Source: Aquilaria yunnanensis (taxonomy: Eukaryota > Streptophyta > Magnoliopsida > Malvales > Thymelaeaceae). From it: 64,000 nucleotides of DNA. Shown in pieces: positions 1 to 64,000 of the stretch. Each line of letters starts with the position of its first letter. The first letter of the stretch is position 1. Position numbers and translations under genes: made by a program. The notes beneath the pieces are model-generated. The model saw only the letters and a program-made list of their open reading frames with translations, was not told the DNA's origin and did not search any database. The stretch is from positions 101,570,893 to 101,634,892 of the forward strand of contig CM077594.1 in assembly GCA_039654915.1 (NCBI GenBank), given 5' to 3'.

Positions 1-1190
1 ACTTAAGCATTATGTAACAATTACTTACCGCAACTTCTTCAGTCCGCTTGTTAACGTAATCCCCGCTATTTTTCTTATGAGTTTGCTGCATCACCTTGAA
101 CAATCCTGGGTCCCTCTTCTCCGGATCTTTATCACGCTACATTTGAAACGTAGTCACATTAATTGATTCTCCAAATAAAGTTACTTGAATTATGTGTAAA
201 AGATTATGATTATTTTACCATTTGTTCTCGGTGTTCAGTAATGGAAACCGAACCTCCTGCATATGTAGCATTGCATGCACCTGTGGAGTTAGATGACTCC
301 GATGATGAAGCTCGCATCGTCTTACCCCTTGCCGATCGCTAGTTAAACTCCGCGGTAACCCACCATGCTTCCATTTCTGCATACTGCGCGTCGGTCATAA
401 AAGATGCCCTTGCTCGCCGTTTCTCTGGATTCTTTTCTCGGCGGATGTCCCCCAGCGTATGTCGGTATTGACTAGCCACCAACATATGCCAGACGCGGTA
501 GGCCTCATTATGGTGGGCTGGATCCCACTCACATAATCCCTGCACGTTATTATTTATAAAAACTATATAGCGGATCTATAGATTCCAACATAGATGATAA
601 AGATGAAATAGTTATAACAAGTATCTAACCTCAAATACGCGCCACCACGCCTGAATATCTGCTGGACTCACGCTCGTCCAGTCATGATGTCCCCTGAAGT
701 GTGTGGTGAAGCATCTAGTGACCAACCTTGTTGCTCGTGATGGAAGGAAGCTACATGAAGTGGATGTTTCACAGAATTCATGAAATTAGTCTTACTGCGA
801 CTTCAGATACTACATGTTAAATAAACTAATTGGGTACAAGCGGGTGCATTACTTACGTGTTCCCGTGAGGTACTATCCGTAAACGAGCCTGCAGCGGGGC
901 TTGGGATACCGCGGACTGACCATGTGAACTCCCACCATCCGGTGACACTACAGGGGTCGGGTAGACCGACTACCACTACCACGTGTAGGACCAATGCGAA
1001 TACCACCTCTGGGAGGGTGAGGATGATGAACAGGTGTTTGTTCTGTTGATGGTTGTGCATCCGAATGATGGGAGTGCGATTGGCCTGCCCGATCATGTCT
1101 AGCTATTGGTTCTGCTAAAACTTCTTTCATTTGCTAAAATAGCCCTTTCCCTGGGCGATGTGTATATGTCGCATCTCCTTTAGGTGGCAT
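1..1190 (-). pseudogene. CACTA second-ORF protein (Transposase_24 / Ptta-En-Spm type), broken, partial
   Basis: Read on the minus strand from the ATG at 1190. A proline/histidine-rich first exon ends near 857 with a GTAAGT donor. A second segment (about 780-605) resembles the family core, with R-A-T-R-L-V-T-R-C-F-T-T-H-F and A-D-I-Q-A-W-W. The next segment (545-220) contains N-E-A-Y-R-V-W, M-T-D-A-Q-Y-A-E-M-E-A-W-W and A-G-G-S-V-S-I-T-E-H-R. The last visible exon (about 135-30) reads K-V-M-Q-Q-T-H-K-K followed by V-N-K-R-T-E-E-V-A and a GTAAGT donor, matching the conserved 'HxxK...VDxRxE' part of this family. In-frame TAG codons occur at 1134-1136 and 339-341. In the family this DNA-binding protein accompanies TNP2. 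The exon joints are inferred and one frame change is likely. Confidence 0.65.
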
Positions 1191-1373
1191 CTACATTATT
1201 ATGAAATCCCATACAAAATTTTACATAACGTACATTCAAACATTAAGATAAAACTTGCTCAATCATATTGTAGGCTTCAAGTTGAAGTTTCAGTTGCTCT
1301 TTACATATATATTAAAAGTTAATTACTAAACGAGAACATTACATAATACAATAACATATGCACGTTTACATTA

Positions 1374-1526
1374 TTATGAGTTTCCAAGTTCATCTGAATT
1401 TGATTTCTCTGATTCGCCACTATTAGTATCCCCTGATTCAAAATCATTTTCATCATCACTTCCTTCAAGGGACTCCTCATTGTCAAAGAAATCGTAATCT
1501 CCCAAAGTTTCATCCCTCAATGCCAT
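1374..1526 (-). pseudogene. C-terminal tail of CACTA TNP2 transposase, cut off by the retrotransposon
   Basis: Reading minus from 1526, the frame opens with M-A-L-R-D-E-T-L-G-D-Y-D-F-F and continues as an acidic, serine-rich tail to a TAA at 1374-1376. It continues in frame from the TNP2 segment that stops at 19997 on the other side of the LTR element. The shared 5-bp target duplication (ATGGC on this strand) supplies the joint. This shows that the two pieces were one coding exon before the insertion. Confidence 0.8.
1522..1526. repeat. Target site duplication GCCAT, left copy
   Basis: GCCAT at 1522-1526 immediately precedes the TG of the left LTR. The same five bases follow the CA of the right LTR at 19997-20001. 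Five-bp duplications are normal for LTR retrotransposons. Confidence 0.9.
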
Positions 1527-4500
1527 TGTGGCAACGTCGGGTTTTCTGGAGTCGCCACCAATCGGTTTACCTAGGTCGATTGGACACCTTAAAATTGGTC
1601 TACGAGAGTTCGGGGATCGGGAGTACGGTTACGCTAAAACAATTTTGTTATAGCGCCCAAAATTGGCACCTTAGTTGATTTTAATTTTGTTTTGCTTTGC
1701 TTTTAGAAAATATTCAGTTAATTTTCAAACTAGAAATTTTAACTGAATTAATTGGATGTGGCTTTTTAAATTAATTTATATAGAATTTGATACTTCCGAA
1801 CCATGGACTCTGCCGAGTCACCCGGACACGGAATTTGATGAAATTTTAAATAAATTAATCCATATCGTAAATATGGATTTTTATCTTTGTATTTTTTTAA
1901 TTTAATTAAAAAGTAGATATTTTCCAAACCGTAGATCCTGACGGATCATCCGGATATGGAAATTATTTTAAAAAGGTGAGCCAAAAAATAATTATTTAAT
2001 CAAAATTTCATTTATTTAATAATGAAACCAAAAATTTATGTATATTTCAAAAAAAATAAAAGAAAAGTCTTAATACTTTATTTGATAAAAGGTGAACAAA
2101 AAAAAAATAATTATTTAATCAAAGTTTTATTTAATAAAGGAAACAAAAATTGATATGTATATTTCAAAAATAAAAGAAAAGTTTTAATATTTTATTTGTT
2201 TTATTTTGTTTTAATGAAAGATTAACCAAAAATAATTATTTAATTAAGAAACCAAAAATTTATATGCATATTTTAAAAAATAAATAAAAGTTTTTGATAT
2301 TTATATATTTTATTTTTTTGTGTTCTTTTTTTATTGATAAAATAATTTTCTAATTTATAAGTCTAAAAATAAATTTAATTAATAAGTCTAAAATATTAAA
2401 AAAAATATTCTTTTTTGCTTGTTTATTTTTATTACCTTTATTTGAAATTATTTGGGTAAAATTTTATTTTGTTTAATAAAGGAAACAAAAAGTTATATCT
2501 TTTTATTATTTTGAAAGAAATAAGTAAAATATTACTGGATAAAAAAAATAAGTAAAATATTATCCCAAAGTATTTTCAATCAAAAAGTAAAATACTACTG
2601 AATAAAAATAAATAAGTAAAATATTATCCCAAAGTTTTTCAACCAAAAAGTAAAATATTACTGAATAAAAATAAATAAGTAAAATATTATCCCAAAGTTT
2701 TTCAATCAAAAAAGTAAAATATTACTAAATAAAAATAAATAAGTAAAATATTATCCCAAAGTTTTTCAATCAAAAAGTAAAATATTACTGAATTAAAATA
2801 AATAAGTAAAATATTATCCCAAAGTTTTTCTATCAAAAAGTAAAATATTACTGAATAAAAATAAACAAGTAAAATATTATCCCAAAGTTTTTCAATCAAA
2901 AAGTAAAATATTACTGAATAAAAATAAACAAGTAAAATATTATCCCAAAGTTTTTCAATAAAAAAAAGTAAAATATTACTGAATAGAAATAAATAAGTAA
3001 AATATTATCCCAAATTTTTTCAATCAAAAAGTAAAATATTACTAAATAAAATCCTGAAGTTTTTATATCCTTTTATTCTTTTTACTAAGAAAAAAACTAA
3101 AAAGTTATACTTAATAAATAAGTAATATATTGCTGGATAAAGAGATAAGTAAAATATTAGCCCAAAGTTTTTATTTTTTAATAATAAAAGAAAATTTATT
3201 TATATACTTTATGTAAAAAAAATATATTTTATATACTTTATTTAAAAAATATTTTCCAAGCCATGGATCCTGGCGGATCATTTGGACATGGAGTTTAATT
3301 TTTATTAATTAATTATTTAATTACTTATTAATTAAATCATAATTTTTATTGGATTTTTATTATTATTTTTCTTGAATTTTTAATTATTATTACTATAGAA
3401 ATATATTTAAAAACAGAATTGATTTTTGTTGTATTTTTAGAATTATTTAATTATGTTTTTTAAATAATTTTTAATAAAAAGAATAAAAACTTTAACTTTT
3501 TGTTCTCTTTAAAGAAATAATTAAAACATATGTTTCAAAATAATAAAAGATAATTGTCTTTAAAAAATGATTTTTCAATAGAATAAAGTTAATTATTCAC
3601 ATAAAAGAATCTTCTTTTAATTAGTTACTGTTTACTTATTTATTTATTTTTTATTATTAAATAAGTGAAATAAATTTTATCATAAAATAAAATTTTGGCA
3701 TAAAGGAAAATTAAATAAAGTAAAGTAAAGGGGAGGTTTTATTTTAGTTTAGACATAAAAAAAATGCATAAAATAACACATGTAAACATATAAAGGAATA
3801 TTAAAAGATAATAAATAAATAAATAAAGTGGGGCTTTTTGACCATCCACTTAAAAAAATAAATAATAAATGTTAGCAAATTTAATTAAATTAATTATTAA
3901 ACAACAATAATAAAAAGTTAGTCAAGTTAATTAAATTAATTAATTAACAACAATAATAAAAAGTTAGCCAAGTTAATTAAATTAATTAACAACAATAATA
4001 AAAAGTTAGTCAAGTTAATTAAATTAATTAATTAACAACAATAATAAAAAGTTAGTCAAGTTAATTAAATTAATTAATTAACAACAATAATAAAAAGTTA
4101 GTCAAGTTAATTAAATTAATTAATTAACAATAATAATAAAAAGTTAGCCAAGTTAATTAAATTAATTAACAACAATAATAAAAAGTTAGTCAAGTTAATT
4201 AAATTAATTAATTAACAACAATAATAAAAAGTTAGCCAAGTTAATTAAATTAATTATTAACAACAATAATAAAAGTTAGCAAAGTTAGTAAAGTTAGATG
4301 TTAATAACAATAAAAATAAAAGTTAGTAAGTTAGTTGAGGTAACAATAATAAGGTTAGTAGGTTAGTCATAATAATAATAATAATAAGGTTAGTCATAAT
4401 AATAATAAGGTTAGTAAGTTAGTTATAATAATAAATAATAATAAGGTTAGTCATAATAATAATAAGGTTAGTAAGTTAGTTATAATAATAACAATAAAAA

Positions 4501-5523
4501 GAAGGGTTAGTAATAATAACAATAATAAACAAATAAATAAACAAGTAAAAATTAAAAGGGTTATGAATCAATTCTGCAAGAACAAAATAAAAGATTAGTA
4601 ACCAAAGTGAAAGAAATTGAAAAGATAGAGGACAAAACAAGGGTTGTACCCTTTAAAAATTAATTTGAATATGCTGAAACAGAGGTGACGGACGCACGAA
4701 GCGCAGGGGCAGGGGGGAGGCGGAGTTGGACGGGGGGCGCGGTCAGGGGCACGGTGGTGAAGGCGCAGGGTAGCGAGGCGGAGGGCAAATCGGCGGGCGT
4801 GGGGCAGCGTGACAGAGTAAAAGAGAAGAGAGAGAAAGAGAAGGAAGAAGGAAGAAGATGGTCAATTCGTAAGGAAATAAAAGTTGGGAATTTCTGGGCA
4901 GAGGGAAGATAAGCTAGGGAATAAGGCTGTAATTTTACCTTTTTTTTTTAAACGGAGCTCTAAGCTTTCTTTCTATTTTTTTCTGTCTTCAGCACTGAAT
5001 TTAGGGGGGTATTTATAGAAGGAGCTTAGCTAAACTGTGGACGGATAAATTAATAAAAAATCTCAAACTTATCTTTTAAATTGGTAAAATGACAGTTTCA
5101 GTCCTTTACGTTACTCCAGCTCTGGATAAGCTCAGAAGCTTCTGATTTTGACAATTTTAACGTTTTCTGTCAATTTGGGCCAGAAACGTCCGTTTAGGCC
5201 CAAAATTGACGCGAAAAATTACCCAAGGCTCCTGAAACTTTCAGAATTTGTCAATTTTGTCCGAAACTTCTCAATTTTGTCATTTTTACCTCAAACTTTT
5301 AATTTTTTGTCATTTTTTTCTGAAATTTTATTTTTATTTCAAACACATACATATTCACACATATATTATTTTAAATCAAATCTTCTCAAAATAAAAATAT
5401 ATTTTAAACTAATTAACATAATTAAATTTTTTTAGCAATAATAATAATAATAATAATAATTTTTTTAATTAGTTTTTTTTTTTTAATTTAAAAAAAAAAG
5501 CTAGACGAAATTGGGTGTCAACA
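1527..5523 (-). repeat. 3' LTR (in element direction)
   Basis: This copy is 3997 bp and matches 16002-19996 along its whole length. It contains a ~63-bp tandem repeat at about 2570-3040 (unit containing CCCAAAGTTTTTCAAT), a ~45-bp repeat at about 3890-4260 (unit containing AAGTTAGTCAAGTTAATTAA), and a GC-rich stretch at 4685-4850. A minus-strand TATA-like TCTATAAATACCCCCC lies near 5005-5020. Short plus-strand reading frames inside it are conserved only because the LTR is duplicated and do not look like genes. Confidence 0.9.
5011..5018 (-). promoter_or_regulatory. TATA box of the LTR promoter, left copy
   Basis: The minus strand reads CTATAAAT followed by ACCCCCC, about 500 bp into the LTR in element direction. 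The same box occurs in the right LTR near 19484-19491. That copy would drive the full-length transcript. Confidence 0.5.
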
Positions 5524-5536
5524 GCTGCCCCCCTTT
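5524..5536 (-). other. Polypurine tract
   Basis: On the minus strand AAAGGGGGGCAGC abuts the start of the 3' LTR. This is the expected place and composition for the plus-strand primer of an LTR retrotransposon, and it fixes the element's orientation. Confidence 0.75.
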
Positions 5537-5689
5537 GCATGCTTCATGGGACATGATGTATGCAAAGTAGTTACCAAATTTCGTCCGGCTTAGCTAGGCA
5601 TTGAAACCTTTTCGCCGCCTAAATCCTGAGGTTAAGGAACTCTCCTTAGAACCCCGGCGATAGAAGCTCTCCTATCGTTGAAGGAAAAT

Positions 5690-6840
5690 TGATTGTTTCT
5701 GAGGCAAAGGTTCCATCCTTAAAACCTCGGATTGATTGATTGATTTCGAAGCAAAGGTTCCATCCTTAAAACCCCGATGATGAAAATTGATTGTTTTCGA
5801 GGCAAAGGTTCCATCCTTAAAACCCCGACGATAGGAGCAGTCCTACTGTTGATTGTTTTCGAGACAAAGGTTCCATCCTTAAAATCCCGACGATAGGAGC
5901 AGTCCTACCGTTGATTGTTTTCGAGACAAAGGTTCCATCCTTAAAATCCCGACGATAGGAAATTGATTATTTTCGAGGCAAAGGTTCCATCCTTAAAACC
6001 CCGATGATGAAAATTGATTGTTTTCGAGGCAAAGGTTCCATCCTTAAAACCCCGATGATGAAAATTGATTGTTTTCGAGGCAAAGGTTCTATCCTTAAAA
6101 CCCCAATGATGAAAATTGATTATTTTCGAGGCAAAGGTTCCATCCTTAAAACCCCGATGATGAAAATTGATTATTTTCGAGGCAAAGGTTCCATCCTTAA
6201 AACCCCGATGATGAAAATTGATTATTTTCGGGGCAAAGATTCCATCCTTAAAACCCCGGTGATGAAAATTGATTGTTTTCGAGGCAAAGGTTCCATCCTT
6301 ACAACCTCAGATTGATTGATTGATTTCGAGGCAAAGGTTCCATCCTTAAAACCTCGGATTGATTGATTGATGTCGAGGTAAAGGTTCCATCCTTAAAGCC
6401 TCGAATTGATTGATTGATGTCGAGGCAAAGGTTCCATCCTTAAAACCTCGGATCGATTGATTGATTTCGAGGCAAAAGGTTCCATCCTTAAAACCTCGGA
6501 TTGATTGATTGATGTCGAGGTAAAGGTTCCATCCTTAAAACCTCGAATTGATTGATTGATGTCGAGGCAAAGGTTCCATCCTTAAAACCTCGGATTGATA
6601 ATTGATCTCGAGGCAAAGGTTTCATCCTTAAAACCCCGGATTGATTGATTGATCTCGAGGCAAAGGTTCTATCCTTAAAACCTCGGATTGATAATTGATT
6701 GTTTTCGAGGCAAAGGTTCCATCCTTAAAACCTCGGATTGATAATTGATCTCGAGGCAAAGGTTTCATCCTTAAAACCCCGGATTGATTGATTGATCTCG
6801 AGGCAAAGGTTCCATCCTTAAAACCCCGATGATGAAAATT
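5690..6840. repeat. Tandem array of ~50-bp units near the element's 3' end
   Basis: About 20 units share a core GAGGCAAAGGTTCCATCC followed by TTAAAACCCC or TTAAAACCTCGG and a GATTGATTGATT-type spacer. Unit length is 51 bp at 6004-6315 and varies from about 49 to 58 bp elsewhere. The array lies between the purine tract and the cargo genes, the position where Tat-lineage elements are known to carry variable tandem repeats. Confidence 0.85.
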
Positions 6841-7390
6841 GATTTTGAGGCTAAGGAGCTTTCCTTAGGATCTCGAGCGAAATTTATATGAAAGCAATTG
6901 AAATTGGAATAATTTTCTTCGAAAGTGTGAATTTTCATAATAGGCGAGGCCAAAGAATTAGGCTTCGATAAAACGAGTGAATCTTGATGATGACAATAAC
7001 ACTGACAAATTATGTAAAGGGAACGGATGTTTAGAATCAATATCCAAGGTTCATCTAATATTTCCTTCAGTAAATATAGATTCGCTTGAGAGATATGTCA
7101 TCCAAATAAGGTTGAAGTTTAACTACCCCAAAATGTTATGCCTAGTAGACCTAATAGGATGCGTCTCAAGAGTAATAAAAATTACCCTTTACTCAGCCAT
7201 TCCAACCTAAAGGCATTGTCCCATGGTTTTAATATCAGCATGAACGAAATTATCTTATAAGATAAAGAAATTCCTTGAAAAGAAAAACTGAAACACGAAA
7301 GAAAATGCTGATAATAAAACTAAAGGACAAGAAAAACGGATCGGATCGCTTCTTCTTCCATAATACTTTAACAGGGTGAGTAGAGGACAA
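6841..7390. other. Non-coding interior of the retroelement
   Basis: Between the tandem array and the LOG pseudogene. Short frames exist on both strands but none shows a recognisable domain. Probably 3' flanking sequence that came with, or followed, the captured LOG copy. Confidence 0.4.
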
Positions 7391-8020
7391 TTATGGGATC
7401 AAACTGGTCGGGAAAGACTGTCGTGTCCAGTCTATCTGAATCATCGCTGGATCTTGTTTAGGAACAAAAACTTGCATTTTATCTAGCAATTCTTCAACAG
7501 TTGTTACAGATATCAAAATTCACCATGCTGCCTCAGGGATAAACTTCTGCTTCACAGCACGATTCATAAAAAATAATAGACCTGCGAAGAAATAGTTAAC
7601 ATTTAACAGCCCAATGGGTTTTTGATGCAAATTAAGTTGGGCCATGGAAGCGATTTGGAAGACTTCTCCTAATGTGCCAAAGCCACCTGGTAGAGCGATA
7701 AAAGCATCAGCATTAAAAAGCATTTGTAACAAGCGCTCTTGCAGATTTTTAATCACTAGCTCTTCTCCAATCGTGCCCCCAGAAACCGATTTCAGAGATG
7801 CAGGGATAATACCCAGAACCTGGCTTCCTCCTAAAGATGCTGCTGATGCTACAGCTCCCATTAATCCGACACTACCTCCTCCATAAACTAAGTGTATTTT
7901 TCGCTCAGCTAATACATTACCCAAATGGTTGGGTGCCTTTAAGTACTATTCATATTTTTCAGAAAAAGCTCCAGAAAATACACAAATACTTCGGGGTTTA
8001 CGAGTGGAGGTTTTCTCCAT
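7391..8020 (-). pseudogene. LOG: Captured LONELY GUY (LOG) cytokinin riboside 5'-monophosphate phosphoribohydrolase, intronless, two nonsense codons
   Basis: LOG enzymes release active cytokinin bases from nucleotide precursors in the cytosol. From the ATG at 8020 one frame of 210 codons runs to a TAA at 7391-7393. It shows R-S-I-C-V-F-S-G near the N-terminus, the V-Y-G-G-G-S-V-G-L-M-G nucleotide-binding segment, and the family signature P-G-G-F-G-T-L-G-E (normally PGGxGTxxE). Q-K-P-I-G-L-L-N-V and a C-terminal T-V-E-E-L-L-D-K-M-Q follow. The length is normal for the family. Plant LOG genes have several introns and none is present here, which suggests capture through an RNA copy. In-frame stops at codon 25 (7946-7948) and codon 167 (7520-7522, where arginine is usual) make it a pseudogene. 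The signature glutamate and GGxGT loop survive. It has its own TATA box 41 bp upstream. Confidence 0.88.
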
Positions 8021-8060
8021 TCATATCCTTACCCATGTGAGAAAAGAAGAAAAGAGGATA

Positions 8061-8070
8061 TATTTATAGA
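8061..8070 (-). promoter_or_regulatory. TATA box upstream of the LOG pseudogene
   Basis: The minus strand reads TCTATAAATA, 41 bp upstream of the LOG ATG. The wider context CATCTCTATAAATA is close to CATCACTATAAAT upstream of the first cysteine-rich ORF, suggesting a shared promoter module. Confidence 0.5.
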
Positions 8071-8124
8071 GATGAAAAGATAAAGTAATAATTTTATTCT
8101 TAAGAGTGAATACATTATTGTCAG

Positions 8125-8665
8125 CTATACACAGTAGTCACGACTATGGATCAGGTCAGGAGTGGGTACATTGTCGTCAAAAGAGGAGAAAATTTTCAAA
8201 AGCAACTAGCATATACAGTAGTCGCGACTGTAGCTTACGTCAGGAGTAGGTACGTGATTGTTGGAAGAGAAGGGAAATTTTAAAAAGTGGCAGCTATATA
8301 CAGTAATCATAACTGTATCTCATGTCAGGAGTGGATACATTATCGCCAAAGGAGAAGGAAAATTTCAAAAGCGACAGCTAGCATGTACAGTATCGTGACT
8401 ATGGCTCATGTCAGGAGTGGATACATTATCGCCGAAAGGGGAGGAAAATTTCAAAAGCGACAGCTAGCACGTACAGTAATCGTGACTTTGGTTCACGTCA
8501 GGAGTGGATACATTATTACCAAAATGGGAGGAAAATTTCAAAAGCGACAGCTAGCACGTACAGTAATCGTGACTTTGGTTCACGTCAGGAGTGGATACAT
8601 TATTACCAAAAGGGGAGGAAAATTTCAAAAACGACAGCTAGCACGTACAGTAATCGTGACTTTGA
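8125..8665. repeat. Promoter-proximal tandem repeat, about 7 units of 82-88 bp
   Basis: Units contain GTACAGTAATCGTGACT, then a T/C-rich linker, then CACGTCAGGAGTGGATAC and an A/G-rich AGGAAAATTTCAAAAGCGAC stretch. Unit spacing by the ACAGTA landmark is 82 to 88 bp. On the minus strand the later units carry CCTGACGTGA and others CCTGACATG, resembling TGACG-type bZIP sites. Single degenerate copies of the same unit precede the first two cysteine-rich ORFs (about 9360-9440 and 10180-10270). Only the LOG promoter has the amplified array. Confidence 0.75.
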
Positions 8666-8712
8666 TCCTCGTCTTCCACTGGCTTTGCGTCCAGTAATGG
8701 CTTCAATGCTTT

Positions 8713-9261
8713 CTATGAATCGGTGATTTGCATCTCATCTAGCTTTCTCACAAACTGGCAAACAGGGTCGTTTAGGGTTAGATTCCCAAGACTGTAACGA
8801 TCTCGTTCTTTTTGGAAAATTATCCATAATCCAACAACCTCAAATTGCACTATTCCGCAAGAATGCGCTTCAAGAACCTCTCGAATATCTTCTAGAGATT
8901 CCTTACGCAAGCCATTCTTAATGAATCTTATTCTATCATTACGATTTCTGGTGATCACTCCTGGAGAACGACATTTATTGCCGCAAATCCACCATCCACA
9001 ATTATGACAAACGCCTAGCCTCTTTGCTCTTCTTTTTTTGGCATAAGCGCTTTTACCAAAGCCGGGCATACGGGGAAAGAACGCTTCTGGAATTTCACCA
9101 GCTGAACGAACCTTAGCTTCAATTAGCCACCGCACATTATCAGGAATGCCTTTGTGCATAAATACTCTGAATCGTTCACATCTAGCTTGATAAATCTTTT
9201 TAAGAACATTTATTGGGAAGGAAGGAAAATACTTTCGTAGGGCGGAAAGAGAAGACTCCAT
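8713..9261 (-). CDS. Cysteine-rich basic protein, copy A (resembles flexivirus nucleic-acid-binding CRP)
   Basis: An open frame of 182 codons with no interruption. Residues 1-60 are helical-looking. Residues 73-81 form a basic run Y-A-K-K-R-R-A-K-R, followed by C85, C88, C93 and C97 (C-x2-C-x4-C-x3-C) and then R-S-P-G. A charged C-terminal half follows with N-D-P-V-C-Q-F-V-R-K-L near the end. A basic 'YA(K/R)(K/R)RRA' run directly before a Cys4-type finger and a nearby glycine is the hallmark of the small cysteine-rich nucleic-acid-binding proteins of carlaviruses and relatives. That assignment is by pattern recognition only; the cysteine spacing here is shorter than the carlavirus form. It could instead be a retroelement-specific ORF. 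It is one of three tandem copies and has a TATA box 60 bp upstream. Confidence 0.6.
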   Translation of the reverse strand: MESSLSALRKYFPSFPINVLKKIYQARCERFRVFMHKGIPDNVRWLIEAKVRSAGEIPEAFFPRMPGFGKSAYAKKRRAKRLGVCHNCGWWICGNKCRSPGVITRNRNDRIRFIKNGLRKESLEDIREVLEAHSCGIVQFEVVGLWIIFQKERDRYSLGNLTLNDPVCQFVRKLDEMQITDS

Positions 9262-9320
9262 TGATAAAGGAGGTAAAGAAAGAAATTAGTGATTGTAGGA
9301 AACGAAAATAACTAACACAT

Positions 9321-9330
9321 ATTTATAGTG
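9321..9330 (-). promoter_or_regulatory. TATA box upstream of CRP-like copy A
   Basis: The minus strand reads CACTATAAAT, 60 bp upstream of the ATG at 9261. The same decamer precedes copy B, and a close variant precedes LOG. Confidence 0.5.
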
Positions 9331-9477
9331 ATGAAAGAGATAATGCGTTAATTACACTTACAGAAGCAAGTACATTATTGTCAAAAGAAAAGACAAATGA
9401 CAGCTTATATGTACAGCAATCATGACTGTGGCTCTCATCTTCCACTAGTTTATGTCTAGTAACGGCTTCAATGCCTT

Positions 9478-10026
9478 CTATAAGTCGGGGATTTGCTTCC
9501 CATCCAGTTTTCTCACAAACTGGCAAACAGGGTCATTAAAAGTTAGATTTCCAAGACTGTAACGATCCTGTTCTTTACGGAAAGTCCACCATAAATCCAT
9601 AATTTCCCATTGCACTATTTCACAAGAATGTGTTTCAAAAGTTAATAGGATATCATCCAAAGATTCCTTACGCAGGCCATTCTTGATGAATTTTCTTTTA
9701 TCTTCATGATTTCTGGAGATGTATCCTAAAGAGCGACATTTAGTATTACAATTCCATCGTCCACATTTATGACAGACACCTAGCCTCTTTGCTCTTCGCT
9801 TTTTGGCATAAACGCTTTTACCAAAGCCGGGCATACGGGGAAAGAACGCTTCTGGAACTTCACCAGCTGAACGAACCTTAGCTTCAATTAGCCACCGCAC
9901 ATTATCAGGAATGCCTTTGTGCATAAATAGTCTGAATAGTTCACATCTAGCTTGATAAATCTTTTTAAGAACATTTATTGGAAGGGAAGGAAAGTATTTT
10001 CGCAGTGCAGAAAGAGTAGAATCCAT
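9478..10026 (-). CDS. Cysteine-rich basic protein, copy B (resembles flexivirus nucleic-acid-binding CRP)
   Basis: A second intact 182-codon frame, same length as copy A and collinear with it without indels. The basic run at 73-81 and the four cysteines at 85, 88, 93 and 97 are kept (C-H-K-C-G-R-W-N-C-N-T-K-C). The N-terminal 85 residues are very similar to copy A, while residues 95-150 vary more. The tail N-D-P-V-C-Q-F-V-R-K-L is kept. Duplicated non-coding flanks on both sides show that a whole cassette was copied, not just the ORF. Any function in nucleic-acid binding is inferred from the motif. Confidence 0.6.
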   Translation of the reverse strand: MDSTLSALRKYFPSLPINVLKKIYQARCELFRLFMHKGIPDNVRWLIEAKVRSAGEVPEAFFPRMPGFGKSVYAKKRRAKRLGVCHKCGRWNCNTKCRSLGYISRNHEDKRKFIKNGLRKESLDDILLTFETHSCEIVQWEIMDLWWTFRKEQDRYSLGNLTFNDPVCQFVRKLDGKQIPDL

Positions 10027-10146
10027 TGATGAGAGAAGAATTTGAGAGAAGAGGGAAATGAATCAGTTATTGTAGGAGACTGGAATAACCGACTTTAGAA
10101 GTCACGGGGTATCTTATCCGCTGGTTAATCAGAAGGAAGAACACGC

Positions 10147-10156
10147 ATTTATAGTG
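10147..10156 (-). promoter_or_regulatory. TATA box upstream of CRP-like copy B
   Basis: The minus strand reads CACTATAAAT, 121 bp upstream of the ATG at 10026. Copy C has the matching upstream region but an altered sequence at this point (about 10985-10995), so its TATA box appears lost. Confidence 0.4.
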
Positions 10157-10315
10157 ATAAAAAGGGATAACTTGTCGATTACACTTAGGGGAGCATGTAC
10201 ATCTGTCAAAAGAAAATGGAAACTTTTCCAAATATAACAAACTGTATGTACAGTAATTGTGACTGTGACTCACATCTTCCACTGGCTTTACGTCTAGTAA
10301 CGGCATTAACGGCTT

Positions 10316-10864
10316 CTATGAGTCGAGGATTTGCTTCCCATCCAGTTTTCTTACAAGCTGGCAAACAGGGTCATTTACAGTCAGATTCCCGGGACTATAA
10401 CGGTTTCGTTCTTCATGAAAAATACTCTATAAACCAAGAAGTTCACGTTGCACAGATCCACAAGAATGTGTCTCAAGAGTCAATCGGATATCATCCAATG
10501 AGTCCTTACTCAGGCCATTCTTGATGAATTGTATTTTATCTTCTCGATTATCGGAGATCATTCCTAAAGAACGACATTTAGTATTACAAGTCCACCGTCC
10601 ACATTTGTGGCAGACTCGTAACCTTTTCGCTCTTCGCTTTTTGGCATAAGAGCTTCTGCCTATACCAGGCATGTGAGACACAAATGCCTCTGGGATTTCA
10701 CCTGCCAGACGAACCTTGGCTTCGATTAACCACCGCACATCTTCAGGGATTCCTTTGTGCATCAGAACTCTTAATCGTTCACAGCGAACTTGGTAGATCT
10801 TTTTTAGAATGTTCATTGGGAGAGAAGGAAAATATTTTCGTAAGACAGAAAGAGTAGGATCCAT
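10316..10864 (-). pseudogene. Cysteine-rich basic protein, copy C, interrupted by one nonsense codon
   Basis: Collinear with copies A and B over 183 codons, but a TAG at 10427-10429 (codon 146, where copies A and B have tryptophan) truncates it to 145 residues. The basic run and all four cysteines lie before the stop, so the truncated product would keep the putative nucleic-acid-binding part. Beyond the stop the same frame continues with the conserved N-D-P-V-C-Q segment to a normal TAG at 10316-10318. It is the most diverged of the three, for example M-P-G-I-G-R-S-S in place of M-P-G-F-G-K-S. Confidence 0.6.
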
Positions 10865-13800
10865 TTCCTAGAGGGAAGTAAAAGAAAGAAGAGAGGAAAG
10901 AATCAGTTATTATGGGCAACTGAGAGAACCGACTTGAGAGTCATGGAATACCGTATCCGCCGCTTAACCGGAAAAGTGGATCCTACTTTATTTTGATATG
11001 AATGATATTTCTTATCTTTGATATTCCATCCAGCTGACGTCGATCGAGTCCTTGATTATTGAATCTTTTGTCCGCTTTTGACAAAGTTTCAACGACAATA
11101 TTTCTTGATGTCTGCCTTATCTTTGACCACAGCTATCTCTTATCTTGGATGCTGCTAAGCTGGCATCAATCCTATCCTTCCAGGTGTAGCCTCGATTATT
11201 GAATCAATTGCCAGGCTTTTGACAATATTGTCTACTTTATATTTTTTTTGATATCTGCCTTATCCTTGGCTATAGCTATCTCTTATCTTGGACACTACTA
11301 GCTGGCGTCAATCCTATCCTTCCAGGTGTAGCCTCGATTATTGAATCAGTAGCCAAGCTTTTGACAACATTGTCTACTTTATCCTTGAATTCCTGATGCG
11401 GGTTGGTCCCGCATATTAGCTGTGTATCCAGTGATAGATTGGTAAGAGCTGATGACATTGAGATCTCAGCTTATACTGCTGTAACTGTGCTGTGAATGTG
11501 ATTCCCGTTTGGTCCTTGTTATGTAAAGGCTATGTATGCATGATATGAAATGCATGAATGCAAAGCATGTGTAATTGATGGTTTTTTTTTTGTATGGATC
11601 TAGTTCTTTATGTCTTTGTTTTACTGGATCCTCTTTGTGATGGCCTTCTTGGACTATCATTGAATCTCTTTATGCTTCCCAGCTCTTGTAGATTGCCTCA
11701 AAAGCCCAACTCTTTTCAAAGTCCGCTTTCTTTGACTTGTTCTTGAATTTTGGCCTCAATTTCTTTAATGTTTGCCCGCCTCATACTTTATGTCTCTTTG
11801 GGTACTCATCCCTTGTCATGGATTTCATAGCATCAAAGGTTTTACTTTCAATGTCTGTCCTTTTTCCTGTGTCCGGGCTGACACATACTTATCCCCATGT
11901 TATAATCTGAATGATTGCTCTTCCTTGAGCTCAAGTTTTGATCCATAAGACTTGCCCCCTTGTCTATTGAACTTCTTTGTTGGCAGTACTCCTCTTACGC
12001 TTCGTAGAGACTACTTTGCCCCCCTGAATATGGTGTTTATGTGGAAAAAAAAGGTATCACCTCGCCTTTAACAGAAGGTCGAGCATTTCTAGACCTTTGT
12101 GATGGCACTTGATCGTAAATCTCTCTTACAAGAACCACATCTTCTTAAAGAAAGTCTCAAGCTATCTCATCACTTTTAAGTCTACACACATTAATGAATA
12201 ATGGTTTGGCCTTAAAGAAAAACTTTCATCAATTTGCAAAGTTTGACAAAGTAATTTACGGTCTTTGTTTTTAATTAAAATATCCTGCCATTCTTCCCTT
12301 TCCAACTCGAAGACATAAACTGTGCAAGACAATAAGGTATAAACATAATTCACAAGGATAGCCTTTTAGCTGAATGACGATGATATCAAGAGGTAAGTGT
12401 TAGGTCCGAGGAACGTTAAGTTTGAGTGGTGTGAAAGAAGGGTCTTTTAATACTACTCGTGAGCAGTATTAAATAAGGTAGAAATATGATTCACAATGAT
12501 AGTCTTTTGACTGAATGAGGATTTTAGGTCTGAGGAAAGTTAAGTTTAAGTGGTGTGAAAGAATGGTCTTTTAATACTACTCGTGAGCAGTATTAAACAA
12601 GGTAGAAACATGATTCACAATGATAGTCTTTTAACTGAATGAGGATGTTCGGTTTGAGAAAAGTTAAATTTAAGTGGTGTGGAAGAATGGTCTTTTAATA
12701 CTACTCGTGAGCAGTATTAAACAAGGTAGAAACATGATTCACAATGATAGTCTTTTAACTGAATGAGGATGCTCGGTTTGAGAAAAGTTAAATTTAAGTG
12801 GTGTGGAAGAATGGTCTTTTAATACTACTCGTGAGCAAATTTGATTATGGTGAAAAACTCAATAGTGATGACCTCAACTTGCCACTCTTTCCAGAAAGTT
12901 AGACCTCATCTGTTGCCCTTCAACTATTGTGATCTTTATGCATGCTTGGTTTGAGGGTTGCTTTTGTGTTCTAAACCGCCTTTGCAGGTTTTCAGTCTAG
13001 AATCCATAGCTCATTTTTTTTGTTTTCTTTCTTTTGCTCTAACTTGAGCCCTTTTTCTTTTCTTTTTTTTTTTTTTTTTGTTTTTTTTTTTTGTTTTTTC
13101 TTTGTTTCCCTTTTTTTTTTTTTTTTGTGAGCTATGGTGATGACATACTTGATAACTCTCTTGAAGTGAGATAACTCAAATGGCCTTGCTTGCTCGTGCT
13201 TGTTCTCAGTCCTTTTTGGTTTTGAATTTTCCCTTGTTGTCTTTTTGATGGAAGGGATGAACTTTTTCCTTTTTGGAGTTTGTGTTGCAGAAAACTGAGA
13301 ACCTTTTTTTTTTTTTTTGAGCATTTATGAGAATTGGGAAGCCACTGAAGTCATTTAATATGAGAGCTACCTTGTTTGGAAACTAACCCCAAACTTCTTG
13401 CAAGGATGTTGATAACCACTGTGAATTCTTTTTGAGGGTTGAGGTGCAACATATGAAATCCTTCTTACTAGATTTGGCAGCACTTTCAAGATCATTACTA
13501 TCAAATTTCCCTTAACTTTTTATTTTCACCCACGAGTAGTATCATTTAGAAAGCAAAGTATGATAGCAATAATGGATAGTATAATGGAAAGGAGTGAGAG
13601 ATGGATGTAAAAACGGAATTTTTGGTAAGAAGTGGTAGAATGTGTAGGTGTAATAATTGAATTTTTGGTAAAAATTGGTAGAATGTGTAGAAGTAATAAT
13701 GGGATTAAAAAGTGGTAGAATGCACACGCAACATCTTTTTGTTAGAGAACAAAAAGAATTACCGGTTGTCGAAAAGTAAAGTGTGATGACAATAATGGAT

Positions 13801-14109
13801 AGTATAATAGCAAAGAGTGTAAAAATGGAAAGTAGTAGAATGCACGCATCACATCTTTTTGTTGTACCAGAAAAAGAATAGCAGGTGTCCATTTAACAAA
13901 GACTACACCCTAGATTCTGGACTAAATCTAGGAGATTTTTACTATTATATTACTTTTGCAAGCTTTCAAAGATACAAGTTTATTCAAAGGATTCCCTGTC
14001 ATTCGAAAATGTATGCGGACTGTTAGGTCAGATCTGACTTGGAGGCCTTCCAAAGTCAATGTAATTCTAGCTTGAAATCTTCACTTTTCAATTATCAATC
14101 ACATCGGGC
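10865..14109. other. Repeat-rich interior where pol would be expected; no coding seen
   Basis: In an autonomous Tat/Ogre element this stretch downstream of gag would encode protease, RT, RNase H and integrase. None of their motifs was seen in any frame. It holds a ~136-bp duplication (about 11110-11390, shared AGCTATCTCTTATCTTGGA), a four-copy 120-126-bp repeat (about 12400-12840), long T tracts near 13010-13130, and a two-copy repeat near 13555-13880. A lysine-rich reading frame at 12992-13324 is only the reverse of the T tracts. Confidence 0.6.
12400..12840. repeat. Four-copy tandem repeat of 120-126 bp with an internal palindrome
   Basis: Copies are recognised by TACTACTCGTGAGCAGTATT at about 12450, 12570, 12696 and, cut short, 12820. 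The sequence at 12445-12473 is a near-perfect inverted repeat around CTCGTGAG and could form a cruciform or RNA hairpin. Confidence 0.75.
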
Positions 14110-15006
14110 CTAGCAACTTGGACTTGGTTTTGCTTGATGAGGCGGCAATGGATTGTGGGTGACATTTGGCTCATCGGAAAAGTCCAACCACTTTGACTCG
14201 ATTAATTGTTGAACTATACGCTTCAATGCCATGCAGTTTTCCATGCCATGGCCTGGAACGCCATCATGATATGGGCAGGTAATGTTAGGGTCATATCACC
14301 TTGGATATGGGGGTTTGAATGGCTTTGTAGGAATTGGACGGATAAATTGTCTTTCGATGAGTTTTGGGTATAACTCAGTATAAGTCATGGAAATTGGTGT
14401 GAAAACTTCTCTTGGTCTTGGTGCAGGTACTGGAGGAGTAGGAGCAGGTGGCCATGACTGATTAGGTCTGTTAAAAGGATAATTGTTGGGCCTATTGGAA
14501 GGATAATCATTGGGCCTATTTGGAGGATAATTATTGGGCCTATTCAGAGGATAATCATTGGGCCTATTTGGAAGGTAATTATCGGGCCCATTGGCAAAAT
14601 AGGATAGGCGAGGTCCGATAGCCACAGTATCCACGAGGGGAATCCTTCTTCCGCGTCCTATTTGTTGTACTTCGTCATCTTTTCTTCTGGATGGTCCTCC
14701 TCTTTTCATAGGATTATTAAAGGATTCAGCAATATTCCCAGTCCTAATCTCATGCTCGATTCTTTCTCCAGACATGACAATGTTAGAAACATTAGTTGCC
14801 GAATTGCCAATGAGTTCGTCATAATATAGGTACTTCAGTGTCTGGACAAACAAAGTGACCATTTCTCTTTCTGTCATGGGTGGCTGAACTTGTGCTTCTT
14901 GAATTGCTTTCGCCTTGATTAGCTCGATCAATTGTCTCATTTGTTCGGCCATACTTTCTATCTTGGACTCTATCTTTATGAGACGTCCTTCGATTTGTTC
15001 TGCCAT
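14110..15006 (-). pseudogene. gag remnant of the LTR retrotransposon
   Basis: The gag polyprotein packages element RNA. From the ATG at 15006 the frame gives an N-terminal coiled-coil-like E-S-K-I-E-S-M-A-E-Q stretch. M-T-E-R-E-M-V-T-L-F-V-Q-T-L-K and Y-Y-D-E-L-I-G follow, then G-E-R-I-E-H-E-I-R-T-G, all typical of Tat/Ogre gag. A repeated N-R-P-N-(D/N)-Y-P linker comes next. A TGA at 14296-14298 (tryptophan expected) stops the frame. Beyond it the same frame continues with Y-D-P-N-I-T-C-P-Y-H-D-G-V-P-G-H-G-M-E-N-C, the gag zinc-binding motif, to a TAG at 14110-14112. The upstream part of a normal gag is missing. Confidence 0.75.
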
Positions 15007-15979
15007 TAATCTTATTTGGAGCCGAGTTGAATATCGGTGTCGAGGTCCAATTTTATCCTTTTAAAAGTAAGGTATATTTTATTAGATCCTATGTGTATGT
15101 GATTGATGCAATGGATGCATGTAGGAAAAATGAGATTATGTTTTTATCAGACTTTGTATACACGTGATTAATGTAATGGATGTATGCAATGAGATTATGT
15201 TTTTATCAGACTTTATATGCACGTGATTAATGTAATGGATGTATGCGATGAGTGAATTTGATTATCCACTATCGTGGAACTTCAAGACTTTTAGTTGTTA
15301 TTAAAAAGACCAAAAAGTTAGCATAGTTTGATGCGTGGTTTTGATGCATGAAGAATATTTGCACAAAACAGAAGTATAACAAAAGAAAGATAAGTTTATT
15401 AATAACTTAAATAGCAATTAACAACTCATGAACTATTATGGAAAAATGAGTTAAAACCATAAATACGAAAATAAAAGTGTAGAGCAACAACACAGCATAA
15501 CAAGGATATGCTTATGGCATTGGTAAATGGGAGGAATACTATGGTCAGTTCTATGGTTAAGTGGGGAGTTCTATATGCATAAGGTGGCTTATCAAAAAGG
15601 CAAGGGATAGTTCCCGAATCCTGTCACTAAATTATAGTGACGGCCCGATTCCTTACCCTCTAGGGTTTATGTAAGGAATGGATTAATTCGAGTCGTAGCT
15701 TTTCGTGGGCCCATGCAGAGACTAACCGTCTCAGAAGGCAATACACTACTTTGCTACTTTGAAACCGGTGAAGGCTTGGAGACCATGGCCTCACAAGGAC
15801 AACAACACCAATTCCGCTTAGAAAGAATCGTGTTCGATTTAAGTAAGCTCGGGTATAGAGCTTCATATTGTGAATGCATAATGCATGTTTTCGCTAAGTA
15901 AATATAGCATATAAAAATCCACATAATAAGCAAAGTAAATTAAAACAAATCAACTTTAGGCTCGACTCACTAACGTCGA
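15007..15979. other. Leader region between primer-binding site and gag remnant
   Basis: No convincing coding sequence. A short duplicated segment (GAGATTATGTTTTTATCAGA near 15130 and 15190) is present. In this lineage the region carries the untranslated leader and sometimes an extra upstream ORF, which is not recognisable here. Confidence 0.4.
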
Positions 15980-15998
15980 GTCCCCAGCGGAGTCGCCA
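15980..15998 (-). other. Primer-binding site
   Basis: The minus strand reads TGGCGACTCCGCTGGGGAC, three bases after the end of the 5' LTR. Tat/Ogre elements are known for a PBS of this type, complementary to the 3' end of a tRNA (reported as tRNA-Arg). A tRNA comparison could not be run here. Confidence 0.7.
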
Positions 15999-16001
15999 AG
16001 C

Positions 16002-19000
16002 TGTGGCAACGTCGGGTTTTCTGGAGTCGCCACCAATCGGTTTACCTAGGTCGATTGGACACCTTAAAATTGGTCTACGAGAGTTCGGGGATCGGGAGTA
16101 CGGTTACGCTAAAACAACTTTGTTATAGCGCCCAAAATTGGCACCTTAGTTGATTTTAATTTTGTTTTGCTTTGCTTTTAGAAAATATTCAGTTAATTTT
16201 CAAACTAGAAATTTTAACTGAATTAATTGGATGTGGCTTTTTAAATTCATTTATATAGAATTTGATACTTCCGAACCATGGACTCTGCCGAGTCACCCGG
16301 ACACGGAATTTGATGAAATTTTAAATAAATTAATCCATATCGTAAATATGGATTTTTACCTTTGTATTTTTTTAATTTAATTAAAAAGTAGATGTTTTCC
16401 AAACCGTAGATCCTGATGGATCATCCGGATATGGAAATTATTTTAAAAAGGTGAGCCAAAAAATAATTATTTAATCAAAATTTCATTTATTTAATAATGA
16501 AACCAAAAATTTATGTATATTTCAAAAAAAATAAAAGAAAAGTCTTAATACTTTATTTGATAAAAGGTGAACAAAAAAAAAATAATTATTTAATCAAAGT
16601 TTTATTTAATAAAGGAAACAAAAATTGATATGTATATTTCAAAAATAAAAGAAAAGTTTTAACATTTTATTTGTTTTATTTTGTTTTAATGAAAGATTAA
16701 CCAAAAATAATTATTTAATTAAGAAACCAAAAATTTATATGCATATTTTAAAAAATAAATAAAAGTTTTTGATATTTATATATTTTATTTTTTTGTGTTC
16801 TTTTTTTATTGATAAAATAATTTTCTAATTTATAAGTCTAAAAATAAATTTAATTAATAAGTCTAAAATATTAAAAAAAATATTCTTTTTTTCTTGTTTA
16901 TTTTTATTACCTTTATTTGAAATTATTTGGGTAAAATTTTATTTTGTTTAATAAAGGAAACAAAAAGTTATATCTTTTTATTATTTTGAAAGAAATAAGT
17001 AAAATATTACTGGATAAAAAAAAAAGTAAAATATTATCCCAAAGTATTTTCAATCAAAAAGTAAAATACTACTGAATAAAAATAAATAAGTAAAATATTA
17101 TCCCAAAGTTTTTCAACCAAAAAGTAAAATATTACTGAATAAAAATAAATAAGTAAAATATTATCCCAAAGTTTTTCAATCAAAAAAGTAAAATATTACT
17201 AAATAAAAATAAATAATTAAAATATTATCCCAAAGTTTTTCAATCAAAAAGTAAAATATTACTGAATAAAAATAAATAAGTAAAATATTATCCCAAAGTT
17301 TTTCTATCAAAAAGTAAAATATTACTGAATAAAAATAAACAAGTAAAATATTATCCCAAAGTTTTTCAATCAAAAAGTAAAATATTACTGAATAAAAATA
17401 AACAAGTAAAATATTATCCCAAAGTTTTTCAATAAAAAAAAGTAAAATATTACTGAATAGAAATAAATAAGTAAAATATTATCCCAAATTTTTTCAATCA
17501 AAAAGTAAAATATTACTAAATAAAATCCTGAAGTTTTTATATCCTTTTATTCTTTTTACTAATAAAAAAACTAAAAATTTATACTTAATAAATAAGTAAT
17601 ATATTGCTGGATAAAGAGATAAGTAAAATATTAGCCCAAAGTTTTTATTTTTTAATAATAAAAGAAAATTTATTTATATACTTTATGTAAAAAAAATATA
17701 TTTTATATACTTTATTTAAAAAATATTTTCCAAGCCATGGATCCTGGCGGATCATTTGGACATGGAGTTTAATTTTTATTAATTAATTATTTAATTAATT
17801 ATTAATTAAATCATAATTTTTATTGGATTTTTATTATTATTTTTCTTGAATTTTTAATTATTATTACTATAGAAATATATTTAAAAACAGAATTGATTTT
17901 TGTTGTATTTTTAGAATTATTTAATTATGTTTTTTAAATAATTTTTAATAAAAAGAATAAAAACTTTAACTTTTTTTTCTCTTTAAAGAAATAATTAAAA
18001 CATATGTTTCAAAATAATAAAAGATAATTGTCTTTAAAAAATGATTTTTCAATAGAATAAAGTTAATTATTCACATAAAAGAATCTTCTTTTAATTAGTT
18101 ACTGTTTACTTATTTATTTATTTTTTATTATTAAATAAGTGAAATAAATTTTATCATAAAATAAAATTTTGGCATAAAGGAAAATTAAATAAAGTAAAGT
18201 AAAGGGGAGGTTTTATTTTAGTTTAGACATAAAAAAAATACATAAAATAACACATGTAAGCATATAAAGGAATATTAAAAGATAATAAATAAATAAATAA
18301 AGTGGGGCTTTTTGACCATCCACTTAAAAAAATAAATAATAAATGTTAGCAAATTTAATTAAATTAATTATTAAACAACAATAATAAAAAGTTAGTCAAG
18401 TTAATTAAATTAATTAATTAACAACAATAATAAAAAGTTAGCCAAGTTAATTAAATTAATTAACAACAATAATAAAAAGTTAGTCAAGTTAATTAAATTA
18501 ATTAATTAACAACAATAATAAAAAGTTAGTCAAGTTAATTAAATTAATTAATTAACAACAATAATAAAAAGTTAGTCAAGTTAATTAAATTAATTAATTA
18601 ACAATAATAATAAAAAGTTAGCCAAGTTAATTAAATTAATTAACAACAATAATAAAAAGTTAGTCAAGTTAATTAAATTAATTAATTAACAACAATAATA
18701 AAAAGTTAGCCAAGTTAATTAAATTAATTATTAACAACAATAATAAAAGTTAGCAAAGTTAGTAAAGTTAGATGTTAATAACAATAAAAATAAAAGTTAG
18801 TAAGTTAGTTGAGGTAACAATAATAAGGTTAGTAGGTTAGTCATCATAATAATAATAATAAGGTTAGTCATAATAATAATAAGGTTAGTAAGTTAGTTAT
18901 AATAATAAATAATAATAAGGTTAGTCATAATAATAATAAGGTTAGTAAGTTAGTTATAATAATAACAATAAAAAGAAGGGTTAGTAATAATAACAATAAT

Positions 19001-19996
19001 AAACAAATAAATAAACAAGTAAAAATTAAAAGGGTTAGGAATCAATTCTGTAAGAACAAAATAAAAGATTAGTAACCAAAGTGAAAGAAATTGAAAAGAT
19101 AGAGGACAAAACAAGGGTTGTACCCTTTAAAAATTAATTTGAATATGCTGAAACAGAGGTGACGGACGCACGAAGCGCAGGGGCAGGGGGGAGGCGGAGT
19201 TCGACGGGGGGCGCGGTCAGGGGCACGGTGGCGAAGGCGCAGGGTAGCGAGGCGGAGGGCGAATCGGCGGGCGTGGGGCAGCGTGACAGAGTAAAAGAGA
19301 AGAGAGAGAAAGAGAAGGAAGAAGGAAGAAGATGGTCAATTCGTAAGGAAATAAAATTTGGGAATTTCTGGGCAGAGGGAAGATAAGCTAGGGAATAAGG
19401 CTGTAATTTTACCTTTTTTTTTGAAACGGAGCTCTAAGCTTTCTTTCTATTTTTTTCTGTCTTCAGCACTGAATTTGGGGGGGTATTTATAGAAGGAGCT
19501 TAGCTGAACTGTGGACGGATAAATTAATAAAAAATCTCAAACTTATCTTTAAAATTAGTAAAATGACAGTTTCAGTCCTTTACGTTACTCCAGCTCTGGA
19601 TAAGCTCAGAAGCTTCTGATTTTGACAATTTTAACGTTTTCTGTCAATTTGGGCCAGAAACGTCCGTTTAGGCCCAAAATTGACGCGAAAAATTACCCAA
19701 GGCTCCTGAAACTTTCAGAATTTGTCAATTTTGTCCGAAACTTCTCAAATTTGTCATTTTTACCTCAAACTTTTAATTTTTTGTCATTTTTTTCTGAAAT
19801 TTTATTTTTATTTCAAACACATACATATTCACACATATATTATTTTAAATCAAATCTTCTCAAAATAAAAATATATTTTAAACTAATTAACATAATTAAA
19901 TTTTTTTAGCAATAATAATAATAATAATAATAATTTTTTTAATTAGTTTTTTTTTTTAATTTTTAAAAAAAAACTAGACGAAATTGGGTGTCAACA
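16002..19996 (-). repeat. 5' LTR (in element direction)
   Basis: 3995 bp, near-identical to 1527-5523, with the same internal tandem repeats (about 17040-17510 and 18360-18740) and TATA box (about 19484-19491). The small size difference comes from short indels in A/T runs. Confidence 0.9.
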
Positions 19997-20001
19997 GCCA
20001 T
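19997..20001. repeat. Target site duplication GCCAT, right copy
   Basis: Pairs with 1522-1526. It sits inside a TNP2 codon series and lets the reading frame be followed across the insertion. Confidence 0.9.
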
Positions 20002-23000
20002 GTCTTCCTCTACAGCTTCCCATACACCTGTTTCAGCTAAATTGTCGATTGGGTCATCCATAATTATGGGAGACCTGTTCACATCGGCCTGCAATTCTTC
20101 CTGATATGCATCTTTGACATCAGCTACATTATTATGAACAATGCGTCTAGGTTTGATTTTCAACACCGCCAACCAACCCGTTTTGTCACGTGACTTCGTG
20201 GGATAATGGGTGTAGTAAACTTGATCAGCTTGGGATGCAAGAATGAAGGGGTCAAACTTCCCATATCGACGACCATCACGAACCTCAACTATCCCATATT
20301 GTTGGTGAACCCGAATGCCACGATTTGGAGTAGGGTCAAACCAAGCACACTTAAACAATACTACTTTTTTATGTGGCTACCCAGGATATTCCAGTTGGAT
20401 AATTTATTCTAACACCCCATAAAAATCACATTCAACCTCACTTGATCTTGAAGTCCTAATACATACTCCACTGTTAAATGTTGCTTTGTCGCGACCCCAG
20501 TCGCTAATGTGGAACTTGTACCCATTTATGAAGTAAACAGGCCAACTCTCAACACGACGAGATGGCCCGCATGTAACATCCCACAGGAAGCGGTCCGTGA
20601 TAGTGTTCCTTACATCATTCACCTAGTTTCAGAAAGTCATAATATAAATATGTATTTTGGTTATTTATCAAAATATGGGTAATTGGAAGTGCAAGTAACT
20701 TACATAGTTTCTAAGCCATGTCTCAAAGTTATTCTCAATGTAGACATCCAGGTCTGCCATCTGTATATTGGGTGCATGCATGCGCACCTCATCAACGAAC
20801 AAACTACAAGATGGCATAAGAAGACGATGGAGCATAAACTGGATGAGTTTAGTAGAAAAGAAGAAAAGTTTTGTTTCAGAGAAACACTCAAGTATTTAGC
20901 AATGGGTATTGTTTCACTTACTCGAGGTACGGCTTCACCTCCTTACAATTCAGTAACACATATGCAGCTGCCACCCTCAATTCATTGTCATCAAGATAGC
21001 GATACCTTGATGCCCCATATGGTCGACCCGGGTATCTAAATATAGACCACACTGATTCATCAAATGGTCCTTCACCGCCATCATCATTACGAGGTACTCG
21101 AGTAGCCATATGTGGGATATGGGATTCAAAGTAGTAAGAGCAAAATGTAGAGGTCTCTTCAATTAGATATGCTTCACAAATTGAACCCTCTACATGAGCC
21201 TTATTTGAAACCTTCATTTTGAGGTCATGCATACAACGCTCAAACTTGTACATCCACCTATATTGAACGGGGCCTCCAACTCTTGCTTCGTAAGGTAGGT
21301 GAACCGGCAAATGTTCCATCGAGTCGAAAAAAGCCGGTGGGAAAATTCTTTCCAACTTACAAAGTATGACAGGTATATTTGCTTCCAACTCGACCATGTG
21401 ATTCACATCTAACTCTGGGGAGCATAAATCTCGGAAGAATTGGCTTAACTCGGTCAACGATTTCCATATATTATCAGGCATTGCTTCAAGTGCAATTGGG
21501 AGGAGCCTCTGCATCATTACATGACAGTCATGGCTTTTCAAACCTAACAGTTGACTTAAATTACTGTCAACACACCTCACAAGGTTCGATGCATACCCGT
21601 CTGGGAGTCTAAGTGTTTTAACCCAATTAAGCACATCAGTTCTGTGCTCTCTGTTTAGTGCAAATGTGGCTTTAGATTTAACTGCTCGGCCGTCACCCTG
21701 AGGAATTAAATGTAGCTCTGATCGACTGCACAGAATCTCAAGGTCTTTACGCGCCTTCACGTTGTCCTTAGTTTTATTGGTCACATCCATCACTGTATTC
21801 CATATATTGTCAAACACATTCTTCTCTATATGCATAACATCCAAATTATGGCGGATCAAATTAGTCTTCCAATACGGTAGCTCCCAGAAAATACTTCGTT
21901 TTGTCCAATTATGGGTTCTGCCATAACCTGGTATGGTTACAACCTGTCCATTGCGAACTACAGAAGGCAAATGTGAGATACGTTCAAATATTGCTGCTGG
22001 TGGTAAACGCTCAGGAGGCAACAATTTCTCAACTTTTCCTCTCTTAAAGGAGACTCTGTTCCTTCTGTATGGGTGATCCAACTCTAGAAATTGTCGATAA
22101 CAATCGAAGAACGACGTTTTCCTTCCATGCTCAAGTTGGAAAGCTTTACTATAATCCATGCAAATAGGGCACAATAACCTTCCATGAGTCATCCATCCGG
22201 ACAACATCCCATAAGCCGGGAAGTCATTTATGGTCCACAAAACCGAAGCGCGGAGCTGAAAATTTTGTTTCAGTGAAACATCCCATGTTTCGACCCCATC
22301 CTCTCATAGCTGCTTCAATTCATGAATAAGTGGTTGTAAATAGATATCAATATTCTGACGTGGACTCCGAGGGCCAGGTATCAATGCAGTTAAAAACATA
22401 TATGGCTTCTTCATACACATCCACGGAGGCAAATTATAGGGTGTAACAATGACAGGCCAACATGAGTATTGTTTACCAGAGTACCCGAAAGGCGTAAACC
22501 CATCAGAACAAACTCCAAGGCGAACATTTCGGGTTTCCGCCGCAAACCACGGGTACGTGGAATCAAAATGTTTCCAACCTTCCCCATCTGAAGGATGTTT
22601 TAAAACATTTGGGTCGGATCGATGCTCACTATGCCACCGCATGTGCTCTGCAGTTGACAGTGAAGCATATAGTCGCTGAAGCCGAGGAGTGAGTGGTAAA
22701 TAGTGCATAGTCTTCCTTGCTCTATCCTTACCTCGCCCATTTGTCCTCGGCTTAAACCGAGATTCACCACAAAACTTGCATTCCGAAGCAGCTTCATCAG
22801 TATTCCAAAACAACATGCAGTCGTTTACACAAGCATCAATTTTAAAATGGGCAAGACCTAGTTATGAAACTAATTTCTTCGTCTCATACCAATTGGATGG
22901 CATCTTGCTGTCACTTGGCTGCGTCTCTTTCATCAACGTTGCGATACCATCATAACACCCTCTTGGTATATGATATTCTGCTTTTAGGTTTAACAACCGA

Positions 23001-23501
23001 ACTGCAGCAGAAAGTTCAGAAAGCTTCTCACATCCATCCCAAAGAGGTGTACTAGCGGAGTCCAGTAACTCAGAAAATTTTCTAAACCCTTCATTAGGTT
23101 GTTGATCCTGTTCAGTGGAATTCTGATGCATACTTGGACCCGCTGCATCAAATATCATTTGAGCATATGGGTTTATATTTGAACTGTACTCAGACTGCTC
23201 ATACACATCAGAATTATGAAACGGCTGTTGCGGAGGCTCTGTAAATGCCTCCCCATGAGCTGTCTAGTTGGTGTAATGAGGCATGAAACCCACTCTGTAT
23301 AAGATGCACTCGCACGTCATCACAATACTTAAACCTCAAATTTTTACACCTCTTACACGGGCAACGTATTTTGTTTCCATCCATGTGAGCTGGGTTACTA
23401 CAGGCGAATGTTATGAATTGCTCAATCCCTGTCTCCCACTCCTCTGTGTACCCAACTCAACCCGGTAAATACCGACTACTATACGTCCAACTACGTTCCA
23501 T
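19997..23501 (-). pseudogene. CACTA TNP2-type transposase, broken and split
   Basis: TNP2 is the DDE-type transposase of CACTA elements. From the ATG at 23501 the order is as follows. First is an N-terminal transposase-associated finger with C-P-C-K-R-C. Next is the Transposase_21 core (22816-21700), with S-D-G-F-T-P-F-G and N-D-F-P-A-Y-G-M-L-S-G-W. Then comes the DUF4218 region (about 21700-20920) with D-V-M-H-I-E-K-N-V and P-V-H-L-P-Y-E-A. An intron (about 20910-20620) and the DUF4216 region (20622-20020) with F-K-C-A-W-F-D-P-T follow. Breaks: TGA at 23457-23459, a probable one-base insertion near 23283 followed by a TAG, stops near 22860, 22304 and 20404, plus TAG before P-H-K-K. Many replace tryptophan. 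The last codons continue at 1374-1526. Confidence 0.88.
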
Positions 23502-25879
23502 GGAGTCCTACCAATAGATTTATTTTTTTAGTTAATCTAAACCATGTCATTTAAAACACAGAAACTGTAATTACTAAGTTACGGTTTACGTAAGGTGCCC
23601 AAGCAGTTGGAATTTTATTTAAGGTTTACTGTTACTACGTAATAGGAAGAAATTCATAATATAATATCCATATAAGTGTTAATGGTACGCCGTTGATGGG
23701 TTTAGGGGTTACTTAATACATTTTATGTAACGTGTAGGGTTAATGCTTTTACTTTTACATATAAATATTTTATCCATATATTTACTTTTTGCGAGTACTC
23801 TTATTATTACTATTACTTTACAACAACTCGTCTCATAAAAATTATTGTTTCAATAATTATATATTATTAGTATTTTTTTTCTAATTATTATTACTCTGAA
23901 TGGATTGCTTATTATAATAATAATAATAATACTTATTATTATTATTATTACTATTACTATTAGTACTATTTCAATATACAATTATTATTATTAATATTAT
24001 TATTAATATTCTTATTATTATTCTTCTTCTTATTCTTATTATAATAAATTATTATTATTATTATTATTCTTCTTCTTCTTCTTCTTCTGTGATTAATGGT
24101 AGTTAAAATTATTATTTGTCTTATTGGATTTATTATTGGCATACAGATTGCCAATAGTAATAATAGTATTACTACTATTACTTTACTACTAATGTTAGAA
24201 AAAGTTATTTATTGTTCCAAATACTAGAAATTATATTATTATTATTCCTATTAATATTATTATAATTGATATTACTCATAAATGATTTTGTACATCAGAA
24301 ATAACAATACTTAATATTATTAATATTATTCTTACGTACTATGACTTTACTACTACATTCATAATCCCATATTTATTCTTACAAGTATTACAAATGATTA
24401 CTAATATTATTAATATTGACATATATTATTATTCAAGGTCAAACTTAATCAAATAAAATTAACTCACTAGAAATACTCTAGAAATTTATATTAATGCCAA
24501 TTATGAAAACATTGTGCTCAAAATTCCAATTAACCATTGTACGTGGCATAAAAATATATTACCCAAACAATTGACTTCAAACCAAATCCATTGGTATTTT
24601 TGAAATATACTAAATAATTTAACACACAAATATACTAATTACAAAAAGTTAGCATCCAACTAATTATTTTCTGTTCTTAAATATACAAACTACGTTTGAC
24701 ACATAAATATACTACCTAAATAATTTACATCCCACCATTAATTATTATTTTTAAATATACTAACTAACTTAAGACATAAATATACTAACTAAACAATTTT
24801 TTAAAAAAATACGTAAACAATTTACGGAAAATAATTTTATTTTCTACTTGGAAATATACTAATACTTAGTACTTAAATATTTTTAAAAATATTTCGTAAA
24901 CCATTTACAGAAAACAAAGAATTTTCTATTTGTAAATATTTAATTACTTAGTAATTAAATTTTTTTTGTAAATATACTAACTACTTTTACACATAAAAGT
25001 ACTACCTAAACAAACCCATAAAAACTAATTTCAAACGTAAAATATACTACCTAAACAATGTACTTTAAACTATTTATTTAATATTTTTAATTATTCCAAC
25101 TAATTTGAGAGATAATTATACTACCTAAACACTTTATTAAAATCAAAATTATTTCATATTTTGAAATATAATAACTAATTTCATACGTAACTTTAGTACC
25201 TAAACAATTTACGTATAAATAATAATTTACTAATTTTAATTATCTTAACTAACTTCACACATAAATATAGTACCTAAACAATTCAATTAACACTAATAAT
25301 TTCATATTTTATAATTCATCACGAAAATAAAAAAAAAATTGTAAGAAAATACACATAAATTTCCAATTGTATATATTTCCAATGGGTAACCTAAAAAATT
25401 CACATCCAACCATCAACAACACAAAATCACAAATATTGCATATATTTCAAACCAAATAAACAACTAAAAATCCGGATTATGCGTATTTATTGGTATAAAA
25501 ATTTAAAAAATATAAAATAAACAAACTTACCTCAAATCACGCTCTATCTTCCTTCAAATGGCCGCAAAGAACTGCAATCATGCAATAAAACCCAAAATAT
25601 TCAATCCATTATCAACCAAAACAGTGAAACGAGGCAAAAATTGAAAAAAAAAAATCAACGAAATTGGAAATAAAACGAAACTAACCTTCAGATCTCCCCA
25701 AATGACACCAGATCCACGTACAACTGAGCTAGACGAAGCTGTTTCACGGCTTAATCGGAACCAAAACGTGAATGTGTGTGTTGTGTGATGAAGAGAGAAG
25801 CTAGAAGAGAGAGACGCAAATTTTTGCTCGCTAGAGAAGACAATTCGCGCTGGGGGGGGGGAGATTTAAAAACTTTTTT
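23502..25879. other. AT-rich 5' region of the CACTA element
   Basis: No coding sequence seen. It contains long TAT/ATT microsatellite tracts (about 23870-24090) and many dispersed TACTAACTAA/ACACATAAATATACTA-type words (24560-25300). A minus-strand splice-donor-like GTAAGT near 25530 suggests a 5' untranslated intron of the transposase gene. Confidence 0.5.
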
Positions 25880-26660
25880 TCCAACTGCTAGGACCGTTGG
25901 AAATCCTAAACTAAAACGCATCGTTTCATTAAACGCACAAAAAAAAATTCCTTTCTATTTCCAACGATCTCAGCCGTTGGAAAACTTTCAAACTAAAAAT
26001 TGCATAACTTAATTTTTCAACTGTTATAGCCGTTAGAAGAAAGAAATACAAACCATTTTATTTTCCAACGGCTTAAGCCGTTGGAAGTGTAATAAATCCA
26101 AATTTTGCAGAAAATCTATTAATTTACTCATTTTCCAACGGCATAAGCCGTTGGAAGTCATATATATAATTTCTTCAATTTCCAACGGCTAAAGCCGTTG
26201 GAACTATGATAAATCCAAATTTCCCTGAAAAAATCCATTAATTTACACATTTTTCAACGGCATAAGCCGTTGGAAATAATATATATAAATAATTTCTTTA
26301 TTTTCCAACGGCTAAAGCCGTTGGAACTATAATAAATCCAAATTTCACAAAAAAATGCATTAATTTACCCATTTTCCAACGGCATAAGCCGTTGGAAGTA
26401 ATATATATACATAATTTCTTCATTTTCCAACGGCTAAAGTCATTGGAACTAAAATAAATCCAAATTGCATGGAAAATCCATTAATTTACCTATTACTTGG
26501 CCCATTTTCCAACGGTTCAAGCCGTTGGAAGTTATATATATATAAAATTTCCACAATTTCCAACTGCTGGGCAATTGGAAAATATTTTTTCTTAGTTCCA
26601 ATGGTTTTGGCAGTTGAAAATTTTCAACTGCTTCACCGTTGGAAATAAGGCAATTGGAAA
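25880..26660. repeat. CACTA subterminal palindromic repeats
   Basis: About 13 units of a perfect or near-perfect palindrome, best form CCAACGGCTTAAGCCGTTGG (26064-26083), are spaced roughly 48-80 bp apart. Examples lie at about 26135, 26182, 26253, 26305, 26376 and 26428. Units near the edges are more diverged (25884, 26560, 26610). In CACTA elements such subterminal repeats bind the element-encoded proteins. Confidence 0.88.
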
Positions 26661-26667
26661 AATAGGT

Positions 26668-26680
26668 TTTTTTAGTAGTG
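26668..26680 (-). repeat. CACTA terminal inverted repeat
   Basis: The minus strand begins CACTACTAAAAAA. This is the terminal motif that gives the superfamily its name; the following TTA (26681-26683) may be the 3-bp duplication. Confidence 0.8.
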
Positions 26681-28469
26681 TTAGCTTCCCTCAAGATGAA
26701 GCCCAAATTCGACGAGTTCAGTAAATGGAGCTAGAAGGTCAGTTTGAAAAAGTTTAGATTAATTTGGCTCAGTGATTTGATGGTCTCGAAGCTTGATTTC
26801 GATGGTGAAGCTCGATTCAAACTCTATTAAGGTTCGTTGGCTAGAAAGAAGCTAAATTATGATTTCAAAAATTATGGTATTATTTATTTTATTAAATTAA
26901 TTATATTATAGTAATATTATATTAGGCTTATTAGACTCGATAATAGTTCAAGTTGAATAATATCAAGCTTGATATAAGTTAACACCCAAATATAGTTATT
27001 AAATTGGATTCCAATCGTGAATTGAAATCTTTAATTTGTGAATCGAGAATCAAATAGAATCATAGGATTCAATAAATATGAGAAAATATAATTTGTATGA
27101 TACGCTATATGTAGAAACATATGAATGAACACAAAGTAATACATGAAATATTGATTCAAATAGGACTCGCACTTCATATTTCCAATAATATATATATTTA
27201 TTTAAACAAAATAGATAACTAACTAAAATCGAATAAAATGAAAAAAAAATACATGATCATTAATTAATTAAAATAAGATAACTTGATTTCAATATGAAAG
27301 TCATATTTTAAATTATACACATGTTAATTGGGTATATGTTTGGCTAGGGTCCAGTAAGGATGGGGTACCCAAATTGTTATAAAATTGTTTAGATTTCATG
27401 AAACATAAAAGCCAAAAATGTTTTAGTATCACTATCAAAATGTAATAGTTGAAAATGATTTATCGGTAAAATAGCTGAACGTTTGTTTTTAATAAAGAGT
27501 AACTTATAAAATGAGTTAAATTACATTTTACAAATTAGCCACACAGGACTATAAAAAACAATAGGGACATAAAAATAGTTACTAAAAGGCTTATGCATTC
27601 CTGTGACAATGAATGAACATGAAATAAAAAGGAACTAATCTAGTCAAACCTTCCATATAAATCAAAATAAATCAAAGATAAATAATTCACACATAATAGG
27701 AAGAAAAGGTTGAGAGAGAATGGCCAAATAATCAAAATTAATAATAGATGATCCAAACAAATTAAGGCAGATCAATGCCTAAAAATGGATATGCCAACAC
27801 AAGTATAACAAAAATAATAAACATCTTCTAATTTATTATATTTGACAAGGAATTGCAACCAAAAACTCTAACACAAAATTGAAACCACAAACTCTCTCTT
27901 TATACACTTCATTGATTGATCTCCAAACAACTCGATAGCCATAGATGTCTCTTAACGTTGTTCATTAGATCAAACAACTTCCACTAAAGAGCCATAGGCT
28001 CTATGGAGAGCCAAAAACAACAAAGAAAGATTGTGAGGCAAAGAACAGGAACTTCTAAAGATTATCGTGCGAAGCTAGTTAAAAGACCAGTTCTAGCTGG
28101 AAACCACCACCAATTAGATAGAACTTAAGAAAGAGAGATATTAGGGTAAATATATAAGGCGAAAGGAGAGAGAGATTAAAAAAAATGGTGTTAATCTAAC
28201 GTGCTCAACTTAGCAAACTGATTGCCCAAACTGATCCAATCCAATGAGCATGCAGGTTTTATGTGGATTTCAGTTAGGTTGAGTTCTAAAAATAGATATA
28301 TGATATATATGCAGGCTAGTGCCTGTTATAGTTGTATACTCGGCAAAACCAAACTGACCCCATCCCTTTAAATTTAAGCTAAGCCCAACCATTGTCTCTT
28401 AGCTGCAAAAGAAAATGTGAGTCCAACTCTTCTACCAGCTCAATTTCTAATCCTTAATCACTAAATGTG
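26681..28469. other. AT-rich sequence, no gene recognised
   Basis: Frames are short and low in complexity on both strands. Some purine-rich tracts (27700-27740, 28120-28190) resemble untranslated leaders but no coding region follows. Probably old, decayed intergenic or transposon DNA. Confidence 0.4.
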
Positions 28470-29637
28470 ACACTAAGGGTGATACTATTCGGGTTAAATA
28501 AAACAAATAAAAAAATAAAAAAGTTTCAGAAATTTGGTTTGGTTTTAGGAAAACCTGTATTAAGATAATTTTGGTTTCAATTCCACTTTTAGTTGGTGCC
28601 ATCAATTTGGCGACCGAAATAGCCAAAGACTTTCTTCTAATTTAGATTTTTTTGTTGGGCTGGTTCCCTCTCTCACTCAAACACACCATATAGTTGGCCA
28701 CTTCTAAGCCTACTCTCGCTCTCCCTCACCCTAACTCTAACCACACTAGACACATAAACACGCAGCAGCTCTGCCTCTGTCTCGCAGTTCTTACCTCGCA
28801 TGACGCGTTGCTCAACAGTCGACTCTCGTCTGGTTGATCTTATGCCCATTCTTCGAATCTTTGTCTCACAACTCATTCTGTTGCCTTCTCTCTCGTTAAG
28901 GACACCGTCCTTAGTCGTCCCTCTCCCTCAACTGAACAGCCTCAAAGTTATGCCAGCCATCGTTGTCTGAAAATTGCACACAGCCGCCCCCTCCCCACGA
29001 AAGATCAATCTAAGATTTGATGCTAGTTTCATATGTTTTGTTATTGGGTTTATGTTAGGTTTTGTTGCTACCAGCTTGGGGATTTCTTTTAAAATTTAAA
29101 AAATTGATTAATGTGGGTTAAATGCTTAATTCATTATTTGTAGAATGCTCCAGATTCTGCAATTCGCCTTTCCAAGAGACTTATCAAACCCCTGCCAAAT
29201 TGTCACAGGCAAGTTCGTGATTGATGATGATTATTTATAATAGTTAGTATTTACTTTAAAAAGATGAAATTTAGTTAAGTAAATCTTTATAAATATTGGT
29301 GTGTTGATTGGAATTTACATATTTTGTTGTGTTTTTCAGCAACAGTAAGCTGCTGCATCTTTATTTTCCCCCCATTTGTTTGGTTAATTCAGCCACACAA
29401 AGTAGGACTGGGACAATTTGGTTTTGGTAGGCAGGGAGCTTTTTTTCTTTTTCACAATTTTCATTTAATTCGTTTACGACCCGAACCAAATTGAAATATT
29501 TTGATTAGGTTTTACGTTGGTTCTTATCTCTAATTCGGTCTATTCGGATTGTCATCATCTGAAACCAAAAAGGGAAAAAAACTACTTATTTGGTTTGGTT
29601 TAAACCCAAAAAATGGCATAAGCACCCCTACAGAAAG
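28470..29637. mobile_element. Possible degraded hAT-like element
   Basis: The left edge CTAAGGGTGATAC plus GGGTTAAATAAAAC, and the reverse complement of the right edge CTGTAGGGGTGCTTATGCC plus GGGTTTAAACC, look like diverged inverted ends of the 'aggggtg...ggtttggttt' hAT type. No 8-bp duplication could be matched, so this is weak. No coding remnant seen. Confidence 0.25.
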
Positions 29638-30037
29638 CTTTCCTTTCTAACCTGAAACCTGACGATTAGGGTCGGGTTAAGGTCAGGTCAGTGAAGTGAA
29701 AAATAAGTGTTTGGGTTAACACGAACCCGACCATATTTCAAGACACAAAAATTGGCTTGGTTCGGGTTAAACCCAACACCATCTAACTATGACCCAAATG
29801 CTATCCTAACTCAAAATTCCCTAATACATAATACCCTGTCACCAGCGCAGCCCAATCCTAAGCCTAGCCCTAAACTAGGTCAAAGTCACCTACCAATCTA
29901 ATCCCCCCATCCCAACACCACCCCTCGGCCCTCGCAGCAATTTGCTGTTGCCCCCACCTCACCTCCCTACTCTGTCTGCTACTTCGAACCCAACTTCGCC
30001 CCATCTCCAACCCTTTATCCTATTCGGCCACAACAAC
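29638..30037. other. Non-coding sequence left of a solo LTR, with TCGGGTT-type repeats
   Basis: TAGGGTCGGGTTAAGG near 29665 has an inverted counterpart (CTAACCCGACCCTAAA) near 48278, just outside the MULE. This could mark the two ends of a hAT-like element into which the MULE and solo LTR inserted. The resemblance is short and not proof. Confidence 0.25.
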
Positions 30038-30042
30038 TCCAC

Positions 30043-31393
30043 TGTTAAGTGCATGGCATGTCTATCAATTAACCCTTATTTGTGTACTTCATAGTAATAA
30101 TTATTAGAATTTAGTGTTCTTCTAGTGTTATTCTTATGTTTTTGTGGGTGAAGGTGATTGGAGCAAAAGAGGGGTAACTTGCAAGCAATTTTTGGACATT
30201 TTCTTGGAATATTCAGGCTTGGGTAAATGCATAAAAGTAGTAGCCCTTCTTCTTAGCTTCGAGTGGGCTATTGAATCACCTCAATCGGACATCTGTGCGC
30301 AAAGTTATGGTCAAAATACTAAAGACTATCCGTGCTGTCGAGTATTGCCGACGCGTCGCCGGGAGTGGCGACGCGTTGCCGGGACCTGCTCTGTTTATAA
30401 AAATCTTCAGTGAAAAGTTGCGGAGGAGGATCCCCTTCGACCCCAAACCCTCTAGACTCATTTTTTGGCTAGTTTTTTTAGGGTTTCCATGGATTAGGGA
30501 GCTAGAAGGCTAATTTGATGGAGATTCTTGCTTGGATTGGAGTGGAACCTCTTCTACAACAAGGATTTCTACTTGTATTTGGTTTTTCTAACCCTAAATC
30601 CTATTTTTCTTTAGTTTGAGATTTTTGTAAATATGTGTAGATTTTTTGTTTCTATGGATGTTGTGGACCATTTGGGATGATTTGATGCTTGTAAATACAT
30701 AACCCATTGATTATTTCCATGATTTGTTGGCTCTTTTAGCTTATGCTTGAATGTGTTCTTCATTTGTTGGCTACTTGTGTTGAACAACTTTCTAGACTTA
30801 GGAAATGCTCGAGAGAGGTTTCTAAGGTTGGAAGAGGGCTAATAGAGCATGGGTAATGGGTAGATTCGAGAGAACTATCGTTCCTACGAGGCCATAAAGG
30901 AGAACTTGAGCTTAATGATTTCTAGGACAACTGGTTAGCATGAGAATGTCTAACGGAGTTCTAATGAACTAATTGGCCCTGTCTTGAAAGAGAAGGGTTG
31001 ATACTGTAGAGTTTTCCGACCTGTAACTCTTAGGAAGCATGATTTGGGTTAGGTAGGTACTTGTGTTAAAGCTATGTCTATGTAGCAGTCCATTTGGTTT
31101 GAATTCCTTAGAAACTTTGTAAATATGTGTTTAGGATAGTTGTTATGTTTGTTTGGTTTGGTGGTTGGGTGATCCACAATTTTGGTAGCTTAGCTTCTTA
31201 TTCCTTGTTTTCCACGGTTTGTTTGCTCTAGCTAAAATGAGGTCATTGTACTTGGTCTTTGATGGGATTCTTTGCCATACAATTCTCTGTGGGATCGACA
31301 CCTGACTCACCGCTACTACAATTAGCACCGTACGCTTGCGGGTGAGATTGAAGTTAAGGTTGAGAAGGTTTTTTATAAACTTCTGTCTCGCGA
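30043..31393 (+). mobile_element. Solo LTR with TSD TCCAC
   Basis: It begins TGTTAAGTGCATGG and ends TCTCGCGACA. TCCAC occurs immediately before (30038-30042) and after (31394-31398). A plus-strand TATA-like TTTATAAAAATC lies near 30391. The 3' part includes CTCTGTGGGATCGACACC, a phrase common near the end of plant gypsy LTRs. No internal region or partner LTR exists in the window, so this is a solo LTR left by recombination. Confidence 0.8.
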
Positions 31394-31398
31394 CATCC

Positions 31399-32508
31399 AC
31401 TCCTCATTCTGTCACACCCTTACCATCACGAGTAAAACTAGGTAGACGTTGACCTCATGCTAAACGATGGATCACTTGACAGCACCACCACACGCCAACC
31501 AGCTCATCGACTCACCAGCAGCGCACGAGTGACAACAACATTCCAAGACAGATTCACTAACGTTCACTGTAAGTTTCACATTTTCAATTGAAATTTAGGT
31601 TTAGGGTAAATTGGTTTAGGGTTCAAGCCTAGACAATTCGATTGCAATGTTTGATTAATATTAGATTTGGTTGAATTTGATCATTTAATTGGATTTGTGA
31701 GTTGCTTGTTATGGTGTGATAGAGGCCGAATGTTATGTATGGAGGCCGAATGACTTAAGCCGATTGATGCTTATAAAGTTCTATTATGCCTTGTTAATTT
31801 GGAGCATATAAATAAAAAAATTGGTAGTGAATGATACTTGTGATTCTATCCTTGTTAATTTATCCGAATGCTCAGTACTTTGGTTTATGGTAATTGGTAG
31901 GTTCAAATATAAATTGATTTCAGACTTTACCTTGTTAATTATACTAATTACACTATTGTAATATTCTATTTATTTTACTAGCTTGTTGCTAGCAGTGGCT
32001 ACTATTGTTGCTATAGGGGATTGCTAGATTATTGGCTGCTGCTATTGTTTTTTCCTTGCTGCTTATTGTTGTTGGTTTGTTGGTTTTGTTTTTGTATGGT
32101 TTTGCTTATGACTATAGATCATTGGATCAGCTTATGGATTTGTAGTTGTAGATTATTTGTGTTGCCTTTCACTCATGGCTTATGAATTTGTAGGATGCTA
32201 ATTGACTTATGGTCATGAATTAGCTAATGATAATGTTGGCAAATGTAATGTGTTATGTGTTGGATGAACTTATATAACTATAAGATGTGCTATGAAGTTG
32301 CTTTTAGTGCATTTTTCATATGTGTTGGCTCTTGGCATTTGTAAATGGACAACAGTTTTTTTTTTTTGGCAATTTAACTAATTTTCAAGGCCCAAAACCC
32401 GACCTTAACCCAATTTTTTTGGGGTTAGGGTTGGTTCAAGCTGAGTTAAAGAATTATGTCAGGTTAGGTTGGTTTGGGTCGCATTTTCGAATGGTGGAGT
32501 TTGAAAAT
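31399..32508. other. No gene recognised between solo LTR and MULE
   Basis: A/T- and T/G-rich sequence with short frames only. The last 130 bp (32380-32500) has GGTTAGG/CCCGACC-rich words. Confidence 0.4.
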
Positions 32509-32929
32509 GGCAAAAATCTCAAATTTGTCACTAATATTTAGGCGTGAGCTCAAATTTGCCACTATAGTTTTTTTTTTTTTTTTTGCCAAATTGGCCTTTA
32601 ATTTTTTTAAGTGGTCCAATTCACCTATTGATCTTTTAAAATTTGGATCGGATATGCCATTGAAAAAAATTTTGTCGGGAATATTCTGTTAAGAGGAAAT
32701 ATATTCTGTAAAAAAATACTTGTGTGGCAAAATAGAGGCTGATTTGGGAAAAAATGATAGGACACGTAGATGGAGAAATGTTGAGCAGGAATTAGGGTAT
32801 AAGTAAATGTATTTTGGTAGGAATTGCGAATTAGAGTTTAGGGTTTATCATATGAATTGGGGATTTGGGCAGGATATGAGAATTGGTGTTTAGGGTTAAT
32901 CGTCAGCCCTGATAATTTGTGGTTTCAAG

Positions 32930-33576
32930 ATGAGTTCGTCCTTAGGGATGGCAAATTCTTTAATCTATCGCTCAAGTGGTGAAGGTGCAGAAGGAAAGAA
33001 GTTTGTGTGTGAGTGCGGGATGGAAGGTGAACAGAAATTTTCATGGACATCTATAAATCCAGGGCGTCAATTCATAGCCTGTTGAAAGGTAGGTAGTGTA
33101 ATGTGTGTTTGTGTTTTTTTATTATGAGAGTAGTGTTCAGATAGATAATGTAGGCATTTGTTTTTTATTTTTAATTGTTCAAAATATTGGTGGGTGCAAG
33201 TTTTGGGAGTGACCTGATGATGAATTCCCAGCGCAGGCAAGTGAATGCCTCAACTGGTTGCATGATTAGAAAAGGTCACTTGCATTTTTTAACCAAACCC
33301 TGTCACAAGAGGTGGCAAATCTATAGAAAAATGTTGCAGGAACAACATAATAGTAAAGTGTTGTTGGAGGAATTTAAGGGAAAACTAGAGGAAGAGAATG
33401 TGAAACTGGAAGAAAAGAATATGAGAATGGAGGAAAAAAGAAGGAATTTGAGAAAACTGCTAGAGATGGAGAAGGATAGTGCTAAGAGAATATTGGTCTT
33501 TTTATGTATAGTTGTTTCCGTGTTGGTTGTGTTATGGTTTAGTTTTTGTACCTTGTGGATTTTATGCAGGTGGTAG
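32930..33576 (+). pseudogene. GRF zinc-finger / coiled-coil / membrane protein carried by the MULE
   Basis: Exon 1 (32930-33088) gives V-C-E-C-G-M then S-W-T-S-I-N-P-G-R-Q-F-I-A-C, the first half of a GRF-type zinc finger. A TGA (33083-33085) sits right after the last cysteine, where an aromatic or other residue is expected. After a GTAGGT donor and short intron, G-G-C-K-F-W-E with a TGA (W expected) gives the second half of the finger. In another frame a strong coiled coil (33340-33480: E-E-F-K-G-K-L-E-E-E-N-V-K-L-E-E-K) runs into a hydrophobic segment (L-V-F-L-C-I-V-V-S-V-L-V-V-L-W-F) and a TAG at 33574-33576. This finger-coil-membrane order is common among plant GRF-finger proteins, many linked to transposons. 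Several nonsense codons and a frame change make it non-functional. Confidence 0.65.
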
Positions 33577-33583
33577 TTATATG

Positions 33584-35945
33584 TGTTAGTGTTGTGCCCA
33601 AAAGCCAATCATGAGATAATTGTATTTTGGACATTGAGGCATGATATTTTTTTGAGGCATTGATCTAGTAATTTTGTTTGTTGTTCTGTTTCTGCATAAC
33701 ATAATAAACATAATTATAACCCTAGAATGATGATATTCTTAAATGTCCATGGTATAGTATTATCGTGGAACGGGTTGCAATAATACGTGAACACTAGTTT
33801 ATGTGGAGACTAATATAAGATATGTAGTCTACATATGGGTACAAGTTGGAGAACTTCTGTACTGGATCGACCCGACCATGAGAATACTACATGGATCGTT
33901 ATATGAGTGTCATAAGTGATTCTCATAGTGATCATATATATATAGTCCTTTGACCTAAGGTCATCAAGGTTCTTTACATATGAGTTACATACTTTGATAC
34001 TTTCCTTTATTACTCGTAACTAAGTGAACTTGAAGGAGGTTATTGGATATGTCACATATCATACGGAGGGTTTTGTATGATTAAGATGAGATTTGTCCCT
34101 CCTATGCAACGGAAGTGATATCTTCGGACCTCTTAATAGAATGAGACTAAGAAAATGCATAACCATGCTCAGATGAGTTGATATATGATATCAATGTCAT
34201 CAGTTTAAGTTAGTCTACTCGGTAATCAAGAAACCATATATCGGGCTATACGAGAGTGAAACATTTCATGTCTTGTGCTTGGTCTTGATATCTTGGACAA
34301 AGATACAATAACATATACGGATAATGATCATAAAGGTTTAGTCGAATCACAAACAATTTTGTCATTTGAGTAACAATGATGTGTTTTGATGCCCATCAGC
34401 ATCATCTTCACTGTGTGTCGTGGTGAATGCGGCGGGGACTTCAGGAGGTGCAGGCGAGTCCCGACAGAAGGTGCTCTGTGTGGATCACCTATGATGCCCG
34501 GCAGCATCTTCGTGTGGCAGGCACGGTGAGGCCGAGAAGGACTTCCGGTATGGGAGAGAGCCTGAAACGGGGATTCCTCAGGAGAACCTGCCTGAAACAC
34601 TCAGAAAACAGGGGTTAGGAGGTCCCCGGAGTCTTTTTCCGGGGAGGAGCCTCCGACGCCCAAATCAATGCTTTGAAAGGTGGAGAGGGAGTAGTAAGCA
34701 CAAGAGACTCTTGCCTGCCATGTTTTCCTGGGGGCTGAAAGGAGAGGATTCAGGGCGAAGAGAGGACAGAGATCCCCATGATGCCCCTCCTCTGTGACCA
34801 TTCCCCTAATATGTATAAGGGGGTGAGCCCTTGGGATTGTGACACGCGTATGGACGGATGTCATCCGTACTTCTGGGCGTGGGGGCCCCTAGCCACCTGC
34901 AGGTTCCTCGGGCCGCGAGCTGCGGCAAGTGTAGCCTTACATGACAGGACGTAGGCTGTGGCGGCGTGTCAGAGTGCGGGCGGAATGTCAGAGACTCCTT
35001 GATGGCTCCTGCCGTACCTCCGAGGTCCCCTTGGTTGATGTCTCCCTTCGGAGTAAGGGGTATTTTCCCGGAGTTAGACTGGTACTTCGGGGTATTAACT
35101 GGTTCCAAAGTTAGTCCTTTGGGGGGCTTTCTCCTGCAGAAAGTGGCTGGTTCTTATCCCCCGAAGCTGGTTCGGTCGCCTTCTCGAGGAAGGCGATACG
35201 CTAGTTTCCTAAGGTTGGTATTGGCAGGCTACCGAGGTCGTGTACCTCAGGTGTCTGGCTCCCTCCTTCCCGGGGTTCTTAGGTGACCGAGGCGATAGCA
35301 CTTCGGCTCTCATGTTGCTAGACATTGCTCATTGTTTATGATTATAAATGTGATTTATGATCATTACCAAATGATATGAGCCTATTGGGTCGCACATATA
35401 GAGCCAATTAAATTATTTGAGTGCATGGGCTAAATTATTTGGTCTTGGTTTCATGATAATTTCGTATTAATGATTGGCCTAAAGGTTGAGCTATTATTAT
35501 GCCCAGAATTAACGCCTAATTGGATTAGGGTTTTGAAACCCATTAGGTTGGGAGTTGAGTCTCACTATAAATATATCATATAGTAAGAAATTCGCAGCTC
35601 TTACCCTAGCCTCATTAAAGATGAAGTCAAAAGAGTTTTGAAAGTTCTAGCCGCACTCTTCTCTTGCCATTCCTTGGAAGACGCAATCTAGCACTGTGAG
35701 CGCAAGAGGAACGCATTTATCGGGATGTGGTGGAGGCGTAGTGATCCTGAAAGACTCATGTGGATACCATAGAGAACTTGAACACGTCAACTGTCCATGT
35801 CATGTGATTTAACTCAACAGTTGGGTGAAAGATTTCAACCAAGCTAGGTATAAAATTTTGAGCAACCAATTTACTACGTTTCATTTAGATCCTGGAGGGT
35901 TTTGGTTACATTCCACTACACTTACTTGGCTCTCAAAACCCTACA
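33584..35945. mobile_element. Solo LTR with TSD ATATG, itself interrupted
   Basis: It begins TGTTAGTGTTGTGCCC and ends AACCCTACA. ATATG is found on both sides (33579-33583 and 35946-35950). It lies a few bases after the GRF pseudogene stop. About 930 bp at 34387-35312 belong to a second insertion, leaving an LTR of about 1.4 kb. No internal domain is present. Confidence 0.82.
34387..35312. mobile_element. GC-rich solo LTR nested inside the previous solo LTR
   Basis: A sharply GC-rich block in AT-rich surroundings, starting TGATGCCCATC and ending TTCGGCTCTCA. The flanks are TGTTT (34382-34386) and TGTTG (35313-35317), a 4-of-5 match for a target duplication. The outer LTR resumes cleanly after it. 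Reading frames inside have no recognisable product. Confidence 0.6.
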
Positions 35946-38900
35946 ATATGTTAGTGTGGGTAATTGGTTGGTAGTTGAAAAATTTTGTAAGGCATTGTAA
36001 GCCCAATCTGAATGCTTTTACTTAGTTATATTGATGTATGTTTGTTGGAAAGTGAATGGAAGAAATACTTGTTTTATAAGAATCAAGTTTCTTTCTAATC
36101 AAGTTAGACAATTTCTTGGCATTTATAAGATACAACTTTGATAACCAATTCCAACTTCATTGCAATAAGATCCAACATACACTGTTTTTTACATGCAAAA
36201 AAGGTTACCTAAAATCAACAACTAAAGCCAACAAGAGCAAAGACTTTGCTAGACTTCCCATGTCTTATTATACAAAATCAGAATAAAAACATAGGCTTAC
36301 ACTATTTTTGACATGCAAAAAAGGTTACATGAGATCAACAACTAAAGCCAACAAAAGTAGGGACATTGTTAGACTTCTCATATCTTACTAAACAAATCAG
36401 AACAAAAATATAGGCTTCTTATTTCTAGCTTTACAAAATCAGAATTGTTGCTTAACTATCCCTATATAGAACATGTTTAAGAACACACTATGGCTAACTC
36501 ATAGTCTCCTGCCTTTGTACCCTATTAAGCTCTGAGATGGGTGATGGCTGGCTACTTGTGACAGGCTGATTCAGAGTCTGAGCTGCATAAATTACTAACT
36601 GTTTTGGCCTTCTCTTGGCAAGTGACTGTGCCCCAACAAACCAACCAATCTATATAAAGCATGTAACAGATTTACTCAAACATTCCATATTTAAGCAAAC
36701 AATGAGAAAACAATCAGATTACTCAAACAATCAGCTCAATAACTCAAACAGTTGTTAGTCAAACAATTAGAATATAAAACTTGATTTTCCTAACAGAATT
36801 TGCTCAAACATCTACCAATAAACATTGACCTTGATTTTACTCAAAGTCTCAAGCAATCATAGCACATAACTTCAATAGAATTACCTCAGGCACATTACTG
36901 GTATAACTTTTCTTCAATGGACAAGTGGCATTATCTATTATATATATATATAAAGCAGGATACAGGTAAGGAGTTTTAAGTCTTTTCACTTAACAGACGT
37001 GATATAGAAATAACATGTGGCAAATTTATTATTTTAGGTAAGAATTTTAAAAAAATTTACACTCGTATTCCAAAACTACCCTTAATTGTATTCCTTCAAT
37101 TTTGACCTTTTTAATTTTGGAAGCTTTTGAATACTAATTTGACATTTAATTTCTTGGATAAATTTTAATTCAAGTTTGGCTAATTGCCTTATATACTATT
37201 TTCCTTAACTTATTTTCTGAACTACGATCCTTACCACAAAATCCCCAAATTAACTCATTTCACGAACTCACGCCAACGCTCTACCCCAAACATAAGCCAT
37301 TCACGATCTCCTTCTTCCTGTTGTTCACAATCACCGCCTGCCAACCATTTACAGTCACTACTGCTGCCCGCCATTGTTGCATCATCTCTCTCCCCTCACT
37401 TACTCCAGTCGTCGTGATCCTCATACGCTACTCATCAGTTGCGGGGCCCCCCCCCCCAACTCTCACTTGCCGCGAGCACAACCTTGCATTGGTCTTTGAA
37501 GCTTAGATTTTTATCTTTCCGATCTCAAATGTTGTCATTCCGTTTTGTCAATTTGTTTAATAGAATGTTAATTGTGTTGTAGGAATAGCCATAAGTTTGG
37601 GAGGATTTTTGGTTTTAGTACTTCTCATATCGATCAGAGGCTGCTTCGTTGTTTCATCTAATATCTGATGGCGATCGGTTTGTGGCTCTGGGCTTTTTAT
37701 GTTCATCGATGGCTCCTTCGACAGGTTCAATCTAAACCCTTGTGTTTCTACTTGACCCATCTAAATTTTACATTTTACATTCCCTGCTTGGACAACTATG
37801 CTTACATGTAAAACCGCTCTTAACTATTGAGATTTTTCTCTCAAGGATTTTTTTCTTTATCTTCTTGATTATTTTTGGGTGAGAAAATGTTAGTGTCGTG
37901 GATGAGAACATGAAGGAAGACAATTATTTTTGGGTGCAAAAATTTTAATTATTTTTTTTTATTCTTAGTTTTTATGTTGCATGGAAGATCTATAAAGTTG
38001 GCCATGATTGGTAATGGCGTCGAAGTCAACAATTGGCAACGGCGATCTACACCTTTCAAGACTTAAACCTCCGGTCTTCTCCATTGTCTCTAGGATAAGC
38101 AATTGGCGATGGCATCGGTGTCAGCAATGAACTCACCATTTTAGTTTCCGATCAGTTGTAGAACTCTGAATTGATTTTGTCCATTTCTAAGTTTTCTGTT
38201 ATTATTTTGAGTCTTTTTCTACCTTTATCTTTCATATTAATGCTTGTGATTTTAAATCTTGATCCATAGAGTCTTGATTCACATGGAGTGGATTATCAAG
38301 CTTGGAAAGTGTTAAACGAAACCATTAGAACTTGTCGCAAGAAAGCATTCAGAATTTTAGTTATTCCATGTTCAAATATGATTGGATTGAGGTGTTTTTG
38401 GTGTCAGTGTGAGGTAAGAATCAAACCAATTTGCTTTGGTTTGTAAATTAGTAGCCAGAGCACCAGGGTAAATTAGTATATGGGAATGTGCTGGGCAGTG
38501 CTTTGATTATCCAAGCTTCAAACTATTATGATTTTTTATTTTTTTTGGGTTTTCTTCTTGCAATAATTCCTATTGTCAACCAGCTGTTGTGAGATTATTG
38601 TTGCTGATCAGATTTGTTTGGCTTGGGATTTTATATTATAGGTCGTAGACTCACTGATATTCATGGATTTTATATGCTACTAACTGAGAACTTTATTTTA
38701 AGTTTAGAAAAAGGAGCTTTCTAAGATAGGTAACCCCTGCAATGGTCGTATCAGCAAAAATTAGTCTTAGTTAAGTGAAATATGAACTGACCAAACATGA
38801 TTATGTCCTTCAGTAAAAACTAGATCATCCACCATTAATTTATCCATTGTAGTCTGTTTTGTTTTTGCCATCCTATTGTTGAAGTTCTTTTTCCTTAGTG

Positions 38901-39805
38901 TTTTTAATTTTTTTATGTTATTTCAGTTGCAGCAGTTAAACGTTTTCAGCCTCACAGTCACCCGTGGTCTTATTCTCAGACTCCCTATTTGGTTGGTGTG
39001 TCACAAAATGTTTTGCCTTATGCGCATAACCTTTGCAAGTGACCTTTCCTTTAAATAGTCTCATTGTTTTCCTTCTTTAGTCGGCGTAATTCAGATCACA
39101 ATTTTCTTTAGCTTTGTAGCTGTTCTCTTCACAATGTTTATTTGATTATTAAGGCAATTGTGAAGGACATCTAATTGGATCTTTTAGGAAAAAATTCTGC
39201 TGGCTTATTCCCTTTATATTTTGACGTAATGTGTTTGCAGATCCTACTCAAGATCAGACAAAGACTTCAACTACATTGTTGTTGCTGATGAAAGTTGCAA
39301 CTGTTGCTTAAACTCCAGCTCCAAGGTTGCAAGCAACACTCCGGTAAGCCTTATCAGCTTTTCAGTCTTAATTTGTTGATGTCAGTTGGTGTATGTTCTT
39401 GTCGTAGTTTACGTTGACCATGCTGTCATCGATTTTGAGTGGAACATCGAGTATGCATGACCTTCTTGTGTATTGTAGAGCCATTATTTCCATTTTTCCT
39501 AGGATATTGTTTTTTTTTTTTTTGTTTCCTTGTCATGTTAGACCTACATATCTAGCATAGTTGGATTGTTGGCCCATTGTTATATGTTGTCTGATTGTGT
39601 TGGCTGTTTGTTAGCCAGTTATGTATCATAGGTCCTTGAATTTATGTTGGTTTCCTTTTTCTTCTTCTAGGTTTTGTCGTTTCCTCTTTTGTTGACGAGT
39701 TTTTTAGTCATTAGATTTTTTTTCACTTTTTATAACAAGAGTTTCTTTTTTTTTTTCACTTTAAATATGACTAGTGTTTTCTTATTTTTCGTTTTTTATG
39801 CTACC

Positions 39806-40630
39806 CAAGGTTTTGAAAAGCGAAAAGCCCACTATAGCGATAAGGGTTCCAAAGCGCAAAGCGCAAAGCGAAAGCGAAGGCTTTAATGAAGTAAGGCGCT
39901 CCTTTAGAGATAAATTCTAGGATATGTAACTAGCTAATTAGATACATAAAAATATCAAAATAAACTACTAAATATGTTTAATATCTATAAAAAGACACAA
40001 ACACATCCACATAATGTACCAAAGTAGTAATAACAATTTATAGAAAAATAGTAAAACCAAATACTCTAAATCCCAAGTCTCAGAATACTCAAAGATTAAC
40101 TGTCATCATCCTGAAAACTAGCAAAGCCATCAAAATCATAATCAGTAGATTTATATCCTTCATCATCTTCCTCTTCAACATCATGAGTCTGTTCGTACTC
40201 CTCGGTCCACAATTGCTGCTTGTCTTCGGTGAGTCTGTTTGTCTCGGTCCACAATTGCTGCTTGTCTTTCGTGTCTGTTCGTTCCCTCTCTGTTTTTATT
40301 TTGACTGCTCTTTGTTTCGTCTGTTTTTTATCTCTCTCCCCCTCTTTAATTCTTTCAACTCACGTCTCAATTCAACCCTAATTCTTTTATTTTTTCAACC
40401 CGCCGCCACTTTCTTTAAGTGTAAGTTTGATAAATTTATTTTATTTTATTTAAAAAAAAAATATTACCACTTAACTAAAGCGCACTTTGCGCTATGGAGA
40501 AAGCGCGCGCTTTGGGCGCTTAAAGCGCACTTTTTAAAAGGGGCTTCGCTTTCATGGCGAAAAGCGCCAGAATCCCAACGCTCAGCGCTTTGCGCTTTTA
40601 GCGCGCTAAAGCGCGCTTTTAATAACCTTG
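39806..40630. mobile_element. hAT-type MITE, long form, TSD ATGCTACC
   Basis: The inverted ends are CAAGGTTTTGAAAAGCG and CAAGGTTATTAAAAGCG. An 8-bp duplication ATGCTACC occurs at 39798-39805 and 40631-40638. GC-rich AAAGCGC/GCGCTTT arrays fill both subterminal regions. The interior has ~330 bp more than the copy at 56550-57044, including two copies of CTCGGTCCACAATTGCTGCT. A 166-codon reading frame across the right end is incidental. Confidence 0.88.
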
Positions 40631-43600
40631 ATGCTACCAAAAAAACTTTCTTGAGGTACACCATCAAGCCTGAGTTTGATTAATTGCTTATGATCAATCT
40701 GGATGTTTAATTGCCTAAGTTTGTTTCTACACTTTCTTCCTTTTATTTTTTAATCCAACTTGCTACAAAGTGAAAAGATAAAACTGCCTGTAGCCCTAGA
40801 ATTTGAATTATATGAAGAACCAAGGTCAAATGATCAATGAGAAAAACATCAAATAAGAAGAGATGAAGAAAAGGATGAAGCAGAGGTGTGTTTGGTTCAA
40901 AAGTGAAACATCAATTGCATCATGTTTTAGTCTTTGTACATTCTTGGCCAATAATTTTGTTTCCTACTTTCAGTTCATTTGACTGATTTTCTTTTACTTA
41001 TGATTTTAGTAAAATTATAATTTTTGATAGTCATTCTTCATTTGTGGAAGGAGCTTGGACGATAATGTAAGTAATCACATATAATGTCTTCTGACATTAA
41101 TATCTTTTAAATGTTTTAACATATAATTGATGAATCATAATATGCTTATTGATTGTCTATTGGCTTTTCTTTGTTAGTTGATTCTGTTTATGCAAATTTT
41201 TTTAATTTAGGCTACAACACTAAATAATATGATTATCAGCTACTACTTTAGAAATTGCAGAGTCTCACTATATAGATTGGATTATGGAATTGGTTTAGTG
41301 GTATATATGGTAAACACTAGATCTCTTATCTCTATATGATTCAATTTTTCTTTTTTTGATTCTATGCTAGATTTGCATACGGTAAGTTTTGCCAGAGCCT
41401 GATTGCAAAAATGAGGGCCAATTTATATTCTTCTCGCTACATTTGTTTCAATCTTTCTAATAGCTGGTCTACCACTACCTGATTAGCATATTGTCAGAGA
41501 TGGTATGATACCAATTCATCTAGATCATTTGTTTGCTACGTAAAGCGTTGCTTCACGGGTTTAGAATAATGGAAAAGATTGGCCTTCCCACTTGAATATA
41601 TTATATTCCAATTTCCAAAGTTAATTCATTTCAGTTGTTTTCCTACGTAAGTCCAGGGATCATGGATCCATTAATTGTTTATTGAGTTTTTTTCACTTGA
41701 TTTTGTTGTCCAAAAAAGTTACTTTCAGGCTACCAGCTGGACCTTCACTAGGGCTGCTCTCAATGATGGCAACTTCAAGCAAGCCTTTGTATCATGACGA
41801 AAAAAGGTTACTTGGAGCTTCATCATTTTCTTTATTTTTTACCTCTCTTTGTAAATTTCTAGCTACTGTGCAGTGCTTATTTGAGTAAACTCTATTTTAA
41901 TATATTCCAAAATTTGGGGGAATTTTCTCCCGAGGAAAAATTGCTCTATTTTTTTTTTTTTTTGTTTCTCTTTAGTTTAGTCTATGTTTTTATTGGAGTT
42001 AGACTCGCAAATAAAAAATGAGTTTTATTGAATTTTACTTTTTCGTTCATTACCCTTTGCATGCTCTTTTTTTTTTTTTTGTGGCGCGTGGATTTTTTTA
42101 TCCCCAGGTTTTCTGGCATTTGCATTTTATGATTGTCAATGTTGTTAACTCAAGTATTCTTGCTTAAATTATTGTATCCATTATAATCATTTGCTTAATA
42201 ATACCTATATAACATTTAAATATATATTTTTTTAATACCCAAAATAACTTATGGCTGTAATGCCAGGTTTGTAAACTTTATTTCGTCTACATTTTTACTC
42301 TATTTACTCCAATTTTACTACCTTTTAGAAAATATATTTTACCATTACTATACTAATAATTTTATTACGTAAAAATCAATTCTAATAAATTGAGATCAAG
42401 ATATGGAATAATTTTAAAACATGTTAAGTATTAATTTATTGAATTTAAATTGAGACAATTAAATAGGAGATATGTTATTGAAAAATAAATGAATTTTTTT
42501 AGTTAAAATATTCTACTGATTTCAATTGAGAAATTATCGCACATGTAAACGTGCACTTTAGCAACAAAAATGAATTAATGAAAAACATTGAAAATTAAGG
42601 AAACAATGCGATTTTAGAGGAAAAAAAAATAGTTTTAAAAAATGAAATCAAATTGACATCAATGATCGTTTAATCCATAATCAATAGAATTTATTCCTTT
42701 TCCGAGAAATTAATATTAGTTTAACACTTACCAAATTAATTTAACCAATATTCGACCATAAATCCAAAATATTGATCTTTAACCTAATAAATTATGTTTT
42801 TACCAAATTTAAGAGAGCACATCCTAACTACATTATTACCTCATTTTTCAACATCTGTTGACAATTCAAACTAATTTAAAACTTGATCTTATAATAACCA
42901 TATATTTACAAAAATATTAGCCAAAAAAATATAACTTCTAGCCAAAACTAAAAGTAGAACCGATTTTATTATCAATTACCGTATTAAAGAAATATAAAAG
43001 TGTATATGACGTATTAGTTGCATATTACACTAATTTGGATATTAATATTTAAACCATATATATGTACAAAAACATTATGCAAAAACATTAGACTTCCATG
43101 CACAACAAATCTTTTAAATATCTCGCTTATGTCCTATTATGTTTAATGCATTTTTTAAACTAATATCTTTCCTTTTTAATTTATCATATATATATATATG
43201 AACATTTTACCTCCACAAAAATTCTACATATTCTACGTAAAGGTAACACTGTCCCCCCTTTCCTCTCTCTCTCTTTGAATTTTGGAATTATCTCCATCAT
43301 CATATCATATCCTTTATTTATCACCCCTATTTATTTTATGCTATATAATTTTTTTCTTTTGTATGATTTTGCTAATGCTCTACTTTTAAACTAATAAGGT
43401 TATATTTATGTTCTTTTGCAGGCTTCTAATTTTTTTAGTTTCTATGTATGTGTGTTATTTTTCTTGAATCATCTCTATCAGGTAAGTTTAAATTTAAATT
43501 AAAATTTTAATACTTGATTATTATTATTCTTATATTCATTTTCTTTATTTGTAGGAAATGTTGAATCTTTATTAACTCATCATGTGTTTGTTAAGACATA

Positions 43601-43773
43601 TTTATCCACCATTTTACATGAGTGTAGTTTCAATTTTGACCTCCATCAATTTGGCTATATGTATGGTCAACAAATTTAAGTGAAGATGTATAAAGAATGT
43701 AGTATATGATGTAAATACCCTAATTACAATAGCCTAATTAAGAGACGCATTATATATTTTTTTTATGGCAAAA

Positions 43774-44663
43774 GGGACAATTTTTCCATTAAATGCCATT
43801 AAAATGTAGACTAGAGAATAATTTTGCTACTAACATATTTTTCTAGAGAAATTTGCCACTAATGGTTTTGAAATTGGCTTATTTTCCATCAATGTTTTAG
43901 AATAAATGATATTTACCACTATGACAGTTAACGGTGGGAATATTCTGCTATCAGAAAGAAAATTTCATTAAGGTGGAGGTAAGTAGGACATTTCGCCATC
44001 CATGTCAACCAATATATGGCATATTTTACCATCAATATTTTTGAAATGGGGTATGTTTGACAGGTATTTGTTATCAAGTTTCAACACCGGTGATAGTGAC
44101 AACATCTATAAAGGGCGATTGAAGTGGGAGATTGTTCAATGGCGGCAGATTGCTCACAAGACACGACAAGCAGCAATTACTTAGCAATTATGGTCGGCAA
44201 GCAACAATTACCTAATAATTACTGCAGTCGAAGTTGAGCAAATCTATGTGTTTGGGTTGCTGCGGTTGGAGCTAAAACTGTGGTGATTGTGTGAGCAAAT
44301 TCAAGGAAAATCGTGGTGAAAAAATTCTTCGATACACTTTTCTGGCCTCCCATTTCTAGCGGGTTGAGAAAGACAAGTTAGAAATAGTAGCTTTGGTGTT
44401 AAAGATAAAAGATTAAAGTGAGAAATAGGAAAGAAATACAACTTGACTGACTATACAATAATTTTCCCTTTTTACGGCTTCCACCTATGCCTCCACGTTG
44501 ACAAAATACTGTCATGTCATCACTCTATCAAAATGTCTTGATATGTTACTAAATGCAATGGCAAATATATCCATTTTGAAAAATGTTAGTAACAAATTTC
44601 TCTAGAAAAATACTTTAGTGGTAAAATTACTCTCCGCTGTATACTTTAATGGTAAAATTGCCC
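43774..44663. mobile_element. Fold-back / MULE-type MITE with ~90-bp or longer inverted ends
   Basis: The left end GGGACAATTTTTCCATT, TAATTTTGCTACTAA, TTTTTCTAGAGAAATTTG is matched by the reverse complement of the right end (GGGCAATTTTACCATTAAAG, TAATTTTACCACTAA, TTTTTCTAGAGAAATTTG). The interior (about 44050-44340) is non-repetitive with no recognised gene. No clear 9-bp duplication was found. Confidence 0.6.
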
Positions 44664-47600
44664 ATGTTTTCTTTTTTCTTTTTATAAATGATAAAATTAT
44701 CTCCATTTTTAGAAAATATATTTTTTACAAAAGTTAAATATATATACTTTTTTTTAAACTTAATTCAACTTGAAATCCCGTGGCAATGCCGGGTATGTAA
44801 ACTAGTTATGACCTAATTTGTGACAGAGGTTATAGGTGTTTTTTTTACCTTTCCTTGATAACTTTCTAGCAATTTTAGGCTCATTATTCTCAAGTTTCCT
44901 TTTCTTTGCAGGTCAGCCTGGTATTTTTCTTATGAAAGGTGGGACTATGGGTATCAAATTGTGTATTTCCTATGCAATTGAGCCACTTATGGGTTTAAGA
45001 GAATGTTGATATGTTGCCAAGTACTTTGCTATACTGAAACATTCATCTAAGTACTATTCTGGGTCTTGTTGTTTGTCTAGGATGCATGAAACAACATGGC
45101 AACATAGGATTCTTAACAAATCTCATTTCCTATAAGAACAGGTTCTGTTTTCCATATTCACTGCATACCTTACCATACCTTTTAAGACTCCTTACCCTTC
45201 TTCACCATTTCATAAAACCTTCCAACTATGGTGATCTTTAATAAAGACTTCTAACTTTGCCAATATCACTTTTCCATGATCTCCATTCTAGTTTTCAACA
45301 CTTTTGCATTTGTCAACAAACCTTTGTATCATGCACCTCCTTATCTCTTCCAACATAGAGTAGATAGGTTTTTGCCTAGCCTCAAGCACATGCTCAACCC
45401 CATTAAATACCTCACAAATATTGTTTTGATTGATATCACCCTTCAACCTCTTGTCGAAGAATGCTTTGGACCAAAATCTAGGCAAAATCCTTAAAACATC
45501 TAATTTGGCAGTAGGTGCATATTGATTAATTGCCTCCATTGCATCTTCAAACTGAGTTTGACATGTGCTATTTGCTGCTGACCAGAATAGGCTCTTGAAA
45601 ACATCTCCTGGGTATTTATGTCTCAAATTGGCACATATATGGCGTGCATACCTTCTGTGTTCAATATTTGGCAGCAATTCTTCAATAGCAGGAAGTAAGC
45701 CCTGTTAGTGCACAAAACTTAGTAAGCAATCACTAGATAATTCATAACATCAACAATGACTAAGCATAACAATTAAAGTAGTGAGTGATTGACCTTTTGT
45801 TGATCAGAAACTATTGCCCATCCTTCCCCATCATCCATGTCTAGATCATTTTTCAATATCTCTAAAAACCATATCTAGGATTCCCTATTTTCCACCTCAA
45901 CCACCACCCAGGCTACTGGAAACATTTGATCGTTGGCGTATTTGCCAACTGCAGTCAGTAACTCACCCTTCACAATAGTTTTTAGGAAATACCCATCTAC
46001 CCCAATAACATGCCTACAACCAGTAATGAATCCTGCTTTGCATGCCTCAAAACATACATAAATTCTTTGAAAAATAGCACATGGCACATCTTGTGTTGGA
46101 ATAACATCAAGTTCAACTTTACCACCTAGATTATACTTGATTAATTCACCAACATAGTCTCTTAAGAGACTATATTCATGCTTCAAATTGCCCTCTAGTT
46201 CCTTTCTAACTATTTCTTTGATCCTCTTGATCATTGGTATACCAACTTTAACTTTCAACTTATCCTTAACTTTCCTTCTAAAATGCTTCATTCGCATTGA
46301 TGGTTCATTCTTTAATGATTTTTGGAACTTTTTTGCAAGATATCTTCTTGTCACTAACTACAGCTTGTATTTCATGCCACATTTGTGTGACTTTTTTATA
46401 CACTTGATCTGCATACACCCTAATTTCTTATTTTAGGAAACCCACATGTGAAATGGACAATTGTTCTCACATCTTAGCTCAAGTCTTTTAGGCTCACTAA
46501 CCTTGAACCACACATTTCTATGACTCTGAACTGCATAATTAGTGGCAGCTTCTTTAAACTCATTATGACTAGCAAAATGCATTCCTACTTCAAACTTAAC
46601 ATTCTTACAGTTAGGATTTTACTTAGGAAATTTACTCCTTTTAAAATGAGGGTTGTTTTCATCTCCATCATTATTTTCCTCACCAGCATCATCAGAATCA
46701 AGATATTCAATTTCATTTCCATCCATGCCATCCGCACCTGTAGGTTCTTCTTCATCAGATATAGAATTCTTATCTGAATTAGTGCCTTCTTCATATTCTG
46801 GGTTGAAATCTTCATCCCCTGAATCACTGCCTTCTTCATTAAAAATGTGACCATACTTCACCACACTTTTCCTTGCTTCCATGAGCTCCTCATCATGCTT
46901 TTCATCAACTGCACGAGTTATACTATCTAAATCAGTGCTCTTGCTGCCCTAAAAAATATCACTTTCTTTTGGGCTACTCTCATTACAGGTAACAGTCAAT
47001 CTATAATTTGGAACACCAGCAATCAATTTATAATCTAGAACACCAATAGGCTCCCCAACTTTTGTACTAACATCTTCTTCACCAATTGAGTCCATTCCCT
47101 TTGGAAGTTTTTCACTATCCGGATTTGCATCACAAGTATAGGAAGATGCACCAACTCTGCCCTCTTCTTGCCCCACTTCATTATCTTTCTCAAAAGAACA
47201 ATTACCCTCACAATGCTCCATATATAAATGTAGCTGCCCTCTTTCAGCAAGTAGCTTATAAGCTGCCATGGCTCCCTTATCACCCCATATCAACTCAACA
47301 TCTTCGAGCTAAGAGACAACTTTCCACGTCTTCCTGAAATGTACATTTTTCACCTTTTCCAAACTTTTCTTCTGAATGAATTCCACAAATTTGCCCCAAC
47401 TAGTGAAATAATCAGAACCTATATAAATTGACTCTATCCCACATTCATATCTGTAAGGGAAGTATCGAAATCTCCCACCATGATGAATGATATATTTGAA
47501 AATTGCTTCTTCTTGATCCTCAATCGATAACTTGCATTAACAATCAATCTCATTAGTTCATATATTTACCACTGAAATCGATACACAAACTCACACCACG

Positions 47601-48247
47601 ACCAACCTATCTTTTACCATTTCACATACAAACTCACCTACACCTCAAGAACATTGATGGAAATTTCACCCATTCACTTCTGAACTAACCTTTGAGACCG
47701 TCAGTTTGACAACAAATGATCATAGCAAAACAAACTTCATCTTATAAACCAAACTCTGTAAGCCCACACAAATAACACATTTTTCAATTTCAAACACTCT
47801 TTAATCACTAATTTTTACCAATTTTAACAAAGCTAAAACATAGTTCTCCTCTTCGACAATCATGCATACCTGGCTTTTTTTGCCAACGTTCTTTGCTCAT
47901 TTTCTTCTCATTGTTAACCGTTCTTGATCCTTGAAAGCTTCTGCGCTTGTTGATTTTCTATAATTTTCTTCTCTAGATCAAATGGATTTTCATTTTTATT
48001 ATCAGAAACCTAAACCCAAGCCTTCCTGCCTGTTTCCCTTCTGTTTTTGGCAGGATAGGATGCCTATGTTAATGCCATGTAATCATCCCTCGTTATCTTT
48101 CCATTTATATGTGTGTGGAATTAACGATCAATGGGTGAATTGAACTATTTAAAAATATTAGTAACAAATTGGATAAAAATAAAAAAACTATAGTGACAGA
48201 TTTGAACCCATGCCTAAACATTAATAACAAATTTAAGATTATTACCC

Positions 48248-49712
48248 TTAAAAATTTCAGGTTTCAATCCTAACCCGACCCTAAATACACAATTTATAGT
48301 CCCACTCTCGTCAGTTGACTCTCGCAGCCCTCTCTCTCTCGCAGCACGCACTCAAACTTCACCATCAAAACTCGCACACAAAGCACTCACATAGATAATC
48401 GTGATGCTGACTCTTCCATCAGATCAGACTTCCAATTGCAATTATCCTCACCGCTTCTTAGAGTGAGCATCAAGCTATTGTTTACAAACCAGAACGGAGT
48501 CAAACCAACAATTCAAGAACTCACTGTTTGGTATTTTAGCTTTTCCGTCTAATTCACTTAGTTTTCTCTATTTCAAATATAATTCTTTATGGGCGTTGAT
48601 TTAGTTATCAGCTGATACTGTAGGCTTTTGGAATGTTTTTCTTATGCATTTTTCTTTTCTTTCAAGAATCAGAAACCGAGGGAGTAATCGAATCAGAAGC
48701 ACTGCGCTCTGGTGACCTGCACCGTCCTTCTCTGGCACTCGTGTAGTAACTGCAGAGGTGAGTTCTTTTTCTGGTTTTACGAGTCTCTGTAGGATCGGTT
48801 AACAATAGATTTGGAGCTAAGCTAATTGGTTTGCTGATACCATGTTCCTGAGCCTTCTTGTTGATTAGGCAGACAGTCGTACTAGAATGGCAGAAGGAAA
48901 TTCCACCAAGACAGATTAATAAGAGTATCTTGTTAGCTTTAGTGTTCTGGTTGTTTGGTAGAATTAGTACGAACACTAAAAACAAATAGAAATAAGGGCC
49001 AATCTGTTTACCAGGAAAGAAAAAAAAATACAGAAGCACAACCTCAAAATGGTTGCTTAGTTAAGTCATTTATAGCCCAATAAGAGAGCTAGCCTATACC
49101 TTTGCTTGTTAATGAGCTAAGATAGCTAGACTAAACTTTACTTCAGAACTTCTATGCTTCGCTTGAATACCAGAAAACTATTGTCGTTGACCACACCCTC
49201 ATTTCATCAGTGATGAATAATTATTCCTGTTACAGACAACTTGCTCACAAAATAATGAAAGAACCAGTTGCATGCACGAAAGAGTGATGTGGAATTGGTC
49301 AATACAATGTATAAGGCATCCATGCTGCCACCTTTCCAATATTTCTCTTTAAGAAAAAGTAAACTTTAACTAGATAATGATGATGGCAGCCTACCGCCCA
49401 TTCGTATGGCTTCTTCATTTCACTTGTATCCAGTAAGATTGGTTGTGGATGCTGGCTCAATTCGTATCCTATCTGCTGTTTTGAGTAAGTTGCACACGAT
49501 CCTCCAGAAGGGATTTCCCTGAAGACAGATAAAGCTATATCTTAAATCATGCAAAGCAAGTAGCACTAGAGTGTAAAACACAGAATGAATTGTGCTATTT
49601 TATTGTACTTCCCTTTTTTGTTTACTTTATATTCATGTTTCTGTTAGCTGTGTTTTAAATATTGCTTTGGCTGCCTGAGTGTGAATAATGGGTGGGCTTT
49701 TGTTTTCTGTAG
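48248..49712 (+). promoter_or_regulatory. Promoter and 5' untranslated region of the Pol III subunit gene
   Basis: Starts at the MULE edge. CT-rich leader-like sequence lies at 48300-48480. A probable untranslated exon ends at 48757 before a GTGAGT donor, and an intron would run to the TGTAG acceptor at 49712, directly before the ATG. The transcription start is not determined. No clear TATA box was fixed. Confidence 0.45.
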
Positions 49713-52700
49713 ATGGCTTATGGACGTGGAAGAGGACGAGGAGGAGGAGGAATAAGAGGTATTAATCCTCATGCTAAGAAAGAACCTTTTGTGCTTTACC
49801 CTGTGAGTTTTCTACCCTTTTATATCATATGTTCAACTGACTGCTTTACCTTGGTGGAATTTTCCTTAGCTGATTATGAAGAGACCTTTAGCTTTGTCAC
49901 ATTCATGTAGGCTATTGAATATTCAATTCCAAATGGGTTTAAGGCTCTGTTGGATATGATGTTCAATGGACTGCTTAATAACCTAAACAGGATTTTTATC
50001 TTCTTTAGGTAGTTTGGTTTAGGGCCTAGGGTTTTCTGTATCAACTTGTTTATTTTCTTTACCTACTGGGAGCTCATTGTGATTTGAGTGAAGATTTTTT
50101 TTTTTTTTGCGACTGCAGCATACATTTCTCATCATAGATTTGCTTTTAAATTATTTTGTCAAATATTTGAATCCGTTTCTCACTGTTGATAATGGTGGAG
50201 CTTTCCATCCGGTTCCCCACCTCCCATCCCCCAACTAACACATACACACAGTTCATTGTTTGAGAACCTTCGTACCTTTTGACCCTATCTAATAGCCTAA
50301 CTCTGGAGGAAGAAAAAGAAGAATAAGAAGAAATTTTCACATGGGCTCATCTTTTGCTGGAGAATTGATTTCATAATTGCGTCTTGCCTTATGCTTCACC
50401 GAATCGTATTAATTGATATAATAATGGCTTATGATGGAATTGAATTCGTATTTTGTTTACTGAATCACTTGTAATTTGACTTAACACCACACAACACATG
50501 TATGTGTTGTAGGAAAAATGAAATGCATATGAGCAAGGGAAGGATATATCTTACTCAAATTGGAACGTATAACAATCAAAGAAATATTGGCCCATGCATA
50601 GGCTATTTGCTCATTGGTAGCGCACACAAAGAGAGGATTTTCTTTTCGGTTTGTTGCAGTTCACATAATCAGTGTGATGCTTAAGGTAGACTGTCCTCTG
50701 CAGCCAAGTTGTCACTAGTTGTATTAGTGTGCACACATACATGTGGTGAAGTCTCCCTTTGCTTTCCAAATGCAATGAGTTTGGGAGATAATGCACTCTT
50801 GTTCTGGATGGAAATATATTGACTAAATCTTTGTTGTTTGACTATTCATGATCTGGCAAAGAAGTCACCTGAATCCTTGTTAATGTTTTTTATCTCAACA
50901 TTCATAAATGTGAGCAATTATATAATTGCAGGATATTAATTTACCTGATATCAAGTCCATACCAAGGGAAAGGGACTTAACAATTTTGGATGCAAAGTTG
51001 CAGAAGTTCTGGAAGAGTTCTCCTTATCATCTGGAAGAAAGAGTTACAAAGAGTAAGAAATCTATGGTGCTTGTGTTAAATGCTGGATGCCTGGATCTAT
51101 AACTTTTGGCATCCTTTTGCATGAAATGGAAAAGAGAGGAGTGGGGTTTTCGGATTGTAAAATCGATGAGTCCAATCATTACCTTTTTTTTCGGTGTGTT
51201 AACATTGTGATTATATATAACTCATCATACTACATATTAATCATAACTATGATGTGGTATTTTGCATAGAGTTTATGATGTCGATTAACTATTAAAAGCT
51301 ATTCACATTATACAAAGTTATCAAAATGTGAAAAAAATATCAATACTTACTTTTGCTTCTGATTGTAAAACTAGTTGACTGTTATATGCCTTTGCATTGG
51401 TTGGTTCTAAGTCGTGGATGATTTATGATTTATTGCTTTGTTTCTTTTTTCCATTATTATTATTATTACTATTATATTACTTCACTTGCTAAGTTTGCAT
51501 CTCTAATTGTGAGACTAGAGCCTCAAAGCATGGACATTGAGAGGTTTTCGGATTGGGGAAAGCAAAATACCAAACTAAGACGTGGTACACTTGACCAGTT
51601 TTTAGTTCTTGATAGTCATAATTTTCCAAGGGAACTGATTGGAGGTTTGTCATACGTTCTTCTCCTGAAAATCTTCAATTTGCTTATGATAAGTGTTCCT
51701 TTTTTAGGTCATTATAGCCTTTCTCCCATTGTTGATATCGTTTGAGTGTGGAAAAGATGGTATATTGAGATTTCAGGTGGAAAAAGAGTGCAGACAGCTC
51801 CTGAAGAAGTTAGATGGAATCCTGACGCAGGTTTGACAACATAACTCTGGCTTCTTAATTATCTGTTAGAATTTTTGTGCCTTTATTGTATTTATGAAAT
51901 TGCTGGACAACTTTAACTTGTTTAGTCATTGAATACATGATTACATTTCGAGGGTCTTTGTTCAACTCAGTAGTATTTTATCTTGTATGCGAAATAGAGA
52001 TATACTAGTTTACTGGTGGTCTCTTTTCTGTATTTAAGAGCATATTAAAATCAAGCAAATATAATGTTTGAATTTGATGCAGTTGTAGTTACTACTGCAA
52101 TATAATGTGTTTGCCAGTGTGTGTGTATTTTTACCATTATCATTTGTCCACCTGACATTTCTTTCTCTTTGACTGGCAGGGTGGGAAAGAAAATTAGATC
52201 TTTTTAAGGAGCGTGAAGATAAGTTGAAGGTAAGATGTGTGTAATAGATGTATCTCTTCTCCCAATTTTACTTAAAGGATTCTTTTCGGATATGTCAAAA
52301 TCCCCTTTTGGTTGATAAGCAGTGATTACAGTTTATTTAACATAAGCCTGTCATCCATAGGGTCAAGAGGAGAAAGATGAAAAGAAAGAAGGTGGAGAAA
52401 ATGAGGAACCTGAAGATGAAGTTGAAGAGGCTGAGGAGGAACCCAGTGACGGAGATTATGACCAGGTTAGCAAAAAACCTAGAGTCTTTAATCTGATATT
52501 GACAGCTATAGATCAGTGTCTCTAGGTCATAGCTGAGATGCTACAGCCTAAATGGTGCAGCCTTCAGTCTCCTAATGTGTGAAAGGGATGCCTATTAATG
52601 AGGTTTATCTGGACTAGAAATTTGATAGAATGTTAGTCCAAAGTCCATGGTCCTCAAATTACTCTATGTGGTTTCATGTTTTGGTCCTCTTTTTTGGCCA

Positions 52701-53329
52701 AACATGTGTTCCTCGACTGGTAAGTTTTGGATATGAGTCTATCAGCAACTTGTGCGGGGAGGATCATTGAAACTGAAGCCTGTCATTCATTGAGTTCTTA
52801 GATTTTATTGCATGAAATAGCTTGAAATCATTTGTGTTTTTGTTGGTAAGCATCCCTCCCTGGCAGTAGTGAAAGAGCTGGTGACATGGCTTGGAAAGGG
52901 AAGTGTGGCTCTTGAGTAGGTTTCTCATTTTAGCAGTTATCTTGTCGTCTTGACGCAAAGTCTGGAGTATTACAAGCACAGCCCCCTTCCCCTTCCACAT
53001 TATGTACAATATAAATGCTTCTTCTGCTTGACCCTTTTGTTGTTGTTTTTTTTTCCAACATATAATCCTCATAAAACACTGGATGGACGTAGAAATGAGA
53101 TGTTGATTCTAATGATGCTTCAAACTCGCAGAATTTTGAGTTTGATGATGACGAAGATGATTATAACATGGATGATGGTGGTGATGGTATGCTTCTTTTT
53201 TATTGACACAGTTGAATAATCTCAGTACTCTTCTGTGCTTGTTCTACCAGCAATGTGGTCTCCTTTCTTCATTTGTGCATTATGTGATCCAGTCTTTCTT
53301 CAACTGTTGCAGAAGGACCTCTATATTAG
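49713..53329 (+). CDS. RNA polymerase III subunit RPC7-like (Rpc31 / POLR3G family)
   Basis: A Pol III subunit of the initiation subcomplex, acting in the nucleus on tRNA and 5S genes. Eight coding exons with GT-AG introns: 49713-49802, 50932-51052, 51519-51644, 51777-51830, 52180-52229, 52361-52465, 53132-53186, 53313-53329. The phases fit and give 205 residues with no stops. Features in order are a glycine-arginine N-terminus (M-A-Y-G-R-G-R-G-R-G-G-G-G), K-K-E-P-F-V-L-Y-P-D-I-N-L-P-D, F-W-K-S-S-P-Y, and M-D-I-E-R-F-S-D-W. N-F-P-R-E-L-I-G-G, V-R-W-N-P and a long acidic tail ending D-G-G-D-E-G-P-L-Y complete it. This is the expected Rpc31 layout and length. It is the only intact host gene in the window. 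The exon 3 acceptor (TAG before 51519) was chosen because it keeps the frame. Confidence 0.9.
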
Positions 53330-53816
53330 TTGTGACTTGAAGAACATATCACTCGCCATGACGATATGTTGGTGGGTGAGTCATGGAAGAGTTGGAATTA
53401 TTCCGAATTTCACTGTTGGATTTTCAGTCACCGGTATTGGGGAATGACAGCGGTCAAGAGACTCAAGATTGTCACAAGATGCATGCAGATCTTATCTTCA
53501 TATTCCCCAGCCAGTTCTTAGGAGTCTGCATATGCATTCTAGTTTCAAACCATAAAATAGGGAGGAAAAAAAAAAAGGTCGTGAATTTCTTATTATTTCT
53601 TATTTTAACAATCCGATCACAAGAAGTTGCGAGCTGAGCCGGAGTAGAAGGGAATGATTCAACAAAGCTGCTTCTACTTCAGGTTATTGAAAAAGCAAGG
53701 ATAAAATTTTTTAGAAAATTCATCTTGATTACGAATTTTAGAAGGGTGGAATTAGCATCCCCAGAGAATGGGTGTGGAGCAAAATGTTGCGATTTGTTTG
53801 TGGCCACGTTTAAATG
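53330..53816 (+). other. 3' flank / untranslated region of the Pol III subunit gene
   Basis: No coding sequence. It lies between the stop codon and the probable Helitron. No polyadenylation signal could be singled out with confidence. Confidence 0.4.
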
Positions 53817-54853
53817 TCAACTTATTATACTATATACTAAAACCCGTTCTTGGGGTTACTGTTTATTTGAACAGTAAAAAACAGTGTCTTTCCGGTTTTG
53901 TCCCTTGATTTTGGACTGGTTTGCCTTTTTTTTTTTTTATGCGATTGCTTTGGCTAGAAGTTTGGTTAGTTTTTTGAAATAAGGTGGCTTTTTAAAGGCC
54001 TTTCTTAAAATTCTTCCACTTTCATTCTGTTTCACGTTTTTTTTTTTTGTGAAACGCATTTTCAGTTCTTATATTGTTTCCGTCTCATATTAGGCTACGA
54101 TTTTGATCAGCTTGTAAGTATCTAAATGGAACAGGGAATAGCTTTTTATCGTTATTTCCAACCTTCAATTGAGATTGCTCCATTTGAATTGATGCTCATG
54201 CTCTGCAGGTTGACTCTTTCCTCATCACAAGCATCGATCAGATGCTCGTCTTAATCAGTTATCATTTGTTCCTAAACTATGAGATATATTAACTTATTAT
54301 ATATACTGAAATGCTACAGTAATAATAAATATATATATATATATATATATATAAGTTAAGTCCAATTGTTCCCCTCTTGAGTCAAAACATGTGTAAATTA
54401 GAAAGTGGTAAAATTATGCAATAGGTATCATTGAATATGATAATATCTTTAAGGCCTCGAACTTTCAAATCTGTATTTTTTAATCACTCTATCCTAATAG
54501 TCCAATTTTAAAAATAGTAAATTTGCACAATATGTAATTTTTATATATAATGATATCTTTTGGTCTTCAAACTTTAAAAACATATTTTTTTTGTTACTTT
54601 GTTCTAATAAATGCAAAAGATGTTCTTAATGTTTAGTTTATATTTTAGGCTCCCAAACTTTCATACCTCAATTCTAAAATAAATTGGTTACCAATAACTT
54701 TAAAATGTTTCAAGTTTTCAAAATCTTTAAATTGATCACAATTTTATTTTAAATTCATAACTATTTTAACATTTTTTTTTCAATATAAATATATTTAGTA
54801 TGAAAAATTTGTCTTTATTAACCAACCCGTAATGAAGTGCGGGCGTACACTAG
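53817..54853 (+). mobile_element. Probable small non-autonomous Helitron
   Basis: The 3' end has a short hairpin CCCGTAATGAAGTGCGGG (54826-54843) then CTAG (54850-54853) followed by T. The 5' side has TTATTATACTATATACTAAAACC, similar to plant Helitron starts. The exact first base is unsure (TC at 53817, but preceded by G rather than A). No protein is encoded. Confidence 0.5.
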
Positions 54854-54983
54854 TTCATACTGAAGCTATAATTATTAGGGGGTAGTTTGAAATAAATTAA
54901 TCCAATTAATTTGTCCTCTGTTACTGCTGGGTCAACAGTAGAAAAGTGGGATAGCAATAAAACTGACTTTGGTCAGTAACTTA

Positions 54984-55326
54984 GGGCCAATTCGTTTCGT
55001 CTAAAGTCAACTAACTTTTTTTAACTTTTTCATCTTTTTTACGTGAAACCAATTTCATTTGAAAGTCAATGTTATGTAGATACAATAATCAATTTGAAAA
55101 TAAATTTTTAAGATGTTGTTAAATTTTTATGAATTTTTCTTTTTTAAGACTTGAAACTAGAAAAATTCATAAAAATTTAGTAATATTATAAAAATTATAT
55201 TTTCAATTGATTATTGTAGCTACATAATATTGGCTTTTAATTAAAATTAGTTTCAAGTAAAAAAAATGTAAAAATAAGAAAAAGTCATTTTATAGTCAAT
55301 TGACTAAAATTAAAACGAATTGGGTG
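54984..55326. mobile_element. Tourist-like (PIF/Harbinger) fold-back MITE, TSD TTA
   Basis: The 343-bp element is one long imperfect inverted repeat. Its left end is GGGCCAATTCGTTT and the complement of its right end is CACCCAATTCGTTTT. The arms share CAATAATCAATTTGAAAATA-like and TAAATTTTTATGAATTTTTC segments. TTA flanks both sides (54981-54983, 55327-55329), as expected for this superfamily. Confidence 0.75.
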
Positions 55327-55660
55327 TTATATTACAAAACTGCCACTTCAAGGAGCATGGCCATGGTCCTCTGCTCTGGCCGAGTACAAGATGAAAATTG
55401 TAGCTAAGAGTTCAAATCAATAATGAGTGATAGTTTTGTAATTTAACTAACTAACCAAGGTCAGCTCCTCGCTGGCCCACTTTCCTGTCTTTGACAGCGC
55501 TGCATCAGAGGATAAATTAATTTGTTCTGAACTGCCCCTAGAAGTTCACACCATCTTGAAACTATAAAAATATTTTGCAATGATGGAAAGTTTAGCTGGT
55601 GACTGATGTGACATTTGGCAGAAATGAATTTGAGATGACACACTTGGGCTGACTTTTTCT

Positions 55661-56149
55661 AGCCTCACACTGAGCTAATTGAAGTTGAAAACAGATTAAT
55701 CTAATTATAGTGTTAAGGGGTGAGAGCATAACATATGACAAAACAAAACACAGAACAACGAACAAGAACAAAGGGTGACCGGTGGGATAGCACAGAGTGA
55801 ACTGAGGAGTTGCTCTGGTGAAAGGAAAAAAAGAGTGGTTTGGTTGTTGAATCTTCCACCCATCCATCCCTGTGGCCGGTGACACAGACCAGCCAAAGCT
55901 CCTAAAATGAAGCACTTGTTCCCCACTAGAATCCTTTGTCTAATCGCTTGTGGCTATCTCGGCCCAAGTAATCGAAAACCACTTATTTAAGTCCCTAATT
56001 TTGCCACCACTTGCACCATGGATGAATTTTGGCCTGCTTTGTTTTCCGTTTACGTCTGAGAATGAGTTTTAGTTAAGGCGTTCGTGCTTGAAACCTTAAC
56101 TGAGTCAATTATTCGCATAACATGTATTTTTTTGTTACTATTGTTTCAC
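55661..56149. repeat. Direct duplication, copy 1
   Basis: About 490 bp, from AGCCTCACACTGAG to TTACTATTGTTTCAC, closely matches 58789-59276 in the same orientation. Shared landmarks include GTGGCCGGTGACACA and ATGGATGAATTTTGGCC. No coding domain recognised. Confidence 0.8.
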
Positions 56150-56541
56150 AAGTCTCACCAATCCAAACTTCAACCTGCAAAAATATAGACTCATTTCAAT
56201 TTGTTATGATACCAAAAAAGATCTAAGACTCAAAATCAAACTAGTAACAAAACTACCTGCAACTTCTAAGATCAGAAAACACATACAAACACACACAACC
56301 ATTTACGTCCATTGCCCTTAGCCAAGAACACCCTAAAAATCATAACACCCAGCAGGAACAACAGTGCAGTCCTACCTAATATAATTCAATAGAACGCAGG
56401 GATGTCCATCCATAATATAAAAATATGCACATGAACTAGATACATGCATGAACTCTCATATGAAATTTCTACTAAAAAATCGTAGTATATAAATTACCAT
56501 AAATCTCCTAATCAAGCCTTCACCAAATGTACAGAACCAGT
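56150..56541. other. No gene recognised
   Basis: AT-rich, A/C-rich sequence between the duplication and the hAT MITE; no long frame and no element end seen. Confidence 0.4.
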
Positions 56542-56549
56542 TTCCAGAG

Positions 56550-57044
56550 CAAGGTTATTAAAAGCGCGCTTTAGCGCGCTAAAAGCGCTGAGCGTTGGGA
56601 CTCTGGCGCTTTTCGCCATGAAAGCAAAGCTCCTTTTAAAAAGCGCGCTTTAAGCGCCCAAAGCGCACGCTTTCTCCATAGCGCAAAGCGCGCTTTAGTT
56701 AAGTTGTAATTTTTTTTTAAATAAAATAAAATAAATTTATCTAACTTACACTTACAGTTGATCTTTGAGTATTCTGAGACTTTGGATTTAGAGTATTTGG
56801 TTTTACTATTTTTCTATAAATTGTTATTACTACTTTGGTACATTATATGGATGTGTTTGTGTCTTTTTATAGATATTAAACATATTCAGTAGCTTATTTT
56901 GGTATTTTTATATATCTAATTAGCTAGTTACATATCCTAGAATTTATCTCTAAAGGAGCGCCTTACTTCATTAAAGCCCTCGCTTTCCCTTTGCGCTTTG
57001 GAACCCTTATCGCTATAGTGCGCTTTTCGCTTTTCAAAACCTTG
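56550..57044. mobile_element. hAT-type MITE, short form, TSD TTCCAGAG
   Basis: Same family as 39806-40630 but in the opposite orientation. The ends are CAAGGTTATTAAAAGCG and CAAGGTTTTGAAAAGCG. The duplication TTCCAGAG occurs at 56542-56549 and 57045-57052. The ~330-bp interior segment of the long form is absent. Confidence 0.9.
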
Positions 57045-57052
57045 TTCCAGAG

Positions 57053-58788
57053 AGACTAGTATCCACTAAAACAATTCCATAAAATCATAGAAACATCTAA
57101 ATTGCATTCTGTAAAATTAGAGACACACTAGACATACCTAGCTATCATTACACAAAATTTCATCAGTGGATACAGCGCAGAAAATTTATGATGGATTTTG
57201 AAAGCTGCCATATGGAGTATTACTGGTACGAATTTCGGACAAAATACAGTTCAGTAAAAAACCTACATAAAATCAACAAAAACCTCAAATCCAAATCCAT
57301 AAAAGTGTGGATAAACTAGAGACATAGGCCTATCACCACATAAATTGGCACATTCAGAAGCACAACACACGAATTATAGTACATTTTCTAAATGCACTGA
57401 TCAACAGAACCAATCACCAGAACATAATCTCCAGATCAAGTGACTGTCTCAGTAAAAATTGAGAAGAGGACATATGCATGGAATTTGGAGGAACCAAGAA
57501 GATTGCACAGCAACTACACCTACAACAGCCATTTAGTCAATGAGGTGGGGCACACATCATTCCAGCTCCTAATACTATTACTGCATGGTCACCAACAGAA
57601 AATCCCACAAGCTCAAAGGTATATGTGATGTAAAATACCTTCTGGTAAGCATGGAGACGAAACTTCATGGACAATAACAAGGGCCATAACCTCAGCAAAC
57701 TTTTGCCATAAATCACTATCTCTCACACCAAAACTTTCAATAAGCACAAAAGCGAAGAGAGATATTTTTATCAACCTTAAAATCAAGCTCCTAATTTCAT
57801 TGAGAACGAAAGGAAGCAGGGGAAAAACCTGCAAATATGATATTTCATCAAAAAACCAAACGATCCGTATTAAGAAAACAAAACCTTTCCCCCAATCCTC
57901 ACCCAAACGATAAGATTTGTCCTCCATAACATATGGAGTAGAACTCTCACAAAATTCCCGATAACGGATGACTTTCAAATAAACAAACCCGCAGGAAGCA
58001 TCGAGAAGCCCAAGTCAACTCAACGATCGGATTGAAACATGAAATCAAAGACTAAATCCCAACTCCATCATCAGATCAAACACGTTTGGTTCACAGATAA
58101 CGCCTAAACAAGCCCAATAATACATTCTTTAAATTATACAAATGCTTCTTTATCACAATTCTTAATGAATTGTTTCTCCGACTTTACCTTACAAAATGAA
58201 ATGAATACTTTGAGATCAGGAGTTGTGCCGCCGGTGGAGCAGTCTCTGGTCAACAAAACGTCACGGACGCTCGGGGAATGGACGCCTGGCGCTTCGGAAC
58301 AGGGGTGGTGCTGCCGGTGGATTATCTTAGAACCCCATCATCGCTAGGGTTTATCAGGAAGAAGAATTGTTTGTAGATGTTGAAATCCCTACTTAACCTC
58401 AAATGGCGGATTTGAGAGAAGAGGCTTTCGACTTTGACAATGGCGGATGAACAATCAGACCAGAAATGGATCTCAGACTCCGTCCGAATTCGAAAAGAAC
58501 TGATTCTCTCACAAAACCATCCTCGCACAAGCCCTCCCCACTTTTCACGATGGAGTGACCGGTTGAAGCCTTCAACCGGTAATTTGTATTTGATCTTTAA
58601 TGTGAAAGGCTCTTCATGATAGAATACTAAAACATTGATCCCTAGTAACTCAATGGAGGAATTATGGGAGTGGGCCGGTATTTTACTCAGAATCGCATCT
58701 CGTAATCTGGCGGTGAAGAGTAGTGGTGCACGCTTACCCCCCCAGTATTTTGGAAGGCTCCACTTTAGCCCGATATTGAATTTTAAAA
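57053..58788. other. Unassigned, possibly leader of a lost minus-strand gene
   Basis: 58140-58620 is more GC-rich. Read minus it contains AAACCCTAGCGATGATGG and, near 58190, a TTTGTAAG|GTAAAGTC donor-like site, which together look like an untranslated first exon and intron. No protein domain was recognised on either strand. A weak 61-codon plus frame at 58434-58619 has no known motif. Confidence 0.25.
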
Positions 58789-59276
58789 AGCCTCACACTG
58801 ACCTAGCTGAAGTTGAAAGCAGATTAATCTGATTATAATGTTAATGGGTGAGAGCATAACATATGACAAAAAAAAAAAAAACACACAGAACAACGAACAA
58901 GAACACAGGAAGAGCAGTGTTAAAAGTACTGTGGAGTTGTTCTGGTCAAAGAAAAAAAAAGTGTTTTGGTTGTTGAATCTTCCACCCATCCATCCCCGTG
59001 GCCGGTGACACAAACGATCCAAGCTCCTAACATGAAGTTCTTGTTCCCCACCAGAATCCGTTGTCTAATCGCTTGTGGTTATCTCGGCCCAAGTAATCGA
59101 AATCCACTTATTTAAGTCTCAAATTTTGCCACCATTTGCCCTATGGATGAATTTTGGCCTACTTTGTTTTCTGTTTACGTTTCAGAAGATGAGTTTTAGT
59201 TAAGGAGTTCGTGCTTAAAACCTTAACTGAGTCAATTATTCTCATAACATATATGTTTGGGTTACTATTGTTTCAC
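58789..59276. repeat. Direct duplication, copy 2
   Basis: Matches 55661-56149 at a distance of 3128 bp. An internal stretch around 58910-58930 differs by small indels. Confidence 0.8.
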
Positions 59277-59668
59277 GCATTCACTTTAGTCATTCTCTTG
59301 ATTGGTTTGTGATTTCACGTCTCTAACACTGCATGGTTACAAACTCTTCAATATTTCCCTTCTTTCAAGATTGAAGTAGCGACACTTATATTTAGGAAAA
59401 TTGTAGTACTACGAATACCGTGCGCATATGTTCATTTAAACATACACAAGTAAATAACACTTTTACCCCTAGTTATTGTATCTAATTACTGTCATATCTC
59501 ACAGGTTAGATCGTGAGATCTGAGAGTTCCAGAACTTTCATTCTCTCCGATCTCCATGCTCGACGCCGATGGCAGCCCGTGACAATGCTCGAGTCAAGGA
59601 AGATCTGAGAGAGCAGCCAGGGGCGAGGCGTTGCCAGGGGCGAGCATGTTTTTAAAGTTTTTTACACT
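59277..59668. other. Upstream region of the FRS-like pseudogene
   Basis: No coding sequence. It may hold a MULE-type end (AT-rich TGTTCATTTAAACATACACA near 59430), but no matching partner was found in the window. Confidence 0.3.
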
Positions 59669-62581
59669 ATGATTTCGGCCGGAAGTGCGGGTTTTGTTGT
59701 TGTTGGATACGGCGAGCCTTTGGATATTGAGTCATTGATTTCTTTTTCTGATGAGAATGTCGCTGATTGGTTCTGTGATTATGGCAGTGAAGGCAATGGC
59801 GGCTAAAGTGATGTCTGTGATAAAGGAATTGGCGAACATACAGGTTTTTTTACTTATTGTATTTAAGTATCCAACATTCCTTATGGACATTTTTTCATAT
59901 TGTTTTAGACAATTGATGGTGCAGTATCTGGACATGTTTCGTCTGGTTGTGATGGATGTCAGTCTATGAGTGTGGAAGTTGATTCAGGTATTATTTGATT
60001 CCTTGTGTAGATTTTGTTCGTACATTTTGGTTGTAATGCTTAGACATTTTTGGAATAATGCTTTGACACTCTTTGCTGTAGAATGTGGACATCTTTTGTC
60101 TGGGAGTGAAGGACTTCGATCTACAAGTGTTGAAGTAGATTCAGGTTGTGATATTGGTTTTTTACTATACACATTATGTATACTGTTTGGACACATTTGG
60201 ACTTATTTTTAAACATTTACCTATGCAGGTAGTGGACGGTTCTCTGAAATTGAATCAGGTAGGATTTTGGGTTTTTTGAAGATTTCCTGTTTGTCTCATA
60301 TGTGTTTTGTTTATTTCATGGTTTGTTTTTGTTTTGTATGGCAGTAAGTGCAGCTGGTGATGTCACATTATTTGTTGGTTCTGATTCTGTAAATTCTGCT
60401 GATAATGTTACCTGGGTTGGAGCAACCTTTGATTCTGTAGATGAGGTTGAGTTTTTTTTTAAAGAGTATGCTATTTCTAGAGGTTATAGCATACGTTGTG
60501 CAAGGAGTAGATATAGAGGTGGTAGAAAGGATGAGGCACTTTACGACAAGGAGTTCCTCTGTTCCTATGCTGGTTTAAAGTCTGATAGTGTTAAGAAAAA
60601 GGCTGCTGAACGTCGTAGAGTTGATAAGCGTAGTAATTTTCGTGCGATGATACATGTTAAGTTGACCGATGATGGATTGTGGGTATGTCATGCTCATTTA
60701 GGACAACATAATCATTCATTTGCTGCTGTTTGGCAGCGATATTTGTTGCGGTCAGCTAAGTTTTTGAATAAAGATATTTTTGCAGCTGTTGCAGATTTGA
60801 TGGGGAATGAGATTAGACCTGTAGATGCTATTAGGGTTATATCAAATGAAGTCGGTGGGCTTGAGTCACTTGGCTTAACTAAACGAATGTTTTACAATTA
60901 CTTATCTGCTGAGCGTGCATCTGAATTGGATATTGAGGATGCTTCGCTGCTGCTTGATACTTTTAAGCGTAGGGCATCAGAATATGTTGATTTCTTCTAT
61001 GAGGTGCTAGTTGATAGTGAAAACAGATTAAGTAGTTTTATTTGGATTGATGAAGTGATGAAGGCTGATTATACAATATTTGGTGACGTCATTGTGTTTA
61101 ATACTACATTTCGAACCAATCGGTACAATATGTTTTGTGCTCCGTTTATTGGATTAAACAATCACAAGCAGAATGTTGTTTTTGCTGTTGCTTTTCTTGT
61201 GGGGCAGAAGAGGGAGCACTTTGTTTGGTGTTTTGAGTGTTTTAAGAGGGGCATGGGTGGAAAGCTTCCTCAGACAATTATGACATATCAGGATGGTGCA
61301 ATTGGATTTGCAGTTGACCATATTTTCTATGGTGTTCAGCACAGATTATGTCTGTGGCATATTTGTGAGAATGCCAAGAAGAACATCAAGGGCTTGATGT
61401 GCATTGAAAGTTTTTCCAAAATGTTTTATAGATGTTTGTATCATTGTGCTACTACTAGTGAGTTTTATGATGCATGGTCAAAGATGCTTGGAAGTTTCAA
61501 CTGTGGTAATGTGGGATGGTTGAAGAACTTGTATGCAGTAAGGTTTAAGTGGTGCCCAGCACTATGCAAGTACGTTTTCTCTGCAGGTAATTTCACTATG
61601 TAATTTATGCATGATTAATGGACATTTTGAATATAATGCTTAGCCAATTTGTTTGATATTAACAGACACTTTGTGTACATTTTGACTGCAGGGCTTCGAT
61701 CATTACAATGTAGTGAAAGCACAAATAGTATTCTGACATCGCTTACAAATAAGCAAAAGGGTTTGTTTGTTGTTTTCACTGTTGTTAAGAACATGTTGAA
61801 AGACTGGAGAAATAGAGCACTTGAAGAAAATTTTCAAAATATTGGAGTCGTGAATGTGAGGGCTGAACACTCAAAGATATTGGTTGATGCTTCTAAGGTA
61901 TACACTCGTACTATCTTGAAAGAGTTTGAAAAGGAATTATTTGTTGGTGTTTTTGCTGAGTCAAAGGTTGTTTCTAAGGTTGGTGGTGTCATTGAATATG
62001 AGGTTTTGGTTAGGAATCAAGATTAAAGGAAATTTAATGTTAAGTATGATGTTGCTTCAGTGTCTGTGTCTTGTTCATGTATGTTGTTTAAGGAGAGGGG
62101 CTTGCTTTGTTGTCATTCATTGTGTGTGTTGAATGTAAATAATGTGCATGAAATTCCTAAGCGGTATATACTTCACCGTTAGACCAAGGAAGCAAGGAAT
62201 GTTGTGGATCAGGATGGGAAATATTTGTGTGGTGATGCATTTTCTACAATTGCTTGGCGTACTAACCTGATGAGGGGCTTTTTATCATTGGTGATTGAGT
62301 GTCAAAAAGATTAGGAATATAGGTATGTGTGTGAGCAAGGACTGCTGTCAATGCAGAAGCATATTTTGAAGATGAAGGCTGAAACTGCCAGTGCCAGCAA
62401 AGAGTGTCAGATAATTAGTAGTGCTGGGTCTTGTTGTGAAGTAAATGTTTTGAATCCTGCATTTGTGACATCTAATATATTTGGATCAAAGTGGAAGAAG
62501 AGTGGAGTGGATTTCAACCGTGGTCGTGGATGTAAGGGCAGGGGTAAGGGCAATGGTAGGGACAGGGGTGGTCTAGTATAG
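59669..62581 (+). pseudogene. FAR1/FRS-type (MULE-derived) transposase-like protein, broken
   Basis: Probable exons: 59669-59843, 59925-59987, 60082-60144, 60229-60258, 60345-61586 and 61692-62581. Introns are all phase 1 with GT-AG. Small exons 2-4 encode short repeats ending E-V-D-S or E-I-E-S. Exon 5 has a FAR1 DNA-binding domain (F-D-S-V-D-E-V-E-F-F-F-K-E-Y then W-V-C-H-A-H-L-G-Q-H-N-H) and a MULE transposase core. In the core the first catalytic position reads V-I-V-F-N-T-T-F (Asp usual) and the second M-T-Y-Q-D-G (T-D-Q-D usual). Exon 6 holds a SWIM finger C-S-C...C-C-H. In-frame stops occur at 59804-59806, 62024-62026, 62180-62182 and 62312-62314, all without frameshift. It is either a dead transposon gene or a decayed FRS gene. 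Confidence 0.8.
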
Positions 62582-63087
62582 TGTTCGATAGAAATAGTCA
62601 AAGTGTCTATAAACTATTGTTGAAATGTCTACAGAGTTAAATTCATAGTTACAGCTGAAGTTTATTGAAATTTCTACAGGTTATTTGTTTACAGTACACA
62701 TAAAAAATGTAGTGTGATAGTGGAATTGTCTAAAGATTAAGTGGATATAGGAATGATAAGGACTATGGTTTCTACAATATCAATTAATTCTTTGTATTTA
62801 CAATACTAGTTCTTAATTTACAATGTGTGTAGAATAATACATATTTCAAATAAAATAAAATATATTTCAAAGACAATATAATATTTATATGTTTGGAGCT
62901 GTTCTTTTTAAGAACTTGCAAAATAGTTTGCTTTGCATCTCCACATGCAAGGCTTATAGCAAATTGGGCTTGATATGTACACTTCTGTGTTATGGAGATT
63001 TGGCCTATCATGTGGTGATTGACAATCTTTAAGATTGTGTCCGATGACAACAAGCCTTTTGTTAAGCGCCCATAAGCAAGTAAATGT
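62582..63087. other. Intergenic, with possible decayed 3' part of the F-box-like gene
   Basis: A minus-strand frame (63152-62784) overlaps the F-box-like gene in another frame and includes I-V-N-H-H-M-I-G, but no domain is clear. The rest is AT-rich. Confidence 0.3.
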
Positions 63088-63617
63088 TTATCGTACAAGC
63101 CTTCGACATTCAGCAATCTTCCATGGCCTTTGCCTTCCATTTTGTCCCTCAATGATAAGAGACAATAATTCTATTGCTTTGGTTTTTTCATGTTCCTCAA
63201 ATGGTGATATGATTGCTATTATTCCATGCAAGTATTGGGCCTTACTATTGCCCTTTTCGGCTGCTCTTTTGAGGAGTTTGAGCCCTTTGATTTCATTTGC
63301 AATTATAAAATAGTGAGCGATGCTTTCTTCTGTCAAGGCATCTGTATTTTCAACTTCCATGTACCGTTGGTGGATATAACACTCTTTTGGGCGAAATGGT
63401 CTGAAACATAAATCATTTATGTTCAACCTTTGGTACACTAACTTATCATCTGCAACCTTGTGAAAGTCCTTGTAGATTGTGCAGCATTGCTAAGGTCATT
63501 GATGAATGAAGCACCAACATTTGAGAGTATCTCAGTAAGCATATCATGCGGTAATGATTGAATTGTTTTTTGGAGGGTATGCTTGGAGATTTTCTTGCTC
63601 GGTTTCAAGTGGTACAT
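63088..63617 (-). pseudogene. F-box protein (At1g67623/At2g35280-like), probably frameshifted
   Basis: From the ATG at 63617 the frame gives S-L-P-H-D-M-L-T-E-I-L-S-N-V-G-A, an F-box opening, then D-L-S-N-A-A-Q-S. The family's continuation K-D-F-H-K-V-A-D-D-K-L-V-Y-Q-R-L lies in another frame, so a one-base indel is likely around 63470-63485. Downstream, G-L-K-L-L-K-R-A-A-E-K-G-N-S-K-A-Q-Y-L-H-G is the Sel1-like repeat found in this plant F-box family, ending at a TGA/TAA region near 63088. In the family the F-box recruits SCF ubiquitin ligase. The gene is convergent with the FRS-like pseudogene. Confidence 0.6.
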
Positions 63618-64000
63618 TTTTTAAACAAGTGTGTAGGATGAAAAGGTGTTGAAAACTTGTGGTTATGGTTGTACATTTTATAGGTGATGAACAGGTGTTT
63701 GGTCGGTTATATTGTGTATGACGAATAGACGTGTTGTTTCGTTTTACGAACATATGTGCTGTTTCAGTCCTTGGGCGCCTTTTCATACAATTAAGGATTA
63801 TATATTTAATTGATTATGTTTTTATCGAGTAATAATTTATGTAGTGATCCAAGATTATACAGTTATGTTTTTAATACGACTAACAATTTATGCACTCAAC
63901 CAAGTTACATATTATGAGTGTTTAAACACTTTAATTACTGTTAGTACACACCTTGTTAATCTGTAGAAGACACTTTTGCAAATTCATACTGTATGTAAAG
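63618..64000. other. No gene recognised at right edge
   Basis: Probable upstream region of the minus-strand F-box-like gene; short frames only. Confidence 0.4.

What the first reader, a model, noticed from the sequence alone, without database searches (positions are those of the whole stretch)
8713..10864. Three tandem flexivirus-CRP-like ORFs inside an LTR retrotransposon
Seen: three collinear 182-codon ORFs, two uninterrupted and one with a single nonsense codon, all keeping a basic Y-A-K-K-R-R-A-K-R run followed by C-x2-C-x4-C-x3-C. Known: small cysteine-rich nucleic-acid-binding proteins of carlaviruses, vitiviruses and relatives place a basic arginine-rich run directly before a Cys-type finger, and several act as silencing suppressors or host transcription modulators. 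Inference: a plant retroelement captured, triplicated and may have used such a gene, possibly against host silencing. No such cargo is known to me in Tat/Ogre elements. The cysteine spacing is shorter than in carlaviruses, so homology is not proven.
Basis: partly seen in the sequence, partly recalled or inferred. Interest (0 to 1): 0.9.

Follow-up and report, generated by a model that had tools for sequence, protein, structure and literature searches.

The report
Virus-type gene carried by plant retroelement
A plant retrotransposon carries three copies of a gene related to the small zinc-finger proteins that some plant RNA viruses use against host RNA silencing, and relatives of this gene sit behind the polymerase genes of retrotransposons in other flowering plants, sometimes followed by a gene for a hormone-activating enzyme.

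Summary
In detail: three minus-strand 182-codon frames (two open, one with a nonsense codon) lie inside an 18.5-kb LTR element (1527-19996; LTRs 99.2% identical; 5-bp target duplication). All three pass Pfam's curated cut-offs for Carla_C4 and Viral_NABP, the flexivirus cysteine-rich nucleic-acid-binding proteins; six reversed or shuffled controls match neither. They are not a private capture: they belong to a 182-aa family with 692 database relatives (120 seen in that listing). Of 53 long relatives, 45 share a gene model with gypsy RT/RNase H or integrase, upstream of the NABP in every case but one; a LOG (cytokinin-activating) domain follows it in 14 of 14 cases. The window repeats this order: NABP x3, then an intronless LOG frame with two stops; pol is missing. 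dN/dS among the copies is 0.19-0.37. Best reading: an old accessory gene of Ogre/Tat/Athila-type retroelements, homologous to flexivirus silencing suppressors, probably a nuclear nucleic-acid-binding protein that counters silencing or reprograms the host cell. Homology and residence are well supported; function and direction of transfer are inferred. LOG in such elements was reported before; the viral-type protein was not found in my paper searches.

The parts
1527..5523 (-). 3' LTR of the element (3997 bp)
   Evidence: TG...CA ends; 31 mismatches and 2 gap columns against the other LTR over 3995 columns
5524..5536 (-). polypurine tract AAAGGGGGGCAGC next to the 3' LTR
   Evidence: sequence read
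5684..6844 (.). tandem repeats (47-51 bp units) between LOG and the polypurine tract
   Evidence: Tandem Repeats Finder
7424..8020 (-). LOG-like frame without introns; in-frame stops at 7948-7946 and 7522-7520; PGGFGTLGE motif kept
   Evidence: PF03641 E 3.1e-28 for the open part 7924-7520; tblastn with element-borne LOG of Citrus, 47-49% identity; stops
8713..9261 (-). NABP/CRP-like copy 1, open, 182 aa
   Evidence: PF05515 26.9 bits, PF01623 22.8 bits
9478..10026 (-). NABP/CRP-like copy 2, open, 182 aa
   Evidence: PF05515 26.9 bits, PF01623 27.8 bits
10316..10864 (-). NABP/CRP-like copy 3, in-frame stop at 10429-10427; a full-length relative exists in the database (P0002)
   Evidence: open piece: PF05515 31.4 bits, PF01623 25.1 bits; 97% identical to P0002 over 145 columns
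14110..15060 (-). gag-like remnant in two frames (label from recall; no Pfam match)
   Evidence: frames; no gag family match
15981..15998 (-). primer binding site TGGCGACTCCGCTGGGGA, tRNA-Arg-like by recall
   Evidence: 2 bases inside the 5' LTR
16002..19996 (-). 5' LTR of the element (3995 bp); target duplication GCCAT at 1522-1526 and 19997-20001

Best explanation
The three ORFs are tandem copies of an accessory gene of Ogre/Tat/Athila-type Ty3/gypsy retroelements that is homologous to the cysteine-rich nucleic-acid-binding proteins (NABP/CRP) of flexiviruses. In relatives it stands behind integrase on the same strand, where other elements have env-like or extra ORFs, and is sometimes followed by a LOG gene. 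Most likely mechanism: the protein enters the nucleus through its KKRRAKR run, binds nucleic acid with the basic run and the Cys4 finger, and raises the element's output by weakening RNA silencing or by changing host transcription, as characterised viral CRPs do; LOG, where intact, would add active cytokinin. The window element is a non-autonomous derivative without pol, moved recently in trans, with three NABP copies. Shown by computation: homology, residence in retroelements, gene order, selection on the copies, recent insertion. Inferred: nuclear entry, nucleic-acid binding, anti-silencing or transcriptional action. My estimates: identity and residence 0.93; suppression of silencing as main role about 0.4; host transcription or proliferation about 0.25.
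For: Both Pfam viral families above cut-off in 3 of 3 copies, absent from 6 of 6 controls; 93 (PF05515) and 90 (PF01623) of 114 aligned family members match at E<=1e-3. All four finger cysteines present in 94 of 114. Of 53 long relatives 45 hold RT/RNase H or integrase; RT/RH precedes NABP in 36 of 36, integrase in 39 of 40; LOG follows in 14 of 14; 11 hold pol, NABP and LOG. Window order is the same. dN/dS 0.37, 0.19, 0.23 with bootstrap upper limits 0.60, 0.30, 0.35. LTRs 99.2% identical. In the viral structure library the 11 named entries among the first 13 ranks are all flexivirus proteins. Functions of viral CRPs: passages of PMC12172455.
Against: No functional or expression data. Profile scores are modest. 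Of ten long relatives scanned with Pfam, Carla_C4 passes its cut-off in 3, falls just below it in 3 and is not listed at E<=1e-3 in 4; there the NABP rests on similarity to the family itself. Structure model mediocre (pLDDT 68.6, pTM 0.31); fold matches have E 0.1 or worse and TM-scores below 0.4. Gene models are automatic and may join separate ORFs. One long relative has integrase after NABP. Copies 1 and 2 are as alike upstream of the frame as inside it. LOG is broken in the window and has an altered catalytic motif in several Citrus elements, so the pair need not act together. No viral CRP sequences could be fetched for a joint tree.
Confidence: 0.6

Rival explanations
1. A nucleocapsid-like RNA chaperone: the basic Cys-finger protein coats or packages element RNA and helps reverse transcription, and does not act on host silencing.
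For: Basic run next to a small finger; C-x2-C-x4-C-x3-C resembles in spacing the retroviral zinc knuckle (recalled); the gene sits in a retroelement.
Against: Pfam finds viral NABP families and no zinc-knuckle family in the three copies at E<=1; the window's gag remnant seems to have its own Cys/His stretch (14110-14295, by eye).
Confidence: 0.13
2. A host-useful or decoy gene: the virus-like protein is kept because it interferes with infecting flexiviruses, as proposed for viral helicases in insect retrotransposons.
For: Precedent proposed in PMC6338049; purifying selection.
Against: The gene stays with retroelement genes in 45 of 53 long relatives rather than as a single-copy host gene; no antiviral data.
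Confidence: 0.08
3. A passive passenger that hitch-hikes with successful elements and has no function.
For: Copy 3 and the LOG frame are broken; this element lacks pol.
Against: dN/dS well below 1 for all three pairs; 182-aa length and key residues kept in distant relatives.
Confidence: 0.08
4. Convergence: an unrelated basic zinc-finger protein that only resembles viral CRPs.
Against: Two Pfam models agree, PF05515 over residues 40-122, 40-120 and 35-120, well beyond the basic run and finger; controls negative; flexivirus CRPs head the fold list.
Confidence: 0.07

Closest known systems
Flexivirus cysteine-rich/nucleic-acid-binding proteins (Pfam PF01623 Carla_C4, PF05515 Viral_NABP)
   Same: Sequence homology over about 85 residues including the basic run and the first finger cysteines
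   Different: Here encoded by an LTR retroelement, 182 aa long, with conserved N- and C-terminal parts of its own; finger C-x2-C-x4-C-x3-C
LOG (YgdH/LOGL4-like) extra ORFs of gypsy elements in Citrus and Populus (PMC9289625, passage, citing Steinbauerova et al. 2011; that paper's abstract is recalled)
   Same: LOG domain in a gypsy element, behind pol
   Different: The NABP gene between pol and LOG is not mentioned in the passages seen; here it is triplicated and the element has no pol
Extra antisense ORFs (TRP28) of Retand elements (PMC11963269, abstract and passages)
   Same: Extra ORF between pol and 3' LTR, thought to bind DNA
   Different: Antisense and another domain; here sense strand and viral-type
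Viral helicase domains in insect retrotransposons (PMC6338049)
   Same: RNA-virus gene resident in retroelements, with weak suppression of silencing reported
   Different: Insects, another protein, fused to polyproteins
VANC anti-silencing proteins of VANDAL transposons (PMC5735166, PMC10398659, listing)
   Same: Works-like model: a transposon protein that counters host silencing
   Different: DNA transposons; no similarity was tested or claimed

Membership tests
Flexivirus NABP/CRP protein family (sequence) | Match above the curated cut-off of PF01623 or PF05515 | tested here: met
   3 of 3 copies for both families
Flexivirus NABP/CRP protein family (sequence) | Basic run directly before a four-cysteine finger | tested here: met
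All three copies; four cysteines in 94 of 114 relatives.
Flexivirus NABP/CRP protein family (sequence) | Encoded in a positive-strand RNA virus genome | tested here: not met
   Encoded in an LTR element; hence a homologue, not a viral gene
Viral suppressor of RNA silencing | Suppresses silencing in a plant assay | not testable with these tools
   Bench test needed
LTR retrotransposon | Two LTRs, target duplication, PBS, polypurine tract | tested here: met
LTR retrotransposon, autonomous | pol (RT, RNase H, integrase) | tested here: not met
   No pol family in 10 chosen minus-strand pieces; 0 of 182 tblastn hits of long relatives outside NABP/LOG
Tat/Ogre lineage (window element) | RT phylogeny and second (archaeal) RNase H | tested here: inconclusive
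   pol absent; gag-like remnant and tRNA-Arg-like PBS point to Ogre/Tat by recall only
Athila lineage (pol-bearing relatives) | Ogre/Tat/Athila pol without the second RNase H (criterion in PMC6317226, passages) | tested here: inconclusive
   P0164 and P0165 show RT, RNase H and integrase and no second RNase H at E<=1e-3; no RT tree against reference elements was made
LOG phosphoribohydrolase | Lysine_decarbox domain PF03641 with PGGxGTxxE motif | tested here: met
   E 3.1e-28, motif PGGFGTLGE
LOG phosphoribohydrolase | Open reading frame | tested here: not met
   Two in-frame stops

The most novel reading that the evidence does not exclude
A two-gene host-manipulation cassette, a flexivirus-type silencing suppressor/transcription factor plus a cytokinin-activating LOG enzyme, has long been carried in the 3' (env-like) position of Ogre/Tat/Athila retroelements of rosids and asterids, can pass between element lineages including non-autonomous ones such as the window element, and turns host cells into a proliferating, silencing-weak state that favours transposition into the germ line. 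Flexiviruses and these elements exchanged the gene in one direction or the other.
Probability: 0.25. Interest if true: 0.92.

Novelty: new variant of a known kind. Interest (0 to 1): 0.78.

Why it matters
Plant LTR retrotransposons are held down by RNA silencing, and how they answer back is little known. A widespread, selected gene in them that is homologous to viral silencing suppressors makes that question directly testable with standard silencing assays. It would also show gene exchange between RNA viruses and retroelements in plants, offer a possible source or sink for the flexivirus cysteine-rich proteins, and put the previously noted LOG gene of these elements into a recurrent two-gene arrangement.

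Tried and rejected
Solved structures by sequence: one insignificant hit (E 0.31). Phage records: no match (phages only, so uninformative for plant viruses). IMG/VR scan with the family alignment: 52 stretches matched a pattern, none confirmed, so no viral CRP sequence could be fetched for a joint tree and the direction of transfer stays open. The first structure model had pLDDT 60.4, a deeper alignment 68.6; the PDB fold search gave 7 hits, best E 4.1. The whole-genome tool did not answer in seven tries, so copy number and sister elements in the window's own genome are unknown. Considered and rejected: a recent virus insertion into this element (692 relatives, many beside retroelement genes) and a chance ORF (controls). 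Paper searches (open-licence PMC full text): asked for the viral-type protein or its families with retroelements or plant genomes, searches came from the retroelement side, and asked about LOG, primer sites and viral CRP function. Listings were capped (20 of 24; 12 of 34; 12 of 46; 12 of 80). No listing or passage that I saw describes this gene in retroelements. PMC3136472 (passages) reports a flexivirus replicase-like sequence in cucumber beside a retrotransposon-like sequence, and holds neither 'cysteine-rich' nor 'nucleic acid binding'.

One search gives 31 of 3995, K2P 0.0078, 0.30 million years.

Full report
Observation. The region was read directly. Three minus-strand frames of 182 codons stand in register, the copies 765 and 838 bases apart. 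Copies 1 (9261-8713) and 2 (10026-9478) are open; copy 3 (10864-10316) has one in-frame stop at 10429-10427. All keep the YAKKRRAKR run and a C-x2-C-x4-C-x3-C finger.

The carrier. LTRs lie at 1527-5523 and 16002-19996: 31 mismatches and 2 gap columns over 3995 aligned columns, K2P 0.0078, about 0.30 million years at an assumed 1.3e-8 per site and year. Both flanks carry GCCAT; on the minus strand a PBS follows the right-hand LTR and a polypurine tract precedes the left-hand one. The 10.5-kb internal part holds, in the direction of transcription, a gag-like remnant (15060-14110), tandem repeats, NABP copies 3, 2 and 1, more tandem repeats, a LOG-like frame (8020-7424) and further repeats. No pol was found: none of 10 chosen minus-strand pieces matched a pol family, and all 182 tblastn hits of the 53 long relatives in the internal part fall on NABP or LOG. 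The element is therefore non-autonomous and must have been moved in trans. Its lineage is not settled: the gag-like remnant and a tRNA-Arg-like PBS suggest Ogre/Tat, from recall only; the remnant matched none of the 215 fetched proteins.

What the ORFs encode. Pfam gives Carla_C4 at 22.8, 27.8 and 25.1 bits (cut-off 20.9) and Viral_NABP at 26.9, 26.9 and 31.4 bits (cut-off 23) for copies 1, 2 and 3; copy 3 also has a sub-threshold Prok-RING_2 hit. Six reversed or shuffled controls match neither viral family; two give Stress-antifung below its cut-off. PF05515 aligns over residues 40-122, 40-120 and 35-120, beyond the basic run and the finger. Of 114 aligned family members 93 match PF05515 and 90 match PF01623 at E<=1e-3, so about a fifth miss each. 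A model from 114 sequences is mediocre (pLDDT 68.6, pTM 0.31). Of its first 13 matches in the viral structure library 11 are named, and all 11 are flexivirus proteins, 7 of them called RNA silencing suppressor, but E is 0.1 or worse (none of 64 matches reaches 0.001) and TM-scores stay below 0.4, so this only supports. PDB gave nothing useful.

Distribution. The first search returned 152 proteins (120 listed), the alignment search 692 (120 listed). Named sources are species of Populus, Xanthoceras, Acer, Rhamnella, Citrus, Melia, Pterospermum, Hibiscus, Orobanche, Primulina and Henckelia, all eudicots, rosids and asterids, by recall; most entries have no name, so absence elsewhere is not shown. 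To see neighbours I searched once with a padded query that admits long proteins: 53 at E<=0.01. By BLAST with pieces of P0017, P0164, P0184 and P0211, 45 of 53 also contain RT/RNase H or integrase; RT/RH lies before NABP in 36 of 36; integrase lies before it in 39 of 40 and after it in one; LOG lies after NABP in 14 of 14; 11 of 53 hold pol, NABP and LOG together. Pfam positions of ten chosen ones agree on the order where the domains are listed, for example P0184 (Citrus: RT, integrase, NABP, LOG) and P0211 (Primulina: integrase, NABP, LOG). In these ten, Carla_C4 passes its cut-off in 3 (P0182, P0211, P0177), falls just below it in 3 (P0184, P0178, P0175) and is not listed at E<=1e-3 in 4 (P0164, P0165, P0193, P0207); in the last group the NABP is assigned by its similarity to the family. 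P0164 and P0165 show no second RNase H, which by the criterion in PMC6317226 (passages) points to Athila rather than Tat. These are automatic gene models and may join separate ORFs; in several Citrus models the join falls at the same place in the integrase C-terminus, either a gene-finder habit or a real spliced message.

Age and selection. In a 72-row tree (quick method, SH-aLRT support only) the three window copies group with two unnamed proteins (support 95): copy 1 pairs with P0001 (99; 88% identical) and copy 3 with P0002 (91; 97% over 145 columns). Citrus rows fall in two groups, Orobanche rows in one group plus one stray row, Populus and Rhamnella rows in one group each. The copies differ far more from each other (dS 0.35-0.93) than the LTRs do, so the triplication is older than this insertion; it is confined to the window's lineage in this tree. 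dN/dS (NG86) is 0.37 for copies 1-2, 0.19 for 1-3 and 0.23 for 2-3, bootstrap ranges 0.23-0.60, 0.11-0.30 and 0.13-0.35; the stop codon was left out. Upstream of the frame copy 3 is less like the others than inside it, but copies 1 and 2 are as alike upstream (71-90% per 60-column block) as inside (70-100%), falling only downstream; one identical block suggests gene conversion between them.

LOG. The LOG frame reads without introns from 8020 to about 7424 with stops at 7948-7946 and 7522-7520; PF03641 E is 3.1e-28 for its open part. The motif PGGFGTLGE is kept. Two Primulina copies keep or nearly keep it (P0210, P0211); three Citrus copies read PGDLTTLE or similar (P0181, P0184, P0185); for the other 9 of 14 the pattern found nothing. 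LOG (YgdH) in Citrus and Populus gypsy elements was reported before (PMC9289625, passage). What is added here is its pairing with a viral-type gene.

How it probably works. [quoted passage not shown] By homology the element protein is most likely a nuclear nucleic-acid-binding factor that protects element transcripts from silencing or changes host transcription. A silencing role would put it beside the VANC proteins of VANDAL transposons (PMC5735166, PMC10398659; listing only) as a works-like model, not as a relative. A proliferation role would fit the LOG neighbour, but broken or altered LOG copies argue against a strict joint function today. Each functional step is inference.

Novelty. Extra ORFs, LOG in gypsy elements, and viral helicases in insect retrotransposons (PMC6338049, parts 1 and 2 of 4 read) are known kinds. 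A flexivirus-CRP-type gene as a recurrent component of plant gypsy elements appears in no listing or passage that I saw in the searches named under Tried and rejected. Closed literature was not searched, several listings were capped, and the supplementary tables of extra ORFs in PMC6317226 (314 groups for Ty3/gypsy) were not read, so the sequences may be there without this reading.

Noticed in passing
window 7424-8020 (minus): LOG-like (cytokinin-activating enzyme) frame without introns and with two stops, in the same element downstream of the NABP copies; relatives show the same order.
   Followed up: yes
window 8713-9261 against 9478-10026: Copies 1 and 2 share one 60-column block of 100% identity around the middle of the frame, possibly gene conversion.
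   Followed up: partly
window 19963-23206 (minus): The element's right flank has ORFs that look like a CACTA-type DNA transposon (by eye, recalled); the LTR element seems to have inserted into it.
   Followed up: no
window 2522-3051, 3861-4525, 16997-17525, 18335-18999: Both LTRs contain AT-rich tandem arrays with units of 63, 46 and 57 bp, unusual for LTRs of 4 kb.
   Followed up: no
window 45875-46354 (minus) and 60302-61603 (plus): ORFs that look like MULE-type transposase pieces (by eye, recalled).
   Followed up: no
proteins P0164-P0168 and P0172 (Citrus): Gene models join integrase to the NABP at the same place in the integrase C-terminus; either a gene-finder habit or a spliced message for the NABP.
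   Followed up: no
proteins P0181, P0184, P0185 (Citrus): Element-borne LOG copies with an altered catalytic motif (PGDLTTLE or similar), unlike the window and two Primulina copies; they may have lost the enzyme activity and kept another role.
   Followed up: partly
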